DNA of 64,000 nucleotides, from contig NZ_ABIZ01000001.1 in NCBI RefSeq assembly GCF_000172155.1, forward strand, positions 7,349,105 through 7,413,104, written 5' to 3'. Positions 1 through 64,000 of the stretch are shown here, piece by piece (positions within the stretch are counted from its first letter, which is position 1; each line of letters begins with the position of its first letter). A model generated the notes under the pieces. The model ran no database searches. It saw only the letters and a program-made list of their open reading frames with translations, and was not told the DNA's origin. The DNA is from Verrucomicrobium spinosum DSM 4136 = JCM 18804 (lineage in GTDB: Bacteria > Verrucomicrobiota > Verrucomicrobiia > Verrucomicrobiales > Verrucomicrobiaceae). Both the position numbers and the translations under genes were made by a program.

Positions 1-70
1 CGGAACTACCGTCTCCTGGAAGACCCGTCCTAAGACTCCTCGAACCCATCACCACCCACACCTCCACGCC

Positions 71-283
71 ATGTCAAAGCGCCCAGCCATGAACGTCACC
101 GAGGCTCTCGGTATCACCCTCGCCGTCGCCGAGACCGTCCTCAGCGACATGAATAAGGATTGCGAGCTTCGCCCCACGCTCCATCGGGCCATCAAACTCC
201 ACCGCGCCCGCTTCTACCGCATGAACGCCCGGCTCCAGTCCCGTCGCCGTCGTGATGCCTCCCGTCCCAAGTGCCTCCGCTAA
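71..283 (+). CDS. Small basic phage-type protein, unknown function
   Basis: This 70-residue protein has a Lys/Arg-rich C-terminal third (RRRRDASRPK) that could bind nucleic acid. I do not recognise the family. The ATG is preceded by CACGCC, a start context shared with several genes of the same run, and no Shine-Dalgarno sequence is seen. It is separated by 25 bases from the next gene. Its position upstream of the Gam-like gene places it in the early region of the element. That it is a real gene rests on the start context and the tight packing. Confidence 0.5.
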   Translation: MSKRPAMNVTEALGITLAVAETVLSDMNKDCELRPTLHRAIKLHRARFYRMNARLQSRRRRDASRPKCLR

Positions 284-308
284 CCCTCAGCCCATAGAAC
301 GCCACCCC

Positions 309-635
309 ATGCCCATCGAATACGACATCAATGAAATGCCCGGGGCTGAACAAGTCCTCAACGGCACCCGTACGCTGCTGCAATACTTGCACGGCTCCAA
401 GGTCACCGTCGCCACGGCCCTGGTGCTCGTGGCCCTGGCTCAGAACGTCCTGCGCATGAGTGAGGACCGCCTGCGTGAGGACCTCGGCATGAGTGAGGCC
501 GAGCTCAACGGCGTCCTGCAATCCCTGCACCGCCGCCAGCTCATCGTCTCCAGCAGGGGATCCCACATCATCACCGATGAAGGCCGAATCCGCGTCACCG
601 CCCTGATCCAGGCCGTCCTCATGACCGCCGAGTAA
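309..635 (+). CDS. Winged-helix-like small protein of the phage early region
   Basis: 108 residues from the ATG at 309 (MPIEYDINEM). An in-frame ATG at 252 overlaps the preceding gene and would add a low-complexity stretch, so it is less likely. The C-terminal two thirds read as a small helical DNA-binding fold: a helix (VLVALAQNVL), then helix-turn-helix-like 'LREDLGMSEAELNGVLQSLHRRQLI', then a short wing (SRGSHIITDEGR). This resembles MarR-type or other phage winged-helix proteins. The start has the AACGCCACCCC leader found at other genes of the element. The role may be regulation within the element; the DNA target is unknown. Confidence 0.6.
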   Translation: MPIEYDINEMPGAEQVLNGTRTLLQYLHGSKVTVATALVLVALAQNVLRMSEDRLREDLGMSEAELNGVLQSLHRRQLIVSSRGSHIITDEGRIRVTALIQAVLMTAE

Positions 636-668
636 CTCGCCACCACCAAACCCATACCACGCCACGCC

Positions 669-857
669 ATGACCCTCACCGAAATCCAAGTCGTTCAGAA
701 CCTCCTCTATTGGGCCAAGTTGACCTGCGAAGAGGTAGAGGCTCAAACCCGCAATCAGGACGAGCCACCCTCCTGGTTGCCCGAGCTGCGGGCAGCATGT
801 GATGCAGCGGAAACCGAGCAGTTCGAGGCTCTCGCACTGGACGGACAGCGCATCTAA
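669..857 (+). CDS. Small acidic phage-type protein, unknown function
   Basis: A 62-residue acidic protein, predicted mostly helical, with no recognised domain. Its ATG carries the strongest copy of the element's start leader (CCACGCCACGCC directly before ATG). It sits 33 bases after the winged-helix-like gene and 37 bases before the Gam-like gene. Small acidic proteins in this position of Mu-like early regions are common but poorly characterised, so no function is proposed. Confidence 0.5.
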   Translation: MTLTEIQVVQNLLYWAKLTCEEVEAQTRNQDEPPSWLPELRAACDAAETEQFEALALDGQRI

Positions 858-894
858 AACCCACCACCATTCACCCTATAACGCCACATACCAC

Positions 895-1503
895 ATGAGC
901 ACCCGCACCACATCCAAGCCCGTCACGATTCCCGCCCCGACCGAAGCCCAGGCCCGCGCCGCCCTGGCGACCTACATCGAGTCCCACCTCCAGGCCGAGG
1001 CCATCCACAACCAGGCCAAGCAGGAGATCGAGCGCATCAAGAAGGAGGCTGATGACAAGGCCCGCGCCTTCGAGGACACCAAGGCGCTTCAGGAAACCAC
1101 CCTGATGCGCTTCGCCGAGGCGCACCCCGAGCTCTTCCAGAAGCGCCAGAAGTCCGAGCTCTATGGCGGCCACAAGATCGGCTGGCAGATCTCGCCGCCC
1201 GCCGTGGTCCTCATGCGCGCCACGGGGGAGAAGAAGAAGCAGACCTGGGATGGCTTCGTGGACGCCTGCCGTCGCGCTGGCGGCTGGGCCATGGAGTTCA
1301 TCCGCACCAAGGAGGAGCCCGACAAGGAGTCCATCCTCGTCTCCCACCGCACGGCTGTGGAGCACTCGCAGCAGACTGGCGATGCCAGCAACACCACGGA
1401 GCTCACGGCCTATCTCGCCCGCCTCGGTGTCCAGGTCGCCCAGGAGGAGCGCTTCGTCATCGATCTCAACCTCCAGCCCGAGACCGTCCAGCAGACCGCC
1501 TGA
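895..1503 (+). CDS. Gam-like host-nuclease inhibitor (Mu Gam family)
   Basis: 202 residues from ATG 895 (MSTRTTSKPV). A longer in-frame reading starting at 799 would overlap the preceding gene. A long charged helical stretch (about residues 25-70, rich in E/K/A) precedes the segment ELYGGHKIGWQISPPAVVL, which matches the 'G..IGWR..P' region of Mu Gam. Gam-family proteins are Ku-like and bind DNA ends, protecting phage DNA from exonucleases. The C-terminal part ends with an EERFVIDLN-type tail similar to other Gam-like proteins. The start has an ACGCCAC leader 8 bases upstream. This is the best evidence that the run belongs to a Mu-like element. Confidence 0.8.
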   Translation: MSTRTTSKPVTIPAPTEAQARAALATYIESHLQAEAIHNQAKQEIERIKKEADDKARAFEDTKALQETTLMRFAEAHPELFQKRQKSELYGGHKIGWQISPPAVVLMRATGEKKKQTWDGFVDACRRAGGWAMEFIRTKEEPDKESILVSHRTAVEHSQQTGDASNTTELTAYLARLGVQVAQEERFVIDLNLQPETVQQTA

Positions 1504-1540
1504 TCACCCGCAACCTCAACGCACCCGCCTTGCAAGCCCT

Positions 1541-1987
1541 ATGAAAACACTGCTCTTGCTCGCTCTCATCGCCTTCGGTGGCGACAACGCAACCGGCACC
1601 ATGCCGCCAATGGATGTCGCAGAGGAACCCCTCTACGTCATCATGGACGCACCACCGCCCAACCTCAGCGCAGCCGCCGTGCCCCCTGAGGTCCCGCAGG
1701 CCGACAGCCTGTGGGAATGGCCCCGCCAGTTCTGCGGCCTCCTCTCCGAGGCTCCTGCGGGCATGACCTGGGGATTCATCGCCCTGGTTGTCTCCCACTG
1801 GGCCGCCCTTACGTGGGTGGTGACTTCTCGAACCCGTCTCCGCGCCCTCTATGACGGCCGTTCCGAGGTCCTTGAGGAGCAGCACCATCACCGTTGCACC
1901 GCTCCCTTGCGCCTCGTCGGCGGAGACGCTGAAAAGGCGGCTTGGGATCGTTTCGGCGGAAAAGTCAAAACCCCCAACGCCCTCTGA
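1541..1987 (+). CDS. Membrane protein with signal peptide, unknown function
   Basis: 148 residues from ATG 1541 (MKTLLLLALIAFGG). A short hydrophobic N-terminus looks like a signal peptide. A Pro-rich acidic stretch follows, then a membrane segment around residues 78-97 (GFIALVVSHWAALTWVVTS), then a basic, His-containing cytoplasmic-type tail (EEQHHHRC). Such small membrane proteins within phage early or lysis regions are sometimes holin-like or Rz-like, but no diagnostic motif is present and I leave the function open. A much longer reading of this frame beginning at 1163 is mostly Ser/Arg/Pro shadow of the Gam-like gene. Confidence 0.6.
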   Translation: MKTLLLLALIAFGGDNATGTMPPMDVAEEPLYVIMDAPPPNLSAAAVPPEVPQADSLWEWPRQFCGLLSEAPAGMTWGFIALVVSHWAALTWVVTSRTRLRALYDGRSEVLEEQHHHRCTAPLRLVGGDAEKAAWDRFGGKVKTPNAL

Positions 1988-1990
1988 TCT

Positions 1991-2179
1991 ATGACCAGCA
2001 AAGAAGCCTCTCTCGGAGCCATCCGCATCATGATCGAGCAAATGCCAAAAGCCCAGCAGAAGCGCATTCAAAAGGCAGCGGAGGACATCAAGGCCACCCT
2101 CAAAAAACACGGCCCCGATGGCCTCCGCGCCCTCGCCCTGGTCGGGGCAGAGCTCACCGAGCTGGAGATCCCCGGCTGA
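1991..2179 (+). CDS. Small helical phage-type protein, unknown
   Basis: 62 residues, highly charged and helical, starting 3 bases after the previous stop. That spacing suggests translational coupling; there is no independent start leader. The pattern of regularly spaced hydrophobics in the first 45 residues suggests an amphipathic helix or helical hairpin. No family recognised. Confidence 0.5.
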   Translation: MTSKEASLGAIRIMIEQMPKAQQKRIQKAAEDIKATLKKHGPDGLRALALVGAELTELEIPG

Positions 2180-2243
2180 CCCTTCACCGGAGCAGCTCCC
2201 CGGAGCTGCTCCATCACTCATTCACCACCACCAACGCCACGCC

Positions 2244-2468
2244 ATGCCACTTACCCTTACCTGGATCCCTGTCAGTGAATCCGTGCCGGACGACAACACC
2301 AGCGTCCTCGGCACCTCACCCCTGTGGGACTCAGAGCCCGTCTGGCCCTGCTACCTCGAAGAGGGGGACTGGTACAGCGTCGACGGCTCGCTCCTCTCCA
2401 GCCCCGACCTGCTGGCCGGCACACCGCCCACTCACTGGATGCACTTTCCTGAACCTCCCACCGCCTGA
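2244..2468 (+). CDS. DUF551 domain protein
   Basis: 74 residues from ATG 2244. The sequence follows the DUF551 pattern: an N-terminal W-I-P-V-S-E-x-V-P-D block, a V-L strand, Trp/Tyr-containing middle strands, and a C-terminal T-H-W-M-x-F-P-E-P-P. DUF551 is a small beta domain of unknown function found almost only in phages and prophages. The start carries the CAACGCCACGCC leader. A longer in-frame reading from 2118 overlaps the previous gene and lacks the DUF551 boundary. Confidence 0.85.
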   Translation: MPLTLTWIPVSESVPDDNTSVLGTSPLWDSEPVWPCYLEEGDWYSVDGSLLSSPDLLAGTPPTHWMHFPEPPTA

Positions 2469-2471
2469 GTT

Positions 2472-2933
2472 ATGCCCAAACCCATCCCCACGCTGAGCAA
2501 GCCTCTCAGCAATCTCCAAAAGGCCACACTCTCGCAGTGGGCCAAGAAGGGCTACACCCGCGCCAGGGATCTCGACCTCACTGACGAGAAGGAAGCCGAC
2601 TGGCGCGGCCAGGAGTCCATTGCCGCCTGTGGCCGCCGCATCAGCGAGGCCACCAACGGCGACTACCTCGTCTTGCTGGCCCATTTCAAGAACCTTGCAG
2701 GCGACAGCGGCGGTGCCTTCCAGGCCACCATGCGTGCCCAGAGCGACCCCAAGCGTCAAGCCCTTCACAAGCTCGACACCGAGCTCACCAAGGCCGGTCT
2801 CGACCGAGCCTATGCCGAGAAGATCTGCATGGACACCTACAAGTGCACCATCGCCCAGGCCACCGCCAAGCAGATCTGGAATCTCATGTACACCATCAGA
2901 AACAGGAGGAACTCCACCCATGGCCAAGCCTAA
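2472..2933 (+). CDS. Phage-type protein, unknown function
   Basis: 153 residues, starting 3 bases after the DUF551 stop. The C-terminal half (HKLDTELTKAGLDRAYAEKICMDTYKC...QIWNLMYTIRNRR) is helical and vaguely recalls C-terminal segments of phage proteins that follow the pattern 'lt..qA..li..l'. The similarity is too weak to name a family. The stop lies 14 bases inside the next gene, so the two are likely translated together. Confidence 0.6.
   Translation: MPKPIPTLSKPLSNLQKATLSQWAKKGYTRARDLDLTDEKEADWRGQESIAACGRRISEATNGDYLVLLAHFKNLAGDSGGAFQATMRAQSDPKRQALHKLDTELTKAGLDRAYAEKICMDTYKCTIAQATAKQIWNLMYTIRNRRNSTHGQA
2904..2909 (+). promoter_or_regulatory. Clear Shine-Dalgarno AGGAGG for the Cys-rich gene
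   Basis: AGGAGG lies 10 bases before the ATG at 2920, inside the 3' end of the preceding gene. It fixes the start of the Cys-rich protein. It stands out because nearly every other start in the window lacks such a sequence. Confidence 0.6.
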
Positions 2934-3378
2934 GCCTATCAAGCAGTACGACTGCATCCATTGGTTCTGCAATGGATGCAAGTCAGACCTCTACGTGCCC
3001 AAAGTCTTCCCAGATCACAAGCCGCCCGTGTGCTGCGGATCTCGGGCGGCCTTCCTGGGCCACGAGTTCACCGAGCCTCGGCAATGCCGCGTCTGCCACT
3101 GCACCGACATGGATTGCCACGGCTGCACCGACCGCACCGGCAAGGCATGCCATTGGGTCGCGGCAGATCTCTGCTCGGCTTGTGTGCTTTCGTTGGAGGG
3201 CACACGCACTGCCGACATGCTCGTCAACACCAGCGTCGACGACTGCCGTTCCAGCCTCGTCCACACCCACGACCCCGCCACCATCGTTGAGGCCATCCGC
3301 TTGGCCAACGCCAAAACCGCCAACCAGAAGAGCCGCATCAAGCTCCTGGAGGCAAAGCTCAAACAACTCCGCAAGTAG
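2920..3378 (+). CDS. Cysteine-rich zinc-binding phage protein
   Basis: 152 residues. Two Cys clusters are seen. The first is N-terminal (CNGCKS, then CCGS). The second is the central cluster C-R-V-C-H-C-T-D, C-H-G-C, C-H-W-V, D-L-C-S-A-C, a 'C..C.CTd..C......C.WV..dlCsaC' pattern I recall from proteins of Mu-like and other transposable phages. A zinc-binding fold is therefore likely. The last ~35 residues form a Lys-rich helix (KSRIKLLEAKLKQLRK), possibly a coiled coil. The strong AGGAGG at 2904 supports the start. The role is unknown; nucleic-acid binding is plausible. Confidence 0.75.
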   Translation: MAKPKPIKQYDCIHWFCNGCKSDLYVPKVFPDHKPPVCCGSRAAFLGHEFTEPRQCRVCHCTDMDCHGCTDRTGKACHWVAADLCSACVLSLEGTRTADMLVNTSVDDCRSSLVHTHDPATIVEAIRLANAKTANQKSRIKLLEAKLKQLRK

Positions 3379-3384
3379 ACCGCC

Positions 3385-3588
3385 ATGCCACACCGCGCCT
3401 ATACCAATCTCATGAGCACCGATTGCCTCGGCTGTGGTGGCTCCAAGAAACGCCGCATGAGCTTCTGTGCCCCGTGTTTTCGCTCACTGCCTCCAATGGC
3501 CAAGAACGCCCTCTATCGCAAAGACGGCTACCCTGAAACCTTCGAGACCACGCTCCGCTACCTCGAAAAGCAGAAAGGGAAAAACTGA
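3385..3588 (+). CDS. Small zinc-ribbon protein
   Basis: 67 residues from ATG 3385, with an alternative ATG at 3412 giving MSTDCLGCGG. A C-L-G-C and a C-A-P-C pair (residues ~14-17 and 28-31 of the long form) make a four-Cys zinc ribbon, followed by a Phe/Tyr-rich helix. It lies 6 bases after the Cys-rich gene. Together they give the element two consecutive small zinc proteins. Function unknown. Confidence 0.65.
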   Translation: MPHRAYTNLMSTDCLGCGGSKKRRMSFCAPCFRSLPPMAKNALYRKDGYPETFETTLRYLEKQKGKN

Positions 3589-3590
3589 CC

Positions 3591-3842
3591 ATGCCCCGTC
3601 CACCCCTAGAACCCATTCCGCTGGCCGAGGAGCTACGCCGGAATCGTGTCTCGCTCTACTGGGGCGACTTCCGTCTCCGCGTCGATGTCGATATCGCTGC
3701 TGCCCATGGTCACGTTCCAGCTGCGGACCTCACCTGGGACCAGGCTCTCACCGTCCTCCGTGCCCAGTACGCCCGGGCCGTTGAAGAGTTCGAGAAGGTG
3801 ACAGCAGCCAACCGCAAAGCCAAGGAGGCACTCAAGCCATGA
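3591..3842 (+). CDS. Small phage-type protein, unknown
   Basis: 83 residues, starting 2 bases after the previous stop and overlapping the next gene by 4 bases (ATGA). The C-terminal 35 residues are a charged helix (YARAVEEFEKVTAANRKAKEAL). No family recognised. Confidence 0.5.
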   Translation: MPRPPLEPIPLAEELRRNRVSLYWGDFRLRVDVDIAAAHGHVPAADLTWDQALTVLRAQYARAVEEFEKVTAANRKAKEALKP

Positions 3843-4210
3843 ATCGAATGTCCTTTGCCCTCACGACGCCACAGTTTAGGGCGCGTACCAAAGACGTCAC
3901 CCGCCGCCTCGGATGGCTTACCCTCAAGGCGGGTGATATCGTCATGGCCATCGAGAAGGGCATGGGTCTCAAAAAGGGCGAGAAACACGTGCAGCTCGGC
4001 CGGATCCAGATCGTCAGCGTCATCCGGGAACCACTCGACAAGCTGCGGACCCGACCGAACGAAACCGCCCGTGAAGGTTTCCCAGACATGACACCAGACG
4101 AGTTCATCGCCTTTTTCTGCAAGACCCACAAGGGCTGCCGGCCTCAAACCACCATCACCCGCATCGAGTTCGAATACCTCGACTCCTGCTTCAAATACCA
4201 CGACCTCTGA
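3839..4210 (+). CDS. ASCH-like domain phage protein
   Basis: 123 residues. The opening MNRMSFALTTPQFRARTKDVTRRLGW and the following LKAGD and KKGEK...LG.I.I.SV strands match a family of phage proteins with an ASCH/PUA-like RNA-binding beta barrel ('RTKTVTRR.GW..L..GD...av....G'). The C-terminal half holds the REGFPDMTPDEFIAFFC helix that follows the barrel, and a closing RIEFEY strand. ASCH domains are expected to bind RNA or modified bases; the role in phages is not established. The gene overlaps the previous one by 4 bases. Confidence 0.75.
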   Translation: MNRMSFALTTPQFRARTKDVTRRLGWLTLKAGDIVMAIEKGMGLKKGEKHVQLGRIQIVSVIREPLDKLRTRPNETAREGFPDMTPDEFIAFFCKTHKGCRPQTTITRIEFEYLDSCFKYHDL

Positions 4211-4211
4211 T

Positions 4212-4538
4212 ATGGACACCGCCATCGACTACTCAATCGAAACGTGGGAGAGCCTCCAGTCTCGCCTCAGTGAGCTGCGGTTGGCGGTCTATGAGGCGTG
4301 GAAACAACACGGCCCCGGCACGACCCGTCAGATCGCGGCCAAAGCCAACATGGATATCCTCACGTTTCGCCCCCGCACCACAGAATTGCTCCAGCTCGGC
4401 TTTATCACGATGTGGCACGGTGCGGGCGATCAGCGCGGCCGTGAGGGTGTCTATCGTGCGTACAGCTATCAAGAGGCGCTTGCACACTTTACGGAGCAAC
4501 AGCGCAAAGCCCTTGACCCACAGTTGACCTTGCTCTGA
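4212..4538 (+). CDS. Winged-helix DNA-binding protein
   Basis: 108 residues. The central region (YEAWKQHGPGTTRQIAAKANMDILTFRPRTTELLQLGFI) reads as helix, helix-turn-helix, then wing, as in phage winged-helix proteins that lack an effector domain. It starts one base after the ASCH-like stop, and its stop shares a base with the next ATG (TGATG), so translation is likely coupled across the three genes. It may be a regulator of the element. Confidence 0.7.
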   Translation: MDTAIDYSIETWESLQSRLSELRLAVYEAWKQHGPGTTRQIAAKANMDILTFRPRTTELLQLGFITMWHGAGDQRGREGVYRAYSYQEALAHFTEQQRKALDPQLTLL

Positions 4539-4813
4539 TGCCCGTCCCCGGATCACAGCTTGAATTTCAGTTTCCCACCATCGCCCTTCAGCGGAGCGAT
4601 GGTGCCTGGGTGATCAAGGCCGGAAAGCCCGTCCCCAAGCTGCCCCAGATCTCGGCCAAAGAGGCCGCCGTGATCCTGGGCTGCTCCCAGTTCAGCGTCT
4701 ACCGCTACGTGAAGGAAGGACTCCTCACAGCCAAGCAGACCAAGCCCAAGGCCCGCCTCCGCCTCGACCGCTCCGAGGTCGAAGCCCTCGCCACGAAGAC
4801 CACGGCGGAGTAA
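4538..4813 (+). CDS. Excisionase/MerR-type helix-turn-helix protein
   Basis: 91 residues. The segment from about residue 38 (ISAKEAAVILGCSQFSVYRYVKEGLL...KPKARLRLDRSEVEAL) is the standard HTH_17/excisionase arrangement: helix-turn-helix, 'Y.yvkeG.l' turn, basic wing, 'r.rseveal' helix. Such proteins act as DNA-bending recombination directionality factors or small regulators. It lies just before the methylase gene and about 1.4 kb from the presumed right end. Confidence 0.75.
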   Translation: MPVPGSQLEFQFPTIALQRSDGAWVIKAGKPVPKLPQISAKEAAVILGCSQFSVYRYVKEGLLTAKQTKPKARLRLDRSEVEALATKTTAE

Positions 4814-4860
4814 AGGTTTGGATATTGAACAGGTGGTATTGGTGTCAGTCAGTCGCTTCA

Positions 4861-5697
4861 ATGACGACTCCAAGAACCAAACCGCTCATCCGTTGGGCGG
4901 GCGGAAAATCCCGCTTGCTCAAGCACCTTTTACCACTGCCAGAGCACACCGCCTACGTCGAACCGTTCGCCGGTGGCCTCGCAGTACTCCTCGCAAAATC
5001 AAGGTCCACCGTCGAGGTGGTCAATGACCTGAATGGCGACTTGGTCACGCTATACCGCTGCGTCCAGTTCCACCCCGAGGCCCTGATCGGCGAGATCCAG
5101 TGGACGCTCAACGCCCGCCAGAATCTCAAGGACTTCATGGCCCAGCCAGGCCTCACGGATCTCCAGCGCTCGGCTCGCTGGCTCATCCGCAACAAGATCG
5201 GCTTCGGGACATCCATGACCAGCTACGGCGTTTCCCGCACCAGCGGCGGGGCCGCCACAGGATCCCGCGAAAACGTGCAGCAGGCCATCAGAGACCTCAG
5301 CGCCCGCCTGGACAAGGTCAGCGTCGAGAACCTGTCCTACGAGCGCATGCTACGCCTGTACGACGCCCCAGGCACCCTGTTCTTCATGGACCCGCCGTAC
5401 TATCAGTCCAAGGCCGACTGCTACGATGGGTGGAACGAGGCCCAGATGACCGAGTTCGCCACCCGGGTGCAGCAGCTCAAGGGCGACTGGATCGTCACCG
5501 TTGACGACTCCGACCTCAACCGCCGCCTCTTCCATGGCTGGCACACCACGGCCGTGAAGACACGTAACGGAGCGCTCAACCAGGCCCAGGCCAAAGGCAA
5601 GCAGACCTTTGGAGAGATCATCATCCGCAAGACGCCTGCACCTGCCACCTCGGAGCGCACCAAGTTGGTCCAGCTCGCCGCCGCCTGCACCGTGTAG
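4861..5697 (+). CDS. D12-class DNA adenine (N6) methyltransferase
   Basis: 278 residues from ATG 4861 (MTTPRTKPLI). The motif R-W-A-G-G-K at residues 11-16 and VEPFAGGLAVLL form the AdoMet-binding part. D177-P-P-Y-Y is the catalytic motif IV. The order is that of Dam-like D12 enzymes, which methylate adenine N6 (usually GATC; the specificity here is not visible). The position near the right end of a Mu-like element parallels the modification gene mom of phage Mu, so protection of element DNA is a reasonable role. The C-terminal 20 residues are not conserved-looking. A longer reading from a TTG at 4825 adds an unlikely WYWCQ segment. Confidence 0.88.
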   Translation: MTTPRTKPLIRWAGGKSRLLKHLLPLPEHTAYVEPFAGGLAVLLAKSRSTVEVVNDLNGDLVTLYRCVQFHPEALIGEIQWTLNARQNLKDFMAQPGLTDLQRSARWLIRNKIGFGTSMTSYGVSRTSGGAATGSRENVQQAIRDLSARLDKVSVENLSYERMLRLYDAPGTLFFMDPPYYQSKADCYDGWNEAQMTEFATRVQQLKGDWIVTVDDSDLNRRLFHGWHTTAVKTRNGALNQAQAKGKQTFGEIIIRKTPAPATSERTKLVQLAAACTV

Positions 5698-5710
5698 GCC
5701 CTCAATGCAC

Positions 5711-5762
5711 GGTCGCTGCAAGAGGCTTGCAAAGCCCATGCAGCGGCCCTTAGAATCGCCCC
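5711..5762. repeat. Imperfect ~50-base repeat, copy A, near element right end
   Basis: The stretch contains TCGCTGCA, TGCAAA and TAGAATCGCCCC in the same order and nearly the same spacing as a second copy at 6091-6139 (TCGCTGCA, TGCAAA, CAGAATTGCCCC). Copy A also holds an inverted pair CGCTGCA (5714-5720) / TGCAGCG (5739-5745). It directly precedes the start of the last gene of the element. Repeated sites near the end of a Mu-like element may be transposase-binding sites; that is inference. Confidence 0.5.
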
Positions 5763-6080
5763 ATGTCCACGCCATCCATCGCCACCTACATCGACGCCAA
5801 AATGGCCAGCACAATCATCAAGGCGGTGCAGGAGGCAGGGCTCACGGCCGCGCATGAAACGTTCGCGACCGCCGTCACCTGGCCGTTCGTCCCTCTTGAA
5901 CAAGCGCAGTATCCCATCACGGTCACACCCGAGGTGACCGCCGCCATGATCGAAGTGGCCACCGCAGGTCAGCTCTTCGCCTTCGCCATGTCAGGTGTGT
6001 CGGCCCAAGAAATCCAGACCCAGGCCGTCGAGTGGCAGGCCGATCTGAGTGGCCCCGGCACAGACACCGGGTGGCGCTGA
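5763..6080 (+). CDS. Last gene of the element, unknown function
   Basis: 105 residues, with no recognised domain; helical N-terminus, then mixed. It is flanked on both sides by the imperfect ~50-base repeats and starts after a GCCCC leader rather than a Shine-Dalgarno sequence. Terminal cargo-like genes of transposable phages are often host-interaction genes, but nothing in the sequence shows this. Confidence 0.5.
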   Translation: MSTPSIATYIDAKMASTIIKAVQEAGLTAAHETFATAVTWPFVPLEQAQYPITVTPEVTAAMIEVATAGQLFAFAMSGVSAQEIQTQAVEWQADLSGPGTDTGWR

Positions 6081-6090
6081 AAGTTTCTCA

Positions 6091-6139
6091 GATCGCTGCA
6101 ATTCCATGCAAACCGCCCCAAAGTTTCTCAGAATTGCCC
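6091..6139. repeat. Imperfect ~50-base repeat, copy B, plus a 13-base direct repeat
   Basis: This is the second copy of the repeat seen at 5711-5762. Interleaved with it, the 13-mer AAAGTTTCTCAGA occurs exactly at 6080-6092 and 6120-6132, 40 bases apart. The array lies 75-135 bases from the apparent right end of the element, where transposase-binding sites are expected in Mu-like elements. Confidence 0.55.
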
Positions 6140-6213
6140 CGGGCGGTCGTCCTCGCCGGATCGTGCTGATCTTCAGCGTTTTTCACCCTCTATCGGGGTT
6201 TTAGGGTCTCGTG

Positions 6214-6867
6214 CTAAACCTCTATAGCCAGATCGATGATTTGAAGCTTGGACTTTACAAGTGCCTCTGCCGCCATCTGAATGCGGACGCGGATCATTAG
6301 CTCATGTGGGCTCACCCCCAGCCGTTGACGCACGCGGCGGTGAAGAGTGCGTTCCGACATGGAGCACGCCCGCGCCAGCTCCGCTGTGCTCATGGCACGA
6401 TCCACGTTGTTTTTCAGATAGGTGAGGATCACTCCAACCTCCGAGTCCGGATGGGCACCAACGTTGCTGGCTTCCCGTTGGGTGATGCCCATCAACCCCA
6501 CGACTGAACCATCAAGGCCCACGAGAGGAATCTTGGTTGTCAGGTACCACTCATGGCGGTGTTGGTCGTCGGACCACATCTCCAACCGGTTCACGAGCGG
6601 CCTTCCGCTGGCAAACACCAGTTGGTCGTCCTCTCGAAACAAGTTTGAAGTCTGCGGATCAAAGAAATCCTCGTCCACCCTGCCCACGATTTCGGACTCC
6701 TGCTTGAGCCCAAGCCTGATCAGCATGCTGCTGCTCGCGGCCATCAGCCGGCTTTGACGATCTTTGGCAAAGTAATAGACCTCCGGCAGGTGCTCAAACA
6801 ACTGCCGCGCCGCCTGCCCGTCCGCGATGCTCGCGAAGAACCTGTATTGCAACGACTTTTCCATCAT
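6214..6867 (-). pseudogene. PAS-AraC regulator truncated at its 3' end by the mobile element
   Basis: 217 residues are left. The N-terminal ~110 residues are a PAS-like sensor (LPEVYYFAKDRQSRLMAASSS...). From about residue 150 an AraC-type DNA-binding domain follows: first helix-turn-helix 'STAELARACSMSERTLHRRVRQRLGVSP', then RIQMAAEAL...QIIDLAIEV and an abrupt stop. In the paralogue at 36228-36998 the same point continues for ~38 residues with the second helix-turn-helix (GFYDQSFFTRYFRRQTG). The break coincides with the edge of the phage-type gene run, so the missing part was probably separated by insertion. DNA binding is probably lost. Confidence 0.85.
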
Positions 6868-6933
6868 GGCGGATCAATCACATTGAATCGCAGTTTTGAG
6901 ACAAATCCAAGCGACCCAAGGGGGCTTATTTCT

Positions 6934-7237
6934 TCACCTCCCCCGCAGCTCCAGCGAATCCACTCCGGCGAGGATGCCGTGCCACCTTTTAAACACTTTC
7001 ACAAAGTCTTCCAGGTCGGTGTGGCCACAACGATGCGCAACATCTTTATCGGAGAACAAGGCACAATCTTCCCATGCGCTCCTTCATCAGTTCATTGCTC
7101 ACAGTGGTCGTTGCATTCAGAAGACCTGAGACGATAACTTCGAGAATCTGTGGAGCACAACGTTGCTGGAAGTTCTGCTTCAGAATCTCATCAAAGCAAT
7201 CTTCCGCAGTCATCACGTCGATAAAGCAAATCACCAC
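6934..7237 (-). pseudogene. Decayed C-terminal fragment of an AraC/XylR-type regulator
   Basis: On the minus strand, one frame (about 7087 down to a stop at 6934) reads DKDVAHRCGHTDLEDFVKVF followed by KRWHGILAG. It matches the second helix-turn-helix of AraC-family proteins and aligns with the XylR-like protein of this window (VAEQCGYEHLEHFSKVFKK). The preceding frame (7237-7046), shifted relative to it, could encode the first helices (LKQNFQQRCAPQILEVI). No single frame joins the two, so a frameshifted remnant is the simplest reading. It lies just upstream of the truncated PAS-AraC gene. Confidence 0.4.
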
Positions 7238-7261
7238 GACCGACCATGCGGCAAAGACCTT

Positions 7262-8248
7262 TCACGGGGTGGAAACCCTTGTCAGGGCGGAAGTGCGCAG
7301 AGCTTCATCTGTGATACCTTCTGCGTAGAGGCGAGCAATGCTCCGGTCGGTATCCGCCAAGATCCCCGCCATTGCTACGGCCGCTTCATCGCGAAAACTG
7401 CCTGCAGGCTCGCGCAACCACCATTGGTAGAGCGTTCCCGCATTCTGCTGCGCCCACACCCGTAACATCGCGTCCAACCCCTGAGTCCGCAGCTCTGCAT
7501 CTGGAATACCTGCAACCCATGCTGCGGCCGCCACTGGGTCCCGCTGAGCCCACCGTTGGAGGATCGCTGGCACCACCGCCATCTGCAGGCCTGGCTGGTC
7601 GATCTGCTCCGCCACATAGGTGGCGGCCAGCACTGGGTCTCGGGAAGCGATCGCGGGGAGAAGTCGCTGTTCGGCCGCCATCCGCAGTCCGGCATCATTC
7701 AATTCCGATGTCCATTGCAGCATTTCCCCCGGATTGCCGGCTGCCCACTGCGTCATCACAAAAGCAGCAGTCTCGTTCCGCGTCACGCCCGTCTCCATGG
7801 CGAGCGCGAGCTTCAAAGCATACTGTGGATCCTCCGAGACGAGTTCCACGGCCAGTGTTGCCAAACCGGCCTCGCGCAAACTCCCCTGCAAGGACAGCAC
7901 CCAGCGAACCGCGGCATCGGCATCCCATTCTACCCAGGCCGCCGAGAGCGAAGCGACCGCTGCGCTTCCCAGCTTGAGCGCCTCCTGACACGCCCTCTCC
8001 GGATCGTGCAAGACAAGAGCACGAAGGGCCTGGATATCTGCTGCCAACTCCAGCTCCTCGACATCGGGCGCGGTCTTGAAGCTGGGCAGTTTCCGAACGG
8101 AAACCGGGCGGGAGGAAAACGCTTCAGCCCCCGCACCGCGCCCCTCTGGGGGAGGAGATCCCCCCCCTGACCAACGGAACACGATGACTCCGCCCACTGC
8201 CAGCGCCCAGAGAGCCAGAGCCGTCAGTTGCGGGCGCTTCACGTTCAT
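7262..8248 (-). CDS. Membrane-anchored Trp/Asp-Pro repeat protein
   Basis: 328 residues. An N-terminal hydrophobic segment (LTALALWALAVGGVIVF) anchors or exports it; a Pro/Gly-rich linker follows. From about residue 60 the protein is helical, with repeats of the form 'W-x4-DP-x-A-x3-W' spaced irregularly (WVEWDADAAVRWV, TQWAAGNPGEMLQW, QRWAQRDPVAAAAW, RVWAQQNAGTLYQW). Such tandem-helix proteins are common in Verrucomicrobiota and presumably form a scaffold. The start overlaps the stop of the lyase gene by 4 bases (ATGA), so the two are made together. No catalytic motif; the role beside the lyase is unknown. Confidence 0.7.
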   Translation of the reverse strand: MNVKRPQLTALALWALAVGGVIVFRWSGGGSPPPEGRGAGAEAFSSRPVSVRKLPSFKTAPDVEELELAADIQALRALVLHDPERACQEALKLGSAAVASLSAAWVEWDADAAVRWVLSLQGSLREAGLATLAVELVSEDPQYALKLALAMETGVTRNETAAFVMTQWAAGNPGEMLQWTSELNDAGLRMAAEQRLLPAIASRDPVLAATYVAEQIDQPGLQMAVVPAILQRWAQRDPVAAAAWVAGIPDAELRTQGLDAMLRVWAQQNAGTLYQWWLREPAGSFRDEAAVAMAGILADTDRSIARLYAEGITDEALRTSALTRVSTP

Positions 8249-9582
8249 GGGACCACCGTGACATTGTCAAAGACTGCAGTAGTCGCCGCCGTAGCGTGCC
8301 GGCTTGTTGTCATCAGCCCGACGGTAATTTCTCCCGTCATCGAGATCGTCTGAGAAGAGGCGCCAGTCCAGGTTGTTCCGTCCGTGCTTTTGTAAGCGGT
8401 CAGTACATTGCCCACCCGGGCAATCCTGACCCACGTCGGTGCTGCTGAGGTCCCGAGAATCGTCGTGGAGACTCCTCCGCCGGTACTGGCCCGGTGTTTG
8501 GTGTTCATCACTCCTCCGATATTGCGGCCAAAGAAGTGATACTTCGAACCCGCGGCTGCGGTTTCCCGCACCATGATGCCCGCTAGTGGATTGCCATGGT
8601 TGCTCATGCTGACAAGCCGCGCCGTGATCTCACCATCGCCGCTCAGGGTCTGCAAAGCATACCGGAACCCATCGCTGGTGGAGTCAACCCCCATGCCCGA
8701 GCCTCTGAGGGTAAACACGCTTCCAATGGCCGTGGCGTAGCCCGGTGCCCCCACACTCCCAACGTTTCGCGTGCTCCAGCCAGCGGGCAACATGATGGAC
8801 GGATCCGCCTCGGCAAAGGTCGCCCCCACCTTGATATTATCATGGTAAATCACTCGTTTCGAGCTGCCAGTCGGGTTTGTCCAGTTAGCCTTGTACATTC
8901 CCCATTTCCAATAACCATCTTTGTTCATGGACAGTGTGGGTCCGATCCATTGCAGTCGTTTGACATAGGTGCTCTCGCTCGCTTTTTTGCAATAGAGACG
9001 GATCTCGCCACTCCCCATGTAGGAGGGAAGATGTTCAAAAACGAAATCATACCATATCCCTCTCTGGAAGGTCATGATGTTGGTGCGCCGGCGCACACCA
9101 TCATGATTTTGCGTCCAACATTTGAACCAGTTTTCATCGGTAAGCAGTTGGAACACGGCACCACCGTTTGCATGCTTCTGCTGCATGATCACTTCACTCG
9201 TGCTGTCGTACTCGTAGTTGCCCGGCTGCGGGTCAAGCAGGACAGAGAACCCGTAAAAGCGGCGCACTCCCCTTTGAACCATGGGGATGGTGCTTCCAGC
9301 ACTGCTCCTCAACAAGCGCTGGTTGCATTCCGCACGGATGCCAACGTCCGTCGTCTCTCCATAGTTCAACTCCGATCTCAAGGACCACATTCCCCAACGC
9401 GCGTAGTTCTGGCTGGCCACAACGCTCTCAGGTCTGGGCTCAACCACACCGATATATATGTCATTGTCATTCTGTTGCCCGGTCTCGTATCCGGTGACTG
9501 ATTCCGTCTCAGCCATCGCGCTGATGGACGCAAGTCCCCAGATTCCCAAGGTACCCCAGCCGGGCGCTCCCCGTCGCAGCAT
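8245..9582 (-). CDS. Secreted polysaccharide lyase (heparinase I-like fold) with C-terminal jelly-roll domain
   Basis: 445 residues from the ATG at 9582, which begins MLRRGAPGWG...SAMA and looks like a signal peptide. An in-frame ATG at 9738 would put 52 residues before it. The middle part has features of the PF14099-type lyase family: 'R.E...R..... RRFYGFSVLLDP', then 'WYDFVFEHLPSYMGSGEIRLYCK' and 'KWGMYKANW'. These lyases cleave uronic-acid polymers by beta-elimination. The last ~170 residues (DGEITARLVSMSN...GIMVRETAAAGSKYHF...STDGTTWTGAS...VFDNV) resemble the DUF1349/concanavalin-like domain attached to many secreted verrucomicrobial enzymes. It is translationally coupled to the Trp-repeat protein. 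The substrate is not determinable here. Confidence 0.72.
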   Translation of the reverse strand: MLRRGAPGWGTLGIWGLASISAMAETESVTGYETGQQNDNDIYIGVVEPRPESVVASQNYARWGMWSLRSELNYGETTDVGIRAECNQRLLRSSAGSTIPMVQRGVRRFYGFSVLLDPQPGNYEYDSTSEVIMQQKHANGGAVFQLLTDENWFKCWTQNHDGVRRRTNIMTFQRGIWYDFVFEHLPSYMGSGEIRLYCKKASESTYVKRLQWIGPTLSMNKDGYWKWGMYKANWTNPTGSSKRVIYHDNIKVGATFAEADPSIMLPAGWSTRNVGSVGAPGYATAIGSVFTLRGSGMGVDSTSDGFRYALQTLSGDGEITARLVSMSNHGNPLAGIMVRETAAAGSKYHFFGRNIGGVMNTKHRASTGGGVSTTILGTSAAPTWVRIARVGNVLTAYKSTDGTTWTGASSQTISMTGEITVGLMTTSRHATAATTAVFDNVTVVP

Positions 9583-10388
9583 GTTGATCGCTGTGGCAAA
9601 CGGCGTCAGGACCTTGCTTTGGAGTTTGGCAATGCAATTTCGGGTCAGATGCAGGATCCATGTGCCTTTCCCGCGGCAGGCACCGGAGGTGTGGTCTTGA
9701 AAAAGGCGCATCGGATCACTAACGCTCATGCATGCCATGAGATTCCTGAGTACAATCGCTTTTTTTCATAGGTCGCATCGGTTGTGGCTCGTGGACGATG
9801 GCACATGGATGCTGTCATGGGAGGTGCTGTAGCCATTCACTGCCCCTCTCGCAACGCATCAACCGCGGTACGAATACAGCGAGAGTCTCGGAGTATGACG
9901 TGCAGGTGGAAAAAGGTTTCAAAAAAAACGAGAAAAAATTGCCCTTTTTTTTCATGGAGTGTGGGCACGTTGGAAAAAGAACGGAAGGCCAATTTAGCAC
10001 CGTTCGAAGATACGATCAGAGGAGTCCGCTGAATGTTTGCCCGTCCCCCAGGGCATGACGCTGCCGGCCGGTCCGCAATGCACGATCCCGACATATTTCA
10101 TAAATTTTCGCACAATAAAACGGGATGCGACATATCAAGGGGCGTGATCTTCGAGAGCCTTCCATACTTCACAACTATTATAGACATCGCCTTCTCGTGC
10201 CCGATTGCTTCCATTTACGCGTATGAAAGTGAAAAATCTCCACCCGGCCATCAGAAGGGATGGAGGAGTGGCAATTGCATCTCCCGCCACTCAACACTCT
10301 GCTCAAGAGAAAATTCATTATTGCGATAGTCCAGGCGTCTCCTGAGTGACCTGCCGGCCAATCCATTTCTTCATCATTGAAAACATTT
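9583..10388. other. Divergent intergenic region between lyase and 846-residue protein
   Basis: No convincing gene is seen in this stretch. The few open frames have atypical composition and no recognisable motif. It is locally AT-rich: runs of A and T at 9919-9952, and an octamer CTATTATA at 10175-10182 that could hold a -10-like TATTAT for the plus-strand gene, though I see no good -35 partner. Promoters for both divergent genes presumably lie here. Confidence 0.4.
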
Positions 10389-12929
10389 ATGCCGACTATG
10401 ACACCAAACAAACAGGAGACCTCTTCATTAGCGACCGCTCCCGGGGATAGCTCCCTTAGCGGGCAATGGAGAGAGTGGCCTCGGAGGTCCCGACAATGGT
10501 CAGCCAAAGCGATCTTGCTCACGGCATGCGTGGGCAGCATGGCTCTAGGCAGTGAGCCGCTGAACATTAGCGGGGTGTATCCGGGACTTGCGATGTTCAA
10601 CAATGAGGGGGAGTGCGGCACGGGCGCTGTGGTGCCTTGGGCAGGGAGACTTTGGGCGATTACCTACGGTCCGCACATGCCTTACGGCTCTTCAGACAAG
10701 CTGTATGAAATCACGCCTGACCTGCAACAAATCGTGCGGACAGAGAGCATCGGCGGTACTCCGGCGAATCGCATGATCCACCGGGAGTCCAACCAACTCA
10801 TCGTTGGGCCATACTTTATCGATGCGGAACGCAACGTCAGGGTAGTGCCATGGCAGCAAATGCCCGGCCGATTGACTGGCACGGCACGCCATTTGACGGC
10901 TCCTGGGGACAAAATCTACTTTGCCACGATGGAGGCCGGACTCTACGAGGTGGATGTCCACACTCTTGAGGTGGGCGAGATCATGACGGACCGGAATAAG
11001 AAAGTGCCAGGGCTTGAGCAGAGCAAGGCAGATCGCCCTGCCCCCATCACGACGAAGCTTCCAGGCTGGCACGGGAAAGGCCTGTACAGCGGCCAGGGGA
11101 AACTTGTGTTCTCCAACAACGGGGACCACGGAAGACAACCGCAGAGTGATCCAGACGCAGTAAGTGGGGCGCTCGGAGAGTGGAATGGGACAGGTGACTA
11201 CAAACTTGTCAGCCGCAATCAGTTCACTGAAGTGACAGGGCCTGGCGGGATATACGGCAATGAACACCCCCATTCGGATCCCATTTGGGCGACTGGATGG
11301 GACAAGCGCTCCCTTATCCTCATGTGCCTGGATCAGGGTAAGTGGCACACTTATCGCCTTCCAAAAGCTTCGCACACCTATGACGGTGGCCATGGCTGGT
11401 ACACCGAATGGCCTCGCATACGGGAAATCGGCGAGGAAGATCTTCTCATGTCCATGCACGGCACCCTGTGGCGCTTCCCCAAGGCCTTCTCGCCACGTAA
11501 TTCTGCGGGCATCGTACCCCGGTCAACTTTGCTCAACATCGTAGGGGATTTTTGCCGCTGGAATGACCGTATTGTCTTTGGCTGTGACGTCACTGACGTC
11601 AACGTGGTCAAGGAGTGGGGTGGAGCAAGCAACAAAATCCTCCGGCCGGGTCAGTCTCAAACCAATTTATGGTTTGTCGATCCTCAAAAGCTCGATGATA
11701 TGGGCGTCCCCCTCGGCGAGGGGGCGGTGTGGTTGGATGACAGCATAAAGGCCCATACGCCCAGTGACCCAATCCTCTTCAGCGGCTACGCGCAGCGGGG
11801 CCTTTGGATCCACCATGAAGCGGCTTCACCTGTCACGTTTACACTTGAGGTGGACGCAAAAGGCGATGGCCAATGGACGCGGCTTCGTGAGATCGAACTG
11901 CCTGCAAAGGCGGCAAAGCAGCTCGTCTTCGAGCCTTCAGAGTCAGGCGTGTGGTTGCGGGTGAGCGCGAATATCGATTGCTCAAGCGTGACAGCGCTCA
12001 TGAACTATCGCAACGCAGACAACCGGAGTGATGTCCCATCGTCTGCCTTTGACGGCATCGCAACGCCCAAGGATGCTGATGTGTCTGGAGGTCTTCTTTA
12101 CGCCCGCGGCGGTAACAAACGCACGATGAGTTTCGTAACGGCGGATGCCCTCTATGAACTCAATGGCGACCTGAAGCTGACGCGCGTGGAGGATCCAGCT
12201 TCTGCTGCTGCACTGCGCAAAGGTCTGGCCGTCGCACCGGGTGCGCTCACATTTGATGCAGCTTCAGTGATCTACATGAGCTCGACAAACCAGCGCTGGC
12301 GGCTGCCCAGAGGCGGTGCAGCGTTCGACACAGCCAGCGTGTTGGGCGATGAGCGGACCAACCGCATGGTCGTGACGGAACGCAGCTTGTTCAACTGTGC
12401 AGGCACCTTCTACGAACTGCCCGCTGCAAGCGCTGGCGGATTTGGGAAAATTCGGCCCATCGCAACCCACAACCGGCGCATCAAAGACTTTGCCACCTAC
12501 CGCGGTCTGCTGGTGCTCAGCGGCATAAACGCCCAAGCGAAGGGTAAGCACATCATCCGGAGTGAAGATGGCAAGGTGGCTCTCTGGGCGGGCGCGATCG
12601 ATGACCTATGGCAGTTTGGCAAACCTCGGGGCGAGGGGGGTCCCTGGAAGGACGCCCCAGTACAAGCCGGCGTGGCAAGCGACCCCTATCTCATGTGGGG
12701 CTACGAGGAGCGCGAGTTGAAGCTACACCACAAGGAATCAAAACCCATCACGATACGCATTGAAGTTGACCCCCTGGGCACGGGAAAATGGGTGACGCAC
12801 GATTCCGTAACGGTACCCCCAGGGGAGGCAGGCTTGGTGATGCGCTTTGACCCGCTCATGCAGGCCCACTGGCTGCGCGTGGTTGCTGCTGAGAATTGTA
12901 CTGCAACCGCATGGCTGAGTTACCGTTGA
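10389..12929 (+). CDS. Large secreted protein with an internal duplication, unknown function
   Basis: 846 residues from ATG 10389; an upstream in-frame TTG at 10377 is possible. The N-terminus is unusually long and polar before a hydrophobic signal-like segment (AKAILLTACVGSMALG). Segments such as 'NRMIHRESNQLIVGPYFID' and 'GKIYFATMEAGLYEVDV' suggest beta-propeller-like repeats. A ~75-residue unit occurs twice: about 455-545 (SGYAQRGLWIHHEAASPVTFTLEVD) and the C-terminus (WGYEERELKLHHKESKPITIRIEVD), each ending in a Tyr-Arg. I do not recognise the family. The context of lyases, and its own start opposite one, suggests a polysaccharide-related role. Confidence 0.8.
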   Translation: MPTMTPNKQETSSLATAPGDSSLSGQWREWPRRSRQWSAKAILLTACVGSMALGSEPLNISGVYPGLAMFNNEGECGTGAVVPWAGRLWAITYGPHMPYGSSDKLYEITPDLQQIVRTESIGGTPANRMIHRESNQLIVGPYFIDAERNVRVVPWQQMPGRLTGTARHLTAPGDKIYFATMEAGLYEVDVHTLEVGEIMTDRNKKVPGLEQSKADRPAPITTKLPGWHGKGLYSGQGKLVFSNNGDHGRQPQSDPDAVSGALGEWNGTGDYKLVSRNQFTEVTGPGGIYGNEHPHSDPIWATGWDKRSLILMCLDQGKWHTYRLPKASHTYDGGHGWYTEWPRIREIGEEDLLMSMHGTLWRFPKAFSPRNSAGIVPRSTLLNIVGDFCRWNDRIVFGCDVTDVNVVKEWGGASNKILRPGQSQTNLWFVDPQKLDDMGVPLGEGAVWLDDSIKAHTPSDPILFSGYAQRGLWIHHEAASPVTFTLEVDAKGDGQWTRLREIELPAKAAKQLVFEPSESGVWLRVSANIDCSSVTALMNYRNADNRSDVPSSAFDGIATPKDADVSGGLLYARGGNKRTMSFVTADALYELNGDLKLTRVEDPASAAALRKGLAVAPGALTFDAASVIYMSSTNQRWRLPRGGAAFDTASVLGDERTNRMVVTERSLFNCAGTFYELPAASAGGFGKIRPIATHNRRIKDFATYRGLLVLSGINAQAKGKHIIRSEDGKVALWAGAIDDLWQFGKPRGEGGPWKDAPVQAGVASDPYLMWGYEERELKLHHKESKPITIRIEVDPLGTGKWVTHDSVTVPPGEAGLVMRFDPLMQAHWLRVVAAENCTATAWLSYR

Positions 12930-12971
12930 ATATTGCTGCCGGGTAATCTGCCCGGAGAACCGCCCATTCAC

Positions 12972-12996
12972 CGGCTGCCGGGAAGTCCGGCAGCCG
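12972..12996 (+). terminator. Hairpin after the 846-residue protein gene
   Basis: Perfect 10-base arms CGGCTGCCGG (12972-12981) and CCGGCAGCCG (12987-12996) with a 5-base loop, 42 bases after the stop. No T-run follows, so it is a terminator-like hairpin rather than a canonical intrinsic terminator. Confidence 0.6.
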
Positions 12997-13089
12997 CCCT
13001 CAAAATCATCTAGAACCGGCACCTGCTGCTCACTCCAGACCCGGATACCCCCAATGAGTTGCATTGCGCCCCTCCTACTACCGTAGATC

Positions 13090-13227
13090 GTGAAATTCTT
13101 CCTTCCATTGTTGCCCCTGCTCGCAGGTGGATTGCTGCATGCAGATGTCCAATCAGATGCGGGCGGTGCAATACCAACGACTGCTGCTAACGCTGATCGC
13201 CCACTGGCGTCAGCAGTGGGGCGATGA
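13090..13227 (+). CDS. Possible 45-residue secreted peptide
   Basis: A GTG at 13090 opens a 45-codon frame beginning VKFFLPLLPLLAGGLLHADV, a clear signal-peptide pattern with a cleavage-like HADV. It is followed by a short Ala/Asp-rich mature part ending at TGA 13225-13227. It could be a genuine small secreted peptide or the 5' remnant of a larger exported protein; downstream sequence to 13425 shows no continuation that I can follow. Confidence 0.3.
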   Translation: MKFFLPLLPLLAGGLLHADVQSDAGGAIPTTAANADRPLASAVGR

Positions 13228-13425
13228 TTAAAGGGATGTCAAACTGGAAGCTCCCCAGCTGGAAGCTGCACGGTGCTTTTTGGAAACTCTCCGTGCGGGC
13301 TCTGGCAGGGCATGCTGTGTGCCGGGCTTGATCTTTAGCGTGACGTGAAACGCAAAATGTAAGCACTGCCGCCCGGTGTCACCGGAGACCCCCTCATCAA
13401 GTCCACCCTCTCCGAAGGACAGCTC

Positions 13426-14103
13426 TCACCGTCGCAGATGTTGCTCAATGTTGCGCGCCAAAGTTGTACGAAGACGAAAAAGGCGGGAACGGAGGACGGT
13501 GACAGGGAGACCATTCGCAGCGGCATATTTCTGAAGTGAGCTGCCGTTGAAGTATCTGGCCTGGAGGAGCAGTTGGTCTTCCTTCCCCAACTGTTGGATA
13601 CAAAAAGCCAGGGCCGAAAGATCATCATCAATGTTGGGCACCGGTTCCTGCTTCCAACATTCGTCGATGTGATCTGTCATTTCCTCGTCCAACACGGTGG
13701 TGCGAGATCTCGCCAGCCGGCGCTGTTGATTTTTCACCAGAAAACGGGCGATCTGAAAAGCCCAGGCCTTGAAGTTAGTCCCTGGACTGAACTCTGCCCG
13801 CTTTTGCCAGATCTTGAGAAGGGTTTCCTGAGCCACGTCATCAGCACCATCATATCCAGGCATAAGCGACCTCACATAGGTCCGGATACGGGAAGCGTGC
13901 CGGGCAATTTCATCATTGATGTGCTGCTCATTGGCCAGATGTGGCGGAAGGCCCTCATTGAAGGGACGGGGAGAAATCGAGTGCGAGGGGGCTTCACGAA
14001 CGTTCAGCGGATTGCCGAAAGTGCTGACTGCCGGCTGGGAGGTAGAGGGACGCGGTGGAGATGGGTGCACGAGGAGCATGACGAAAGAACGCCCCTCCGT
14101 CAC
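13426..14103 (-). CDS. ECF-type RNA polymerase sigma factor, no adjacent FecR
   Basis: 225 residues. After a ~60-residue Pro/Ser-rich N-terminus, region 2 reads YVRSLMPGYDGADDVAQETLLKIW...TNFKAWAFQIARFLVKNQQRR and region 4 is LLLQARYFNGSSLQKYAAANGLPVTVLRSRLFRLR. It is closely similar to the sigma factor at 45377-45955, including the PGTNFKAW segment, so the two are paralogues. Those in this lineage usually precede a FecR-type anti-sigma gene; here the downstream side has none. The start could be internal, since the N-terminal extension is low-complexity. Confidence 0.85.
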   Translation of the reverse strand: MTEGRSFVMLLVHPSPPRPSTSQPAVSTFGNPLNVREAPSHSISPRPFNEGLPPHLANEQHINDEIARHASRIRTYVRSLMPGYDGADDVAQETLLKIWQKRAEFSPGTNFKAWAFQIARFLVKNQQRRLARSRTTVLDEEMTDHIDECWKQEPVPNIDDDLSALAFCIQQLGKEDQLLLQARYFNGSSLQKYAAANGLPVTVLRSRLFRLRTTLARNIEQHLRR

Positions 14104-14360
14104 AAGGATTTATTGCCCGACTGCCAAAAATTGTTCCAATTCGGCCATCCAGCCTCTTGTTTTGCGACCAGTTTGGTGCCGACGGATCTCAGCGTTGGCC
14201 GTAGAAGCAGGAATCCTCATCGCCTAATCACCAAGGCCCCCCCTCGAAGTGGCGTTTATGCCAGTCGGGACTTTGGGTCGGCGTTGAGATCGCAGGTCCG
14301 TCAAATTCGCGCGACGGCACAGTCCCATCTTGGGGGCCCACGAATTTGTTCACAGTCCTG

Positions 14361-15152
14361 CTATGGTTGCTGAGTACCGGGGTCTTGTGGCGGCCAGTGA
14401 GGCCCAATGTTTACCTTCTCCCCAGGATAGTCTGACTGCTTGTTTTCCGCCTCAAGCTCAATGAGCATCAACACTCTTGCCACCGCCTCCTTTACATAGG
14501 AACCAACCTTCCATCCGGGGGCGAGGTTATCTGTAGGTGTGTTTAATGCCACACTGTCTGGCAAACCCCTGCGTCGTGCCATGTAGAGCGCCCGCTCATT
14601 GTGCAGCCCATGGGACACGATGGTCATGTCCCTTTGACCAAAGACTTTGCGAGCCCGCACGACACTGTCCAGCGTGCGCCCCCCACCGAAGTCACAGTAA
14701 ACCCTGTCGGCGGGAACTCCGCCCGCCACCAGCGCCGCCTTCATCGCCAGTGGTTCATTGCAGCCATCGCGATCAGGATCTCCGCTGACAAGAAGGAACT
14801 GCACCTTCCCGGCTTCCAACAAGGCCTGTGCGGATTTCACTCTCTCCACAAAAAAGGCGTTGTCCTCTGTGCCCACCTTCTCAGGACATCCCAGAACCAG
14901 TCCAACATACTTGACGGGCACGTCATTCACCGAGTCATAAACCTGCTTCTCAGCCAGCGCCCAGACCAAGGCATAACATGCAACCAAACCTGGTATCAGG
15001 AACATGGCAAGCTTGAGGAGTCTTACCAGCCACCTTCGAGTGAACTCATCCGCCCAACGCCACTCTCGACGCACAACTTCACGGAGTGAGACTGCACTAT
15101 TGCAGACATCCTCAGGAATCTGATCCTCGTTTTGCAGTGCGTGTTGAAACAT
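14361..15152 (-). CDS. SanA/YdcF-like DUF218 membrane protein
   Basis: 263 residues. An N-terminal cytoplasmic part is followed by one membrane helix (LAMFLIPGLVACYALVWAL, ~residues 48-66). A DUF218 domain follows: YVGLVLGCPEKV, FLLVSGDPDRDGCNEPLAMKAALV, GVPADRVYCDFGGGRTLDSVVRARKVFG, IVSHGLHNERALYMARRRG. This is the SanA branch, linked in other bacteria to envelope barrier function and resistance to wall-active drugs. It lies between the sigma/FecR pair and the orphan sigma gene, all on the minus strand. Confidence 0.82.
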   Translation of the reverse strand: MFQHALQNEDQIPEDVCNSAVSLREVVRREWRWADEFTRRWLVRLLKLAMFLIPGLVACYALVWALAEKQVYDSVNDVPVKYVGLVLGCPEKVGTEDNAFFVERVKSAQALLEAGKVQFLLVSGDPDRDGCNEPLAMKAALVAGGVPADRVYCDFGGGRTLDSVVRARKVFGQRDMTIVSHGLHNERALYMARRRGLPDSVALNTPTDNLAPGWKVGSYVKEAVARVLMLIELEAENKQSDYPGEKVNIGPHWPPQDPGTQQP

Positions 15153-15646
15153 TCGGTTTAAGTGGTTAAAACGTTACCTCGAAGAGCTGGAGAGGGATGC
15201 CGTCGCACCCCCACTGCCGCCAAGGTCGGCGATTCTGGCAGTGATGGAAAACTGCTCATTGGTGCATTCAACTTGGTTCATCTTGATCTGAATGCCCCCC
15301 CCTGGCGAACCTGTATGGATAAAAACTACCTGGACGCACAAGATTGCGAGGCCCGTGATGAAACTCGCTCCTGATGGTCATCATTTTGAAACAGTCGAAA
15401 AACTTCATAGCGCACCCAGCCTGACAAACAGGCTCCGCTCTTCCTGCCTGGACCAGATATTCTGTGACATGACGGGACCCTTTCGTAGGACGAATTGCGC
15501 CCCGCCCTGGCAAGACCGCGTCATTTTCAGCACAAAAGCCCGTCATTCCGCACACTCCTAGAACGCCCCGAATCACATCTGTGCGGCATCTGGCAATCGG
15601 GCCGCCCTGCCCGTCCCTAGGGAGACAGCATCCCCCCCTAACTCAC
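15153..15646. other. Intergenic region upstream of the SanA-like gene
   Basis: No gene supported. A short plus-strand frame at ~15159-15290 (KWLKRYLEELERDAV...) looks protein-like but has no start codon and breaks at a stop, so it may be chance or a relic. Confidence 0.35.
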
Positions 15647-16954
15647 TCAAGGCAGGGCTTTGACAACAATGCCGTACATGGCGGGCTTGTTCTTTGATCC
15701 AGCGTATTGGGGTTCACCGAGTTCCACTGTGCCAGCCCGGTCAATCCGTCGCTTCCACACACCGTAGATCACGTAGAAGGACACCAAGTCCTCATTTTCC
15801 TCGCTGCCCTTCCACCACGGTCCCGACTGCACCGTTAGACCGGTATTGGTGAACTGGGACTTCAACCATTCAGGCGCAGGGGCACTGACATCCGCCAACA
15901 CGTACAAATTACAAGGTCGGTTAATCAACATCTTGAGACGCAGTTCCGGTTTGGTCCGGTAGCTGGGGATGGTGCAGATTTGATCAGCACCTTCCAATTC
16001 CTTGGGAAAGATATTGCCGGGGGATGCCCCCCAGACGCGATTGGACCTGGTGGTATAAGCCCTGGCACCAATACCCATACCCCCTTGCACAATGCCGTAA
16101 AAGCGGTTCCCCCCTCCAATGCCTCGGTTGTCCCAAACGTCCGACACCAGGTCAATGTCTGAACCATCGCGCAAAGTGCGGGCATTGCTGTTCAGGCGCA
16201 CCATTCCGAGCCGCTGCGGCTTCTTGAGAGTATCGATGCGGATGCCCTCACCCTCATTCAAAGTGACCTGGGGCCCGCTGTCTTTGTGATCCCCAGACGA
16301 TTCATAGACCTCCACCTTCCCATCGAGCACTGCCACTTGCGTCCCATTTGCCCCCCCTGCCGAGACGGCAAAACGGGTGCCCAGGTCCACGACCCGCGCC
16401 TCGGGGGTGTCTATGACAAAACCCTTCAGCCCGTCACCGATGTCTGCAGTGACGGAACCACGGAGCACACGCAAGTGCATGGGCGTGAACAGATCCAGCT
16501 CGGCGGGCCCCGTGACTTCCACGACGGCACCCGCCGTGGTGCGAAAGCTCATCGAACCTTCCGTCAAGACCAGCGATTGGTCGAAACGCGATTCCCCGGG
16601 TCTGAAATTGACGTTGTCAGAGGCAATGACATGTATCTCCACCCCTTCCTTATCGGGTCCCACAAGCCACCATGCCATGAGCCCCACCATCACCAGGGCC
16701 AGAGCCCCGGCCAGAACCAGCCTCCACCGCGCATGGCGCAGAACCTTGTCAGTGGCATGGGGCACCACTGATGCGCACTGTGAACGCCCATGCTGCCATG
16801 TGAGCAGGGCATGCACCCGCATTTGCTCAACATAGAGGTGCCGCAACAAGTCGTGCTGACGCAGCGCTTCGAGCAGTTCAGCGCGCTCGGCATCGCTAGC
16901 ATGGCCCTCTATCTGTGCATGACACAGACTCCTGAAGCGGTCCTCTGCAATCAT
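15647..16954 (-). CDS. Membrane-anchored FecR-type anti-sigma/sensor protein
   Basis: 435 residues. An N-terminal cytoplasmic helical segment (EDRFRSLCHAQIEGHASDAERAELLEALR) is the expected sigma-binding part. One membrane helix (LVLAGALALVMVGLMAWWLV, ~residues 76-95) and a periplasmic FecR domain follow (VVEVTGPAELDLF, GSVTADIGDGLKGFVIDTPEARVVDLGTRFAV, VLDGKVEVYES). The last ~170 residues are a second extracellular domain I do not recognise, rich in aromatic residues (VWDNRGIGGGNRFYGIVQGG, PEWLKSQF, FYVIYGVWKRRID). Its start overlaps the sigma stop by 4 bases. It probably holds the sigma factor until an extracellular ligand is sensed. Confidence 0.82.
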   Translation of the reverse strand: MIAEDRFRSLCHAQIEGHASDAERAELLEALRQHDLLRHLYVEQMRVHALLTWQHGRSQCASVVPHATDKVLRHARWRLVLAGALALVMVGLMAWWLVGPDKEGVEIHVIASDNVNFRPGESRFDQSLVLTEGSMSFRTTAGAVVEVTGPAELDLFTPMHLRVLRGSVTADIGDGLKGFVIDTPEARVVDLGTRFAVSAGGANGTQVAVLDGKVEVYESSGDHKDSGPQVTLNEGEGIRIDTLKKPQRLGMVRLNSNARTLRDGSDIDLVSDVWDNRGIGGGNRFYGIVQGGMGIGARAYTTRSNRVWGASPGNIFPKELEGADQICTIPSYRTKPELRLKMLINRPCNLYVLADVSAPAPEWLKSQFTNTGLTVQSGPWWKGSEENEDLVSFYVIYGVWKRRIDRAGTVELGEPQYAGSKNKPAMYGIVVKALP

Positions 16955-17457
16955 GATGCGGCCTCGCTTCCCAGAGTGGAGGCCATACAGTCCGCAAGCC
17001 CTTTGCGGAGGCGGTAAAACAAAGCAGCTGCCGCATTCTCAGACAGCTGCAGCCGGGCTGCGATATCCTGAACGGCTTCCCCAGCACCGTAGCGGGCAGC
17101 GACGAGCTCTCGTTGCTTGGGTGGCAGTCTATCCACACATTTCTCCAGTGCGACCAGCTCCTGCTCAGAGGTGACTTCCGCCGAGTCAAAGCACCCCGCA
17201 ATCTGCTCGACCAGTTCATCATCAAAGATCAGGTGTGATCGCGCCTGCCTCGTCCGCCACGCCATCACTTCGTTCTTGGCAAAGGCAAAAGCCCACCGCA
17301 AAAACGGCTGCTCAGGGTCATACTCCGCCGCCTTCCGGCAGAGTTTGAGATTCGTCTCCTGCAAGACGTCATGCGCCGAATCCAGCCTCCCCATGAGCGA
17401 GGCGATAAAGCCATAAAGCGCCCCCTGGCTGGCAATCAGCCTGGTGCCAAACTCCAT
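16951..17457 (-). CDS. ECF-type RNA polymerase sigma factor
   Basis: 168 residues from the ATG at 17457 (MEFGTRLIAS). The frame stays open further upstream (to 17601) but that part lacks sigma character. Region 2 reads LYGFIASLMGRLDSAHDVLQETNLKLC...PFLRWAFAFAKNEVMAWRTRQ; region 4 reads CVDRLPPKQRELVAARYGAGEAVQDIAARLQLSENAAAALFYRLRKGL. It belongs to the verrucomicrobial/planctomycete type of small sigma factors paired with FecR proteins and is translationally coupled to the FecR gene (ATGA). It differs clearly from the other two sigma factors in the window. Confidence 0.88.
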   Translation of the reverse strand: MEFGTRLIASQGALYGFIASLMGRLDSAHDVLQETNLKLCRKAAEYDPEQPFLRWAFAFAKNEVMAWRTRQARSHLIFDDELVEQIAGCFDSAEVTSEQELVALEKCVDRLPPKQRELVAARYGAGEAVQDIAARLQLSENAAAALFYRLRKGLADCMASTLGSEAAS

Positions 17458-17577
17458 GGGCAGAGTGTCTGGACTCGTTGGCAGAAGTGGTTTCACAAAT
17501 GGTAGGTCCACGTAAATTTGCCAATATGACGGAAATTTCCAAAAAAAAGACAGCGACAGCCTGTCACAAAAAAACAG

Positions 17578-17615
17578 ATGCCTGCGATCCGCTGGAGGCA
17601 ACGAATCGCAGGCAT
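17578..17615 (-). terminator. Intrinsic terminator of the heparinase II/III-type gene
   Basis: Arms ATGCCTGCGAT (17578-17588) and ATCGCAGGCAT (17605-17615) match perfectly over 11 bases. Read on the minus strand the hairpin is followed after CTG by seven T residues, as in a canonical rho-independent terminator. It lies 53 bases after the lyase stop and separates that gene from the sigma/FecR pair. Confidence 0.8.
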
Positions 17616-17667
17616 TGAGGCCGGGGTGAGATCTCGCAGGAAGCTCGCATCCCCTGTCAGGGTTTCC

Positions 17668-20415
17668 TCAGAAATAGCGGTTACCGAATTTCAGGGAGTC
17701 CGGCAGTTCATCTGTCTTTTCCTGGAACACCTCCCCTTTGGCTGTCTTGGTTTCCCAGAGCAGAGTGCTGCCCGGCTTGGCGGCGGGACGGCGGTTCCCT
17801 CCCAGCAAGATCTCCTGGGCGGCCTGGCCTGTGACCAGAGCGCATGTTCCGCCGATGTCGTTGGCAGACAAATAGGACGGTTTGGTGGGATCCAGCTCCA
17901 CGGAGACGAGGTAATCACCCACCTTAATTCTGGTGCGGCCATCCGCACCAGCCGTGGCGACCGGCTCTGGCACTTTCATCTCCAGGCTTTTACCCGGGGC
18001 CACACTCAACACAGTCAAGAAACGAGTAGCAGGCAGCGCCTCCTGCGTGGTCATCTTGCCATGCCAGTTAGGTGGATTTTGGCCCTTTCGCTTGTTCTCA
18101 TCGTCCCTGGCCTCACCCATGAATTTGTCTGTGAGGGAGCCCTTCATCGAAGCCATACAGTAGAGTTTGGCCGTTCCCAGCCCATGACCGTTGGCCGTCG
18201 CAAAGCTGGAGTCGCTTAGCATTTTCATCTCCTGGCGGGCTCCGAGCTGAAAGGTCCATGTAATGGGCTTCTTAGCCTCCAGCTCATCATAGATCAGCAC
18301 ATGATGAGGACGCAGCATTACCATGTGCCGACGGAAGCGGGTGACTCCTGGATCACCAAATCCGTTCTCACGGGTGCCTATGCGGTAATTTCGGCGCAAT
18401 TCGACCTTGTTCCCGGTCTTGTTCGGGTCATAAGGGATGCTGAAGAGGTGATGCTTCGCATTGTAGGCGTCTGAGGCATCCCCCACCGTATAGCTGATCC
18501 GTTCACCATCTGCGAAACGGGCGATCCAAGCATAGGCACTTTGATGAAAGCCCTGCACCAGACCGTCCGCCATGATGGTGTTATGTGCACGGGAGCATTT
18601 GTAGCTAAGTATATTGTGCTCGGGTCCGCCATTGTAGTACCCAGTGCGCCAGAACAAAGGCTCGCCTCCATAGGCAAGAGTGAACGCATTTTGTGCCGGA
18701 TGCGTGTGCCCCTCTGATCCATAAGGACCGGCACGGAAGTTTAGCATCATATTGTTGGATGCATTCTCAAGATCCGTGTGCATGCAGACCAGGCCCACAT
18801 CTTTGAAGGCGGCCGATTTTTCGACAGGCAGCTTCACTTTTGACAGATCCGGGGCGGGGAACTTTTTCCACACGGAAAACATGTCCCAGGCTTTGGCACC
18901 TTTGCCCAAGTCAGCCGCAAAGTGCAACGGACTCCTTCTACCGACCGTCTTGTTGCGCCAGAGATTGAAATCGTTCTCCGGACACATGCGAGACATGATC
19001 TCGGTCAAGTAGGGCACACTTGTCCCCCCATCGTCACCTGCATCTTCAAATGAAATCCCAGGATTTCCCGGCGGGCTGGAATAGGTCATGAAACGACCGA
19101 GGTTCCGGAACCAGGGCTTTTCATTGTAGAAATTGAATCCGGTCAGTTTATAAAGCACCCAGGGCACATGGACCATCTGTTCCTCATGCACTCCAAAGTA
19201 GCCATTGCCTTCACTGCTCCCACCATCGGTGCGACTAAAGGCGGGGCAACGGTATAAGAACAATTCATAGGCATACTTCACCCAATCATCCATTTCCGGC
19301 TTGTGCCGGCACAGGATGATTGAGCCCATCAACAATCCCGGAAAGCGCCCTTGCCACGCATGGTTGTCGTACAACGCATGCTCCAGGTACTCGTGCAGCT
19401 CAGGGCTGACCCCTTCATCTGCACACATGGGCATGTACACCGCCTGAAGATACTTCTCCTGCAGGTTCTTCGGCAGGTCGTCATAGAAGGCGTCCACCAG
19501 CAAAAACTGATGCTCCCCCGCTGCAGGCTTTCCCGGTGCCGGTCCTTGAGGCTCTGTCGGCTTGGGCTTTGAATTTCGTCTGGCGCTATGCAAACGCTCC
19601 AGTTCGATCTCACGCTTGATCGCCAGGTCCTTGTATTTGGTATCGCCCGTCATCAAGTAGCCCCGCAGCAACCGGACGTTCATCCGTGCCTCCACAAGGG
19701 GATCGTCGATTTTCCCGTCCGCTCCTTTTCCCATGCTCTTTTCGAGATCTTCCTTGATCTGCGCAGCCAAAGCAGGTGCTTCTGAGGTGGGCAGCATGTT
19801 GCCTACCTCATCAAGTGAGCAAGTCACCAAGGGGCCTGTTTTCCGGGCCTTGACGGCTGCCAGCAAAACCTCCGGTGTTGGAGGAATTTTCCCGGAAAAT
19901 TCGTCACCGCGAATGCGGAACGAATAAGTGGTGCCGATCCACCTGGGCTTGTCCGGCGCCTCAGCGTCCGCCACGCCGTACGTCCAGTACCAGGTTCCTG
20001 GTGCCAACTTACGGTAGGGATTGAAGAACGACCACCGCTTGGGGCCGCTTTCCATCACGCTCTTCTGCAACTGAGGATCCTGGGAAAGTTTGAAGTAGAA
20101 TCGACGGTTCCACTTCTGGCTGGAGATGCGAGCCCTCTTCTCAGACTTGGCCTGTTCGTTTCCCGTCAGGATTGGCACCACGACATGCAGCCAGGGTGGA
20201 TTGTTGTCCACCTCCCCCTGCGGTGCTGGCTTGTCCAGCCATCCGGGTGTGATGAAATCACGATCAACCCGCAATTCGGACGGGGTGACACGGGTCACCC
20301 CTGCGGGCAACTTCTCCACCCCGTGAACGGGTGAAGCCACCTGTGCAAATGTGGTCGATGACAAGAGCAATAGAGCCATGGTGCTCCCTATTTTGGCAAG
20401 AAGCTTGGGTATCAT
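17668..20415 (-). CDS. Heparinase II/III-family polysaccharide lyase with DUF4962-type N-terminal domain
   Basis: 915 residues with a signal peptide (MIPKLLAKIGSTMALLLLSSTTFAQ). Residues ~50-180 form a beta-rich DUF4962-like region (FYFKLSQD..., WSFFNPYRKLAPGTWYWTY). An alpha/alpha-toroid follows (~180-540; HEYLEHALYDNHAWQ, FSRTDGGSSEGNGYFG). A C-terminal heparinase II/III beta-sandwich (~550-860) carries the typical 'GPYGSEGHTHPAQNAFTLAYGGEPLF..TGYY' and 'YKCSRAHNTIMADG' elements. Such lyases break uronic-acid glycans by beta-elimination; the substrate (heparin-like, alginate or other) cannot be told. It is monocistronic, with its own terminator. Confidence 0.88.
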   Translation of the reverse strand: MIPKLLAKIGSTMALLLLSSTTFAQVASPVHGVEKLPAGVTRVTPSELRVDRDFITPGWLDKPAPQGEVDNNPPWLHVVVPILTGNEQAKSEKRARISSQKWNRRFYFKLSQDPQLQKSVMESGPKRWSFFNPYRKLAPGTWYWTYGVADAEAPDKPRWIGTTYSFRIRGDEFSGKIPPTPEVLLAAVKARKTGPLVTCSLDEVGNMLPTSEAPALAAQIKEDLEKSMGKGADGKIDDPLVEARMNVRLLRGYLMTGDTKYKDLAIKREIELERLHSARRNSKPKPTEPQGPAPGKPAAGEHQFLLVDAFYDDLPKNLQEKYLQAVYMPMCADEGVSPELHEYLEHALYDNHAWQGRFPGLLMGSIILCRHKPEMDDWVKYAYELFLYRCPAFSRTDGGSSEGNGYFGVHEEQMVHVPWVLYKLTGFNFYNEKPWFRNLGRFMTYSSPPGNPGISFEDAGDDGGTSVPYLTEIMSRMCPENDFNLWRNKTVGRRSPLHFAADLGKGAKAWDMFSVWKKFPAPDLSKVKLPVEKSAAFKDVGLVCMHTDLENASNNMMLNFRAGPYGSEGHTHPAQNAFTLAYGGEPLFWRTGYYNGGPEHNILSYKCSRAHNTIMADGLVQGFHQSAYAWIARFADGERISYTVGDASDAYNAKHHLFSIPYDPNKTGNKVELRRNYRIGTRENGFGDPGVTRFRRHMVMLRPHHVLIYDELEAKKPITWTFQLGARQEMKMLSDSSFATANGHGLGTAKLYCMASMKGSLTDKFMGEARDDENKRKGQNPPNWHGKMTTQEALPATRFLTVLSVAPGKSLEMKVPEPVATAGADGRTRIKVGDYLVSVELDPTKPSYLSANDIGGTCALVTGQAAQEILLGGNRRPAAKPGSTLLWETKTAKGEVFQEKTDELPDSLKFGNRYF

Positions 20416-20609
20416 TTAGGAAATGGAGAATGAGACTGCTGAGGGGTATCCACGCCGAACCGAAAATATGACGAAGATTTTTCACCCTCCTTCTTTCACC
20501 CCACGTCCTGGTTGATTCTCCGCGAGCACGAGGCAATCTAAAAGTAAATGCTTTGCCTGCGCAATATGCCTGCAACGCAAAGCTTCACGCAACTGGACGC
20601 ATTCCGTCA
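20416..20609. other. Intergenic region, nothing recognised
   Basis: This stretch lies between the divergent starts of the heparinase II/III-type gene and the Verru_Chthon A gene. It includes a pyrimidine-rich stretch around 20480-20500 but no gene or clear site. Confidence 0.3.
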
Positions 20610-20639
20610 TTGAGGTGCAGCTCAGCTTTCTATTATACT
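20610..20639 (+). promoter_or_regulatory. Sigma70-like promoter upstream of the Verru_Chthon A gene
   Basis: TTGAGG (20610-20615) and TATACT (20634-20639) are separated by 18 bases. The predicted start would leave a ~250-base leader that contains a hairpin (20653-20691). Assigned by eye only. Confidence 0.35.
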
Positions 20640-20652
20640 CGCTAATTAGGAC

Positions 20653-20691
20653 TCTGTGGCAATCTCAAAAAGAGACTGCTGCTGCCACAGA
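20653..20691 (+). promoter_or_regulatory. Leader hairpin upstream of Verru_Chthon A
   Basis: Perfect 9-base arms TCTGTGGCA (20653-20661) and TGCCACAGA (20683-20691), just downstream of the promoter-like element. It could influence the transcript's stability or elongation; no riboswitch family is recognised. Confidence 0.35.
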
Positions 20692-20900
20692 ATTCCAAGA
20701 ACACCCTGCCAGTGCCAAGTTCCTGCATCCTCAGGAGCCTGGGGTGCGACGTTGATTCACCATCCACGTGACGGTCACGGTTCCGGGTCCATCGGCCTGG
20801 CTTCGTCATGCGCCACGCAGTTCAGGGGGGTGGACAGCGCCAGCATGCTCCTACCGTCCCGGCCTTCATGTGGCCTCCACATCCATTCAGTAAAACATCT

Positions 20901-23900
20901 ATGAAACAATCCACTCAACATTCCACCCCTGTGCACCGCAGAAGGCGGGGCATGGCACTGGTGATGGTTCTGGTGATCGTCTCACTCCTCATGACCCTGG
21001 TGTTGGCGATGCTCACCATGGGCTCCTCAGAGGCTCGTTCCGCAGCCGCGTTCAGTCAGACCAACCATGTGCGAAGTTTGGGCGAGATGCCTTCCACGAT
21101 CGTCATGGGGCAGATTCGGGAGGCAACCTCCAAGCTGGAGATGACACACACCTGGGCCTCGCAGCCCGGCATGATCCGCGTCTTTGGCACCGATGAAACC
21201 CCAATTCCAGGAAGGGCGGCTTTGAAAAAAGTCTGGCGTCTCTACTCCTCCCCCAAGATGACGGAGGATGGCACAGCATTTGACGCGACGATGGAGGCAG
21301 GCACCCTTTCTTCCTGGAGCACAAACCCGGCGCTTTTCACCGACCTCAACGAACCCGTCGCCACGATTCGTGCCGATGGATCCGTCAGAAAGGTCTATCC
21401 CATTCTCGACGAAAATGCCCTGACCACCACAGACGGTGTTACGAAAGGGAAGATGGCAGGCTTTGGGCTGGCCTCCAATGCCGGACCACCGGGCGCATCT
21501 GAGTTGCATCCATTGCCGATGCCCGTCAGTTGGCTTTACGTCTTGCAGGACGGGAAGATGATCGCTCCTGTCAGCGGAACCGGATCCACCGCAAAATTCA
21601 AATCTGGCGACGTCACTGCCACCAACCCCATTGTGGGCCGAATCGCCTTTTGGGCGGATGATGAGACCTGCAAAGTCAACATCAACACCGCGAGCGAGGG
21701 GACCGGATGGGACGTGCCGCGAACCACGAGTTGGACGGACCGCACCTTTGCCTTTTACCCGCCGGGCTTCAATGAGTTTCAACGGTTTCCAGGCCATCCG
21801 GCCATGACCTGCCTGAGCACCGTCCTGCAGGCATTTGACACCAAGTACGATTATCAGTTTCCGAGAACCCAGGCGGGTGGGACCGTCTCCAACAAGGATG
21901 CCTACCAGTCCTGGCTCAAGAGCATCTACAGCCTCACTCCCAGAATCAACCTCGGCAATGAGAACGTGAGTTCCATGGGAGGCACAGTGCCCTACAAGAG
22001 CCTTGCGGGCATTCCACTCAAGAGAGAGCGCCTCTTCAGCTCGATTGATGAATTTTTCTATGGCTCCGGTTATGACGCTCCCAGTCAGCAAAGACTCCCC
22101 ATCTCCAACGATAGCACCATCAATTCCCAGGACCTGGAGATGGGGCGCTTCTTCCTCACCGCCCACAGCCGGGCTCCTGAAGTCAACCTCTACAACCGTC
22201 CGCGCATCTCTCTCTGGCCCGTCCAGAATGAAACAGGCAAGCGCACAGCCAAGGACAAGCTGATGGTCTATTGCGCCACAACATCCAATCAACTGGGTGC
22301 ATTCCAGCGGGCGACCACCTGGGACAAAACCTCCAGCGACACCAAACCGTGGTCTGCTCTGAGCCCTACTGAAGACTTCCAGATCCAGGGCAACCAGACG
22401 ATCTTCTGCTATTTGCAGGAACTCACCAAGGCAGGAGCGCCTGGGTTTGGCTCCAGCAGTTTCGACGGCAAATACGGGGCACTCAATCGAAACCAGATTC
22501 TGCTGAATATGTTCGACCTTCTGCGCTGGGGGGTGAACACCCGAAACAAAAGGGATACGCCGGAGTACTTTTACCTTACTCCCGATAACTATCCAGGCGT
22601 CAAGGGAGAGCCAGCAGGTCAGGGATCGGCCGCGCCGGTTGTTGCAGCGAGCACTTCTGTAGAAACTTTCAGCCACAAGCTCAAGACGTTTGGCCGTTTC
22701 CCCTCAGTTGTGGAGGCATCAATCGTATTCATGGCCACGGACATCAAGAAAAAAGCGACTGACCCAAGTGTTCCACTCCCTCCTTCAGACGGGGACACCA
22801 ACGGAGCACAAGCCAATAAAATGCGCGCTTTTTTGATCCTTCAGCCTTTCGCCCCTGTGGCCGGCCTGCCCAGCTACACCCCCTTGCTGCGCTACCGCAT
22901 CAAGGGTTTGGATTCATGGAAAGTAAACGGTCAGGAGATGGGGTTCCCCGCAGACGCCGTCAATCGTTGTTGGACTCCTGGTGCCAAAGATAATGGGCGG
23001 TCATCTCCCTATTCCGGCCTGGTCGAACAGTTCCACGGGAAAACCATGGCCCCCAGCAGTGGGGGTGATGAAACTGCAAATTTCCCATTTTTCAGCGAGG
23101 AGATCGACCTCTCCTCCACGACCAAGGAGACGTTCGATTTCACAGGTGGACCCATCACGATTGAAACGCACATCGTCACCGGGCCGTCGGGCGCGGTGGG
23201 CGAGTCCACGCTGGTCCAAACCTCAACCATGGACTTTCCCAGCGCCTCTGGCTGGCCCTCACCTTCGCTCAGGTGGAACTTGAGCAAGATGCCCGCCAAC
23301 ACCTCTCTCGATGTTGCCAAGATGTACATGGACCTTGACCGGCGATTGAGGAGGACAAGCGCGGATACAGAGGTGTCGGCCGCGTGGATTTCAGAATATG
23401 TGATCGTCAAGGGTGACACTGTCCGCTCTGTCGTCGTCTCAGCCGCCTCTGATTCGACAACCAAAGGTGACTACCGCATGCTCTGTGCCCTGCGGGAAGT
23501 TCCCTCCCAGGCCTTTACTCACCACCCTGATTACTTCAGCACCACCAAAGCTGAGGCTCAATCCCTCAGGAATGGCGCAAAGACATCAGCCCCTCACTTT
23601 GGCCGGAGTTACGTAGGGCCAGGGACTATTTTCGGCCAGCAGCACGCTTGGCAGATTGCAGGCTACGACTTTGATTCGAAGAACAAGGTCACAAAAACCT
23701 ACGGATTGCTCAAGGATGTGCAATACAGTGACGTCTGCCAGTCAGTCGGACCGATCAAACTGGATGGGGCGTTCAATGCGTTCGATCTGCCTGGTGACTG
23801 GGATACAGGAAGTGGCGGCTTCGAAGATGGGCCGTATGTCAACAAGCCGGATGACAACGGCATGACCACAGTGGGAAAGAACGGTGCAGGGTATTATGGC

Positions 23901-24923
23901 CGCATGGCCGGCCTAGGCCAAGATTACACCGAAGCCTCCTCGTTCTCCCCAAACCGTCAGATATGCTCGGCAGTGGCATTTGGATCCTTGCCGTCAGGGG
24001 TTTACTCCATGCCCTCCCCCGTGAATAAGGCGGTCCCATGGCAAACGCTCTTGTTTTGCCCCAACCCACCATCTCGCTCCACAGGAGCGGGGCAGGAACC
24101 GTCGGAAGCGGACCATTGGGGATTTAAACCGCCACGCGACCACTTGTTTCTCGATCTATTCTGGATGCCCGTGGTGGAGCCCTATGCGATCAGCGAGCCT
24201 TTCTCAACTGCCGGAAAGGTCAATCTCAACACCCAGATCATGCCCTTTTCATACATTCGCCGGGACACGGGACTGTGTGCCACGCTGCGAAGCCTGAGAA
24301 TCACCGCTTTAACCCCCGACCTCGCATATGGAGGTGGCACACCTGCAAAGTGCTATAAGGATGTCAACTCGAGTCTGAGCTATGAAACAGCGCACGAGGT
24401 CAACATGGACGAAACGCTCAAAGGGCTCGCCCGGCGCTTTGACGCCGGAGACATCTATAGAAGTGCTTCGGAGATCTGCGACATCTTCCTTGTCCCCAGA
24501 AAAATCATTGGCCGAGACTATCCGCCTCATGACCAAACAGCTGCAAATCCCACCTATGCACAGATGGTCAACTGGTGGAACGGCTCCCTCGACAACCAGA
24601 AAGATGCGCACGAGCTCACGGGTGACAACCTGCGTGAATCGCCCTACAACCAGATCTACGCACGCCTCACGACGAAATCGAACACCTTCACCGTCCACCA
24701 TCGTGTCCAAGTGCTGAAGAAGGCCCGCTCAACGGCGGCTGACGAGTGGGATGAGAGCATGGACCGGATGGTCGCGGAAACCCGCGGCTCCACCCTCATC
24801 GAGCGATACATTGATCCCAACGACTCCCAGGTCCCCAACTTTGTCGCCAATCCCAAGCAAAGCGGTGCCCTCGACGACTACTATCGCTTCCGCGTCATTC
24901 TCAGAAAAACGTTCGCCCCGTAG
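20901..24923 (+). CDS. Verru_Chthon cassette protein A
   Basis: 1340 residues from ATG 20901 (MKQSTQHSTP); upstream in-frame codons from 20808 look non-coding. After a basic stretch (VHRRRRGMAL) a single hydrophobic helix (MVLVIVSLLMTLVLAMLTMG) resembles the N-terminus of PilX- or GspK-like minor pilins. The long exported part contains the family-type 'VNINTASEGTGWDVPRT' and 'KVNLNTQIMPFSYIRRDTGL' segments. This is the lineage-restricted family known as Verru_Chthon A, normally found with proteins B, C and D. Here B, C and D lie ~17.7 kb away (42590-44875). It is probably part of a pseudopilus or secretion apparatus; the function is not established. Confidence 0.88.
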   Translation: MKQSTQHSTPVHRRRRGMALVMVLVIVSLLMTLVLAMLTMGSSEARSAAAFSQTNHVRSLGEMPSTIVMGQIREATSKLEMTHTWASQPGMIRVFGTDETPIPGRAALKKVWRLYSSPKMTEDGTAFDATMEAGTLSSWSTNPALFTDLNEPVATIRADGSVRKVYPILDENALTTTDGVTKGKMAGFGLASNAGPPGASELHPLPMPVSWLYVLQDGKMIAPVSGTGSTAKFKSGDVTATNPIVGRIAFWADDETCKVNINTASEGTGWDVPRTTSWTDRTFAFYPPGFNEFQRFPGHPAMTCLSTVLQAFDTKYDYQFPRTQAGGTVSNKDAYQSWLKSIYSLTPRINLGNENVSSMGGTVPYKSLAGIPLKRERLFSSIDEFFYGSGYDAPSQQRLPISNDSTINSQDLEMGRFFLTAHSRAPEVNLYNRPRISLWPVQNETGKRTAKDKLMVYCATTSNQLGAFQRATTWDKTSSDTKPWSALSPTEDFQIQGNQTIFCYLQELTKAGAPGFGSSSFDGKYGALNRNQILLNMFDLLRWGVNTRNKRDTPEYFYLTPDNYPGVKGEPAGQGSAAPVVAASTSVETFSHKLKTFGRFPSVVEASIVFMATDIKKKATDPSVPLPPSDGDTNGAQANKMRAFLILQPFAPVAGLPSYTPLLRYRIKGLDSWKVNGQEMGFPADAVNRCWTPGAKDNGRSSPYSGLVEQFHGKTMAPSSGGDETANFPFFSEEIDLSSTTKETFDFTGGPITIETHIVTGPSGAVGESTLVQTSTMDFPSASGWPSPSLRWNLSKMPANTSLDVAKMYMDLDRRLRRTSADTEVSAAWISEYVIVKGDTVRSVVVSAASDSTTKGDYRMLCALREVPSQAFTHHPDYFSTTKAEAQSLRNGAKTSAPHFGRSYVGPGTIFGQQHAWQIAGYDFDSKNKVTKTYGLLKDVQYSDVCQSVGPIKLDGAFNAFDLPGDWDTGSGGFEDGPYVNKPDDNGMTTVGKNGAGYYGRMAGLGQDYTEASSFSPNRQICSAVAFGSLPSGVYSMPSPVNKAVPWQTLLFCPNPPSRSTGAGQEPSEADHWGFKPPRDHLFLDLFWMPVVEPYAISEPFSTAGKVNLNTQIMPFSYIRRDTGLCATLRSLRITALTPDLAYGGGTPAKCYKDVNSSLSYETAHEVNMDETLKGLARRFDAGDIYRSASEICDIFLVPRKIIGRDYPPHDQTAANPTYAQMVNWWNGSLDNQKDAHELTGDNLRESPYNQIYARLTTKSNTFTVHHRVQVLKKARSTAADEWDESMDRMVAETRGSTLIERYIDPNDSQVPNFVANPKQSGALDDYYRFRVILRKTFAP

Positions 24924-24960
24924 AATTTCCGTCACCTGCGGGTGTCGCGCGACATTTCAA

Positions 24961-25015
24961 GCCCGGAACCCTGTGGAGCCAGAGTTGGTCTCCACAGGGT
25001 TCCTCCTGTCCGGGC
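24961..25015 (+). terminator. Long hairpin after Verru_Chthon A
   Basis: Arms GGAACCCTGTGGAG (24965-24978) and CTCCACAGGGTTCC (24990-25003) match perfectly over 14 bases. GCCCGG/CCGGGC extends the base (24961-24966, 25010-25015). No T-run follows. It lies 38 bases after the stop and ends 35 bases before the next start, so it may terminate or attenuate read-through into the next gene. Confidence 0.65.
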
Positions 25016-25049
25016 GCGCATCGCCGCTCGGGTCGCACACACTCCGTCT

Positions 25050-28000
25050 ATGAAACACTGGTTACTCCCCATCGTTGCCGCATTCGTGGCGTCACTGCCC
25101 CTAAGAGCGGATCCGCTCGTCTATCAAGGGACCGAAGGGCCGGGCAAAGGAAAACACATTGTTTTCCTCGCCGGCGACCACGAATACCGGTCAGAGGAAA
25201 CTGCACCCGCCCTGGCGCGGCTGCTGGCCAAGCACGAGGGCTTCAAGTGCACGGTCTTGTTCAACCTCAACCCCACGGATGGAACCATTGCCGCTGGCAA
25301 GTCGAACATGCCGGGCATGGAAGCGCTGGGCACCGCCGATCTGGCGGTGGTGTTCCTCCGGTTCCAAGTATTTCCCGACGAGCAGATGAAGCACTTGGAC
25401 GACTACCTGAACCGTGGTGGGGCGGTGGTCGGCCTGCGCACCTCCACCCATGCGTTCAAGTCCGAAAAGGGCGGCGTCTTTGAAAAGTACAGCACCAACA
25501 GCAAAATCAAAGACTATGAGGGCGGATTTGGCCATCAGGTGCTCGGGCAGACTTGGGTCGGCCACTATGGCAAAAATCATGAACAAAGCACGCGGATCAC
25601 GGTGATCCCTGACAAGTCTGCGCACCCCATCCTGCGCGGTGTCAAAGACGTCTGGGTACACGCCGGTGCCTATGTCGGCAAACCGGCAAGTGGTGAGGTG
25701 TTGACCATGGCACAGCCCCTCAACGGCATGACGCCAGACTCTGCGGCGGACACGACCAAGGCTCCAATGCCTTCGGAATGGACTCGCACCTACACATCTC
25801 CCTCCGGCAAAGTCGGAAGGGTCTTCACCTCCCTTTACGGTGCCTCTGAGGACCTGACCAACGAAGGGTACCGTAGGTTGCTTGTCAACGGATGCCTCTG
25901 GGCGGTCGGTCTGGAAGCAGACATCAAGCCTGACCTCAACGTTGCGCTGGTCGGCCCCTTCAACCCCAGCCCCTTTGGCATGAATTCTCACGTCCGCGGC
26001 GTCAAACCCGCGATGTATGAAGGCTTCTCCAGCCCCATCCCTGCGGCAGGCCCCAAACGCGACAGCGCGACCAGCAAAAGCGAAGAACTCAAGGGCGCAT
26101 TGCCCATTCTCAATGTCGCCTTGAAAGCAGAGGCTCCCGCCAAGACCAAGGGAAAAGGAAAACAAAAGCCCGCAGCCGCTCCCGAGCTGCCGCCCGCTAG
26201 TGTGCCCGAGGGTTATCGCGACCCCCTCCCATTCACGTTTCAGCAAAACGATGTGGTCGCCATTCTGGGCAACGGCCTCGCCGACCGGATGCAGCATGAT
26301 GGATGGACGGAGACTCTCTTGTACAGTCAGCTTCCGGGCCTGGATTTGCGCTTCCGCAACATGAGCACCAGCGGTGACCGGCCCGAGCGGCAGCCACGCA
26401 GTAAAGGCCAGATCTCCATGCCAGCCTACCTGCGCAAGGTCCAGCCCACGGTGGTCTTCGCCTTCTTCGGCTACAACGAGTCCTTTGACGGTGCCGGCAA
26501 GACAGACAAATACCGCCAGCAACTGTCTGACTTTGTCAAAACCACACGAAGCGCGCGGGCAGAGGGTGCCAAGGTGCCCCGAATTGTTTTATTCAGCCCC
26601 ATCGCCGCAGAAGACACCAAAGATCCCAACCTGCCGGACAACAAAGCTCTGAATCGCCAGCTTGAGATTTATGCAAAAGCCACAGAAGATGCTGCCCGGG
26701 AGTCGGGTGTCGCCTATGTGGATCTGTATCACCCTTCCCTGGAGCTTTATCAGAAAGCATCCTCACGCCTCACGATCAACGGGGTGCACCTCAGCAGCGA
26801 GGGCAATCGCCAGCTCGCAGAAGTCATTGCCAAAGCTCTGCTTGGCAAGGTGACAGCGGCTCCCGCATCTCTCGAAAAACTGCGTCAGGTCGTGCTTGAG
26901 AAAAGCCTCTTCTGGCACAACCGCTATCATGCCTCCAATGGGAACGATGTCTGGGGCAGCAGGTCCACCCTTGCCTTCGTGGACGGCCAGACCAACGCAG
27001 AAGTCCTGCAGCACGAACTCAACATGCTGGATGTGATGACATCGAACCGCGATGAACGCATCTGGGCCTGTGCGAAGGGCAAGGACAAGCCCGTGAGCGA
27101 CAGCAATGTACCGGCCCCGGTGCCCGTCATCTCCAACCTTGGCGGGAGAAAAAGTGCCAAGACTGCTGGCGCAGACCCCACCTATCTCAGCGGCGAACAA
27201 ACCGCGAAGTCCATCGCGGTGGCAAAGGGCTTTGAGGTCAATCTCTTCGCAGACGAGGCGAAATTCCCCCAACTGGCCAACCCCGTGCAGATGCAGGTGG
27301 ACACCCGCGGCCGGCTCTGGGCGGCCGTCTGGCCCACCTATCCCACTTGGGAACCTCTCAAACCCATGAAGGACGCCCTGATCATCTTCCATGATGACAA
27401 TGCGGATGGGAAGGCGGACCGGGCGACCGAGTTTGCCAGGGTGCAAAACCCGCTGGGTTTTGAGTTCTGGAATGGCGGAGTGATCGTCACCTGCCGGTCA
27501 GAACTGCTCTTCCTGAAAGACACCAACGGGGACGACATCGCCGACAGCCGCACCATTCTCCTTCAGGGATTCGACACGTCTGACACCCACCATGGTGCCA
27601 ACAATCTCACCCTCGGCCCGGACGGTGGCATCTATTGGCAGAGCGGCGTCTTCATGGTGCACAACTTCGAGCAGCCCTGGGCCTCCTCGCTGCAGACCTC
27701 AGCCTCGGCCATGTATCGGTTCAATCCTCGTCGCTTCAGCGTTGATGTGGTCGCCACCAACGCCCCCAACCCTCACGGCACGGCATTCGACTATTGGGGC
27801 TATCAGTACGCCACGGACGGCACCACCGGCCGCGCCTACCAGGTGCGCCCCAACGGCGGCAAGTTCAAGATGTTTGAACTGCTGAAGAAGGAAGTGAGGC
27901 CGGTGGCGGCCTGCGAGGTCGTTTCCAGCACCCAATTCCCGGATTCCATGCAGGGCGATTTCCTGATCTGCAACGTGATTGGGTTTCTGGGCCTCAAACA

Positions 28001-29075
28001 CTACCACCTGGAGCGCAATGCCACTGAAGGCACGGTGTGGGGCGAACCTGCAGGCGACGAACTCACCATCCAAAGCAGCGGGCCCAATGGAGAAGTGCTC
28101 CAGGAGAAGTCCCGCGGCTTCCTCATGAGCAGTGACAAAAACTTCCGCCCCTCCGACGCCATCTTTGGAGCGGACGGCGCCCTCTATGTGAGCGACTGGC
28201 ACAACACCATCATCGGTCACATGCAGCACAACGTGCGTGACCCCAACCGCGATCAGATTCACGGTCGCATCTACCGCATCACTGCAACAGGCCGCCCGCT
28301 GCAAAAGCCCGTGGCCATCGCGGGACAGCCCCTGACGGCACTGCTGGAAAACCTGAAGAATCCCGTGGACGGCATCCGCCACCGCACCCGGATCGAATTG
28401 AGCGGGCGCGATTCCAAAGAAGTGATCGCGGCGGTGCAAAAATGGACACAGCAGTTTGACCCCAACAAGGCTGAAGACGCCCACCCCCTCCTGGAGGCCC
28501 TGTGGTTGCACCAGCAGCACAACGTCCAGAATCCAACACTGCTTGGGCAATTGCTCAAGTCTCCGGAGTTGCATGCCCGCAACGCTGCCCAAGTGGCGCA
28601 AACCCTCTGGTCCAACGCGGGAAGCGCCCAGAAGGGCGGCACCATCCCCGAGGTGGAAGAGGAGGCACCGGTCAAAAAGTCAGGCGTTATTTCCGATGGC
28701 CCAGAGCTGACGGAAGTTCGCGTCGGCACCATTCGTGAAAAGCTGATGTTCGACATCAAGGAATTCACCGTGAAAGCCGGCAAAAAAGTCCGCCTCACTT
28801 TCGCCAACTCAGACTTCATGCCGCACAACCTGCTGGTGGTGAAGCCCGGCAAAGCGGACGAGATCGGCAATCAGGCCGTTGCCATGGGTGCCGCTGGCTT
28901 CGCGAAAGGCTTCATCCCCGACAGCCGTGAGATCCTCTGGTCCAGCAAACTGATTGAGCAGGGCAAGGAAGATGTGGGTGAGTTCCTCGCACCCACCCCG
29001 CCCGGAGACTATCCGTTCATCTGTTCCTTCCCCGGGCACCACATGGTGATGCGCGGCGTGATGAAGGTACGTTGA
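25050..29075 (+). CDS. Secreted ThuA / SGNH-like / PVC-dehydrogenase / azurin-like fusion protein
   Basis: 1341 residues from ATG 25050 (MKHWLLPIVAAFVASLPLRA, a signal peptide). Domains in order: ThuA-like (~30-290; IVFLAGDHEYRSEETAPALARLL, VGLRTSTHAF); SGNH-like (~400-610); PVC-type membrane-bound-dehydrogenase beta propeller (~725-1120; GFEVNLFADEAKFPQLANPVQMQVD, DNADGKADRATEFA, TDTHHGANNLTLGPDGGIYW); a helical linker; and a C-terminal cupredoxin with H1259, C1325, H1330 and M1334. The Cys-x4-His-x3-Met spacing is that of azurin. In the SGNH part the block I Ser is absent (G407-N-G) and the usual Asp of DxxH is Asn (N577-G-V-H), so hydrolase activity is doubtful. It has no CxxCH heme site. 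Probably a periplasmic sugar oxidoreductase passing electrons to its own copper centre. Confidence 0.85.
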   Translation: MKHWLLPIVAAFVASLPLRADPLVYQGTEGPGKGKHIVFLAGDHEYRSEETAPALARLLAKHEGFKCTVLFNLNPTDGTIAAGKSNMPGMEALGTADLAVVFLRFQVFPDEQMKHLDDYLNRGGAVVGLRTSTHAFKSEKGGVFEKYSTNSKIKDYEGGFGHQVLGQTWVGHYGKNHEQSTRITVIPDKSAHPILRGVKDVWVHAGAYVGKPASGEVLTMAQPLNGMTPDSAADTTKAPMPSEWTRTYTSPSGKVGRVFTSLYGASEDLTNEGYRRLLVNGCLWAVGLEADIKPDLNVALVGPFNPSPFGMNSHVRGVKPAMYEGFSSPIPAAGPKRDSATSKSEELKGALPILNVALKAEAPAKTKGKGKQKPAAAPELPPASVPEGYRDPLPFTFQQNDVVAILGNGLADRMQHDGWTETLLYSQLPGLDLRFRNMSTSGDRPERQPRSKGQISMPAYLRKVQPTVVFAFFGYNESFDGAGKTDKYRQQLSDFVKTTRSARAEGAKVPRIVLFSPIAAEDTKDPNLPDNKALNRQLEIYAKATEDAARESGVAYVDLYHPSLELYQKASSRLTINGVHLSSEGNRQLAEVIAKALLGKVTAAPASLEKLRQVVLEKSLFWHNRYHASNGNDVWGSRSTLAFVDGQTNAEVLQHELNMLDVMTSNRDERIWACAKGKDKPVSDSNVPAPVPVISNLGGRKSAKTAGADPTYLSGEQTAKSIAVAKGFEVNLFADEAKFPQLANPVQMQVDTRGRLWAAVWPTYPTWEPLKPMKDALIIFHDDNADGKADRATEFARVQNPLGFEFWNGGVIVTCRSELLFLKDTNGDDIADSRTILLQGFDTSDTHHGANNLTLGPDGGIYWQSGVFMVHNFEQPWASSLQTSASAMYRFNPRRFSVDVVATNAPNPHGTAFDYWGYQYATDGTTGRAYQVRPNGGKFKMFELLKKEVRPVAACEVVSSTQFPDSMQGDFLICNVIGFLGLKHYHLERNATEGTVWGEPAGDELTIQSSGPNGEVLQEKSRGFLMSSDKNFRPSDAIFGADGALYVSDWHNTIIGHMQHNVRDPNRDQIHGRIYRITATGRPLQKPVAIAGQPLTALLENLKNPVDGIRHRTRIELSGRDSKEVIAAVQKWTQQFDPNKAEDAHPLLEALWLHQQHNVQNPTLLGQLLKSPELHARNAAQVAQTLWSNAGSAQKGGTIPEVEEEAPVKKSGVISDGPELTEVRVGTIREKLMFDIKEFTVKAGKKVRLTFANSDFMPHNLLVVKPGKADEIGNQAVAMGAAGFAKGFIPDSREILWSSKLIEQGKEDVGEFLAPTPPGDYPFICSFPGHHMVMRGVMKVR

Positions 29076-29105
29076 GTCAGGGGTAAATGTCAGGGTAAGC
29101 GAAAG

Positions 29106-29163
29106 CTGGACTGCGGTCAGAGGGTGTGTGAGGCGTTAGCTCATCCCCCTCTCCGCAGTCCAG
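29106..29163 (+). terminator. Long hairpin terminator after the azurin-fusion gene
   Basis: Perfect 11-base arms CTGGACTGCGG (29106-29116) and CCGCAGTCCAG (29153-29163) are extended inward by AGAGGG (29119-29124) and CCCTCT (29147-29152), with a 2-base bulge. It lies 31 bases after the stop, in a region where two genes converge, and may serve both. Confidence 0.65.
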
Positions 29164-29487
29164 TGGTCAGCAGGCAGTACGTCAGAATCAAAGGCGTTGA
29201 CGATACCGGTTGCTCAATGGACCTCCGTAGCTATTCACTCCTGGGGAAGTAGAGGTGCCAGCCGGGTGTTATGAGGATGGGTACGCTATCTCCGGCGGTC
29301 ACCTCAGTCAGCGACCCTCGTGGCCTTGGGGCGACTCTTGAGCCCGCAATGGTCCTCCACCGGCCAGATCCCGCTTATGGGAAAAACCAACCCTCCCAGG
29401 AACCCGGGTGGTGAGATTTCCTCTAGCCTCCAATCTCCCGGTGAAGCCGGCGTTGTGTCACGTGCTGTTGCCGGTTGATTGTACACC
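29164..29487. other. Convergent intergenic region, nothing recognised
   Basis: No supported gene. The open frames here have no homology-like pattern and unusual composition. The stretch lies between the terminator of the azurin-fusion gene and the end of the minus-strand operon. Confidence 0.3.
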
Positions 29488-30093
29488 TCACTCCTCGTGG
29501 GCAACGTCTCCCACTCCGCCATGCCCCAAAGGCGCGACGTCATCCGGCGTGCCGAACTGTTTGTCCGGGCCTGCGGAAATAACCGTCATCTGTTTGCTGG
29601 ACTGTGCGTGAAACCAGTAGGGGGTGCCCCATCGGTCCAACAGTTCACCCTTTGGAGAAAGGGCAACGTGCTGGGATGGAAAGACCACCAACCCCCGAAG
29701 GTTTCCCCCTTGGAGCGCTGCAACGACTTGATCATTCATTCCCGTCGGTACCGAACCCAATGAGCGCCGGTAAGATTCGAGAAGCACCTCGAGAATTCCA
29801 ATGTCATCCTCGATCCCGGCATCGGGTGAGCCCAGTCGGGAGGTGGTTTCAATGACGGGGTCCGTTGTCTTCACGGAGGGGAAAGGAAGGGGCCGTGGAA
29901 TGACGGGGTGATTGCCGGCTTCCGCCAACTTCGAAACTTGACCCGGTCCAACGTTCTTGGACACCGGCTTACCACCTGAGCCAGCCTGATTCGACTTCGC
30001 CAGCGGACCGAACTGCCACACCAACAACAGCAGTCCGGCTCCCGCAGATGCGAGTGCCGCCCCCCCGATTTTCATCTTCATGTTGATCTTCAC
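29488..30093 (-). CDS. Membrane-anchored protein with pseudopilin-like C-terminus
   Basis: 201 residues. The N-terminus (MKINMKMKIGGAALASAGAGLLLLVWQFG) is one membrane anchor. A Pro-rich linker follows. The C-terminal half (ILEVLLESYRRSLGSVPTG..., GELLDRWGTPYWFHAQSSKQMTVISAGPDKQFGTPDDV) has the 'D.WG.P..y......f.v.SaGpDg..gT.DDi' ending known from GspG-type pseudopilins. Here it is fused to a non-pilin anchor, a form common in Verrucomicrobiota. It is the last gene of the DUF1800-DUF1501 operon, 33 bases after the DUF1501 stop. Function unknown. Confidence 0.72.
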   Translation of the reverse strand: MKINMKMKIGGAALASAGAGLLLLVWQFGPLAKSNQAGSGGKPVSKNVGPGQVSKLAEAGNHPVIPRPLPFPSVKTTDPVIETTSRLGSPDAGIEDDIGILEVLLESYRRSLGSVPTGMNDQVVAALQGGNLRGLVVFPSQHVALSPKGELLDRWGTPYWFHAQSSKQMTVISAGPDKQFGTPDDVAPLGHGGVGDVAHEE

Positions 30094-30126
30094 TTCAGGC
30101 CCCTTCCTTTCAAACGTCTTATGCTC

Positions 30127-31692
30127 TTAGAAAAGCCCAAGGTTGGCCGTTGAGGTGGTCAGCGGGTTGTCAAAATGCGGCAGGTTGGGCAGGATCGCAT
30201 CCATCGCACTGGATTGAACCCCAAACCAGTTCGCCAGCACGGCGGCATACTGGTCCACCGACACATCCGGGATGAGCAGACCCCGACCACTATGGGAGTC
30301 GATCGATCCAGGCTGGCCGCCCAGCTTGAGCGCTGGATAGTGGCCATACAGGTTCCTTCCCTTGACCCCTCCGCCCATGATGATGGAGTGGCTGCCCCAC
30401 GCATGGTCAGACCCACTACCGTTGGAGAGCAGGGTGCGGGCAAAGTCAGAGGCGGTAAACGTCACCACCTTGTCAAAGGCGTTGATCGCCGGAGCCTTGA
30501 GCGCATTTCTAAAGCTCAGCAGCGCTTGACTCACATCGGCCATCAGACCCGAATGGGCCGCCAGCATCCCGGAGTGATTGTCGAAGCCCGAGACATAGAT
30601 GAAGAACACCTGCCGCCGGTTGCCCAACGGGGCTCGGCCTGCAATGATCCGCGCAGCCATCTTCAGGTAGTTCCCCAACGGGGTCTGGGCATTGGCAAAG
30701 TAACTGTCAAAGTTCACCCCGGTGGCGGCCGCCGCAGCCAGACCCGCCGCCACCACCCCTTCTGTGTTGCGCGCCTGGCGGACAAACTCGTTGTACCGCT
30801 CCTCCAGCAGTTGGTCATGAGTAAGGCGCATGATGTCTTCGAACGCCTTCAACTGGCGTCCCAGCGCGCTGTTGATGTAGCCCCCGGTGACATCACCGGG
30901 GATGTTGTAGGCAAATTTGTAGTTCAACCCGTAGGAACCCAGGGACACCGGGCCATCCTGACCAATGATGTACTGCTCCACTCCGTCCCCTGACCCGGAT
31001 TGGAAGGAGTTCAGGCCCGTCATGGCAACTGACATGGAGATCTTGCCCCCCTGGTTGTACGAGGCATTGATCAAGTCCGCCACCCGCCCGCCCCAGCCAG
31101 AGCTGAACGGCTTGTCTGAGATGGATGACTGCCACTGAACCTGCTGATCAGAATGGGAAAAGAGCCCCATGGGCACCGGCACCGTCCGGTTGATGAAGTC
31201 CGCCCGGCTGGCAATGGGATGCACCAGCGTTCCGACATTGGTCACGAAAGCAAGATCACCTGCATTGAACATGTCTGCCAGCGGCCTGGCGTTGGGGTGG
31301 ATGCCCATCTGGGGGAACGCCCCTCCGTAGTACTTCTGGAAGGCACGGGTGGGCACGTCAGGAGCGGCGACGGGCAGGTTCAAGGAATGAAGCCCCGCCC
31401 GCGGTTGCACCAAATTGCCACGCGCGGCCTCATAGTCGCGGCGCGCCTCATCACTCGCCGGATCCCCCATGGGCACCAGCATGTTGTTGGCATCGTTGCC
31501 CCCGCCGAGAAAGACGCACACCAGCGCCTTGTAGTCGTCCGTCCCGGGCGGCGGATCTGCCGCCACCGCCAGATTCATGAGCCGGATCTGCGCCAGGGCG
31601 TTCACCATGCCCGTGACCCCCATGGAAGCACACGCGGTGCGGCTGAGGAAGGCACGTCGGGTGTCCATCTTCTTGGTAAGTGAAAGGTTCAT
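30127..31692 (-). CDS. DUF1501 family protein (exported, phosphatase-superfamily-like)
   Basis: 521 residues from ATG 31692 (MNLSLTKKMDTRRAFLSRTACASMG), with a twin-arginine-like signal; upstream in-frame codons to 31929 look non-coding. Family features: ALVCVFLGGGNDANNMLVP, NVGTLVHP, FSHSDQQVQWQ near the middle, and SDFARTLLSNGSGSDHAWGSHSIIMGGGVKG and DVSVDQYAAVLANWFGV near the end. DUF1501 proteins belong to the alkaline phosphatase-like superfamily; their substrate is unknown. It lies 20 bases after DUF1800, and the two families are normally paired. Confidence 0.9.
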   Translation of the reverse strand: MNLSLTKKMDTRRAFLSRTACASMGVTGMVNALAQIRLMNLAVAADPPPGTDDYKALVCVFLGGGNDANNMLVPMGDPASDEARRDYEAARGNLVQPRAGLHSLNLPVAAPDVPTRAFQKYYGGAFPQMGIHPNARPLADMFNAGDLAFVTNVGTLVHPIASRADFINRTVPVPMGLFSHSDQQVQWQSSISDKPFSSGWGGRVADLINASYNQGGKISMSVAMTGLNSFQSGSGDGVEQYIIGQDGPVSLGSYGLNYKFAYNIPGDVTGGYINSALGRQLKAFEDIMRLTHDQLLEERYNEFVRQARNTEGVVAAGLAAAAATGVNFDSYFANAQTPLGNYLKMAARIIAGRAPLGNRRQVFFIYVSGFDNHSGMLAAHSGLMADVSQALLSFRNALKAPAINAFDKVVTFTASDFARTLLSNGSGSDHAWGSHSIIMGGGVKGRNLYGHYPALKLGGQPGSIDSHSGRGLLIPDVSVDQYAAVLANWFGVQSSAMDAILPNLPHFDNPLTTSTANLGLF

Positions 31693-31712
31693 CTTGGTGA
31701 TCTTGTAATGGC

Positions 31713-34700
31713 TTACTTCTGAATCATTCCGCAGGGGGAAGTCATGACGAGGGCAGACGCCAGCCGCAGACGCTCCTGTAGAGCCGACATCTGGGTCTGA
31801 TGGTTGGTGCTGGCATCCGAGGTGGAGTTCAGGTACACCGTGTGAATGATGATGTCCCTGGGGTTGTCCCCCCTTGGCGCTGCCGTTGAGAAACCGGCTC
31901 CATGCCTGGCCTTGAGCGCCCCGCTGCAATAGTAGAGGTCAAACTGGTCCACCAGCGCAGCACAGGCCTCAATGATGCTGTTACGCTGATTGAAGGCTGA
32001 GTCAGCCGGGCTGATCGTCTCGTCCCCGTTGGTGTCCATGATTTGCATGTAGGGCTCTTCCAGTCCCGTCGTGCTTGTCACGACATTCACATCACCGGGC
32101 CTGTAGCCGAACGGATTGTAAACCGGGTGGGGGTCGCCATTCGCATCCACGTTGTTCTGAGTCCGCAGATCGCGTCCCACAAAGCTGGACAAAAAGAACC
32201 GGTTAATCTGAGAGATCGACGTGATGGCATCGACCGTCTGAAATTCAGGCACCGCCAAACCGGCATCTGCGATGGCACCCGGAAGGGTGAAGTCAGGCAG
32301 GAACCAGTTGAACACGGAGGGTTTGCCAAACGGCAGCTGTTCAAGGGTCTCTTTCTTGAAGCGAATGAAGGTGGGTGGCGTTTCAAACTTGGCCAGCTCT
32401 GTGGGGAAGCGATTGGCCATCGCATAAGCAGGCCCGTACCACGCCTTGGCAAGGACGCCGGTATCCGCGAGGTGCGAAAAAGGAATGTCACTGTGCGCTT
32501 GCAGCACACGGAGCCAGCCAATCGCCTGAACGACAGGCTCTTTCTTCCGACCATAGGCAGCGCTGCCGGCAACATCCAGAGAGCGGGCCTCATAATCCAG
32601 CAGAACCGCCTTGATGACGGCACCCAGATTGCCCCCGGTGTTTTTCCATACCTGGGTCACCCTGTAGATGTAGCCGGCGGACGGGTTGGAGGTCACCAGG
32701 CGCTGAATGATGCGGCGGATGATGAACGGGGCAGTGCTGGGGTGATTGGAAAGGAAGTCCATCACGGCATCCAGATCTGTCTCCCCGGTGCCTCCTGCCG
32801 GGATATTGAACCCAAGCACGGGGAAGGTTTTGGCTCCCGTGTCGTGATAGTCACTGAAGTTCTTCATGCGCTGGGTGACACGCTCCTGGTGGGGAGAGCC
32901 GCCGTCGCCCATGAAAAAGTTCGCATTGTCCCGCATCACCCCGTTTTTCAACTCCCTCGAATAGCCCCATCCTGTGAAAACTTTTGCCATTTCCGTGATG
33001 TCTGTCTGCTCATAGGTGGGCAGGGGCAGGCCGTTCTGGCCCAGCACCAGCGAGCCGTCTTCATGCAGATGCAGGAGACCTATCGAGAAGAGTTGCATGA
33101 CTTCACGGGCAAAGTTCTCATCGGGCAGTGAGATGGGATTGCCGCTCGCGTCATACCGGGCTTTCTGATTGCGCAGGTGGGAGAGGAACAGTCCCATCGT
33201 GGGATGGGTCGCAACCCCTTCCAGAAGCGTCCGGAAGCTGCCCGTACAGCCATTTTTAAGCATGTCTTCGAAGTGACTCACCCCTACGTGCTTCTCGTAC
33301 AGCCTGTCATCGTCGTTGATGACAAATATCTCTGAGAGCGCGAAAGCACTGCGGCGGCGCAACTGGTCAGGCGCATAGATGGCGTAAGTATGCCAGCATT
33401 TGGTCTGGTTGCCCGGCAGCGCTTTCGTGATGCTAGGATCATCCGAGGGGGCGCCCAGGGTGTTGAGATAACGTTCATGGGCATCGGCCGCATCCACCGC
33501 GGGCGCAAGATCCGGGGAAGGGCGTGAGAACTCATTGTCAATCCAGGCAGAAAACGCCGCCATCCGGTCCCCATTGTAGGGAGGGGACATGACCATCGCC
33601 TTCATCGCCTCTACCGAAACTTGTGTAGGGCCAAATGTGGCCTGAGTCAGGAAGCGGAAGATGTCGCGCTCCAGATCCGATCCTGTCAACGCTGGCAGGG
33701 CCGGAGGGGCAGGTGGGATCACCAGCTCCGTGGATCCACTGATGGGCACAAAGGGACCACTGATCTCTCCGGAGGGGTTGGTGATGGAGGCAATGTTGAG
33801 GTGGATCCCCGCGTCGAGCAGTTTGTCGAGCACGGCTTGATCTGTGGTCAGGATCTGTCCCGCAATGATGTCCCAGGAGGCATCTTCCGCCTGACCTCTA
33901 GGCAGACTCTTGAGGTGCGTGCCCAGCGGGCTGTTGATGGTCAATATCGCCGTGGCCTGGGAGGAAGTAAGACCATAGAACCTGATGTTGACCAACGCCG
34001 AGGCGTTGTCCCCCTTGAGGCGGATGGTGGCAATACCCGACCCCTCTGAGGTGACGCCTGCCATGGGTGCGAGCTGGGCCACAAGCAGCTTGTCATTCGC
34101 CGGCACGTTCGTGGCATCATGGATCTTGACCAGTGTGCGCTGGGTGCTTCCCAACGGCCCGCAGGCCAGGGTTTCAGGCACTTCCACTGCACCATCCTGC
34201 ACGGGTGCCACGAGCACCTCCACACTGGAGGATCCGGCAGGAATCAGAACGGCCCCTGAAATGGGCGCGCCACCCATCGACTTCAGGACAAAGTCGCTCG
34301 TGGAGGCCGATCCCTTGGTGCCGTCTGGATCGCCCCCATAGGTCAAGATCACAGGAAGTGCGCGAGCGCTGGATCCCGTGCGCGAGATTCTGATCACCGC
34401 AGGGGTCTGCTCTTTCTCATACCCCAGAGCCGAAACCGTCGATACAGAGACAATCTGGTTGGTCACGCCGGCAGCCCAGTCCTGAGCGAGGATGAGATCT
34501 GCACCAGGTTGCCCGGTGCCAAAAGAGTCAGGATTAGTCGGGTCAAAGCCCTTGATTGCCCTTTCTTCCCAGTCTGTCAGTTGATCGCCGTCCTGGTCAC
34601 GATCCACCACCGAAACCCAAAACTCGGTCTGGCCTGCGCTGACATTGATGGTGATGGGAAGCTGTCCACCCGTGCCCGGCACCGGATCCCCGATCCGGCT

Positions 34701-35714
34701 CCAGTGGATGCCTGTCACGTCAGCAGCATGAACCTGGTAAGCCTTGCCCAGCAGGCTGTTCACAGTTAAGGTCACCTGGTTGGCCGCCGGCCCGTTGCTC
34801 ACCACCACACTCAGTTTCGAGTTCACGTCACGGGGATTGGTCCCCGCTTTCATCTCCTCATAGTTGGACTGCCCGTCTCCGTCGGCATCCGCGGCACGTG
34901 CCTCAGGCGTGGCCACCAGCATCCCCGCGTCAAAAACCGCACTCCACACCTTGCTCAGCCTTCCATAGGAAGAGACCGTCGTCTCTCCCGGCACATCGTT
35001 GTCCACGATCAGAGAGTTGACGGGAACCTGCGTCGCGCCATCCAGGCGAATGCGGCCCGCAGTGAGCAGTGGCCCGAAGTTGAAGTTTTCCCCGGCAACA
35101 GTGATGGTTCCCCTCCCCCCACTGAGAAGGTTGATAGAGCCGACACTAAAACGGGAGTCAGGCATGCTCCGCACGATCAACTGCCCGCCATTCAGCGTCG
35201 TGATACCACTCCCTCCACGATACTCACCGCAGATGAGCCGGGAAGCCCCGGTGAGTTGCAACGAAGCACCCGTGCTGTCCAGGCTGAAACGGGTAGCACC
35301 CAGATCCAGTTTGGCATCAGCCTGAAGTGAAATCGTAGCCGGCCCCAGAGGGGCCAGGGAAAGACCGATAGTTCCCTGAGTGTGAATGAACGCGCTCTGT
35401 CCCTTCAAGTTCAAAGTGCCCCCACTCAGCTTGATCGTATCTGTCGTTCTCGAAATCAAAGTGGCATCCCCTTGCAGGGTGACCACTTTGTTGGAAAGCG
35501 CATGCTGTTCAGAGGAGTTCGCAGGGTTGTTCAAAATTTCCGCGCGACCTCCGCTGCCAATCACCCCTGGCTTGGTTGAACCTGGAATCCCAAGGGTCCA
35601 ATTGCTGCCAGCCGAGAAGTCGTTGCTCGAAACTCCGGTCCAAATCGTGTCGGCAGCAGCCAATGTGCCGCCCCACGTCATGATGAGACATACCAGACTA
35701 TTGATGGTTTTCAT
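31713..35714 (-). CDS. DUF1800 family protein with Calx-beta and CHRD-like domains
   Basis: 1333 residues from ATG 35714 (MKTINSLVCLIMTWGGTLAAA, a signal peptide). Residues ~20-270 are a beta-helix-like adhesin region (LSGGTLNLKGQSAFIHTQGTIGLSLA). A Calx-beta-like segment lies near ~430-530 (VIRISRTGSSARALPVILTYGG). A CHRD-like segment follows at ~540-650 (ATIRLKGDNASALVNIRFYGL, NPSGEISGPF). The DUF1800 domain starts near 690 (RDIFRFLTQATFGPTQ) and includes LRRRSAFALSEIFVIND, MLKNGCTGSFRTLLEGVATHPTMGLFLSHLRN, ENFAREVMQLFSIGL and AYGRKKEPV. First gene of the operon with DUF1501. Surface location is likely; the biochemical role is unknown. Confidence 0.88.
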   Translation of the reverse strand: MKTINSLVCLIMTWGGTLAAADTIWTGVSSNDFSAGSNWTLGIPGSTKPGVIGSGGRAEILNNPANSSEQHALSNKVVTLQGDATLISRTTDTIKLSGGTLNLKGQSAFIHTQGTIGLSLAPLGPATISLQADAKLDLGATRFSLDSTGASLQLTGASRLICGEYRGGSGITTLNGGQLIVRSMPDSRFSVGSINLLSGGRGTITVAGENFNFGPLLTAGRIRLDGATQVPVNSLIVDNDVPGETTVSSYGRLSKVWSAVFDAGMLVATPEARAADADGDGQSNYEEMKAGTNPRDVNSKLSVVVSNGPAANQVTLTVNSLLGKAYQVHAADVTGIHWSRIGDPVPGTGGQLPITINVSAGQTEFWVSVVDRDQDGDQLTDWEERAIKGFDPTNPDSFGTGQPGADLILAQDWAAGVTNQIVSVSTVSALGYEKEQTPAVIRISRTGSSARALPVILTYGGDPDGTKGSASTSDFVLKSMGGAPISGAVLIPAGSSSVEVLVAPVQDGAVEVPETLACGPLGSTQRTLVKIHDATNVPANDKLLVAQLAPMAGVTSEGSGIATIRLKGDNASALVNIRFYGLTSSQATAILTINSPLGTHLKSLPRGQAEDASWDIIAGQILTTDQAVLDKLLDAGIHLNIASITNPSGEISGPFVPISGSTELVIPPAPPALPALTGSDLERDIFRFLTQATFGPTQVSVEAMKAMVMSPPYNGDRMAAFSAWIDNEFSRPSPDLAPAVDAADAHERYLNTLGAPSDDPSITKALPGNQTKCWHTYAIYAPDQLRRRSAFALSEIFVINDDDRLYEKHVGVSHFEDMLKNGCTGSFRTLLEGVATHPTMGLFLSHLRNQKARYDASGNPISLPDENFAREVMQLFSIGLLHLHEDGSLVLGQNGLPLPTYEQTDITEMAKVFTGWGYSRELKNGVMRDNANFFMGDGGSPHQERVTQRMKNFSDYHDTGAKTFPVLGFNIPAGGTGETDLDAVMDFLSNHPSTAPFIIRRIIQRLVTSNPSAGYIYRVTQVWKNTGGNLGAVIKAVLLDYEARSLDVAGSAAYGRKKEPVVQAIGWLRVLQAHSDIPFSHLADTGVLAKAWYGPAYAMANRFPTELAKFETPPTFIRFKKETLEQLPFGKPSVFNWFLPDFTLPGAIADAGLAVPEFQTVDAITSISQINRFFLSSFVGRDLRTQNNVDANGDPHPVYNPFGYRPGDVNVVTSTTGLEEPYMQIMDTNGDETISPADSAFNQRNSIIEACAALVDQFDLYYCSGALKARHGAGFSTAAPRGDNPRDIIIHTVYLNSTSDASTNHQTQMSALQERLRLASALVMTSPCGMIQK

Positions 35715-35861
35715 AGGAAGGTGGGCATTGCAAAAAACAAGAGGTCTTGAGAATTTCCGTTGTCCCCGGTGGGACATGAGAGCGACGCTACCCAGATGGC
35801 TGCAGCGTCAGTGGAGGCGTTGAGACAGGGGCTCCAAGGATGCCAGCCGCCGGGGTAGAAG

Positions 35862-36020
35862 TCATCCCCGCGGCAGCGGTCGCACCACATAGTTTCCCAT
35901 CATCAGCATCCCGTAACAGGCGGGATGGGCATTGAGGACGCCCAAACCAGCACCATGATGTGAGACTTCGACGATCAACACAGATCTATCCGGAACAACG
36001 CGCAGGAAAAAAAGTATCAT
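35862..36020 (-). CDS. Possible 52-residue small ORF upstream of DUF1800
   Basis: ATG at 36018-36020, stop TGA at 35862-35864. The peptide reads MILFFLRVVPDRSVLIVEV followed by SHHGAGLGVLNAHPACYGML and an Arg-Pro-rich end. The start immediately abuts the tandem ATTARCGCAAA repeats. It lies 147 bases before the DUF1800 start in the same orientation. No family recognised; it could be a leader peptide, a relic, or chance. Confidence 0.3.
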   Translation of the reverse strand: MILFFLRVVPDRSVLIVEVSHHGAGLGVLNAHPACYGMLMMGNYVVRPLPRG

Positions 36021-36052
36021 TTGCGCTAATCTATATGCATCTTTGCGTTAAT
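36020..36052. promoter_or_regulatory. Tandem operator-like direct repeats
   Basis: TTTGCGCTAAT (36020-36030) and TTTGCGTTAAT (36042-36052) are 10/11 identical and start exactly 22 bases apart, i.e. two helical turns on the same face. This spacing is typical for AraC-family half-sites. They lie between the divergent DUF1800 operon and the PAS-AraC gene. Confidence 0.5.
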
Positions 36053-36178
36053 ATTACCTTCCAAAAATGCACCAGGCTTGCTGCACCGGAATGAAGGGCC
36101 TTTTGGCATAAGATGGTTCCTCCGAGGGCTGATCGCAACCAAGACGTGAGGTGAGACATGTAGTTTTAGAGCATCCTA

Positions 36179-36194
36179 AAATGAAGCTTCATTT
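36179..36194. promoter_or_regulatory. 16-base perfect palindrome upstream of the PAS-AraC gene
   Basis: AAATGAAGCTTCATTT is a perfect palindrome ending 33 bases before the ATG at 36228. The symmetry suggests a dimeric regulator's operator or an overlap with the promoter; the protein that binds is unknown. Confidence 0.4.
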
Positions 36195-36227
36195 CCTCTA
36201 ACCCCATCACCACCCCAATTCACCAGC

Positions 36228-36998
36228 ATGAAAAAAGAAATGGTGTTACCAAGATCGTTCCAGTCCTCTTTCTTTGAGAAAATGGGCGGCGAGCAGCAGT
36301 TCCTGATGCTGATCGATCAACTGCCAGACGTGGAATATTTCGCCAAAGACAAAGACGGCCGCTTCGTGGCGGCAAGCAAAAAGACCCTGCACCGGATAGG
36401 CATGAAACGGGAGGAGGAACTTCTGGGGGAGTTTGATTCAGCCATTCATCCTCCCAACGTCGCCCGGGCCATCCGCCTCGATGATATCGAAGTGATGACC
36501 ACCCGCCAGCCGTTGGTGGACCGGGTTGAAGCGCTCTACGCCCACAGCAGAACCCGAGAATGGTTTCTCACCACCAAACTGCCCATCGTGGGCCCTGACA
36601 ACGAAGTCATCGGAGTCATGGGGTTCGTGCGCCCCTACCGACACCTTCCGTCAGGAGGGGACCGTGATACCCACCTGCAGAAGGTGGTCGCCTACATTCG
36701 AAAAAACCACCGCACGCGCATCCTGGTCTCCAGCCTGGCAGACATTGCCCGGATTTCCCAGAGACAGCTCAACCGCAAGTTTCAGGAGTGTTACCACATG
36801 AGCGTCCAGGAATTCATCATGCGCACTCGCATACAGGCAGCAGGTGAGGAGCTCATTCACACAAACAAAACCATCGGTGATATCGCGCTGGACCATGGCT
36901 TCTACGACCAGAGCTTCTTCACCCGTTACTTCCGCCGTCAGACAGGGCAGACACCCCTGGTCTATCGCCGCAACGGACGCAACAGCACGGCGGCCTAG
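36228..36998 (+). CDS. PAS-AraC family transcriptional regulator
   Basis: 256 residues. An N-terminal PAS-like sensor (~20-140; LPDVEYFAKDKDGRFVAASKK, REWFLTTKLPIVGPDNEVIGVMG) precedes an AraC DNA-binding domain (~155-250) with both helix-turn-helix motifs: SSLADIARISQRQLNRKFQE and IGDIALDHGFYDQSFFTRYF followed by RRQTGQTP. It is a close paralogue of the truncated gene at 6214-6867 and shows what that gene has lost. Candidate binding sites lie upstream at 36020-36052 and 36179-36194. Targets may include the divergent DUF1800 operon; the convergent sulfatase gene follows. Confidence 0.88.
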   Translation: MKKEMVLPRSFQSSFFEKMGGEQQFLMLIDQLPDVEYFAKDKDGRFVAASKKTLHRIGMKREEELLGEFDSAIHPPNVARAIRLDDIEVMTTRQPLVDRVEALYAHSRTREWFLTTKLPIVGPDNEVIGVMGFVRPYRHLPSGGDRDTHLQKVVAYIRKNHRTRILVSSLADIARISQRQLNRKFQECYHMSVQEFIMRTRIQAAGEELIHTNKTIGDIALDHGFYDQSFFTRYFRRQTGQTPLVYRRNGRNSTAA

Positions 36999-37065
36999 CA
37001 GGGTGAAAATTCCAGCATGGAACAAAGCCGGATACGCGCCCCCGCCGCATCCGGCCCGACAAGAC

Positions 37066-38640
37066 CTACGACCGCGGGACTTCTGGTGTCTCCCCCGCCC
37101 GCCAGCGGGCTTCCGTGACTTCAGGATCTTCTCCAGTCTCCTCCACCATGGCTTTGTGCATCGCCTCCATCCTTGGCATGTTTTCCTCTTTTCCGGCGAG
37201 ATTGTGCAGCTCCCGGGGATCTTCTCGAAGATTGTAGAGTTCCCTTTCCGGGCCATGCAGTTCGTCCGCGCGTGTGTGGTACACATACTTCCAGTCGCCC
37301 TGGCGGATCATGGCGAAGCCGGATGCCACATAACTGGCATAGTACTCGCTCACCGCCAGGTCTCTCCATGGTGCCGAATGGTCATCCAGCCACGGGATCA
37401 TGGAGACGCCCTTCCAGTCAGAAGGCACCTGTGCCCCTCCGATGGCGGCAATGGTCTGCACCAGATCCAGCACCCCACAGGCACCAGTACGATGCTGCCC
37501 CCCTTTCCATCGTGACGGCCAGCTCACGATGAGCGGAACACGCGCACCGGAGTCAAACATGCAGTTCTTCCACCAGAGCCCGTGTTCACCGAGATTCTCG
37601 CCATGGTCAGAGGTGTATATCACGACCGTATTCTCCGCGAACCTTGAGTTCTTGAGAGCCTCCAGCACCATGCCGATCTGGTCATCGATCCATTCCACCC
37701 GTGCATAGTATCCTTCAAGGGCGCGTTTGGCCAATGCAGGTGGGACGCGTTCAAATTTTCGGTCATTTCTCAGGTGCCGGTAGTTGAGCGGCAGGGTGTC
37801 CACGTAGCCGGGAGGGACCTCCGGAAATGGCACCTTGTCCCTGAAGTGCTCAAGGTACTCCGGCGGTGCCACAAGCGGGTAGTGTGGCGCGATGAATCCA
37901 ATGGTGAGGAAGAACGGCTTGTTGTTGTCCGCACCCCGTTCTTTCAAAAACTTGATGGCGTGATCGCGTCGGACGACATCCACGAATTCATCCATGTCTG
38001 CATGCTCTCCCGCATGCTCAAACTCCTCCCCCAGTTCGTCACCGCGATCTTCAAACCGCCCGGCCGCCAGTCGCTGCCTGGGTTTGATGGCGTTTGAACC
38101 GCGCGCAGCCCGCTCTGCTCCTGGTTCCTTGCCCGGGGTTATCCTGCCGTCTTTTTCTGAGATGATCTGATAGCCGTGGGTCATCCCGCCCTTGTAGTGC
38201 ATCTTGCCATTCAGGTAGGAATCGTAGCCCGCAGCATTGAGGATGCGTGCGAGGCTGGGTGTTCCTTCTGGAACGCCCGGCGTGTTGCTCCAGACTCTGT
38301 GGCCGGACACATACTTGCCGGTGGTGAAAGACTGGCGCGACGGAGTACAGATGGGAGAGGCACAGTAATGAGCGTCAAAGAGAACGCCCCGCTCTGCCAG
38401 CGCATCCAGATGGGGCGTACGGGCCACCTTGTCCCCGGCGCAGCCCATGACACTGGCGTTGTGCTCGTCCGTCATAATGACAATGATGTTGGGGGGGAGC
38501 GGTCTCGCTGCCCTTGCACCAGTAACAGCTGTACCCACCAGAAGACAAATGGCGGCCAGAAAACCACCGCATGAGGCGATCGCTTGTTGATGAAGACCCT
38601 GCCGGACAGGTCGTCGCGTTTTCGTAGGTGAAGCATTCAT
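37066..38640 (-). CDS. S1-type sulfatase, CTPSR active site
   Basis: 524 residues with a signal-like hydrophobic segment (AICLLVGTAVTGARAA). The sulfatase core starts PPNIIVIMTDEHNASVMGCAGDKVARTPHLDALAERGVLF. The catalytic C98-T-P-S-R is the C-x-P-S-R signature that is converted to formylglycine. VVIYTSDHGENLGEHGLWWK and the late DWKYVYHTRADELHGPERELYNLREDP segment are also typical. The N-terminal IMTDEHN metal motif has Glu-His where many enzymes have Asp-Asp. It removes sulfate esters from glycans. It follows the PL8-type lyase gene on the same strand but after a strong hairpin. Confidence 0.9.
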   Translation of the reverse strand: MNASPTKTRRPVRQGLHQQAIASCGGFLAAICLLVGTAVTGARAARPLPPNIIVIMTDEHNASVMGCAGDKVARTPHLDALAERGVLFDAHYCASPICTPSRQSFTTGKYVSGHRVWSNTPGVPEGTPSLARILNAAGYDSYLNGKMHYKGGMTHGYQIISEKDGRITPGKEPGAERAARGSNAIKPRQRLAAGRFEDRGDELGEEFEHAGEHADMDEFVDVVRRDHAIKFLKERGADNNKPFFLTIGFIAPHYPLVAPPEYLEHFRDKVPFPEVPPGYVDTLPLNYRHLRNDRKFERVPPALAKRALEGYYARVEWIDDQIGMVLEALKNSRFAENTVVIYTSDHGENLGEHGLWWKNCMFDSGARVPLIVSWPSRWKGGQHRTGACGVLDLVQTIAAIGGAQVPSDWKGVSMIPWLDDHSAPWRDLAVSEYYASYVASGFAMIRQGDWKYVYHTRADELHGPERELYNLREDPRELHNLAGKEENMPRMEAMHKAMVEETGEDPEVTEARWRAGETPEVPRS

Positions 38641-38714
38641 ATGATTTCCAAATGTCCCACTGCCGCAGTTCGGTTGCCTAAATCATCGGCACCAGACATC
38701 GGAAACTGCACTCT

Positions 38715-38753
38715 GCGCCCCGTTGTTCCCCGCACTTGTGGACAACGGGGCGC
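38715..38753 (-). terminator. Hairpin terminator of the PL8-type lyase gene
   Basis: Perfect 12-base arms GCGCCCCGTTGT (38715-38726) and ACAACGGGGCGC (38742-38753) with a 15-base loop, 21 bases after the lyase stop on the minus strand. No T-run. It divides the lyase from the sulfatase that follows. Confidence 0.65.
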
Positions 38754-38773
38754 TGTTCTAATGCCGCATCCAA

Positions 38774-41700
38774 TCAAGGAAAGACAGGCTGCTGGCGCCA
38801 GGCCTGACTCAAAGCGAGAATCTCCTGCTGGCTGAGCGCAGTGTTGTACATGCGCACATCATCGATCCCGCCTTTGAAGTACCGGCTGCTGTTGTAGGTA
38901 TCGCGGCCAATGTAGAGCGGTTCATTGAAATTCGCATTTACCGCCGTGGCACTCCGGGTGGCGACCAGGAGGCCGCTCCCACCGTCCATATACACCTTCA
39001 CCGTCGTGGGATCGACGACCATCGCAACAAAGGTCCATACCCCGTCTGGAAGAGCAAGTCCTGTGGCGGTGTTCGCCCCGCCCCCTTGCCAGGTAGATCG
39101 CAACTGGTTGCCAACCACTCGCAGACCGGTCAGCGCGCTTCCCCGGCTGAAGGCGATGCCCGCGTACTCTGGCTGGTTGCCATTGCGCTTAACCCACCCG
39201 GTAAGGGTGAACTGATTCCCTGTAACCGGGGGCACTGGTGCCACGATGGCGTCGTTCACGCCATCGAACATCGCCCCGCCCTGGATCACTCCACCTGACC
39301 AGGCAGCTCCCTGCACAGCCCCATCGAGCCCGTTGCCAGACGAGTCCGCTGCGACCACACCGGTCGTCTCGTCCAGAGCCCAGTGTCCCACTGTCGAGGT
39401 GGAAGCGGGGCTGACCGGGATCGTGACATGAACGGGCGCCCCTGCATAGAGAGCGGCCTGATAGTTGCAGCTCGCGTCGTCGCTGGGATCAGGCAGGTTT
39501 ACCGTCACAAGAACTCCGTTGGCGATGTCTGTCACCTGCACCGTCTCTCCAGGGCGTGGATAGATGCCCGGCAGGGTATAGGCATAGGAGCCAACCTTAA
39601 GCGGGGCATTGACGGTGATGTTGAGCTGGGTCGCCAGCAGATCATGTGTCGGATCCGTGGCGGAGAGATCCCAAGAATCTCCATTTCGACGCAATTGAAC
39701 CAGTGCCGGACGGTCAACGCTCACCTGAAGTCCAGAGGACGTAGTGACTGTCGCGGCAGAATGGAATGCCAGTTGCACCACCCCCAGGGTGTGGTCACAG
39801 ATGCCCTGCACGTTGTTTCCGTTGCTCACCACCTCCAGATTGCTCTGCAGATTAGCCAGGTAGCCGGGCATCTCGGCGGCAGTAATGTTCGGCACCACCA
39901 CATAGAAGTACTTTGTAAGCCCTGAGGTGGCCGGGGTCACGCCGTGGCCGACGGCCAGGTGAATGATCGGAACCGAGGAGGTGTCCGCTGGATGGGTGTC
40001 CACAACGGCCGCCCCACCACGGATGTAAAGAGGCTGAGCCCCCTGAGGAAAAACCAGATAGCCAATGCTGCCCTGGTGCAGCCAGGTGGGCCCCGTGAGA
40101 TTGACCGTCTGGTCGATAGATGTACCCGCGGTGATCGTGACCACCGGTCCACCGTTCACACTGTAGCTAAGACTTCCGTCCCACCGTGTCTGATCCACCG
40201 TAGTGATGATGTTCCTGTTCTGCCCCGTCTCCACCCGTCCAACGTTGGATCCCAGTGCGATGGCTTCAGCACCGGGAAAGAACCAGGCCTTGTCCGCCTG
40301 GGCGGCGGAATAGTGCGGGCTCACGGTCGTGAGGGGGCGGTAGCGCATGGCGGCAAATCCACAGGAGCCGTCGGACGCCATGCCTGCGTAGTTGCTGCCT
40401 TTGGCCGCATTGCTGCCTTCCGTCGGAATGGCATCCGTCCGCCATTCTTCCGTCAGGCCTGGCAGAGCATGCCAGTCCCAGCGGCGCTTGACATTGATAT
40501 CGTATTCATTGCCTGTCACCTTAGTCTGGAGAATGCCGCTGCCTGCATGCCAGGACTTGCCTACGGCCTCAAAATCTTCCGCTCCCATGGTGCGATCATT
40601 GGCCATTTTCACTGAAAAATAGAAGGAGTCTGTGCTCGCCACCGCACCTCCTTCGCGATGAACCATGAGATTGCCCACCCAGAAAGGGAAATTGCCCGTG
40701 ACGGACTGGGTACCGGCCGAGAGGGCGTTGCGCCAGTTGATCAAAGCGGCCTCGTTTGTGATCACCGTGGTTGGCTGTTTGGCGTTCAGCAGCGCGGTGA
40801 CATTCCCGGGCAGTCCGGCCGTGAACTTGGTTTTGGAGTCTCCGTAGTAGGACCGACCGCTGACAGTGAAATCAAAGTCCTTTTTGTAGATCATCTTGTC
40901 GTAGGCATGGAGATACCGGTCTGCGATGAACTGATAGCCTTCGCTCCCCAGATCGATGCCGGTGTCTTTGAGCATCTTGTAGCTGATGCTGGGTTCGATA
41001 AGCCACTCCCCACCATAGGCCCACATGGCCGCATCGCTGGCGGAATCGGTGTGATGAGATACCGTGCCGTCGGGCTGGAAGCCAGACTGGCCAAACTGGT
41101 GTGCATTGCGGAACGCGTGGCGAACCCAGAAGACATAGTCATCCAGCACCCCATGCGGCGTCCAGCCGGGCATGTACAGCGCGGAGGGGAAGGAACTGTA
41201 GTAGCCTGCGTACCAATAGGGAATGTAGGTGATGGGCCGGTTGTAGTCAGCCCAGATCGCCGGCAGTGTCACCCATCCGCGGAATCGATGCCCCAAGTTG
41301 GCATCAGAGAAGGCACCCTCAGTATGATTGGTGTCGGTCAACTGCCCCCATCTGGCCCCCGGCGAATTAATTTCCCGATACGAGACCGGATTGCCGAACG
41401 ACAACTGAAAGAACCTCACGAGGTGCTCATGAAGTGCCGTGGCCACAGCGTTTCCACTGCGAACATCCGCCAGCAGGTCCGGCATGAGCCAGACGGCGGG
41501 GCCGGTCATCGGATCCGTAAAGCGCCACTGGTGGGAAAGATCGTTGAACTTGATCACCCCTTTTTCATTGAGGCGGAAGAAGCCGTCCCCATAATCCGTG
41601 CCAATGGGGGTGCCATTGAACAAGACAGTTGCAGGGTCCACCGGGAACTTTTCCAGCAAGGCAGTCATGGCCGAGTAGAGCGCCAGCTTCAGCCTCGTGT

Positions 41701-42400
41701 GATTCGCAGGCGTTCCGCCCGGCCCATACATTGCCGACTGCTTGTACGCCTTGCCCAGCCCACCGATCTTTTTTATCACTTCCACCCACTGGTTCCCCAA
41801 GGCTCCATTCGTGTTGACAAAGTTGCTGATGGGCAAGGTGTAAAACGTGTACCCGCTGAAGCGGCCATTGTTGGCCTCGATCTCCGTCAGCATGGTGCCC
41901 ACGGTCGCATCACTGTAGTTCCCCCCGCCCCAAAGATCCCCATCTGCCAGGGCATGGCTGCTGGCGAAGCTGAGGAACCCGTTCAGCAATGGTTGGGTGA
42001 CTCCGCGAACCACCAGATTTACCGTGGCCAGGGTGCTGGCACCGCTCGACAGGGTGACCGTGAGCGGGTAGTCCACGGGAGAGGCTGACACCGACTGGCC
42101 CGCCTTCACCTTGAGCGCGCCAAAGAGACGACTCACCGAGTCACGCTGGTTCACCAGTTCAAACACGCCAGAGGGATCCGATGCGATGGCCAGGGTGTGG
42201 GAGGCAGGTATGGGAACCTGATGTGCGTTCTTGTTCTCCAGCAAATGAATCTTCCCGTTGACCTCCGCTCCCGCGGGGCTCCCCGTCTGAATGTCAAAAT
42301 AGCCTGCGAACAACGTTTCTGCCGTGGCGGAAACGGGAGAACAAAAAAAAGCGGCCGCCCCGAGGAGGGCCGCCGCCAGTACTTTTCTGATTGGCTTCAT
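38774..42400 (-). CDS. PL8-family-type polysaccharide lyase with C-terminal LamG domain
   Basis: 1208 residues from ATG 42400 (MKPIRKVLAAALLGAAAFFCSPVSATA, a signal peptide). An alpha-toroid (~130-560) carries HQFGQSGFQPDGTVSHHTDSAS and WAYGGEWLIEPSISYKMLKDTG. The super-sandwich has SFYFSVKMANDRTMGAEDFE, RRWDWHALPGLTEEW, DGSCGFAAMRYRPL and KAWFFPGAEAIALGSNV, in the order of chondroitin/hyaluronate lyases. The His-Tyr spacing in the catalytic region differs from the one I recall for PL8, so the exact subfamily is open. The C-terminal ~200 residues are a LamG domain (VGHWALDETTGVVAADSSGNGLDGA, GGIDDVRMYNTALSQQEILAL), probably for glycan binding. It follows Verru_Chthon D on the same strand. Confidence 0.82.
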   Translation of the reverse strand: MKPIRKVLAAALLGAAAFFCSPVSATAETLFAGYFDIQTGSPAGAEVNGKIHLLENKNAHQVPIPASHTLAIASDPSGVFELVNQRDSVSRLFGALKVKAGQSVSASPVDYPLTVTLSSGASTLATVNLVVRGVTQPLLNGFLSFASSHALADGDLWGGGNYSDATVGTMLTEIEANNGRFSGYTFYTLPISNFVNTNGALGNQWVEVIKKIGGLGKAYKQSAMYGPGGTPANHTRLKLALYSAMTALLEKFPVDPATVLFNGTPIGTDYGDGFFRLNEKGVIKFNDLSHQWRFTDPMTGPAVWLMPDLLADVRSGNAVATALHEHLVRFFQLSFGNPVSYREINSPGARWGQLTDTNHTEGAFSDANLGHRFRGWVTLPAIWADYNRPITYIPYWYAGYYSSFPSALYMPGWTPHGVLDDYVFWVRHAFRNAHQFGQSGFQPDGTVSHHTDSASDAAMWAYGGEWLIEPSISYKMLKDTGIDLGSEGYQFIADRYLHAYDKMIYKKDFDFTVSGRSYYGDSKTKFTAGLPGNVTALLNAKQPTTVITNEAALINWRNALSAGTQSVTGNFPFWVGNLMVHREGGAVASTDSFYFSVKMANDRTMGAEDFEAVGKSWHAGSGILQTKVTGNEYDINVKRRWDWHALPGLTEEWRTDAIPTEGSNAAKGSNYAGMASDGSCGFAAMRYRPLTTVSPHYSAAQADKAWFFPGAEAIALGSNVGRVETGQNRNIITTVDQTRWDGSLSYSVNGGPVVTITAGTSIDQTVNLTGPTWLHQGSIGYLVFPQGAQPLYIRGGAAVVDTHPADTSSVPIIHLAVGHGVTPATSGLTKYFYVVVPNITAAEMPGYLANLQSNLEVVSNGNNVQGICDHTLGVVQLAFHSAATVTTSSGLQVSVDRPALVQLRRNGDSWDLSATDPTHDLLATQLNITVNAPLKVGSYAYTLPGIYPRPGETVQVTDIANGVLVTVNLPDPSDDASCNYQAALYAGAPVHVTIPVSPASTSTVGHWALDETTGVVAADSSGNGLDGAVQGAAWSGGVIQGGAMFDGVNDAIVAPVPPVTGNQFTLTGWVKRNGNQPEYAGIAFSRGSALTGLRVVGNQLRSTWQGGGANTATGLALPDGVWTFVAMVVDPTTVKVYMDGGSGLLVATRSATAVNANFNEPLYIGRDTYNSSRYFKGGIDDVRMYNTALSQQEILALSQAWRQQPVFP

Positions 42401-42589
42401 TCGATTGTGGTTTGGGTTGAAGTTGGCTGCAATCACCACGCGCCCGCCCCCTCACCACCATTCCTCACGGGTTCACTAAGTGATCTGACAGCGACTCCTC
42501 CAAATGTCTGACTTCACCCTGTAGTTGCATAAAACCTCAGATCACCTCACCACAGACCAAAAAAAATCACGCCACAGGTGCACACCAGG

Positions 42590-43228
42590 TTAATAGAGCA
42601 CCACCGCCCCCGTGTGGGCATTGATCACGAGGGTACGATAGTTGTCCGGCAGCGTCATTGGATCCGCTTCTGCGGACTTCGCCACATCTTTCTCCAGTGC
42701 GAAGGTTATGCACCATGTCGGGTCCGTTTCGCCTCGCGGCAACGTGGTGCCTCCTTCAGGTTTGAAGGCGAATACGGGCGGAGTTTTCACGGCATCTTCC
42801 ACAGCATCCTCTCCCACCATGGAACTGCGAGACAGGATGTTCGACCACTCGCTGCTCTCCACCATGATGGTGGAGTTGTCCAGCAGGTTGACTTCCCCGT
42901 AAGGCCGCCACTTCCCGGTAGTGCGGTCCGGCAACATCAACTGCCAGCCCTGATGTAGCAGCGGGGCTTCCGGGCCCGGTGCCACCTGCCTTCGCAAGAA
43001 CCGCACCCCGACCATCCGGTTTTCCCGCACGGCAAGCTGTGCGGCATAAGCCATCTCGTTGGTAAACCGGTTCGATGAGGACGTCAATTGCTGGGCCGCA
43101 AGCATCCCCCCCACCGACATTGAGGAAATCACCATAAGGAGAGATATCAATGCCACGACCACCAACATCTCAATCAGAGTAAAGGCTGGCAGGCACCGGG
43201 ACTTGGTGGGAATCAGATCAGTTTTCAC
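42590..43228 (-). CDS. Verru_Chthon cassette protein D (pseudopilin-like)
   Basis: 212 residues. The prepilin-type N-terminus LPAFTLIEMLVVVALISLLMVISSMSVGG has Phe after the expected cleavage site and Glu five residues later, but Ala instead of Gly at -1. The exported part has RFTNEMAYAAQLAVRENRMVGVRFLRR and a closing NAHTGAVVLY. It overlaps the start region of protein C's stop by 11 bases. Verru_Chthon D is one of the four proteins in this lineage-specific cassette. The next gene on the strand is the PL8-type lyase, 189 bases further. Confidence 0.85.
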   Translation of the reverse strand: MKTDLIPTKSRCLPAFTLIEMLVVVALISLLMVISSMSVGGMLAAQQLTSSSNRFTNEMAYAAQLAVRENRMVGVRFLRRQVAPGPEAPLLHQGWQLMLPDRTTGKWRPYGEVNLLDNSTIMVESSEWSNILSRSSMVGEDAVEDAVKTPPVFAFKPEGGTTLPRGETDPTWCITFALEKDVAKSAEADPMTLPDNYRTLVINAHTGAVVLY

Positions 43229-44345
43229 GGGAAGTTTCGAGCTTGGCGGCAGGAATTTGCACTATGGTGGTGAAGATCCTGTGACTGAGCCGGAGATTCG
43301 TCAGGTCAGCCCCCAGGTTCTTGATGTCTTCGTCGTATTTCGAAGCGGCGGTGAAGTACTTCGAAGTGGTCCATGTCCGGAGCTGGTCCGCAAGAGCATC
43401 CGCCTTGGTGTTGTCGAGCGCTGCCCAGTCCTCTTCATGCAGAGCCACCAGAGTCAATCTCACCATGGGGGGGAGCTGGTGCCGGCACTTTTCCGCCAAG
43501 GTCGTGGCGTCCGGCCACTGGTGGCGTCGCGTGTCATAAATGTAGGCGGGCGCGAAGGAAGTATCGACGCCGGAGACTCCCACGATCGATGGCGACAACG
43601 GCTGCACAACAATCGCCAGAATGTTGTCAGCGAGGGGTTGGGAGTCTTTACCCAGATTGGTCTTGAACCACTGATAGAGGTCCTGTTGCGACTTCTGGGC
43701 TTCTATCCAAGGCACCGGCAACGCGTCAGCCGCCGCACCAATGAGGGAAGTGGCTTTGAAAAGTGAAAGCCTCTCCGTTGGCTGTCGAAACTCCATCAAT
43801 CGGAAGCGCTTGCGTTCGGGGCTGATGAGTGAGGATGCGAGAAATCCAGGGCGTCGGGGCAAATCCGTGTCGTAGGTTACATACCATCCCCATCCGTTGA
43901 GGAGGCTGTCCAATCCCTCAGGCCCGGAACCCGCTGGACCAGTGCCAGGCTGGAGGTTCTCCCCCAATGGTGCCTGGAAAAACACTGCGTGCCCTGAAGA
44001 CGGCTGTTGAGAGCCAAGAAGAATCGATGACGGGCCACTCACGTAATGAAGCTCGGACTGCCGCTGATAGAGCACAGGGTTTCCGCTCGCATCTATCTTG
44101 TAACCCCAGTAGGAGTTCAAAGTGGCCTGTGAAAGACGGGCAGAGATCGCCTCAAACACCGCCCGGGCCTCCCGATACTCCTCCGTCCGGGCCTTGGCAT
44201 GGCCCCAAGCCCTCTGAGTACCCGTCAGCACTTGTGTGAGCACCAGCATCAAAACAGCGATCACCGCCACGGAAACCAGCAGTTCCACAAGCGTGAACGC
44301 CATCCTCCGGCTGGAGCAGGGGTAGGGAGACTGGATCATGAACAT
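43218..44345 (-). CDS. Verru_Chthon cassette protein C (pseudopilin-like)
   Basis: 375 residues from ATG 44345 (MFMIQSPYPC); a second ATG follows at 44339. RRMAFTLVELLVSVAVIAVLMLVLTQVLTG is a prepilin-type N-terminus. A helical segment (EYREARAVFEAISARLSQATLNSYWGY) and a large beta-rich exported domain follow, as in GspJ-like minor pseudopilins. It starts 11 bases after protein B ends and overlaps protein D by 11 bases, so B, C and D form one translational unit. Confidence 0.85.
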   Translation of the reverse strand: MFMIQSPYPCSSRRMAFTLVELLVSVAVIAVLMLVLTQVLTGTQRAWGHAKARTEEYREARAVFEAISARLSQATLNSYWGYKIDASGNPVLYQRQSELHYVSGPSSILLGSQQPSSGHAVFFQAPLGENLQPGTGPAGSGPEGLDSLLNGWGWYVTYDTDLPRRPGFLASSLISPERKRFRLMEFRQPTERLSLFKATSLIGAAADALPVPWIEAQKSQQDLYQWFKTNLGKDSQPLADNILAIVVQPLSPSIVGVSGVDTSFAPAYIYDTRRHQWPDATTLAEKCRHQLPPMVRLTLVALHEEDWAALDNTKADALADQLRTWTTSKYFTAASKYDEDIKNLGADLTNLRLSHRIFTTIVQIPAAKLETSREN

Positions 44346-44356
44346 GAGCGTGGGTG

Positions 44357-44875
44357 TTACTTGGAAGCTACGGTGGGCGCCGGAGGCGCACTGTCTGTTT
44401 GGGCCACCAAGGTTTGCGCGTGGCGGCACCGCTCAGGTTTGAGGAAAGCTGCGTCAGGCCGCGGGCTGTTCGTCACCATGATGCGCACCGCCCGAAGACC
44501 TTCGTTGGACCCCGTGGCCCCGGGGAGCGGTTCCGCATCCGTCACATGGACCCGTGCTGTGAAAATAACTCCGGAATCGCCCTTGCTTACGCGGGCACCC
44601 TGGCTGTCAAAATGGAAGTCCACCCCGGCGGCATCCGCATCCAGCTTGGTCACCTCCGACCAGCTTCGCATCCGAAAGTCCGCAGAGATGGATTGGACAA
44701 TTCGAGCCTCGGCCGTGGTATTGCCGGCCTCTCGCATTGTTTCAAGTGAGACGGGCACAAGGCCTACCAAGGCCACGAGCACCGTGGCAGCAATGCCGAC
44801 TGCAATGGTAGTTTCCACCAGGGAAAACGCCTGGGGGCGGCGAGATGGATGATGGTGCATGGTTCTCATGATCAA
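44357..44875 (-). CDS. Verru_Chthon cassette protein B (pseudopilin-like)
   Basis: 172 residues. HHHPSRRPQAFSLVETTIAVGIAATVLVALVGLVP is the prepilin-type N-terminus (cleavage expected before Phe, conserved Glu). It is followed by the AEARIVQSISADF helix and a small exported domain. First gene of the B-C-D unit; its start lies 501 bases from the divergent sigma factor. Confidence 0.85.
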   Translation of the reverse strand: MIMRTMHHHPSRRPQAFSLVETTIAVGIAATVLVALVGLVPVSLETMREAGNTTAEARIVQSISADFRMRSWSEVTKLDADAAGVDFHFDSQGARVSKGDSGVIFTARVHVTDAEPLPGATGSNEGLRAVRIMVTNSPRPDAAFLKPERCRHAQTLVAQTDSAPPAPTVASK

Positions 44876-45376
44876 AAGCGGGTGTCATGCTGCGACACGG
44901 CAGCGAGTGATTGAACTGGTTTGTCTTGTCGATGGGGCAATTGTCGTGCCTTTGTGATGACATGTGCAGTTGCGTGTGACGGTTACAAAGAATCTTCTCC
45001 ACTGCCGACTCCCAGCGGAACTACCGTCATGCAAATCCGGCCGAAGCTGGATCATTTATCCATTCAATTCACCCCGACCGGGCCCGGTATGAACGTTGCC
45101 GTCCTTTCCTTGAGCTATTGCGTGATCCAATTGCCCGCCAGCACTATCAGGCATTTGCGGGCAGGGCGTGTGCGCCCAAGGCTCTCCGGTCGCAAAGCTG
45201 CCCCTTGCACCGGGGCAGATCCATCCATGGCATTTCAAACACAATCTCCCATCGTGTTTTCTAATACTAACACTGACAGCAACTTGGTACTGGAAGTCGC
45301 GCTGAATGACGGTTTATACTGTGAACGCCAGCAAGATATCGTCTATTGAATCGTTCCCACCGGGGTCAGACTACCT
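44876..45376. other. Divergent regulatory region between Verru_Chthon B-C-D and the sigma/FecR pair
   Basis: No convincing gene. A short hairpin CTGCCCC (45198-45204) / GGGGCAG (45212-45218) and AT-rich elements (TAATAC at 45262-45267, TATACT at 45315-45320) may mark promoters for the plus-strand sigma gene. Promoters for the minus-strand cassette must lie here too, which makes this the natural place for the sigma factor's own targets. Confidence 0.45.
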
Positions 45377-45955
45377 ATGGGCAACCTCCTCCCCAACCCA
45401 GCCACCGGCCCTGCCGCCCCATCGCCAGACGATGGTGCAGCGCATGGCATGGTCTCGTTCGACCAGGAGCTAAACCGCCATGCGGGCACCTTAAAACACT
45501 ATGTGCGGTCATTGATGCCGGGGTTCCACGGGGCGGATGATCTCGCCCAGGAAGTATTGCTCAAAGTGTGGGAAAAAAAGAATGAGTTCACGCCAGGCAC
45601 CAATTTCAAAGCCTGGATTTTCCAGGTGGCGCGTTTCTATGTGATGAACCAGCGGCGCAAACTCGCCCGTTCAAACGTGATCCTCCTTGATGATGAACTG
45701 CTTGACCAGATAGAGTGGCAGTGGATGCAGGAGGATATGCCCGACTCGGAGGCCGAACTGGAGGCTTTGCAGAAGTGCATGAGCTCGCTCAGCCAGTCGG
45801 ATCACCAATTGCTTCACATTCGCTATGCAACCAAGACCCCGCTGGAAACATATGCTGAACAGGAGGGAGTGCGCACTGGCACCCTGAAAGCCCGACTGTT
45901 CCGGCTTCGGGATGCGCTCCGGCGCTGCATTGAACTTCGCCTTGGCACACCATGA
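45377..45955 (+). CDS. ECF-type RNA polymerase sigma factor
   Basis: 192 residues. Region 2: HYVRSLMPGFHGADDLAQEVLLKVWEKKNEFTPGTNFKAWIFQVARFYVMNQRRKLARS. Region 4: LSQSDHQLLHIRYATKTPLETYAEQEGVRTGTLKARLFRLRDALRRCIE. It is closely related to the orphan sigma factor at 13426-14103. Its stop overlaps the FecR start by 4 bases, and it is divergent from the pseudopilin-lyase gene set. Confidence 0.9.
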   Translation: MGNLLPNPATGPAAPSPDDGAAHGMVSFDQELNRHAGTLKHYVRSLMPGFHGADDLAQEVLLKVWEKKNEFTPGTNFKAWIFQVARFYVMNQRRKLARSNVILLDDELLDQIEWQWMQEDMPDSEAELEALQKCMSSLSQSDHQLLHIRYATKTPLETYAEQEGVRTGTLKARLFRLRDALRRCIELRLGTP

Positions 45956-47397
45956 ACTCTGGTTTTACCGAAGATCCCCACCACCTTGAACGTGCCCTGA
46001 ACCTCCTTGTTGAGGGGCAGCTTTCTGAGGTTGAATCTCGCGCGCTGCAAGAGCGAATGAAGTCAGATCCGGCGCTTCTGGCCAAATATTTGGGCATTGT
46101 GCGGATGGATTCCCTGCTGCGAGACTTCGGCTGGCGGACGGAGGACGAGCCCATGGCAGCACCGCTCCAAAGGACTCAAAACAAACACCGTACCCGTTGG
46201 TTGCTGCTGGCGGCGACGGTGGCCGTGGTAGCAGTGATTCCACTTGTTGCCCTCTGGCGCACCTCGCAGCGGCACGCCCCTGCCGTGGCAACGCTTCCGT
46301 CGGTCAAGTTTTCCCCTACTTCAGTATTTGAGACGGTCTCGCCCCAGGCCACCGATGATGGACAACTGCGTTTCGGCGATGCGGTGGCGATGAGCGATGG
46401 CACTGTCTCCATCCGGCTTCCCAGTGGGGTGGAAGCGGTCATCAAGAGCCCGGCCCGCTTTGCCATCACCGGGCAGAATCGCATTCAACTCGACAAGGGG
46501 ATCGCATGGTTCCGGGTGCCTCAACCGGCCAAAGGATTTGCCGTGGACCTGCCTTGGATGGAGGTGGTGGACCTCGGCACCGTCTTTACCACCCAGGTGA
46601 GTGAGGAGTCTCATGAGGTACGGGTGGATCAGGGTCATGTGGAAGTGCGGGTAAAGAACCCTTCGGCAGCCCAGCTGCCGATTGCCTTGGTGGGTGGTCA
46701 AACGCTCGTCCAACAATTCCGCGACACCGCCCCTCAGGTGCAGTCCACCTCCAGCGCCACCACTTCACACGTTCATGAAGAGGAAGCAAAGGTGGTGTTT
46801 AAGGAGATGCTCAAACATGTGCCTGACCAGTCCTTTGCAGAACGCCAGGCTCTGGTGGGGAGCTGGACCATCCGGGAAGGCATCGCCAGGATCCGGAACG
46901 GCCGTTTTAACGCAGACTCAGACTTAACGCATCTGGTGGGCGAATTCTCTGCACCCGTGGAAAAAGATTCCAATGCCATTGTGATCCTTTCGTTCAAATC
47001 CGTCTCGCCAACCTCCCTGTTCCACTCCAAGGGATTCGCTGGCGTGAGCTTGTTTGATCACGAAGGCGAGATGTTCTTCATAGGAGACCGCAGTACCGAC
47101 ACCTACTCCTGGGAAGTGGTCACCTATGGCAAAAACTTCCGCGGGCCGATGGACATGCGGACCGCGTTCAGCCTCTCCACGCAGGGCAGCGAAGCCACCT
47201 TCACGCTTCGTTACCGTCAGCGCACCGGAGAATTCGATGTCTTTAAGGGATGGGGCGTAGAAGGCATGCCCATCCTCAAAGGAAAGTCGGATCCGAACAT
47301 GAGGATCGACCGTGTACGCATCGCCAATGGAAGGGGCGGCGACTTCTCCTTTGAGAACATCCAGGTCTCCGTGGTTCACGAAAAGGTGTCCGAATAG
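45952..47397 (+). CDS. Membrane-anchored FecR-type anti-sigma/sensor with lectin-like C-terminus
   Basis: 481 residues. A cytoplasmic helical N-terminus (LERALNLLVEGQLSEVESRALQERMKSD, LRDFGWR) is likely the sigma-binding part. A membrane helix lies at ~82-101 (LLLAATVAVVAVIPLVALW). The FecR domain spans ~125-250 (FGDAVAMSDGTVSIRLPSGVEAVIKSPARFAI, GFAVDLPWMEVVDLGTVFTTQV, EVRVDQGHVEVRV). The C-terminal ~170 residues form a beta-rich concanavalin-like domain (AIVILSFKSVSPTSLFHSKGFAGVSLFD, SFENIQVSVV) of the type that binds sugars. The gene is coupled to the sigma factor; the arrangement suggests direct sensing of a polysaccharide or its fragments. Confidence 0.85.
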   Translation: MNSGFTEDPHHLERALNLLVEGQLSEVESRALQERMKSDPALLAKYLGIVRMDSLLRDFGWRTEDEPMAAPLQRTQNKHRTRWLLLAATVAVVAVIPLVALWRTSQRHAPAVATLPSVKFSPTSVFETVSPQATDDGQLRFGDAVAMSDGTVSIRLPSGVEAVIKSPARFAITGQNRIQLDKGIAWFRVPQPAKGFAVDLPWMEVVDLGTVFTTQVSEESHEVRVDQGHVEVRVKNPSAAQLPIALVGGQTLVQQFRDTAPQVQSTSSATTSHVHEEEAKVVFKEMLKHVPDQSFAERQALVGSWTIREGIARIRNGRFNADSDLTHLVGEFSAPVEKDSNAIVILSFKSVSPTSLFHSKGFAGVSLFDHEGEMFFIGDRSTDTYSWEVVTYGKNFRGPMDMRTAFSLSTQGSEATFTLRYRQRTGEFDVFKGWGVEGMPILKGKSDPNMRIDRVRIANGRGGDFSFENIQVSVVHEKVSE

Positions 47398-47439
47398 GAA
47401 ACCGGGGAGAGATACCCATCGGCAAATCCAGCGGCCTCA

Positions 47440-48984
47440 CTATTCCTTGTCCCCAGCGGTGCCGCCTCCGCTCAACACAGGGTACCATGTACGCCCCTCT
47501 TTGACGGGAGGCGTAACGCCGGTGGGCGGGAAGGTGGACTGGACCGCCTTGTGCAACTGGTTCTTGAGCGTGGCCACTGTTTGAGCCAGTTCAGGGCGGC
47601 TGGCCAGATTGGCAAGCTCCTGTGGATCGGCCTCGTGATCGTAGAGTTCTGCTCCCGCGCGACCTTCATCCCACTCCGTGTACCGCCAGCGGGTCGTGCG
47701 AAGGCTGTATCCCACAAAGGAGTGCTGAGGTGATTTGCCTGAAGCAGGTCTGATGCGGACATCTACCGCGTTCGCACGTGTAACCTGGGTGAGCGCCCAT
47801 CCCCTGCCTTTGGCGAGAGGGTCCTTGAGCAATGGTACCAGGCTCTGCCCCTGCAAACTGGCAGGTGCGGGAACTCCGGCCAGCTCGGCCAGGGTGGGAT
47901 ACAAATCCACAAGACTCACGGGCTCCTTGACCACAGCCCCCTCCCGCGCCACCCCCGGTGCAACGATCATCAAGGGCACCCGAGCACTGGCCTCAAAGAG
48001 GCTCATCTTCTGCCACAAGCCGTGTTCCCCCATGTGATAGCCGTGATCGCTGGTGAAGACGATGATGGTGCTCTCCGCAAGACCCAGTTGCTTCAGCTCT
48101 TCCACCACCCTGCCCACCTGCGCGTCCATGAAGCTGATGCTCGCGTAGTAGGCTTGAACCGCCTGCTGGCGCAGATCGTCCGTGAGCTGGTCCTGTTCTT
48201 TTTTGTAGCTCACCAGAGCGGCCGCCGGCACTTCAGCAGGCACTTTCTCGACCGGAGGATACAACGGCATCTTCTCCACCGGATAGAGGTCGAAGTAGGC
48301 CTTGGGTGCGACATAGGGCGTGTGGGGGCGGAAGAACCCCATCGCTACAAAGAAAGGCCGGGACTTGTCAGCCGCACACCGTGACAGCAGCCACCGAGCG
48401 TCATCAGCCACCATGCCATCCGTGTGCCGGGCGTCCGCGCTGGGAGAAGCCAGCCAGCTCAGCGTGGCGCCATACTGTCCCGGCACAAGGGAGAAGATAT
48501 CCCGCTCCTCGTCCAGATGGTCCACCCCCACCGGGTTCGCGGTAACTTCCCACGAAGCGGGATCATCGTGCCCCGCAGTACCAATCGACTTGGGAACCCC
48601 GTAGTGGTACAGCTTGCCAACGCGACCCGCGAAGTATCCGGCGTGCCGGAAGGCCTGCGGCAGACTTACGTGGTCGGGAATCGTCTGTCGGAAGGTCGTG
48701 TGGTTGCCTGTGACGCCGTTTGCGTTGGGATACAGCCCCGTCAGAAAGGAGTTGCGACTCGCCCCACAGACCGGGTAGGCGCAGTTCGCACTTTCAAACC
48801 GCACCCCACTTGCGGCCAGCTTGTCCAGATTCGGGGTCTTGGCGATCGGATCCCCATAGCACCCGAGGTAGGTGTTCAAGTCATCGGAGACGATGAACAG
48901 CACGTTGCGCGCGCTCGCAGCGGAGGCCGCGGGCATGACAGATAAGCAAAGCAGGGCAGCGGCGTAGATGAGGGGAGGCTTCAT
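47440..48984 (-). CDS. S1-type sulfatase, iduronate-2-sulfatase-like, CGASR active site
   Basis: 514 residues from ATG 48984 (MKPPLIYAAALLCLSVMPAASA, a signal peptide); upstream in-frame codons look non-coding. ARNVLFIVSDDLNTYLGCYGDPIAKTPNLDKLAASGVRF carries the metal-binding Asp pair. C73-G-A-S-R is a C-x-A-x-R variant of the formylglycine signature. FFVAMGFFRPHTPYVAPKAYFDLYP and VFTSDHGYHMGEHGLWQKMSLFEASARVPL are as in iduronate-2-sulfatase-type enzymes. Substrate: sulfated glycan, probably a uronic-acid one. It ends 42 bases from the convergent FecR gene. Confidence 0.9.
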   Translation of the reverse strand: MKPPLIYAAALLCLSVMPAASAASARNVLFIVSDDLNTYLGCYGDPIAKTPNLDKLAASGVRFESANCAYPVCGASRNSFLTGLYPNANGVTGNHTTFRQTIPDHVSLPQAFRHAGYFAGRVGKLYHYGVPKSIGTAGHDDPASWEVTANPVGVDHLDEERDIFSLVPGQYGATLSWLASPSADARHTDGMVADDARWLLSRCAADKSRPFFVAMGFFRPHTPYVAPKAYFDLYPVEKMPLYPPVEKVPAEVPAAALVSYKKEQDQLTDDLRQQAVQAYYASISFMDAQVGRVVEELKQLGLAESTIIVFTSDHGYHMGEHGLWQKMSLFEASARVPLMIVAPGVAREGAVVKEPVSLVDLYPTLAELAGVPAPASLQGQSLVPLLKDPLAKGRGWALTQVTRANAVDVRIRPASGKSPQHSFVGYSLRTTRWRYTEWDEGRAGAELYDHEADPQELANLASRPELAQTVATLKNQLHKAVQSTFPPTGVTPPVKEGRTWYPVLSGGGTAGDKE

Positions 48985-49392
48985 GAGAATTGAGTGGAGG
49001 GATGCATGCGTCTCCCTCTGTAATGTCTGTGGCCCATCCACGGTTGCGGCGTCTAGCTGCACCAGTTTGGAGGGGGCAGGTGCGAGTTCTGACGTGGTTC
49101 GTTGCTGGCCGGAGATGCGTCCCCCATGGCGCAACTGATCCCTGCACCGCTGACTAACCGGGCCATCAAGGCTTGGGCTCGCGGGGCAAATCCCTCAACC
49201 GTGTCCCCGGCACGAGGGAGTTGTGGTGCCACGCGACTCGGTGGCGTGCCCGTCAAAAAGCGAGCCGCCACAATGAAAAGGAACGGGTTGAAAAGTGCGT
49301 GGATCTTGAGGGATATCCCCTGCCAAAAAGTGTCCAGTTTGCGGCGGCCGGAGCTGCTCCTCTGAGCGGCCCTGACTTGTCACGCGCCTTGC
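48985..49392. other. Intergenic region, nothing recognised
   Basis: A plus-strand frame at 49102-49365 has no recognisable motif and I do not call it. No repeats or clear promoter found. Confidence 0.3.
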
Positions 49393-49719
49393 TCAGGCCG
49401 CCTGATTGGGACAGGAGGTTCGAGGAGGTACCTCGCTCTGCGCCAGCAACAGCACCGGGTGGTTCGCAGTGCGCACAGGCGCGATCAGCCCCCCAATCCC
49501 ATGCACCATAAAACGACGCCGGACTGTCTCCACACGAGTGGGGGTCACACCAAAGCAGGCGGCGGTTTCCTTGAAACTCCTCCCTTCTCCGATGAGGAGA
49601 ATCATCCTGGCAGCACAGGCTGCATCCAGAGAGACCCCTTGGGGCCGGGTGGCAAGATGTTCCAAGCGGCTGGCGTATCGCGCCAGCAGTTGAGCAAAGC
49701 CGGTGGTTGATTTTTGCAT
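49393..49719 (-). CDS. Small helix-turn-helix protein, likely relic of an IS630-type transposase N-terminus
   Basis: 108 residues. The block RMILLIGEGRSFKETAACFGVTPTRVETVRRRFMVHGIGGLIAP matches the N-terminal HTH of IS630-like transposases (R...il.l.eG.s...iA..lg.....v..wr.rf...G..gL). The DDE catalytic part is absent from the downstream sequence, so it is either a decayed insertion element or a stand-alone DNA-binding protein. No inverted repeats were found around it. Confidence 0.5.
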   Translation of the reverse strand: MQKSTTGFAQLLARYASRLEHLATRPQGVSLDAACAARMILLIGEGRSFKETAACFGVTPTRVETVRRRFMVHGIGGLIAPVRTANHPVLLLAQSEVPPRTSCPNQAA

Positions 49720-49744
49720 GAATGTCTAAGGTTTGAGTGTCACT

Positions 49745-50362
49745 TCAGGCTGCCGTCCTCCTGCGTCGGCGGAACATGACGGCCGCTGCCCCTGCGGCCA
49801 ATAGCAGCATCCGGGAGGGCTCCGGCGCAATGGATGCCACCAGCGCTCCACCTGTGGTGCCGTCTTGAAGGGCGCTGATCTCCCAGTACAATCCGCTTGA
49901 GGCAATGTCCGGCAGGTCGAAGTTGCTGCCGGCGTCTCCGCTGCCATCACGCTGCAGCAGGCCGAGGTTCCAGCCGATCAAAGTCAATACCCCCGTCCAA
50001 TCGATCAGGGTCCAGCTTTGACCCGCAGTGGCAATGAAACCATCATCGAATGTCACCACGATATTGCTTTTGCTGTTCAGCGAGAGGTCCCCGGTGATGT
50101 GAATCCGGTCACCGGTCTGATTTGCCAGCGAAGTGCCGTGGATGAAAAGACTTGCAATGGTGACAGCCCCGGTTGGATTGTCCACGGTGGGGGTGCCCCC
50201 TACCGGATTGAACGTCAGGCCGTTGCCGACGTTCAATGTGCCTCGGCCCACAATCGCGGCAACTGGACAGCCACATTTGAAACGAGTTGACGTGTTGGAG
50301 CGCATGATGGAGTCGATGGGATAAGACTGCTCGCGATTCCGTCTTCGCGATGAAGGACGCAT
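49745..50362 (-). CDS. PEP-CTERM protein with a short autotransporter-associated-type region, probably truncated
   Basis: 205 residues. The C-terminus APEPSRMLLLAAGAAAVMFRRRR is a PEP-CTERM sorting signal: PEP motif, hydrophobic stretch, Arg cluster, recognised by exosortase. The preceding part (GRGTLNVGNGLTFNPVGGTPTV, GDLSLNSKSNIVVTFDDGF) resembles the end of beta-helix proteins with autotransporter-associated repeats. The N-terminus has no signal peptide (MRPSSRRRNREQSYPIDS), unlike intact PEP-CTERM proteins. The gene therefore looks like the 3' part of a larger one whose 5' part was lost. Confidence 0.6.
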   Translation of the reverse strand: MRPSSRRRNREQSYPIDSIMRSNTSTRFKCGCPVAAIVGRGTLNVGNGLTFNPVGGTPTVDNPTGAVTIASLFIHGTSLANQTGDRIHITGDLSLNSKSNIVVTFDDGFIATAGQSWTLIDWTGVLTLIGWNLGLLQRDGSGDAGSNFDLPDIASSGLYWEISALQDGTTGGALVASIAPEPSRMLLLAAGAAAVMFRRRRRTAA

Positions 50363-50481
50363 TGCGCCCGGATGAAGAAGAATTGCGTCAGTTCAAGAGC
50401 CAACATTTTCCCGCCCGTGGCGGCAACCGCCAGCCGTGGACATAGGAGACAACTTAACGGTTGCACCTTGCAACCCTTCCG

Positions 50482-51792
50482 CTACGAAGAGAGCATTCTG
50501 AAAGCCGCATCCCTGCCGGAACGCCTGTCAGGGCAGCCATGGGAGGCCCCCGCCCGGGACATCATGCGCCGCCAGTTCCTGCGATGCTCGCCTGGAGGGT
50601 GGCCCACCACTTTTTTGAAAACTTTGCTGAAGTGCTCGAGATGCTCGTATCCACACTGCTCCGCCACATCCACCATGGGAATGTCCGTCGTCTCAAGCAA
50701 CTCCTGGGCACGCCGGCACTGCACTCTCCAGATCTCAGCGAGGAGTGTGCGGCGTACGGCCGCCTTGAACCTCATCTCCAACTGACGTCGGGCCAGGGGC
50801 ACGCGCCCCACCACTTCTGCAACACGCAGGCCGGCACAGGCTTCCTGCTGTATCATCCGCAGAGCCTTTGCCACATAAGGGTCCTCCACGGCAAAAACAT
50901 CTGTGCTGCGCCGCCAGGCCACTCCCGCTGGCGCCAGCTGGTAGATCTTGCCCGTCACAGCGGGCTCCCCTCCCATCCAGCGGTCCAAGAGCTGCGCAGC
51001 CCGGTAGCCGGCACCCTCGCCGTTGAGAATGATGCTCGAAAGCGGCGGCGAGGCCAGTTCTGCGATGGATGCATCGTTATCCACTCCTAGAACCGCCACA
51101 TCCTCCGGCACACGAATGTTGCTGACCAGGCAGGCGTTCAGCACCTGCAGACCCATCCCATCATCTCCGGCCCAGATGCCCAGGGGCCTGGGCTGGCTTT
51201 CCAGCCACTTTGCAATGATCTGCACCGCACGCCCGGCCCCAGACTCCCCCGGGTTCAGCAGAAGATTCCCACACCTCTCGCCACGCGCTCCCAGCAGCCG
51301 CCGGAATTCCTCCCACCGCTCAAGAGACCACTGCTGCAATGAGTCACCAACAAACGCGTGATGCCGGAAGCCGCGATCGTCAAAACACTTCAACGCCAGA
51401 TGAGCTGCCAGCAGCGGATCCTGCGACAACGTCGGAAAGAACGGCTCCTTGAGGGCTCCGCTGATGTTCACCACAGGCAGGCTAAGTGACTTTAGCTCTG
51501 CCTCCACTTCCTGGGTGTCAACCCGCGCAATGATACCCTGCCCCCGCCATGACCTCAAACTGGGCGGCGGCATCTCGAAGCGGCGGCGATGGATGATGTA
51601 GAGAGCCCACGGTTTCTTGCTTTCACGCTGGTACCTCCCAATGCCTATGAGGAGATCACGCGAGTATGAGCCCGCGTCATCAATCAATACCGCAACCTGC
51701 TGGCTCCCTGGGCCAGAATCACCTTGGGCCCTCACCCCATAACGGGATGTCGGGAAGCCATTAGGATGGTTCGTCGTTTGCATTTGAGTCAA
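50482..51792 (-). CDS. XylR-like transcriptional regulator (periplasmic-binding-type sensor plus AraC domain)
   Basis: 436 residues. Residues ~30-300 form a LacI-type sugar-binding fold (VAVLIDDAGSYSRDLLIGIGRYQ, AAHLALKCFDDRGFRHHAFVGD, PEDVAVLGVDNDASIAELASPPLSSIILNGEGAGYRAAQLLDRWM). The C-terminal ~110 residues are an AraC domain (RVAEVVGRVPLARRQLEMRFKAAVRRTLLAEI, VDVAEQCGYEHLEHFSKVF and KKVVG). This XylR arrangement senses a sugar in the cytoplasm. The gene is divergent from a sugar isomerase-like gene, its likely target. The last ~40 residues (GCPDRRSGRDAAF) are an unusual tail. Confidence 0.88.
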   Translation of the reverse strand: MTQMQTTNHPNGFPTSRYGVRAQGDSGPGSQQVAVLIDDAGSYSRDLLIGIGRYQRESKKPWALYIIHRRRFEMPPPSLRSWRGQGIIARVDTQEVEAELKSLSLPVVNISGALKEPFFPTLSQDPLLAAHLALKCFDDRGFRHHAFVGDSLQQWSLERWEEFRRLLGARGERCGNLLLNPGESGAGRAVQIIAKWLESQPRPLGIWAGDDGMGLQVLNACLVSNIRVPEDVAVLGVDNDASIAELASPPLSSIILNGEGAGYRAAQLLDRWMGGEPAVTGKIYQLAPAGVAWRRSTDVFAVEDPYVAKALRMIQQEACAGLRVAEVVGRVPLARRQLEMRFKAAVRRTLLAEIWRVQCRRAQELLETTDIPMVDVAEQCGYEHLEHFSKVFKKVVGHPPGEHRRNWRRMMSRAGASHGCPDRRSGRDAAFRMLSS

Positions 51793-51894
51793 CGGTCAAT
51801 GTTCTGCGAGAGAATTCGGTTGCAAAAATCTCATCTCGATCTGGTCCGGCACAATCCGCACGCAACCACTTCACAGCCTTGGACATGGTAAAAT

Positions 51895-51908
51895 GTCGGG
51901 TAACCGAC
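51895..51908. promoter_or_regulatory. Possible operator in the XylR-like/isomerase divergent region
   Basis: GTCGG (51895-51899), four bases, CCGAC (51904-51908), lying ~50 bases before the isomerase-like start. The region also carries a GGTTGC (51818-51823) / GCAACC (51862-51867) pair. Symmetry only; the binding protein is inferred from position. Confidence 0.3.
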
Positions 51909-51957
51909 GTGAGGAACGCCCTCCGTCCCCGACACTTACTTCAACCATCCCATCCCC

Positions 51958-52890
51958 ATGCAACTTGGCTTTGTATCCGCCATTCTCCCTGAACTCACTT
52001 TGGCTGAGGTCATCGACTTTGCCCGCGGCGAAAACTTTTCCACGATCGAAGTCGTATGTTGGCCCACGGGCAAAGCCGAAAGGAAATTCGCCGGCGTTAC
52101 CCACATCGATGTCGCAGATTTGACCGGGGCACGCTCTCATGAAATCCAGACACGCTGCCGTGAGGCTGGAGTCGGCATCAGCGCATTGGGCTACTATCCC
52201 AACATGCTCGACCCTGACCCCGGCATCGCCAGCACTGCTGTCACACATTTCAAGAAGGTCATCGCGGCGGCGGCAGCACTGGGGCTGAATACCGTCAATG
52301 GATTTGTGGGGAGGGACTGGACCAAGTCCATCGACGAGAACTGGCCCACCTTCCTCTCGACCTGGCGCCCCATCGTGAAGTACGCAGAGGACCACGGGGT
52401 GAGGATCGGCATCGAAAACTGCCCCATGTCCTTCACACGGGATGAATGGCCGGGAGGCAAAAACCTTTTCACCACGCCGGTCATCTGGCGACGGGCCTTC
52501 AACGACATCGACTCGCCCAACTTCGGCCTCAACTACGATCCCAGCCACTTTATCCTTCAAGACATGGATCCGATCAGCCCTCTGGCAGAGTTCAAGTCCA
52601 GGCTTTTTCACGTCCATGCCAAAGATGTGGCCATTGATCGCGCCGCCCTCAATCAGGTGGGGCGCTTTGACTTTCCCCTGAACTGGCACCAGCCCCGGAT
52701 ACCCGGATATGGCAGCATCAACTGGCCGCAGTTCATGGGAGAACTCATGCGCATCGGCTATGACGGTCCCGTGTGCATAGAGGTGGAGGACGACACCTTC
52801 GGAAAATCACTCAGCGGAAGGATGCAGGCCCTGCGAGTGTCTCGTAATGTCCTACAACCCTTTACAGTGCCTGTCCGTCAGGCTGCCTGA
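51958..52890 (+). CDS. Sugar phosphate isomerase/epimerase-like TIM-barrel protein
   Basis: 310 residues from ATG 51958 (MQLGFVSAILPELTLAEVIDFA). The AP-endonuclease-2 type barrel has 'IGIENCPM' with a conserved Glu, 'GLNYDPSHF', 'HVHAKDVAI' with metal-binding His and Asp, and 'GYDGPVCIEVED' with the last Glu. This is the arrangement of a metal-dependent isomerase or epimerase of sugars or sugar acids. It has no signal peptide, so it is cytoplasmic. Expression is probably controlled by the divergent XylR-like regulator. Confidence 0.88.
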   Translation: MQLGFVSAILPELTLAEVIDFARGENFSTIEVVCWPTGKAERKFAGVTHIDVADLTGARSHEIQTRCREAGVGISALGYYPNMLDPDPGIASTAVTHFKKVIAAAAALGLNTVNGFVGRDWTKSIDENWPTFLSTWRPIVKYAEDHGVRIGIENCPMSFTRDEWPGGKNLFTTPVIWRRAFNDIDSPNFGLNYDPSHFILQDMDPISPLAEFKSRLFHVHAKDVAIDRAALNQVGRFDFPLNWHQPRIPGYGSINWPQFMGELMRIGYDGPVCIEVEDDTFGKSLSGRMQALRVSRNVLQPFTVPVRQAA

Positions 52891-52959
52891 CACTGGGGAA
52901 GGGACAGGGGCCGGGGCAGCACAGCCTCCGGTCCCCGCACCTCAGCACGTGACAGGTTG

Positions 52960-54399
52960 TTACACCGGGCTTTCCCAGCCTTTGCGGTACGCGCGCTGGA
53001 TCCAGCCCTTCGTTTCGGGACGCCCCTTCACCTCCAACTGACCCGCATCCCACTCCAGCTTCTGCCCGGGAATCCGCTGGGCCAGTGTGCCCACCAGGAT
53101 CATCTCTGTGAAGGGCCCCGCGACCGCGAAGTCGGACTGGCCGCGCTCCACCTTTCCCGTGATAGCGTCGTACCATTCCTGGTAGTTATCCTGGCGGACT
53201 GCCCGGGGAATGGTGGGTTCTGGCCATTTGAACCCGTCCAGCTTGTGCACCGCCTTCAGCGTCCAGGTGGCACGCTCGCGGGAGAAATAGAGACGTCCAT
53301 AGTCGCCAACAATGACGGTGTCGTAGTTCCTGAAACCCTCCCCACTCATGACGGCGTCATCGGGGTGATGGTACTCCTCATTCTTTTTGGCAAGCGACCA
53401 TGAATTCCGGTCAAAGCTGGCATTCAAGTAGCCGTCGTACCAGAAGAACTTGCACCCGGCCGCTGAGCTGTGCCTGGAAGGGGCGAACTCCCAGGTGATT
53501 TTGGAACTGATCGGCGGGGACCAGTCCGTCCCCCCCTGCTGCTCGGCCAGGACTGACACGGGGTCACCCGGCATCGTGGCCCACCAGCCGAGGTCGAGAA
53601 TATGGCAGGCCATGTCACCCAGCGCGCCGCATCCGTAGTCCCACGCACCCCGCCAGCCAAACGGGGCCAGCTTGCTGCTATAGCCCGTTTCCGGAGCGGG
53701 ACCAAGCCATTGCTCCCAGTTCATCCATGCCGGGACGGGCTCCGGCTCTGGAGGTGTGGCGATGCCCTGCGGCCAGATGGGACGGTTCGTCCACCCATGC
53801 ACCTCACGCACGCCGCCAATGACGCCGGCTTGAATGAGTTCCACGCAACGCCGCATGTGATCCAGCGCATGAGCCTGGTTCCCCATCTGCGTCTTGACCC
53901 CGGTCTCACGCGCCACACGTGCCAGCGTGCGGGCCTCCCAAAGGCCATGAGTCAGCGGCTTCTGACAGTACACGTGCTTCCCGGACTTCATCGCCAGGCA
54001 GGCGGCGTGGAAGTGGTGGTGGTCTGGTGTGGAAACGGTCACCGCATCCACCCTGTCCCCAAGGGAGGCGAGCATCTCACGGTAGTCCGTGAAGAATGGT
54101 GCCTGAGGATGCATTTCCCGGCTCTTGCCGGAGCTGCGCTCCACCTTGTCATCGTTGATCTTCCGGGAATCGACCACGTCCACGAGCCCCACGATCTCAA
54201 ATCCCGCGTTCATCGCTCCCTGAAGGTCCGCCGCCCCTTTGCCACCGATGCCGATGGCCGCCAACGTGGGCTTCTGAAGCTTGCCCCATGCCCGTGACGG
54301 GATGAACTGAAAGCCGAATGCCGTGGCGGCAGCTGCCGCAACCCCTTTGACAAAATGACGCCTGTCCAGACTTTGAATTGATGGTTGTTTCATAGTCAT
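52960..54399 (-). CDS. Tat-exported Gfo/Idh/MocA family oxidoreductase
   Basis: 479 residues. LDRRHFVKGVAAAAATAFG is a twin-arginine signal. The NAD(P)-binding fold follows: AAIGIGGKGAADLQGAMNAGFEIVGLVDV, then VDAVTVSTPDHHHFHAACLAMKSGKHVYCQKPL. The C-terminal alpha/beta domain has ALGDMACHILDLGWW, a usual substrate-site region, and DAVMSGEGFRNYDTVIVGDYGRLYFSRE. These enzymes oxidise or epimerise sugars, or open glycosidic bonds by redox chemistry. It starts 10 bases after DUF1080 and is the last gene of the minus-strand block, so the two probably act together outside the cytoplasm. Confidence 0.88.
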   Translation of the reverse strand: MTMKQPSIQSLDRRHFVKGVAAAAATAFGFQFIPSRAWGKLQKPTLAAIGIGGKGAADLQGAMNAGFEIVGLVDVVDSRKINDDKVERSSGKSREMHPQAPFFTDYREMLASLGDRVDAVTVSTPDHHHFHAACLAMKSGKHVYCQKPLTHGLWEARTLARVARETGVKTQMGNQAHALDHMRRCVELIQAGVIGGVREVHGWTNRPIWPQGIATPPEPEPVPAWMNWEQWLGPAPETGYSSKLAPFGWRGAWDYGCGALGDMACHILDLGWWATMPGDPVSVLAEQQGGTDWSPPISSKITWEFAPSRHSSAAGCKFFWYDGYLNASFDRNSWSLAKKNEEYHHPDDAVMSGEGFRNYDTVIVGDYGRLYFSRERATWTLKAVHKLDGFKWPEPTIPRAVRQDNYQEWYDAITGKVERGQSDFAVAGPFTEMILVGTLAQRIPGQKLEWDAGQLEVKGRPETKGWIQRAYRKGWESPV

Positions 54400-54408
54400 C
54401 CCCTGATT

Positions 54409-55383
54409 TCAATCCCTTTTTTTCACCGGCTGCAGCACCATGTTCCGGTAGTCGATGTTGGTGTGGTCTCCCTGCAGCATGATGGGCCCGGGCTGGGACT
54501 CATCACTCTGCAGTGCCCCGCCAGTGCAGCCCAGAACGGGTTGATTGTTGATGAGTGTCTGGCCGTTGAGGACCACTGTGACGTGCTTGTCCACCAGCGT
54601 GATCTCCAGCTTCTGCCATTCCCCCACCGGCTTTTCGGCGGCGACCGCGGGAACGATGCGGCTGTAGAGCGCCCCCATGTTGTGTGAGTCCAGCGGCTTC
54701 CCGAATGTCTCCGCAATCTGGATCTCGTACCTGCCACGCAGATAGATCCCGCTGTTGCTGCCCTCCAGCGTGCGCACGTCGGTGGTCAGTCGGAAGTCTT
54801 CATACTCAGCCCGCGTGCGGACATTGCCGAAACGCCGCCCCTTCTCCTTCACCACGCGATTGGACAGGATGCCGCCCCTCAGGGTCCATCCGCTCTCCTC
54901 CTTCCCCTCTACCAGCGTCCATTTGTCAGGGAAGTCGTCGTCAAGGAGAGGCTCAGGGGTGCCGTACTTCACCTTTGCCAGATCCGGCGTCGGCGGCAGG
55001 GGTCCGCTGTCCCGTCCCTCAGCCCTTGGCCCGGCCTCCGTTTCGCCGTTGAGTTTGAGGATCGAACTCTCCAGCTTCAGTCCGTCACTATCCCGGCGGG
55101 CCACCACCTTCAAGGTCGGAGACTCTCCGCCGCGGCTGGCCACTGGACGCTCCACGAGCAGGGTATCTCCCTGGAGCTCGATCTTGCTCACTGGCAACAC
55201 GCTGCCCGTGCCCCACATGAGCGCTCCGGTCAGCCCGGACTCTTTTTCCTCCACCCCCAGCCATCCGGTGCGGCCGTCCTCCAGGGTGAGCGCCCAGCGA
55301 CCGGCAAACGGGTTCTGTCCCGCTTGCAAGGGCAGGACGGCAGCGATGAGAGAAAGAACGGAGACAGCAAGGTATGGCTTCAT
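54409..55383 (-). CDS. DUF1080 (3-keto-glycoside hydrolase-like) secreted protein
   Basis: 324 residues with a signal peptide (MKPYLAVSVLSLIAAVLPLQAG). Residues ~25-130 form a beta-rich N-terminal part. The C-terminal ~190 residues are the DUF1080 jelly roll: LLDDDFPDKWTLVEGKEESGWTLRGGILSNR, DFRLTTDVRTLEGSNSGIYLRGRYEIQI, WQKLEITLVDKHVTVVLNGQTLIN, GPIMLQGDHTNIDYRNMVLQPV. DUF1080 proteins are 3-keto-disaccharide hydrolase-like enzymes that often work with Gfo/Idh/MocA oxidoreductases, which fits the neighbour. Confidence 0.85.
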   Translation of the reverse strand: MKPYLAVSVLSLIAAVLPLQAGQNPFAGRWALTLEDGRTGWLGVEEKESGLTGALMWGTGSVLPVSKIELQGDTLLVERPVASRGGESPTLKVVARRDSDGLKLESSILKLNGETEAGPRAEGRDSGPLPPTPDLAKVKYGTPEPLLDDDFPDKWTLVEGKEESGWTLRGGILSNRVVKEKGRRFGNVRTRAEYEDFRLTTDVRTLEGSNSGIYLRGRYEIQIAETFGKPLDSHNMGALYSRIVPAVAAEKPVGEWQKLEITLVDKHVTVVLNGQTLINNQPVLGCTGGALQSDESQPGPIMLQGDHTNIDYRNMVLQPVKKRD

Positions 55384-55396
55384 TTGAATGGCGCGG

Positions 55397-56905
55397 TCAA
55401 TTGGTGGGTGCGGGTTTGTTTTGAGCAGGTGTCATGAACCATGCGGGAGTGCCAAACCACTGGTCCATCTCCCGCGCAAAGGGCTCCACCACGCCATCCG
55501 CCTCCGGTGTGGCACCGCGGTCGCCAGTCTCCACCATCCAGGTGTCCAGCGCCGCCCTCAGGCGGATCAGCGCCTCACGGTGTGACGGTTCTGTGGAAGC
55601 AGCCAGATTGCGAATCTCATGCGCGTCTTCACTGGTGTCGTACAGCTCCTCGCACGGGCCGGTGCGCTGCATGAGCTCCAGAGCCGGTCCGGTCAGCGTG
55701 CCCTCCGCAAGCATCTGCCTCATGACAGGCATGATGGCGAAGCATTTTTCCTTGTACCGGTTGAGCGAGGCAAAGGTCGGGCCGGTGCTCAGGGTGCGGA
55801 TGTAGTGGAAGCGCTCGTCGTGCACAGAGCGGATGCGTTGTTTTGTTTCATCGATTCTGTCCCGCGCGGCGAACACATAGCTGCGTGCGTGCTGCGCCTC
55901 CGGCCCAAGGAACACACGCCCCTGCATAAGAGGCGGGCGATCCACGCCTGCCAGGGCCAGGGTGGTGGCGGTCACATCAATGAGGCTGAGCAGACGCCCG
56001 TCCACCGTGCCGGGCTTGATCTGCTCCGGTGCGGGGAAGTTCTTGGGCCACCTGATGATCATCGGCACCCGCAGGCCGTTGTCGTAACACCAGTGGATGC
56101 CTCGGGGCTCAAGCCGTCCGTTGTCGCCAAAGAAGAGGATGATCGTGTCATCTTCCAGACCGTCTGCCTTCAACTGCGCGAGCACCTTGCCGAAGCGTGC
56201 ATCCATGCCGGACACAGAGTTCAGGTAGCGCGCCCACTCTTCACGCACCACCGGATGGTCCGGATAGTAGGGAGGCGGCTGCACGTTCTCCGGCGTGGCA
56301 TGTTTCACGTGCTCCCGCTCGCCCACCCACTCCACGCGCGGCTTCTCGGCACTCTTGCGGTCGTAGATGTCATACTCCGACTCCTCAGCATTTACCACGG
56401 CGAAGAAAGGCTGCCGGGACTTGAGCTCGCTCCAGTCCTGGGTGCCGGCATCATAGATGGGGCCCTCATTTACGAAGTTCAGATCCAGCTTGCCCGTGCC
56501 AACGGTGCCGTTGCCAAGCGTCTTGATGTTGGCGGTGAAGAACCCGGCATCCTTCATCCAGTGGGTGACCGGTCGCACCCCGGTTGGGAGGCGAAACGCA
56601 TCATTGCGGTGTGACCGCATTGGATGAGTGTCCGTCGTAGTCTGGTACATCCCGGTGAAAAATGCGGAGCGACTGGGGGCACACGCCGGGTTCGTTGAAA
56701 ATACCCGGGTGTACCGCACCCCTTCCGCGGCCAGGCGGTCCAGGTTGGGCGTATGCACCTGCCCCGCCCCGTAGCAGCCCAGATCATGACTGAGGTTCTC
56801 CCCCACCAGCCAAAGAATGTTCGGCCGCCTCTCGGCAGCAGGCAGACCCCCAGGTTGCAGGAAACCAACCAACACCATCAACAGCAGATTTTTTTTCAAT
56901 GACAT
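55397..56905 (-). CDS. S1-type sulfatase, CAPSR active site
   Basis: 502 residues from ATG 56905 (MSLKKNLLLMVLVGFLQPGGLPAAE, signal peptide). RPNILWLVGENLSHDLGCYGAGQVHTPNLDRLAAEGVRYTRVFSTNPACAPSR gives C75-A-P-S-R as catalytic site; the usual Asp-Asp metal pair of this position reads Glu-Asn (VGENLS). IILFFGDNGRLEPRGIHWCYDNGLRVPMIIRWP is the C-terminal half of the active site. The ends lie 13 and 16 bases from its neighbours, so it is in one operon with the ThuA-cytochrome and DUF1080 genes. Target is probably a glycan sulfate ester. Confidence 0.9.
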   Translation of the reverse strand: MSLKKNLLLMVLVGFLQPGGLPAAERRPNILWLVGENLSHDLGCYGAGQVHTPNLDRLAAEGVRYTRVFSTNPACAPSRSAFFTGMYQTTTDTHPMRSHRNDAFRLPTGVRPVTHWMKDAGFFTANIKTLGNGTVGTGKLDLNFVNEGPIYDAGTQDWSELKSRQPFFAVVNAEESEYDIYDRKSAEKPRVEWVGEREHVKHATPENVQPPPYYPDHPVVREEWARYLNSVSGMDARFGKVLAQLKADGLEDDTIILFFGDNGRLEPRGIHWCYDNGLRVPMIIRWPKNFPAPEQIKPGTVDGRLLSLIDVTATTLALAGVDRPPLMQGRVFLGPEAQHARSYVFAARDRIDETKQRIRSVHDERFHYIRTLSTGPTFASLNRYKEKCFAIMPVMRQMLAEGTLTGPALELMQRTGPCEELYDTSEDAHEIRNLAASTEPSHREALIRLRAALDTWMVETGDRGATPEADGVVEPFAREMDQWFGTPAWFMTPAQNKPAPTN

Positions 56906-56921
56906 CCTTTTTCTCCTCCGT

Positions 56922-59900
56922 TTACTTGCACTCCTTGAGATAGGCGGCCAGATCCGCAAGGTCCTGCGCCGTCAGGCCGAGCTGGTCTGCGGACAGCATG
57001 AGGGACCGGTTGAGCGGCAGCGTGCGCTTGCTCAGGAGGGTTCGCGGAATCATCTGTGTCATTCCGCCCATGGACCGCACTGTCAGCGGGTCCGCCGCAC
57101 TGATCAGGATGCCCTGCACCTCCCGCCCGTCAACCAGCGGAACGCGCTCCCCTTCAAATCCAAGCGCAATGCTCTCTGATGGATTCGTCACGGCAGTCAG
57201 GAAGGCCTCCAGGCCCTGGTTGGCCACCCAGCCGTCCAGATTGGGTCCGTAGTCCACTCCCTGCCCTTGAATGGTGTGGCACATGACGCAGCGGGAGGAG
57301 AGTACCTTGCCGTTGGCGGCATCCCCTTTGAGCTGCGCGATAGCGCTCACTGGGGGCAGAGCGGAGTTCTTGGGTGGCTCAGGCACCTTCACCTCCTGAA
57401 TGACCACTTTGTCCGGATCATAGATACCCTGCTCCTTGAGCACCTCGCGCCCACCGAACTCCTCCCACTCATCTGTGGCCCGGATCAGCAGCCACGCATC
57501 TGCCATCTGGGCAATTCCAGGGTCGGAAGAGCGCAGTTTCACCATGGCCTTAATGGCCGGCCTGCTGCGGGTAAAGGCGATGCTGTCCACCGCCAGTTTG
57601 CGGGCCTCAAAAGGCAGCGTTTTGCTCTCTGCGCGCTGGATCAGGGCAGGGATGGCTTCCGGTGCCTGCAACCTCCACGTGATGCGGGCGAACGAGGGCG
57701 TCCATTCCAGCGCCTGTGGCGCTTTCTGCGACTCAAAGATCTGGGCCCACAAAGGTGCCTCAATGCCTTCAGCCGCCAGACCACAAGCTTCCAGGTAGGT
57801 GCGGTCTTTCCCGTCATAGGTCTCCAGCAGCTTGGCCACCAGAGGCTGCTTGAAAGGTGCGGGCAGTTCCCGCAAGGCTACCGCTGCCTCACGGCGCACG
57901 GCCGGACTGGGATCGACCACCAACTGTTGCAGGATGTCCGGATGCGCAACCAGGTCATACCCGCTGCTGCGCAGGATGCGCAACGCCAGGAGACGCTGAT
58001 CCGGCTCTCCACCTGCGAGTTTCTCCCGCACGCGAGCCAGTCCACCCTCGCCCAAAGAGGGGAGCAACCACGCCCCGCGTGCCCGGATGACGGCGTTCTC
58101 ATCCGCCAGCAGCTGGCCGATCGCCTGCTCAGCCGTGGCGGACTGCTCTGCGGCCAGTTCACGAAGTTTCGTTAGACCCTCAAACCGCACATTTGTCGCC
58201 GGGCTCTTGATGAGGGCGATGGCCTGCGCAGCCGGGGATAGCGAGGCCAATTCCTCCTTCTCCGTGGCCACCTTTGGCTGGAAGCCCTTGGGGGCAATGC
58301 GGTAGATGGCACCAGAAAGCGAGTCATCCTGCGTGCCATGGCCGCCCACCTTGAGGTCAAACCAATCTGCCACATAGAGCGCCCCATCCGCACCCACCAT
58401 CACATCACTGGGACGGAAGGAGGTTCCTTCCTCCCCCACCAGGAAATCGAACCGCTCCATCTTCTTGCCCGCCCCTTCGGCCTTGGGGTAGTAACCATAG
58501 AGCGTTTGAAGACGGGACTCCGCGCTGACCAGCATGCCTTGATATTTGGCGGGCAGGGCTCCGTTCTCATAGTACGCAATGCCCGTGGGCGCACCCCGTC
58601 CATAGATGTCTCCCGGCGGCAGCGTACCCGGGTCTTCCTGCCGCCACTCTGCGACTGCCACGGACTGTCCCCGACGCCGGTCTGCCTCCCACGTGCGTTT
58701 GCCGCTGCGTGAGAAGAAGCCCATGAAGCTCCCCTCCATCAGCCAGGTGGTACGGCATGCGGGCGGGTCGTCGTTGTCGTTTTGATAGACATCTCCCAGG
58801 GAGTTTACACAGTGCTCATAGCTGTTGCGGAATCCATGCCCAATCATGCGCAGCTTCGTCCCGTCCGGCTCCATGGTGGCGGCGAAGCCTCCCGTCCAGA
58901 TGCGGCCGTCGTCACTCTTAGCACCAGCGATTGCGGCACCCGGGCCATAGGGCCCACCCACCCGGTAGGTCACGCCGTCCCTGGTGGTGAACTCCGCGCC
59001 AGTGTTGCCCTGGTTGATATGCCACCGTCCGTCCGGCCCGGCCACCACTGCATGCAGGCTGTGGTCGTGGTTGGCCCCCATAAATCCCGTCAGCAGGTTC
59101 TCCCGTTTGTCCACGGCCGGGTCAAAGTGCAGGTCCCCGTCCACATCCGTGTACACAATCAGGTTTGGCGGCTGGGCTACGACCACCTTATTTCCAAAAA
59201 CCGAAACTCCCAGCGGCGAGATCAGCTCCGGATCCTGCACGAAGACGTGCGACTTGTCGGCCCGTCCGTCCTGGTCGGAGTCTTCCAGCACCACAATCCG
59301 GTCACCTTCCGGACGGCGGTTTTTTTTCTTGCGATAGTTGACACCTTCCGCAACCCAGATGCGCCCCTCCTTGTCGGTGTCCATGTTGGTGGGGTTGAAG
59401 AGCATCGGTGAAGACGCCCACACCGTGACTTCGAGGTCGTCTGGCACCTTGATCTTGGAAACAGGCACCAGTTCGGGTTTGGTCAATACTGACGGTTGCA
59501 GCGGGGGAGAAGCAGCCTCGGCAGGAGCAGCGGGTTTCGCGGGAACGGGGGCAGCGGGTTGGGGGATCCCCAGTGCGTCGGGCTGCGCCTCTTGCGGCTC
59601 AGGCTTGGCAGCTGGTGCTTTCTTCTGCTTCTTTTCCACCGCTGCCTTCCGTGCGGCGGCGTGCTCGGCCACGGTCGGCACGCTGCCGCGGGGAAGCTCG
59701 TCCAGCTCTCCCGGTTTTGGCAGGGAAATGCGGCCGGCATTCTCGCCCTTTTTATCGAGATTGGCGTTCAAATCGTCCTCCGTCAGGGGGAGTGATTTCA
59801 CCCCACCCTCCGGCACCTCCATGCCAGCACACCAGACGATCGCGTTGAGCACGAGTTTGCGGTAGTCATCCAGCGCCCAGTTGCGGTGATAGTGCCCGCC

Positions 59901-60653
59901 CGTGAAGCCCACCCCGCGACCACCATTTTCGCGTTGGGTGCCCCACATCAGGGTCTGGCTCTTGCCCAGTCCGTCATACCCTGCCTGTGTCCAGAGGTTG
60001 TTCACCGCCACCATGTTCTCCCGGCTGGGCGTGGCCGTGGCCAGGTCCAATACCCCGGCCTTTTCCGGGCGGAAGCGGATGTTGTAGTAAAACTCATCCC
60101 GCGCGCGGATGGGCGCGGAGATGCCACGGGCCACCGGGTGATCCGGCATCGCCGTCAGATCAGCCACCCAGAATGGGTTCACGGAAAAACCCGACTCAAA
60201 CGCCCCCCCGGTCCATGGCCGGTAGTACTTCTCTCCCATCTCTGGAGTGGGATGCACGGCATAATGCAGAAACATGAGCCCGGTGCCGGAGTTCGCCAGC
60301 GCGTCCATCTCCTCCCAATGTTTGCCAATGACCTTTGTGGCCGAGTCATACACCACCACGGCCGCAGCTCCTTTCAGCAGGGAGTCATCTTCCGGCCAGC
60401 CGGAAACCACCTCCGCCTTCACCGGCAGGCCACTTTGTTCATTGAGCGCCCTTGCCAGCAGCAGGCCTCCAGCGCGGTACTCGTGGGCTCCGGGACCATG
60501 GCTGGGAGCACCCGCCAGAAAGATCACCCTCTTCACCGCCTCCTGCGCCGGCAGCACCGTCGTTGCGGCCAGGGCCAGAAGACAGGGCAGCCATGGTTTT
60601 GCGATGAGATTGCATCTCCGGTCCCTGAATATCAGATGTCGTGAAGTACTCAT
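56922..60653 (-). CDS. Secreted ThuA / PVC-dehydrogenase / HEAT / cytochrome c fusion protein
   Basis: 1243 residues from ATG 60653 (MSTSRHLIFRDRRCNLIAKPWLPCLLALAATTVLPAQ). The ThuA-like domain is ~28-250 (VIFLAGAPSHGPGAHEYRAGGLLLA, TGLMFLHYAVHP, VGFTGGHYHRNW). A Pro/Ala-rich linker follows. The PVC-type membrane-bound-dehydrogenase propeller is ~395-770 (DDLEVTVWASSPMLFNPTNMDTDKEGRIWVAEGVNYR, DSDQDGRADKSHVFV, DVMVGADGALYVADW). HEAT-like helices are ~780-1080. A heme domain with C1122-V-M-C1125-H1126 continues as a 'GPNLDGWVANQGLEAFLTAVTNPSESIALGF' module. Probably a periplasmic dehydrogenase that hands electrons to its own heme. It shares architecture with the azurin fusion at 25050-29075 but lacks the SGNH and copper parts. 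Confidence 0.9.
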   Translation of the reverse strand: MSTSRHLIFRDRRCNLIAKPWLPCLLALAATTVLPAQEAVKRVIFLAGAPSHGPGAHEYRAGGLLLARALNEQSGLPVKAEVVSGWPEDDSLLKGAAAVVVYDSATKVIGKHWEEMDALANSGTGLMFLHYAVHPTPEMGEKYYRPWTGGAFESGFSVNPFWVADLTAMPDHPVARGISAPIRARDEFYYNIRFRPEKAGVLDLATATPSRENMVAVNNLWTQAGYDGLGKSQTLMWGTQRENGGRGVGFTGGHYHRNWALDDYRKLVLNAIVWCAGMEVPEGGVKSLPLTEDDLNANLDKKGENAGRISLPKPGELDELPRGSVPTVAEHAAARKAAVEKKQKKAPAAKPEPQEAQPDALGIPQPAAPVPAKPAAPAEAASPPLQPSVLTKPELVPVSKIKVPDDLEVTVWASSPMLFNPTNMDTDKEGRIWVAEGVNYRKKKNRRPEGDRIVVLEDSDQDGRADKSHVFVQDPELISPLGVSVFGNKVVVAQPPNLIVYTDVDGDLHFDPAVDKRENLLTGFMGANHDHSLHAVVAGPDGRWHINQGNTGAEFTTRDGVTYRVGGPYGPGAAIAGAKSDDGRIWTGGFAATMEPDGTKLRMIGHGFRNSYEHCVNSLGDVYQNDNDDPPACRTTWLMEGSFMGFFSRSGKRTWEADRRRGQSVAVAEWRQEDPGTLPPGDIYGRGAPTGIAYYENGALPAKYQGMLVSAESRLQTLYGYYPKAEGAGKKMERFDFLVGEEGTSFRPSDVMVGADGALYVADWFDLKVGGHGTQDDSLSGAIYRIAPKGFQPKVATEKEELASLSPAAQAIALIKSPATNVRFEGLTKLRELAAEQSATAEQAIGQLLADENAVIRARGAWLLPSLGEGGLARVREKLAGGEPDQRLLALRILRSSGYDLVAHPDILQQLVVDPSPAVRREAAVALRELPAPFKQPLVAKLLETYDGKDRTYLEACGLAAEGIEAPLWAQIFESQKAPQALEWTPSFARITWRLQAPEAIPALIQRAESKTLPFEARKLAVDSIAFTRSRPAIKAMVKLRSSDPGIAQMADAWLLIRATDEWEEFGGREVLKEQGIYDPDKVVIQEVKVPEPPKNSALPPVSAIAQLKGDAANGKVLSSRCVMCHTIQGQGVDYGPNLDGWVANQGLEAFLTAVTNPSESIALGFEGERVPLVDGREVQGILISAADPLTVRSMGGMTQMIPRTLLSKRTLPLNRSLMLSADQLGLTAQDLADLAAYLKECK

Positions 60654-60871
60654 GAGAAATATTGAGGAGACCTTGTAAGGCAGGTTTCCATCCATCGAAT
60701 GTTTCGGACGCGATTCTGGTTGCATGCTTTTCATCAGACACTGGCGCATGCCCCGGGTTGGGACGCCCGCACGGTGGTTTGGCACCGGAGGTGGCATGGC
60801 GGATCTTTCCATTTGAAGAGGCAGCCAGGAGGCCTGAGGCGACCAAAAAACAAGGAAACAACAGCCGCCTT

Positions 60872-62425
60872 TCAGGGCTCCGGACCAGCTGGGTTCCCCA
60901 GCTCCGCAGAGAGCCGTTGCCGCATTTCGGAGAGTTTCTCCTGGCTGGCACCGTCCCCGGCCAGGTTTTGCCACTCATGCGGATCCCGCATCGTGTCGTA
61001 GAGTTCTTCCTCACCAGTGCGATAGCGGATGTAGCGCCACCCGCGGGTGCTGAGAGCATGGTTGCCCGGATCAACGGTGGTGAGTACCGCCCGGCCAGTG
61101 TGGCTGTCTGGGTCATTCACCAGCGGCAGCAGGGAGATCCCTTTCACCTCAGACCGCACCGGGGCGTGGCAGATCTTCATGATCGTTGGATAGAGATCGA
61201 TAAGACTCACCGGTTCGGCACAGGTTTTCCCCACAGGGCCACCCTGCTGCCGGGGCGGCACGATGATCAGCGGCACCCGCGTGGCCTGACGCCATGCCGT
61301 CCACTTGCCCCAGTGTTTCTTTTCTCCCAGGTGCCAGCCGTGATCGCTCCAAAGGATGATCCAGGTGTTGTCTGCATGAGGTGAGGCATCCAGCCTGTCG
61401 ATCAACCGCCCCACCTGACGGTCCACATGCGTGATGCAGGCCAGATAGGCCCGCACCGCCTCCTTCCACTGGCCGTGCCGCACCACCAGATCATGGGTGC
61501 CCGCGGTGATGGGGTCCAGCGCCGTCTCGCGGCCCACCGGACCGAGATCATTAAGGTCATTTCCAAGAACCTGAGGAACCTGGATGTCCTGCACCGGCGG
61601 CAGGTGCTTGAAGTCCACCTCCGGGGCAAAGAGGGGAATGTGCGGCCGATAATACCCCACCCCCAGAAAGAAGGGCTTCTGATGCCGGGCTGCGAGCTTC
61701 TGAAGCGCCCAGTCCGTGATGCGCACATCACCCATATCCTCATCTGCGACGGGTGCCGCCCCCCAGTCAAAGGACTCCCCCTCCCGCCCTTGGGCATTCC
61801 TTTCGCTGGGTAGCCCGTTCAAGGGCAGCACCCAATCCCTCCCACCTGGCCCGGCCTTGATCACATGCCGGGGGGCCTCGCTGCCTTTGGTCGGCAGCTC
61901 CTCTTCGTCATACTTCGACTGCGTCTCCGTGAAGGGACTCCAGCGCTGCTCCGTGCCAAAATAGTCATCGAACCATTGCGACTGGGTGCTGTGGTAGAGC
62001 TTGCCGGTGCCTAGAGTTTCGTAGCCAGACGCCGCCAGACGCACTGGTAACTGCTGCTCTTTGACGAGCGGGCCGCCCCTGGTCTTGCCCCAGTTGCTGT
62101 ACACACCGCTCTGCTCCGGCTTCAAGCCCGTAAGGACGGCCGTCCGGGAGGCGAGGCACACCGGAGCCGCGCAGTGCGCATTGGTGAACAGCACCCCCCT
62201 CGCCGCCAGACGATCCATGTTAGGCGTATGAGCCTGCGGATGCCCCTTCATGCACCCGATCCAGTCATTGAGGTCATCCACAGCAACGAACAGCACATTG
62301 GGCCGTGCGACAGGCTCGTCCGCATCCTTCGCCAGGAGTGGCCCCACCATCCATGCCACCATGGCGGTCGCGGCCAGCCGCCTCCGTGCGAGGTTTTTCC
62401 ACGCTACACTTTTGAGGATCATCAT
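60872..62425 (-). CDS. S1-type sulfatase, iduronate-2-sulfatase-like, CLASR active site
   Basis: 517 residues from ATG 62425 (MMILKSVAWKNLARRRLAATAMVAWMVGPLLA, signal peptide). The start overlaps the lyase stop as ATGA, which decides it over later codons. PNVLFVAVDDLNDWIGCMKGHPQAHTPNMDRLAARGVLF supplies the metal-binding Asp pair. C90-L-A-S-R is a C-x-A-x-R formylglycine site. FFLGVGYYRPHIPLFAPEVDF and IILWSDHGWHLGEKKHWGKWTAWRQATRVPLI place it near iduronate-2-sulfatase-type enzymes. It is translationally coupled to the chondroitinase-like lyase and would desulfate its substrate or products. Confidence 0.9.
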   Translation of the reverse strand: MMILKSVAWKNLARRRLAATAMVAWMVGPLLAKDADEPVARPNVLFVAVDDLNDWIGCMKGHPQAHTPNMDRLAARGVLFTNAHCAAPVCLASRTAVLTGLKPEQSGVYSNWGKTRGGPLVKEQQLPVRLAASGYETLGTGKLYHSTQSQWFDDYFGTEQRWSPFTETQSKYDEEELPTKGSEAPRHVIKAGPGGRDWVLPLNGLPSERNAQGREGESFDWGAAPVADEDMGDVRITDWALQKLAARHQKPFFLGVGYYRPHIPLFAPEVDFKHLPPVQDIQVPQVLGNDLNDLGPVGRETALDPITAGTHDLVVRHGQWKEAVRAYLACITHVDRQVGRLIDRLDASPHADNTWIILWSDHGWHLGEKKHWGKWTAWRQATRVPLIIVPPRQQGGPVGKTCAEPVSLIDLYPTIMKICHAPVRSEVKGISLLPLVNDPDSHTGRAVLTTVDPGNHALSTRGWRYIRYRTGEEELYDTMRDPHEWQNLAGDGASQEKLSEMRQRLSAELGNPAGPEP

Positions 62426-64000
62426 TCCCGAGGCTCCAGTTGAAACTCCAGCCCTTGTGCGTCCGCGCACCTCAATGTGACCCGCGTGGTGCGGCCTTCG
62501 ACAGAAGCGCTGACGCCCTCAGTGCTCTTCCCGACTTGCCACGCCCCCTTGAGCACCAGAGTCAAAGGTGTGGGCACCGGTGCCATGGGCGTATCATCCG
62601 GCCTGCGGGATTTGTTGGCGTACTGCCGACCTTCGGTCCATCCCAGATCCGGATGACATGCGGAGACGCGCAGCCGTCCAGCGCCCAGGTCCCTGGTCAT
62701 GACCAGACAGGGGGCGCTGGCCTGGCTCAAAAACTCATCACCCAGCAACGCATCCGCCTTCGCCACCGCGTAGCCCGTCACTCCCAGCCGAAGTTGGCGC
62801 ACCACGTGCGCCATTGCGTCCTGTCTCAGCACCCGGTACTCCTGCTCCGCCTTGCCCGCAAAGTCCTCCAACCCGTCCCGACCGGACCGCACCAGCACCA
62901 CATACTCGCAACTCGCGTTTTCAGGAGAGGCTCCATGATCGACCCAGGCCGTTGCGACAGGCCCGCGAGATTCCCGGCTGGCTGACTGGTTCATGGATGC
63001 CTGCAGGGACCGGGACACCACCACCTTGTTGCCGGCGGGGATGTAGTAGCCGTTGCCGGCTGCATCCACCAGCCGGGAGGCTGCGGCATCAACAGCTTGC
63101 GTTGTTTCCGCAAATCCCGTCACCATCCTCCCCTGTTCGAACGTCGGCGTCTCCGCACCGCTCAAGGCTGTCTGGTAAAGGGTGGTCGTCACCGGATGTT
63201 TCCCGTCACCATTCCGGATGCCGCTGGTCAGCATGACGATCTGGTTGTCGAAGAAGAACGCCGTTTTCAGCGCCTTGAGCGGAGCATCACGTTGATCAGG
63301 CGTCGCCTCAGTGTAATCCATGACGAACATGCCCTGCCGCTGCTCCAATGACAACCCTCCTACGAAGGTCGCATCACTGTAGGGGCGGTTGAACGAGCCC
63401 CCCTCCTTGTCCATGGCCAGCATCTCTGCCGGGGTGAGGTGGCGCGTTGTCGTACTCGGCACCCGGCACCAGTCCCACCCTGCAGGGGCATAGCCACTCT
63501 GTACAGCGTTGACCCAGGGTTCGCCTTTGCCAAAGATCATGAGGCTCCCGGCCCCGTCATGAAAGCCAAAGACATTCTCCCGGCGCGGGTCCTTCCGGGC
63601 GTCTGTAAGCGAGCGCTCAAAGGCCCACCAGTACCGGCTTGCTCCCTTGATGCTCACCATCCAGTCCTCCCTCCGATGTACGGAGAGCGGCCCATAGTTG
63701 AAGGCCCAGTGTCCGGTGGGGTCCGGCTCAGCCCCGAGCCCCATGGCACGCTGCCTCACTTCCAGAAAATGTGCGATGCATCCGGGCCCGGGAGTCACCT
63801 CATCACGGTGCCCGGAAAAGGTGCGCCGGGGCAACCCGGATGCCATGTACGCCTCGTCCGCCAGTCTGGCCAGCATGCCCTGAAATTCGCTCTGTCGCGG
63901 ATGCTTCAAATCTGCCAGATAGCCATAGCCCAAGAGCACGTCAGGGATCACTGAAGCAGAGGAAAAACGCCCTCCCAGGGCCTTGTGCATGTCGTACTTC
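62422..64000 (-). CDS. Chondroitinase-like PL8 lyase, C-terminal part (gene continues beyond the window)
   Basis: The frame is open to the right edge; the visible ~525 residues are the C-terminal part. GHWAFNYGPLSVHRREDWMVSIKGASRYWWAFE, QSGYAPAGWDWCRVPSTTTRHLTPAEM and TFVGGLSLEQRQGMFVMDYTE, then AFFFDNQIVMLTSGIRNGDGKHPVTTTLYQT, follow the central super-sandwich of chondroitin ABC-type lyases. EYVVLVRSGRDGLEDFAGKAEQEYRVLRQDAMAHVV belongs to the C-terminal domain. Such enzymes cleave chondroitin and dermatan sulfate by beta-elimination. First visible gene of the minus-strand block, coupled to the sulfatase. The catalytic residues lie at the N-terminal side and are not in view. Confidence 0.85.
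   Translation of the reverse strand, partial: KYDMHKALGGRFSSASVIPDVLLGYGYLADLKHPRQSEFQGMLARLADEAYMASGLPRRTFSGHRDEVTPGPGCIAHFLEVRQRAMGLGAEPDPTGHWAFNYGPLSVHRREDWMVSIKGASRYWWAFERSLTDARKDPRRENVFGFHDGAGSLMIFGKGEPWVNAVQSGYAPAGWDWCRVPSTTTRHLTPAEMLAMDKEGGSFNRPYSDATFVGGLSLEQRQGMFVMDYTEATPDQRDAPLKALKTAFFFDNQIVMLTSGIRNGDGKHPVTTTLYQTALSGAETPTFEQGRMVTGFAETTQAVDAAASRLVDAAGNGYYIPAGNKVVVSRSLQASMNQSASRESRGPVATAWVDHGASPENASCEYVVLVRSGRDGLEDFAGKAEQEYRVLRQDAMAHVVRQLRLGVTGYAVAKADALLGDEFLSQASAPCLVMTRDLGAGRLRVSACHPDLGWTEGRQYANKSRRPDDTPMAPVPTPLTLVLKGAWQVGKSTEGVSASVEGRTTRVTLRCADAQGLEFQLEPRE

Follow-up and report, generated by a model that had tools for sequence, protein, structure and literature searches.

The functions of the PVC-specific cytochrome proteins are unknown, and their genes have been reported to neighbour sulfatases (PMC5615132). 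Among known enzymes, the fungal AA12 dehydrogenases already combine a sugar-oxidising propeller with an electron-transfer domain in one protein (PMC6881789), and an arginine is important for PQQ reactivity in both sGDH and AA12 (PMC6881810, PMC6881789). The single planctomycete match of an azurin survey was judged to be contamination or wrong annotation, and that survey nowhere uses the words fusion, heme or multidomain (PMC8779525). More than 30 propeller-cytochrome proteins are encoded by genomes like that of Verrucomicrobium spinosum. To our knowledge, no activity is known for the family (TIGR02604/DUF7133). Here, we analysed a window of 64,000 nucleotides from V. spinosum DSM 4136, in which one gene joins such a propeller to a C-terminal azurin-like copper domain, a fusion of which no description was found in the searched open literature. 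Its parts are ordinary and their combination is uncommon, and the protein is a variant of a huge family rather than a new machine.

The gene is a complete open reading frame of 1,341 aa on the plus strand of the window (25050–29075; ATG at 25050, stop at 29073–29075), with the order ThuA, SGNH, DUF7133 propeller, helical linker and cupredoxin; on direct reading of the translation, the frame, the residue numbering and the named residues of the first-pass annotation were all exact. All parts of this gene given below lie on the same strand. A probable Sec signal peptide (MKHWLLPIVAAFVASLPLRA, 25050–25109), read from the sequence by eye rather than with a predictor, is followed by a ThuA domain (residues 53–285, 25206–25904; Pfam PF06283, 45.7 bits against a cut-off of 33.4). 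Calling this domain sugar-binding, as had been done, found no support in the analysis; a search of the region against the PDB gave zero matches. ThuA is encoded by a separate gene in several relatives. An F5/8-type C (galactose-binding-like) domain separates ThuA from SGNH in most close orthologs, and at this place ortholog comparison shows only a low-complexity linker in the present protein (26055–26231); two congeners (G001 and G003) have the F5/8-type domain. The SGNH/GDSL-fold domain (residues 398–592, 26241–26825) was recognized by Pfam (Lipase_GDSL_2, residues 421–587, 46.7 bits, over the curated cut-off), by the AlphaFold2 model and by PDB fold matching. The beta-propeller (residues 716–1078, 27195–28283) was assigned by profile and fold, with DUF7133 over its curated cut-off (residues 716–1078, 199.4 bits) and TIGR02604, the NCBIfam model named 'PVC-type heme-binding CxxCH protein', at 184.5 bits against 122.2 (residues 727–1080). 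According to the AlphaFold2 secondary structure, a helical linker (residues 1095–1189, 28332–28616) leads from the propeller to the cupredoxin.

Directly upstream lies a 1,371-aa open reading frame with a pilin-like N-terminal helix and without a Pfam match (20808–24923, plus strand), and a pair of DUF1501 and DUF1800 (with CHRD) genes adjoins the fusion gene on the minus strand (30130–35777). Sulfatase genes stand beside or near seven orthologs (L085, L086, L073, L078, L089, L092 and L094), as has been reported for genes of PVC cytochromes (PMC5615132); none was seen directly beside the present gene in the window. Other clusters of conserved neighbours were mostly antisense shadows, and the sulfatase group alone was real.

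The C-terminal tail (residues 1223–1340, 28716–29069) is an azurin-like cupredoxin domain by Pfam (Copper-bind, PF00127, 41.0 bits against a gathering cut-off of 21.2), by sequence match in the PDB and by superposition. Its best solved relatives are auracyanin A, matched by sequence with E 3.5e-14, and the blue copper protein 6kol (Roseiflexus auracyanin). The ligand residues H1259 (28824–28826) and C1325, H1330 and M1334 of the loop C1325-SFPG-H1330-HMV-M1334 (29022–29051) show no variation in any of the 56 homologous fused copper domains compared, whose selection motif already contained the Cys, His and Met ligands, with H1259 outside it. As far as sequence comparison goes, the auracyanin match and this ligand identity put the copper-domain assignment far beyond chance. 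In an AlphaFold2 model of residues 715–1341 (mean pLDDT 91.5), the cupredoxin superposes on auracyanin A with a TM-score of 0.88 and 1.8 A rmsd, on the Roseiflexus castenholzii auracyanin with 0.87 and on azurins with about 0.82. The proposal of the first-pass annotation that an azurin-type copper domain is fused to a PVC-type propeller is thus upheld by ligand spacing, Pfam score and superposition alike, and the superposition speaks against scattered ligands. Because cupredoxin fold, ligand spacing and ligand invariance come together, a type 1 copper site is very likely, and the domain is presumably loaded with copper. It is not azurin itself, since it scores 32.9 bits on the azurin equivalog model TIGR02695, against a cut-off of 105.1.

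Of 387 genomes sampled across the phylum, 67 have a relative of the copper domain, and among the matches listed it lies within an open frame of at least 800 aa in at least 24 genomes. A copper-domain tree, built on a short alignment that leaves many forks unresolved, places the fused copper domains in at least two groups, one centred on the present protein and one on the HEAT-containing chains. Azurin-like domains with intact ligands also occur in Planctomycetota MAGs (L119, L124, L125, L130 and L135), where binning errors are possible.

The suggestion that copper stands in place of heme is not supported as worded. No CxxCH motif occurs anywhere in the 1,341 residues, and no decayed cytochrome c was found in the 500 bases after the stop at 29075. 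Among 97 related chains, which include the present one, were picked by similarity and hence give biased frequencies, 38 bear a copper tail, 23 a heme tail and 18 both; the other 18 bear neither, and several of these are truncated at contig ends. In six of the nearest relatives (L085, L087, L089, L090, L091 and L099), a cytochrome c follows the copper domain within the same chain, an order confirmed by Pfam for L085, and identity to these close relatives is 70–71%; heme-only relatives (L080, L081, L096, L097 and L100) share about 55–60% identity over the core. On a tree of 86 cores, from which the direction of change is not readable, the 77 rows whose tail type was assigned (the others being excluded) require at least five changes in copper presence and at least eight in heme presence. 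A one-for-one swap of heme for copper is ruled out by the chains with both carriers and by the heme-only relatives, and these together with the repeated changes on the tree leave no simple heme replacement. Rather, the terminal carrier is modular: it is copper, cytochrome c, copper followed by cytochrome c, or the product of a separate neighbouring gene. The last arrangement is found in L138 and L148, where the propeller gene stops early and the next gene encodes copper domain plus cytochrome c.

In L148, a Pirellulaceae MAG, the protein encoded directly after the SGNH-propeller gene (7547–10075) has the order Redoxin (AhpC/TSA), cupredoxin, cytochrome c. At 4.50 Mb, the host genome itself has a split form of the fusion, in which a cupredoxin-PA14 protein is encoded immediately upstream of a weak DUF7133 propeller gene (L200:2315–5494). 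The succession of azurin-like domain and c-type cytochrome in the six close relatives could form a copper-to-heme wire. Within the host genome, 32 of the 37 TIGR02604-like chains examined have CxxCH, three have neither carrier and two end in copper, one of them at 5.607 Mb and the other, a weak match of 1,502 aa, at 7.116 Mb; the present protein, additional to the 37, is the third with a copper end.

The same evidence bears on what the copper is for. A cupredoxin that stores, senses or delivers copper instead of carrying electrons appears very improbable: nothing speaks for it directly beyond the probable secretion of the protein, whereas the complete His-Cys-His-Met type 1 site, invariant over the 56 domains, and its interchange with a c-type cytochrome both indicate electron transfer.

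What would supply those electrons is most plausibly the propeller. By fold, it comes closest to PQQ sugar dehydrogenases (3a9g, Z 26.2, 282 aligned residues at 2.9 A; 2ism, Z 25.9), and profile-profile alignment to the GSDH family gave a probability of 98.7 with E 1.8e-15. This alignment pairs H848 (27591–27593) with the region of the sGDH catalytic His and P906-N907 (27765–27770) with its Arg-Asn pair; the reference positions are His144, Arg228 and Asn229, which we take to be those marked by the GSDH motifs (H..G.L..GPDG and RNP.G) and by established knowledge of sGDH. Thus, the His and the Asn are kept and the PQQ-activating Arg is lost, to Pro906 here and to Pro or Ala throughout the clade wherever the motif is readable. 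In the host genome, a PqqC search gave no match, with its control set blank, and PqqE matches fell below the cut-off. The earlier label of oxidoreductase is therefore plausible from fold and alignment and from the retained His, with the clade-wide loss of the Arg against it; PQQ as the cofactor is uncertain, as that loss is joined by the lack of a convincing PQQ synthesis gene.

The propeller might instead be a hydrolase or lactonase of the DFPase/SMP-30 type, or a binding scaffold, with a tail that serves some other redox partner, protects or senses. Folds without redox function follow close behind the dehydrogenases (DFPase Z 24.4 and gluconolactonase Z 23.5, with AA12 at 23.3), and this small gap and the missing Arg count against an oxidoreductase, as sub-threshold SGL Pfam matches in relatives count for a hydrolase. 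We regard such an activity as unlikely, though it deserves to be kept in view, because most complete chains bear a copper or heme tail whose type has changed repeatedly, as would be expected if the tail carried electrons for a redox enzyme, and because the GSDH alignment is strong, with both His and Asn kept.

The SGNH domain is modelled with confidence (pLDDT 95.7, AlphaFold2), and its best PDB matches are 4q9a (Z 19.2) and, among acetylxylan esterases, Axe2 (3w7v, Z 18.6). In block I, G407-N-G-L-A-D-R413 (26268–26288), Gly409 takes the place of the catalytic Ser, and in the last block, N577-G-V-H580 (26778–26789), Asn577 stands at the canonical Asp position of block V, with His580 present. 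The domain had accordingly been described as catalytically degenerate. The absence of Ser and Asp is confirmed, whereas decay does not describe a clade-wide trait with conserved alternative residues: the block I Ser occurs in just four of 94 chains and the last-block Asp in 10 of 97, so most family members do not keep the active residues, and degeneracy peculiar to the present protein is ruled out by the family-wide loss of the Ser. Position 409 varies (Gly 43, Thr 23, Ala 15, Asn 8, Ser 4). Over the 94–97 chains, however, G407 is invariant, and N408 is kept in 86, R413 and E421 in 93, R436, G474 and E477 in 94, N577 in 85 and H580 in 83; with D443 added, the set N408, R413, E421, R436, D443, E477, N577 and H580 is conserved in 83–94 chains. 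By these counts, Ser and Asp are missing family-wide, and what is left of the site is strongly constrained; judged from the residues, it has diverged rather than decayed, with 'non-catalytic' a candidate label. With its near-invariant Asn, Arg and Glu, the domain may bind a ligand or have taken on a different chemistry. That it retains esterase or transferase activity through another nucleophile, which would make the protein a deacetylase-oxidoreductase, seems rather doubtful to us: the conserved set and the fold near acetylxylan esterases suggest a site in use, but the rarity of Ser and Asp opposes it and an alternative nucleophile is not evident. Such an enzyme would be compatible with an oxidoreductase propeller.

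Building on the computed domains, ligand residues, folds and tail modularity, we infer the electron transfer, its direction and the class of substrate. On balance, we lean towards an exported, sugar-related propeller oxidoreductase whose electrons leave through the built-in copper centre. This multidomain PVC-type protein would probably act outside the cytoplasm on a ligand that is a sugar or derives from one. The redox-active domain would be the beta-propeller, with a quinoprotein-like pocket and its catalytic His retained; electrons would reach the azurin-like type 1 copper centre, which the helical linker joins to the propeller, before being handed on to a carrier that is either soluble or membrane-bound, while the SGNH fold, retained throughout the clade without its Ser-Asp-His triad, may bind ligand or perform altered chemistry. 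A bolder generalization, which we hold to be improbable as it stands, is that PVC bacteria and their neighbours possess a widespread class of secreted oxidoreductases with interchangeable or stacked copper and cytochrome c, a non-PQQ-like pocket and an SGNH domain re-purposed to an Asn/Arg/Glu site; in a chain with stacked carriers, the series would run from the propeller through copper to heme.

The value of the locus lies in the interchange of copper and heme on one uncharacterized core and in the conserved non-canonical SGNH site. Copper, heme and copper-plus-heme tails on a single core amount to a natural experiment on whether that core is a redox enzyme and on what it oxidizes. The copper-tailed variant should be an easier handle on the propeller family, as heme maturation is not needed and the protein should be blue and spectroscopically readable.

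Among known systems, the PVC-type heme-binding CxxCH proteins share with the present protein a propeller core well over the cut-off, apparent secretion, the same phyla and, for its orthologs, frequent sulfatase neighbours; it differs from them in the absence of CxxCH, the azurin-like end and the ThuA and SGNH domains in front. The AA12 pyranose dehydrogenase of Coprinopsis cinerea, in which cytochrome b and CBM1 are attached to a PQQ propeller, likewise joins a sugar-dehydrogenase-like propeller to a one-electron carrier and has a carbohydrate-binding-like domain, as do the orthologs, whereas the present protein uses copper instead of heme b, is without the PQQ-activating Arg and has the additional ThuA and SGNH domains. 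With the Axe2-type acetylxylan esterases it has the SGNH fold in common, but not the catalytic Ser and Asp of their Ser-Asp-His triad. The auracyanin/azurin family provides the same fold, His-Cys-His-Met ligands and Cys-x4-His-x3-Met spacing, the difference being that here the cupredoxin is fused to an enzyme chain of 1,200 aa.

Follow-up and report, generated by a model that had tools for sequence, protein, structure and literature searches.

A candidate lectin-type sigma/FecR switch for an acidic polysaccharide locus in Verrucomicrobium spinosum, and its relation to a divergent pseudopilin cassette

The question raised by this locus of Verrucomicrobium spinosum is whether an ECF sigma factor and its FecR-like partner sense a polysaccharide and, if so, whether they also control the pseudopilin-like genes B, C and D that run in the opposite direction from the same intergenic region. 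The locus was analysed within a window of 64,000 nt (the whole stretch of DNA considered here) from the closed, 8.22 Mb genome. A sequence-only reading had combined both ideas in one model, in which the FecR outer domain binds a polysaccharide and frees the sigma factor, which then switches on a pseudopilus-like structure together with the degradative enzymes. The polysaccharide-sensing half of that model gains support from our analysis, whilst sigma control of this B-C-D cassette does not.

Gene layout of the locus

Gene calls were made with a simple codon-score script, which small genes may escape, and linkage was examined on regionally retrieved stretches of the genome; the ORF listing and profile scans bore out the reported genes and their coordinates. 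The principal features, in window coordinates, are:

20808-24923, + strand: solo cassette protein A, Verru_Chthon (TIGR02600, 1358 bits at G000:C1:7370053-7374024)
36228-36998: PAS-AraC regulator
37066-38640, - strand: sulfatase (PF00884)
38774-42439, - strand: PL8 lyase, chondroitinase AC-like, with C-terminal LamG (PF02278, PF02884, PF13385)
42590-43228, - strand: cassette protein D, Verru_Chthon, GspH-like (TIGR02596, 280 bits)
43218-44429, - strand: cassette protein C, Verru_Chthon, start probably internal (TIGR02599, 480 bits)
44357-44875, - strand: cassette protein B, Verru_Chthon, pseudopilin-like (TIGR02598, 162.8 bits)
44876-45376: divergent intergenic region of 501 bp, from B to sigma
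45377-45955, + strand: ECF-type sigma factor, Rhodopirellula/Verrucomicrobium family (TIGR02989, 156.3 bits)
45952-47397, + strand: FecR-like anti-sigma (PF04773; 4m0n fold match)
47440-49134, - strand: sulfatase, convergent with FecR and just past its end (PF00884)
50482-51792: XylR-AraC regulator
52960-54399, - strand: Gfo/Idh/MocA oxidoreductase (PF01408)
54409-55383, - strand: 3-keto-disaccharide hydrolase, DUF1080 (PF06439)
55397-56959, - strand: sulfatase (PF00884)
56922-60974, - strand: ThuA/DUF7133/cytochrome c protein (PF23500, PF06283)
60872-62470, - strand: sulfatase (PF00884)
62422-64000, - strand: second PL8 lyase, extending to 65031 beyond the window (PF02278, and PF09093 on L147)

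The arrangement first read from the sequence was confirmed by these profile matches: three pseudopilin-like proteins run leftward, followed on the same strand by the PL8-LamG lyase and a sulfatase, and the sigma factor and FecR diverge rightward over the 501-bp gap. B, C and D each score above the curated cut-off, making them full Verru_Chthon members, and each has a prepilin motif (FSLVE, FTLVE and FTLIE, respectively). Since the TIGR02599 profile starts at residue 44 of C, its true start is probably an ATG about 40 codons in. Protein A does not adjoin B-C-D, the nearest copy being that at 20808-24923 on the other strand, and no convincing remnant of an A or AraC gene was found between B and sigma, the sole DNA similarity lying inside the B coding region.

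The sigma/FecR pair and its outer domain

The sigma factor belongs to the gvs1 family, scoring above the curated TIGR02989 cut-off of 124.55 bits, and the FecR protein matched PF04773 at 27.2 bits (cut-off 24); the two genes overlap by 4 bp. PF04773 was the only Pfam match in the 481-residue FecR protein, the scan finding neither a lectin domain nor an RsgI N-terminal domain. Structure prediction placed a helical domain at about residues 9-50 and a C-terminal concanavalin-type jelly roll at about residues 278-481, with the FecR domain at about residues 147-255 and one hydrophobic segment, read from the sequence, at about residues 82-103. Searching PDB sequences with an alignment of FecR gave only weak anti-sigma matches, so a fold search was needed. 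The outer domain alone, modelled from nine homologs (pTM 0.80; Foldseek E 4e-7), resembled ERGIC-53/L-type lectins, GH16, PL7 and CBM66 at Z values of about 14 (16 for the best match), and calreticulin was also among its matches. In the model of the whole protein the FecR domain resembled the Parabacteroides anti-sigma factor 4m0n (E 3.6e-8) and the remainder resembled calreticulin-type lectins. Predicted structure supports a concanavalin-type jelly-roll fold for the outer domain, as the sequence-only reading had proposed for a region to which Pfam is blind, although such a modelled fold is by itself no demonstration of sugar binding by FecR. The predicted N-terminal helices are the candidate sigma-binding part.

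Membrane anti-sigma factors paired with ECF sigma factors regulate polysaccharide loci in Bacteroides (reviewed in PMC10766802), and the present pair resembles them in its linkage to glycan-degrading genes and in the 4m0n match. It differs in that a lectin-type domain is fused to FecR, and in that neither a SusC/SusD pair nor a Pfam match to a TonB-dependent receptor was present among the neighbouring genes scanned (29488-62470). In other bacteria, carbohydrate-sensing anti-sigma factors release sigma for glycan enzymes (PMC10766802), and in the SigI/RsgI system that regulates the cellulosome of Clostridium thermocellum an outer carbohydrate-binding module on the anti-sigma factor controls the matching enzymes (PMC10766802). 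The principle resembles that proposed for FecR, but here the anti-sigma factor is a FecR protein with no RsgI match by Pfam and the sigma factor is of the TIGR02989 family.

Lyases and sulfatases in two islands and in related genomes

The lyase at 38774-42439, which adjoins D after a 150-bp gap, contains PL8 catalytic and super-sandwich domains, its N-terminal PF08124 match lying under the cut-off. Its structure matches are of chondroitinase AC type (1cb8/1hm2, E 3e-25), suggesting chondroitin- or hyaluronan-like substrates. Within the motif DGTVSHH...AYGGEW, the His and Tyr expected in a PL8 active site appear to be kept.

The whole genome holds four PL8 genes, two per island, and two FecR proteins of this subfamily, one per island; within this genome, PL8 genes are found only in the islands that carry this sensor subfamily, and the reverse is also true. 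Island 2 (6.684-6.740 Mb) duplicates much of the window island, with identities of 60-61% for B, C and D, 62% for XylR-AraC, 66% for the DUF7133 protein, 59% for the PL8 and 58% for the second PL8, and it also carries two A genes, a sigma/FecR paralog (51% identity) and DUF1800/DUF1501 genes. As the two islands share ancestry, the four PL8 placements are not independent events. In island 2, 90 bp separate FecR from a PL8 gene that follows it on the same strand and whose window homolog (58%) is that at 62422-65031; the 66% homolog of 56922-60974 lies a few genes behind the sigma/FecR paralog.

Clear FecR orthologs (52-65% identity) were found in seven of 115 related genomes besides this one, with a distant partial match in an eighth, and an outer-domain search of 68 family genomes returned the same genome set; the sigma orthologs are 55-73% identical. 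Five relatives outside the genus have a polysaccharide lyase close behind sigma/FecR, usually with sulfatases. By domain scan, an alginate-lyase/polysaccharide-lyase fusion lies directly behind FecR at three of these loci (L022, L023 and L025), a gene with the same start sequence occupies a similar place at L024, and a sulfatase and an alginate lyase lie a few genes beyond FecR at L021; these lyases suggest alginate-like substrates. Two sulfatases similar to those at 60872-62470 (65-66%) and 55397-56959 (78-79%) lie behind sigma/FecR at L022, L024 and L025, oxidoreductase genes about 33% identical to 52960-54399 follow it in four relatives, and L022 has a 52% homolog of the 54409-55383 hydrolase behind it. 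A counterpoint to the sensing model comes from two congeneric genomes, in which the ortholog lies between household-type genes and a convergent PATR-cellulase cassette, with no lyases alongside. Another is that the enzymes of the window lie on the opposite strand to sigma/FecR, so co-regulation needs promoters, and none were found.

The lectin-type fold, the sharing of two islands by PL8 and FecR, and the lyases behind FecR in relatives argue for the earlier proposal that FecR senses a polysaccharide and is linked to the enzymes. We consider it probable that the pair is an ECF/FecR switch of lectin type serving a PL8/sulfatase locus for an acidic, probably sulfated polysaccharide, and that B-C-D is not a conserved part of its regulon. 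Domain make-up, predicted fold and gene linkage are observations made here, from which we infer the ligand, the sigma release and the target promoters in the following mechanism. The N-terminal helices of FecR would tether sigma at the inner membrane, and its periplasmic FecR and jelly-roll domains would sense an acidic, probably sulfated glycan, whole or as a fragment; once released, sigma would transcribe the operon that encodes it as well as the island's PL8 and sulfatase genes. What in relatives is one gene run behind sigma/FecR would here be split into 45377-47397, on the one hand, and 37066-42439 and 47440-65031 on the other.

A further explanation is that sigma/FecR runs a small, unrelated regulon, its proximity to the enzymes reflecting a general tendency of surface-protein genes to cluster in islands, with the enzymes under other local regulators such as PAS-AraC and XylR-AraC. 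AraC-type regulators do occur in both islands, the XylR-AraC paralog of island 2 just upstream of BCD, and across the genome sigma/FecR units are not enriched near sulfatases (1/16 within 5 kb, 0.94 expected), so that the sulfatase link is drawn from this FecR subfamily only. We nevertheless regard this explanation as quite improbable, since in several relatives, and likewise in island 2, FecR is immediately followed by a same-strand lyase, a placement which suggests one operon.

Relation of the switch to the B-C-D cassette

It had also been proposed that the sigma factor, once freed, switches on B-C-D with the PL8 lyase and sulfatase, the pseudopilins helping to secrete or display the lyase. 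The divergent layout around a common 501-bp region is consistent with this, as is the position of PL8, which shares the strand of D and follows it after 150 bp in which no terminator was found. So is island 2, where about 55 kb contain BCD, A, sigma/FecR and PL8 together. Sigma/FecR units also lie near cassettes in this genome above random expectation, with 2/16 within 1.5 kb (0.17 expected, P 0.012) and 4/16 within 6 kb (0.65 expected, P 0.003), both P values being uncorrected and ignoring island clustering. Two other cassettes have a neighbouring sigma/FecR conserved in the genus. Large cassette-adjacent proteins scanned at other cassettes have PATR repeats, one of them also a GH5 cellulase domain, making a cassette-and-cargo pairing with PL8 plausible.

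Against this, the window arrangement occurs, among the genomes searched, in this one alone, and BCD homologs and sigma/FecR orthologs are unlinked elsewhere. The nearest homologs of the window C protein (56-65%), at three other loci here and in five other genomes, all have B, D and A, with A directly adjoining except in island 2, where it is about 6 kb off; none of these eight has sigma/FecR beside it, nor does the window's BCD occur at any of the orthologous sigma/FecR loci. Among 80 database loci with C, A-B-C-D linkage is nearly universal, whilst sigma/FecR is present at three and absent at 77. The three loci with sigma/FecR are orthologous to two further cassettes of this genome. In the first, a PATR protein and A-B-C-D are preceded by a PA14-like FecR (86-93% conserved, two species), and in the second a FecR-LamG unit is divergent from A-B-C-D at ~7.012-7.021 Mb (90-96% conserved, one congeneric species); a conserved divergent sigma/FecR-cassette layout does exist, but at another locus. 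A phylogenetic footprint of nine loci gave no conserved motif in the sigma upstream regions, and a scan of 44876-45376 gave no sigma-70-like promoter. The proposal that this sigma factor drives B-C-D is thus not borne out by the survey or the promoter searches, and we hold it to be unlikely; a lack of conserved linkage across genomes is also what the sequence-only reading had itself named as grounds for rejection. A weaker and more general association of sigma/FecR units with cassettes survives.

Under the preferred reading, a sensing switch for the PL8/sulfatase genes, B-C-D would be a possible passenger. It belongs to a cassette family of its own, a widespread one whose usual companions are protein A and a large exported protein, and the PL8-LamG enzyme would probably be its neighbour or cargo. 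The window cassette has the full B, C and D members of a Verru_Chthon cassette but differs in that A is not adjacent and a PL8-LamG lyase follows D, where other cassettes scanned have PATR proteins. The genome encodes eight secretion ATPases of GspE/PilB size, all of them outside the window, so any structure built from B-C-D would have to use shared machinery. A pilus-like system tied to glycan use is also known in the Verrucomicrobiales from the mucin locus MUL2 of Akkermansia (Amuc_1099-1102; PMC13174399), but its proteins are different; one window gene, 31713-35777, gave a marginal Amuc_1099-type match.

Literature searches returned no paper naming the Verru_Chthon cassette, and nothing on topic for Verrucomicrobi* with FecR, polysaccharide and sigma factor. 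The Verrucomicrobiota are rich in sulfatases, the regulation of which is little described in the papers found, and the pair described here offers a concrete candidate sensor for acidic, sulfated glycans in this phylum. For cassette control, the FecR-LamG unit that diverges from a complete A-B-C-D at ~7.012-7.021 Mb makes a better test case than the window. More speculatively, and with low confidence, the lectin- and LamG-type FecR/ECF units of Verrucomicrobium might each be dedicated to switching on a pseudopilin cassette, and every cassette might serve a single large surface protein or enzyme; detection of a polysaccharide would then call up both the enzyme and a tailored apparatus for export or display. 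The analysis also ties an unexplained pseudopilin cassette family to exported PATR proteins of large size, of which one has a GH5 enzyme domain.

Sigma factors within the window

A second sigma/FecR pair in the window is adjoined by a heparinase II/III-like (DUF4962) protein, and divergent from these genes runs a solo cassette protein A, from position 20808.

15647-17601 (-), second sigma/FecR pair
17668-20415 (-), heparinase II/III-like (DUF4962) protein

One more sigma factor (13426-14103, -), with approximately 51% identity to that at 45377-45955, has a DUF218 gene upstream and no adjoining FecR gene.

A cluster in both paralogous islands

The window island and its paralog each hold a three-gene cluster encoding DUF1800, DUF1501 and GspG-like proteins.

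window 29488-35777 (-), cluster
V. spinosum contig G000:C1 6720887-6726825 (+), cluster, second island

Cassettes at other loci

At extracted locus L030, cassette protein C is made up of two overlapping reading frames and looks like a frameshifted copy. One large cassette-adjacent protein (L046, L019) combines PATR repeats with a GH5 cellulase domain. At L028, a complete A-B-C-D cassette is divergent from a sigma factor and FecR-LamG protein; Verrucomicrobium sp. BvORR034 (L078) shares this arrangement, with 90-96% conservation.

L030 18588-19704 (G000:C1 7613593-7614673), split cassette protein C
L046 1772-7012, cassette-adjacent PATR and GH5 cellulase protein
L019 12234-17474, cassette-adjacent PATR and GH5 cellulase protein
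L028 2415-11429 (G000:C1 ~7.012-7.021 Mb), sigma factor and FecR-LamG protein with A-B-C-D cassette
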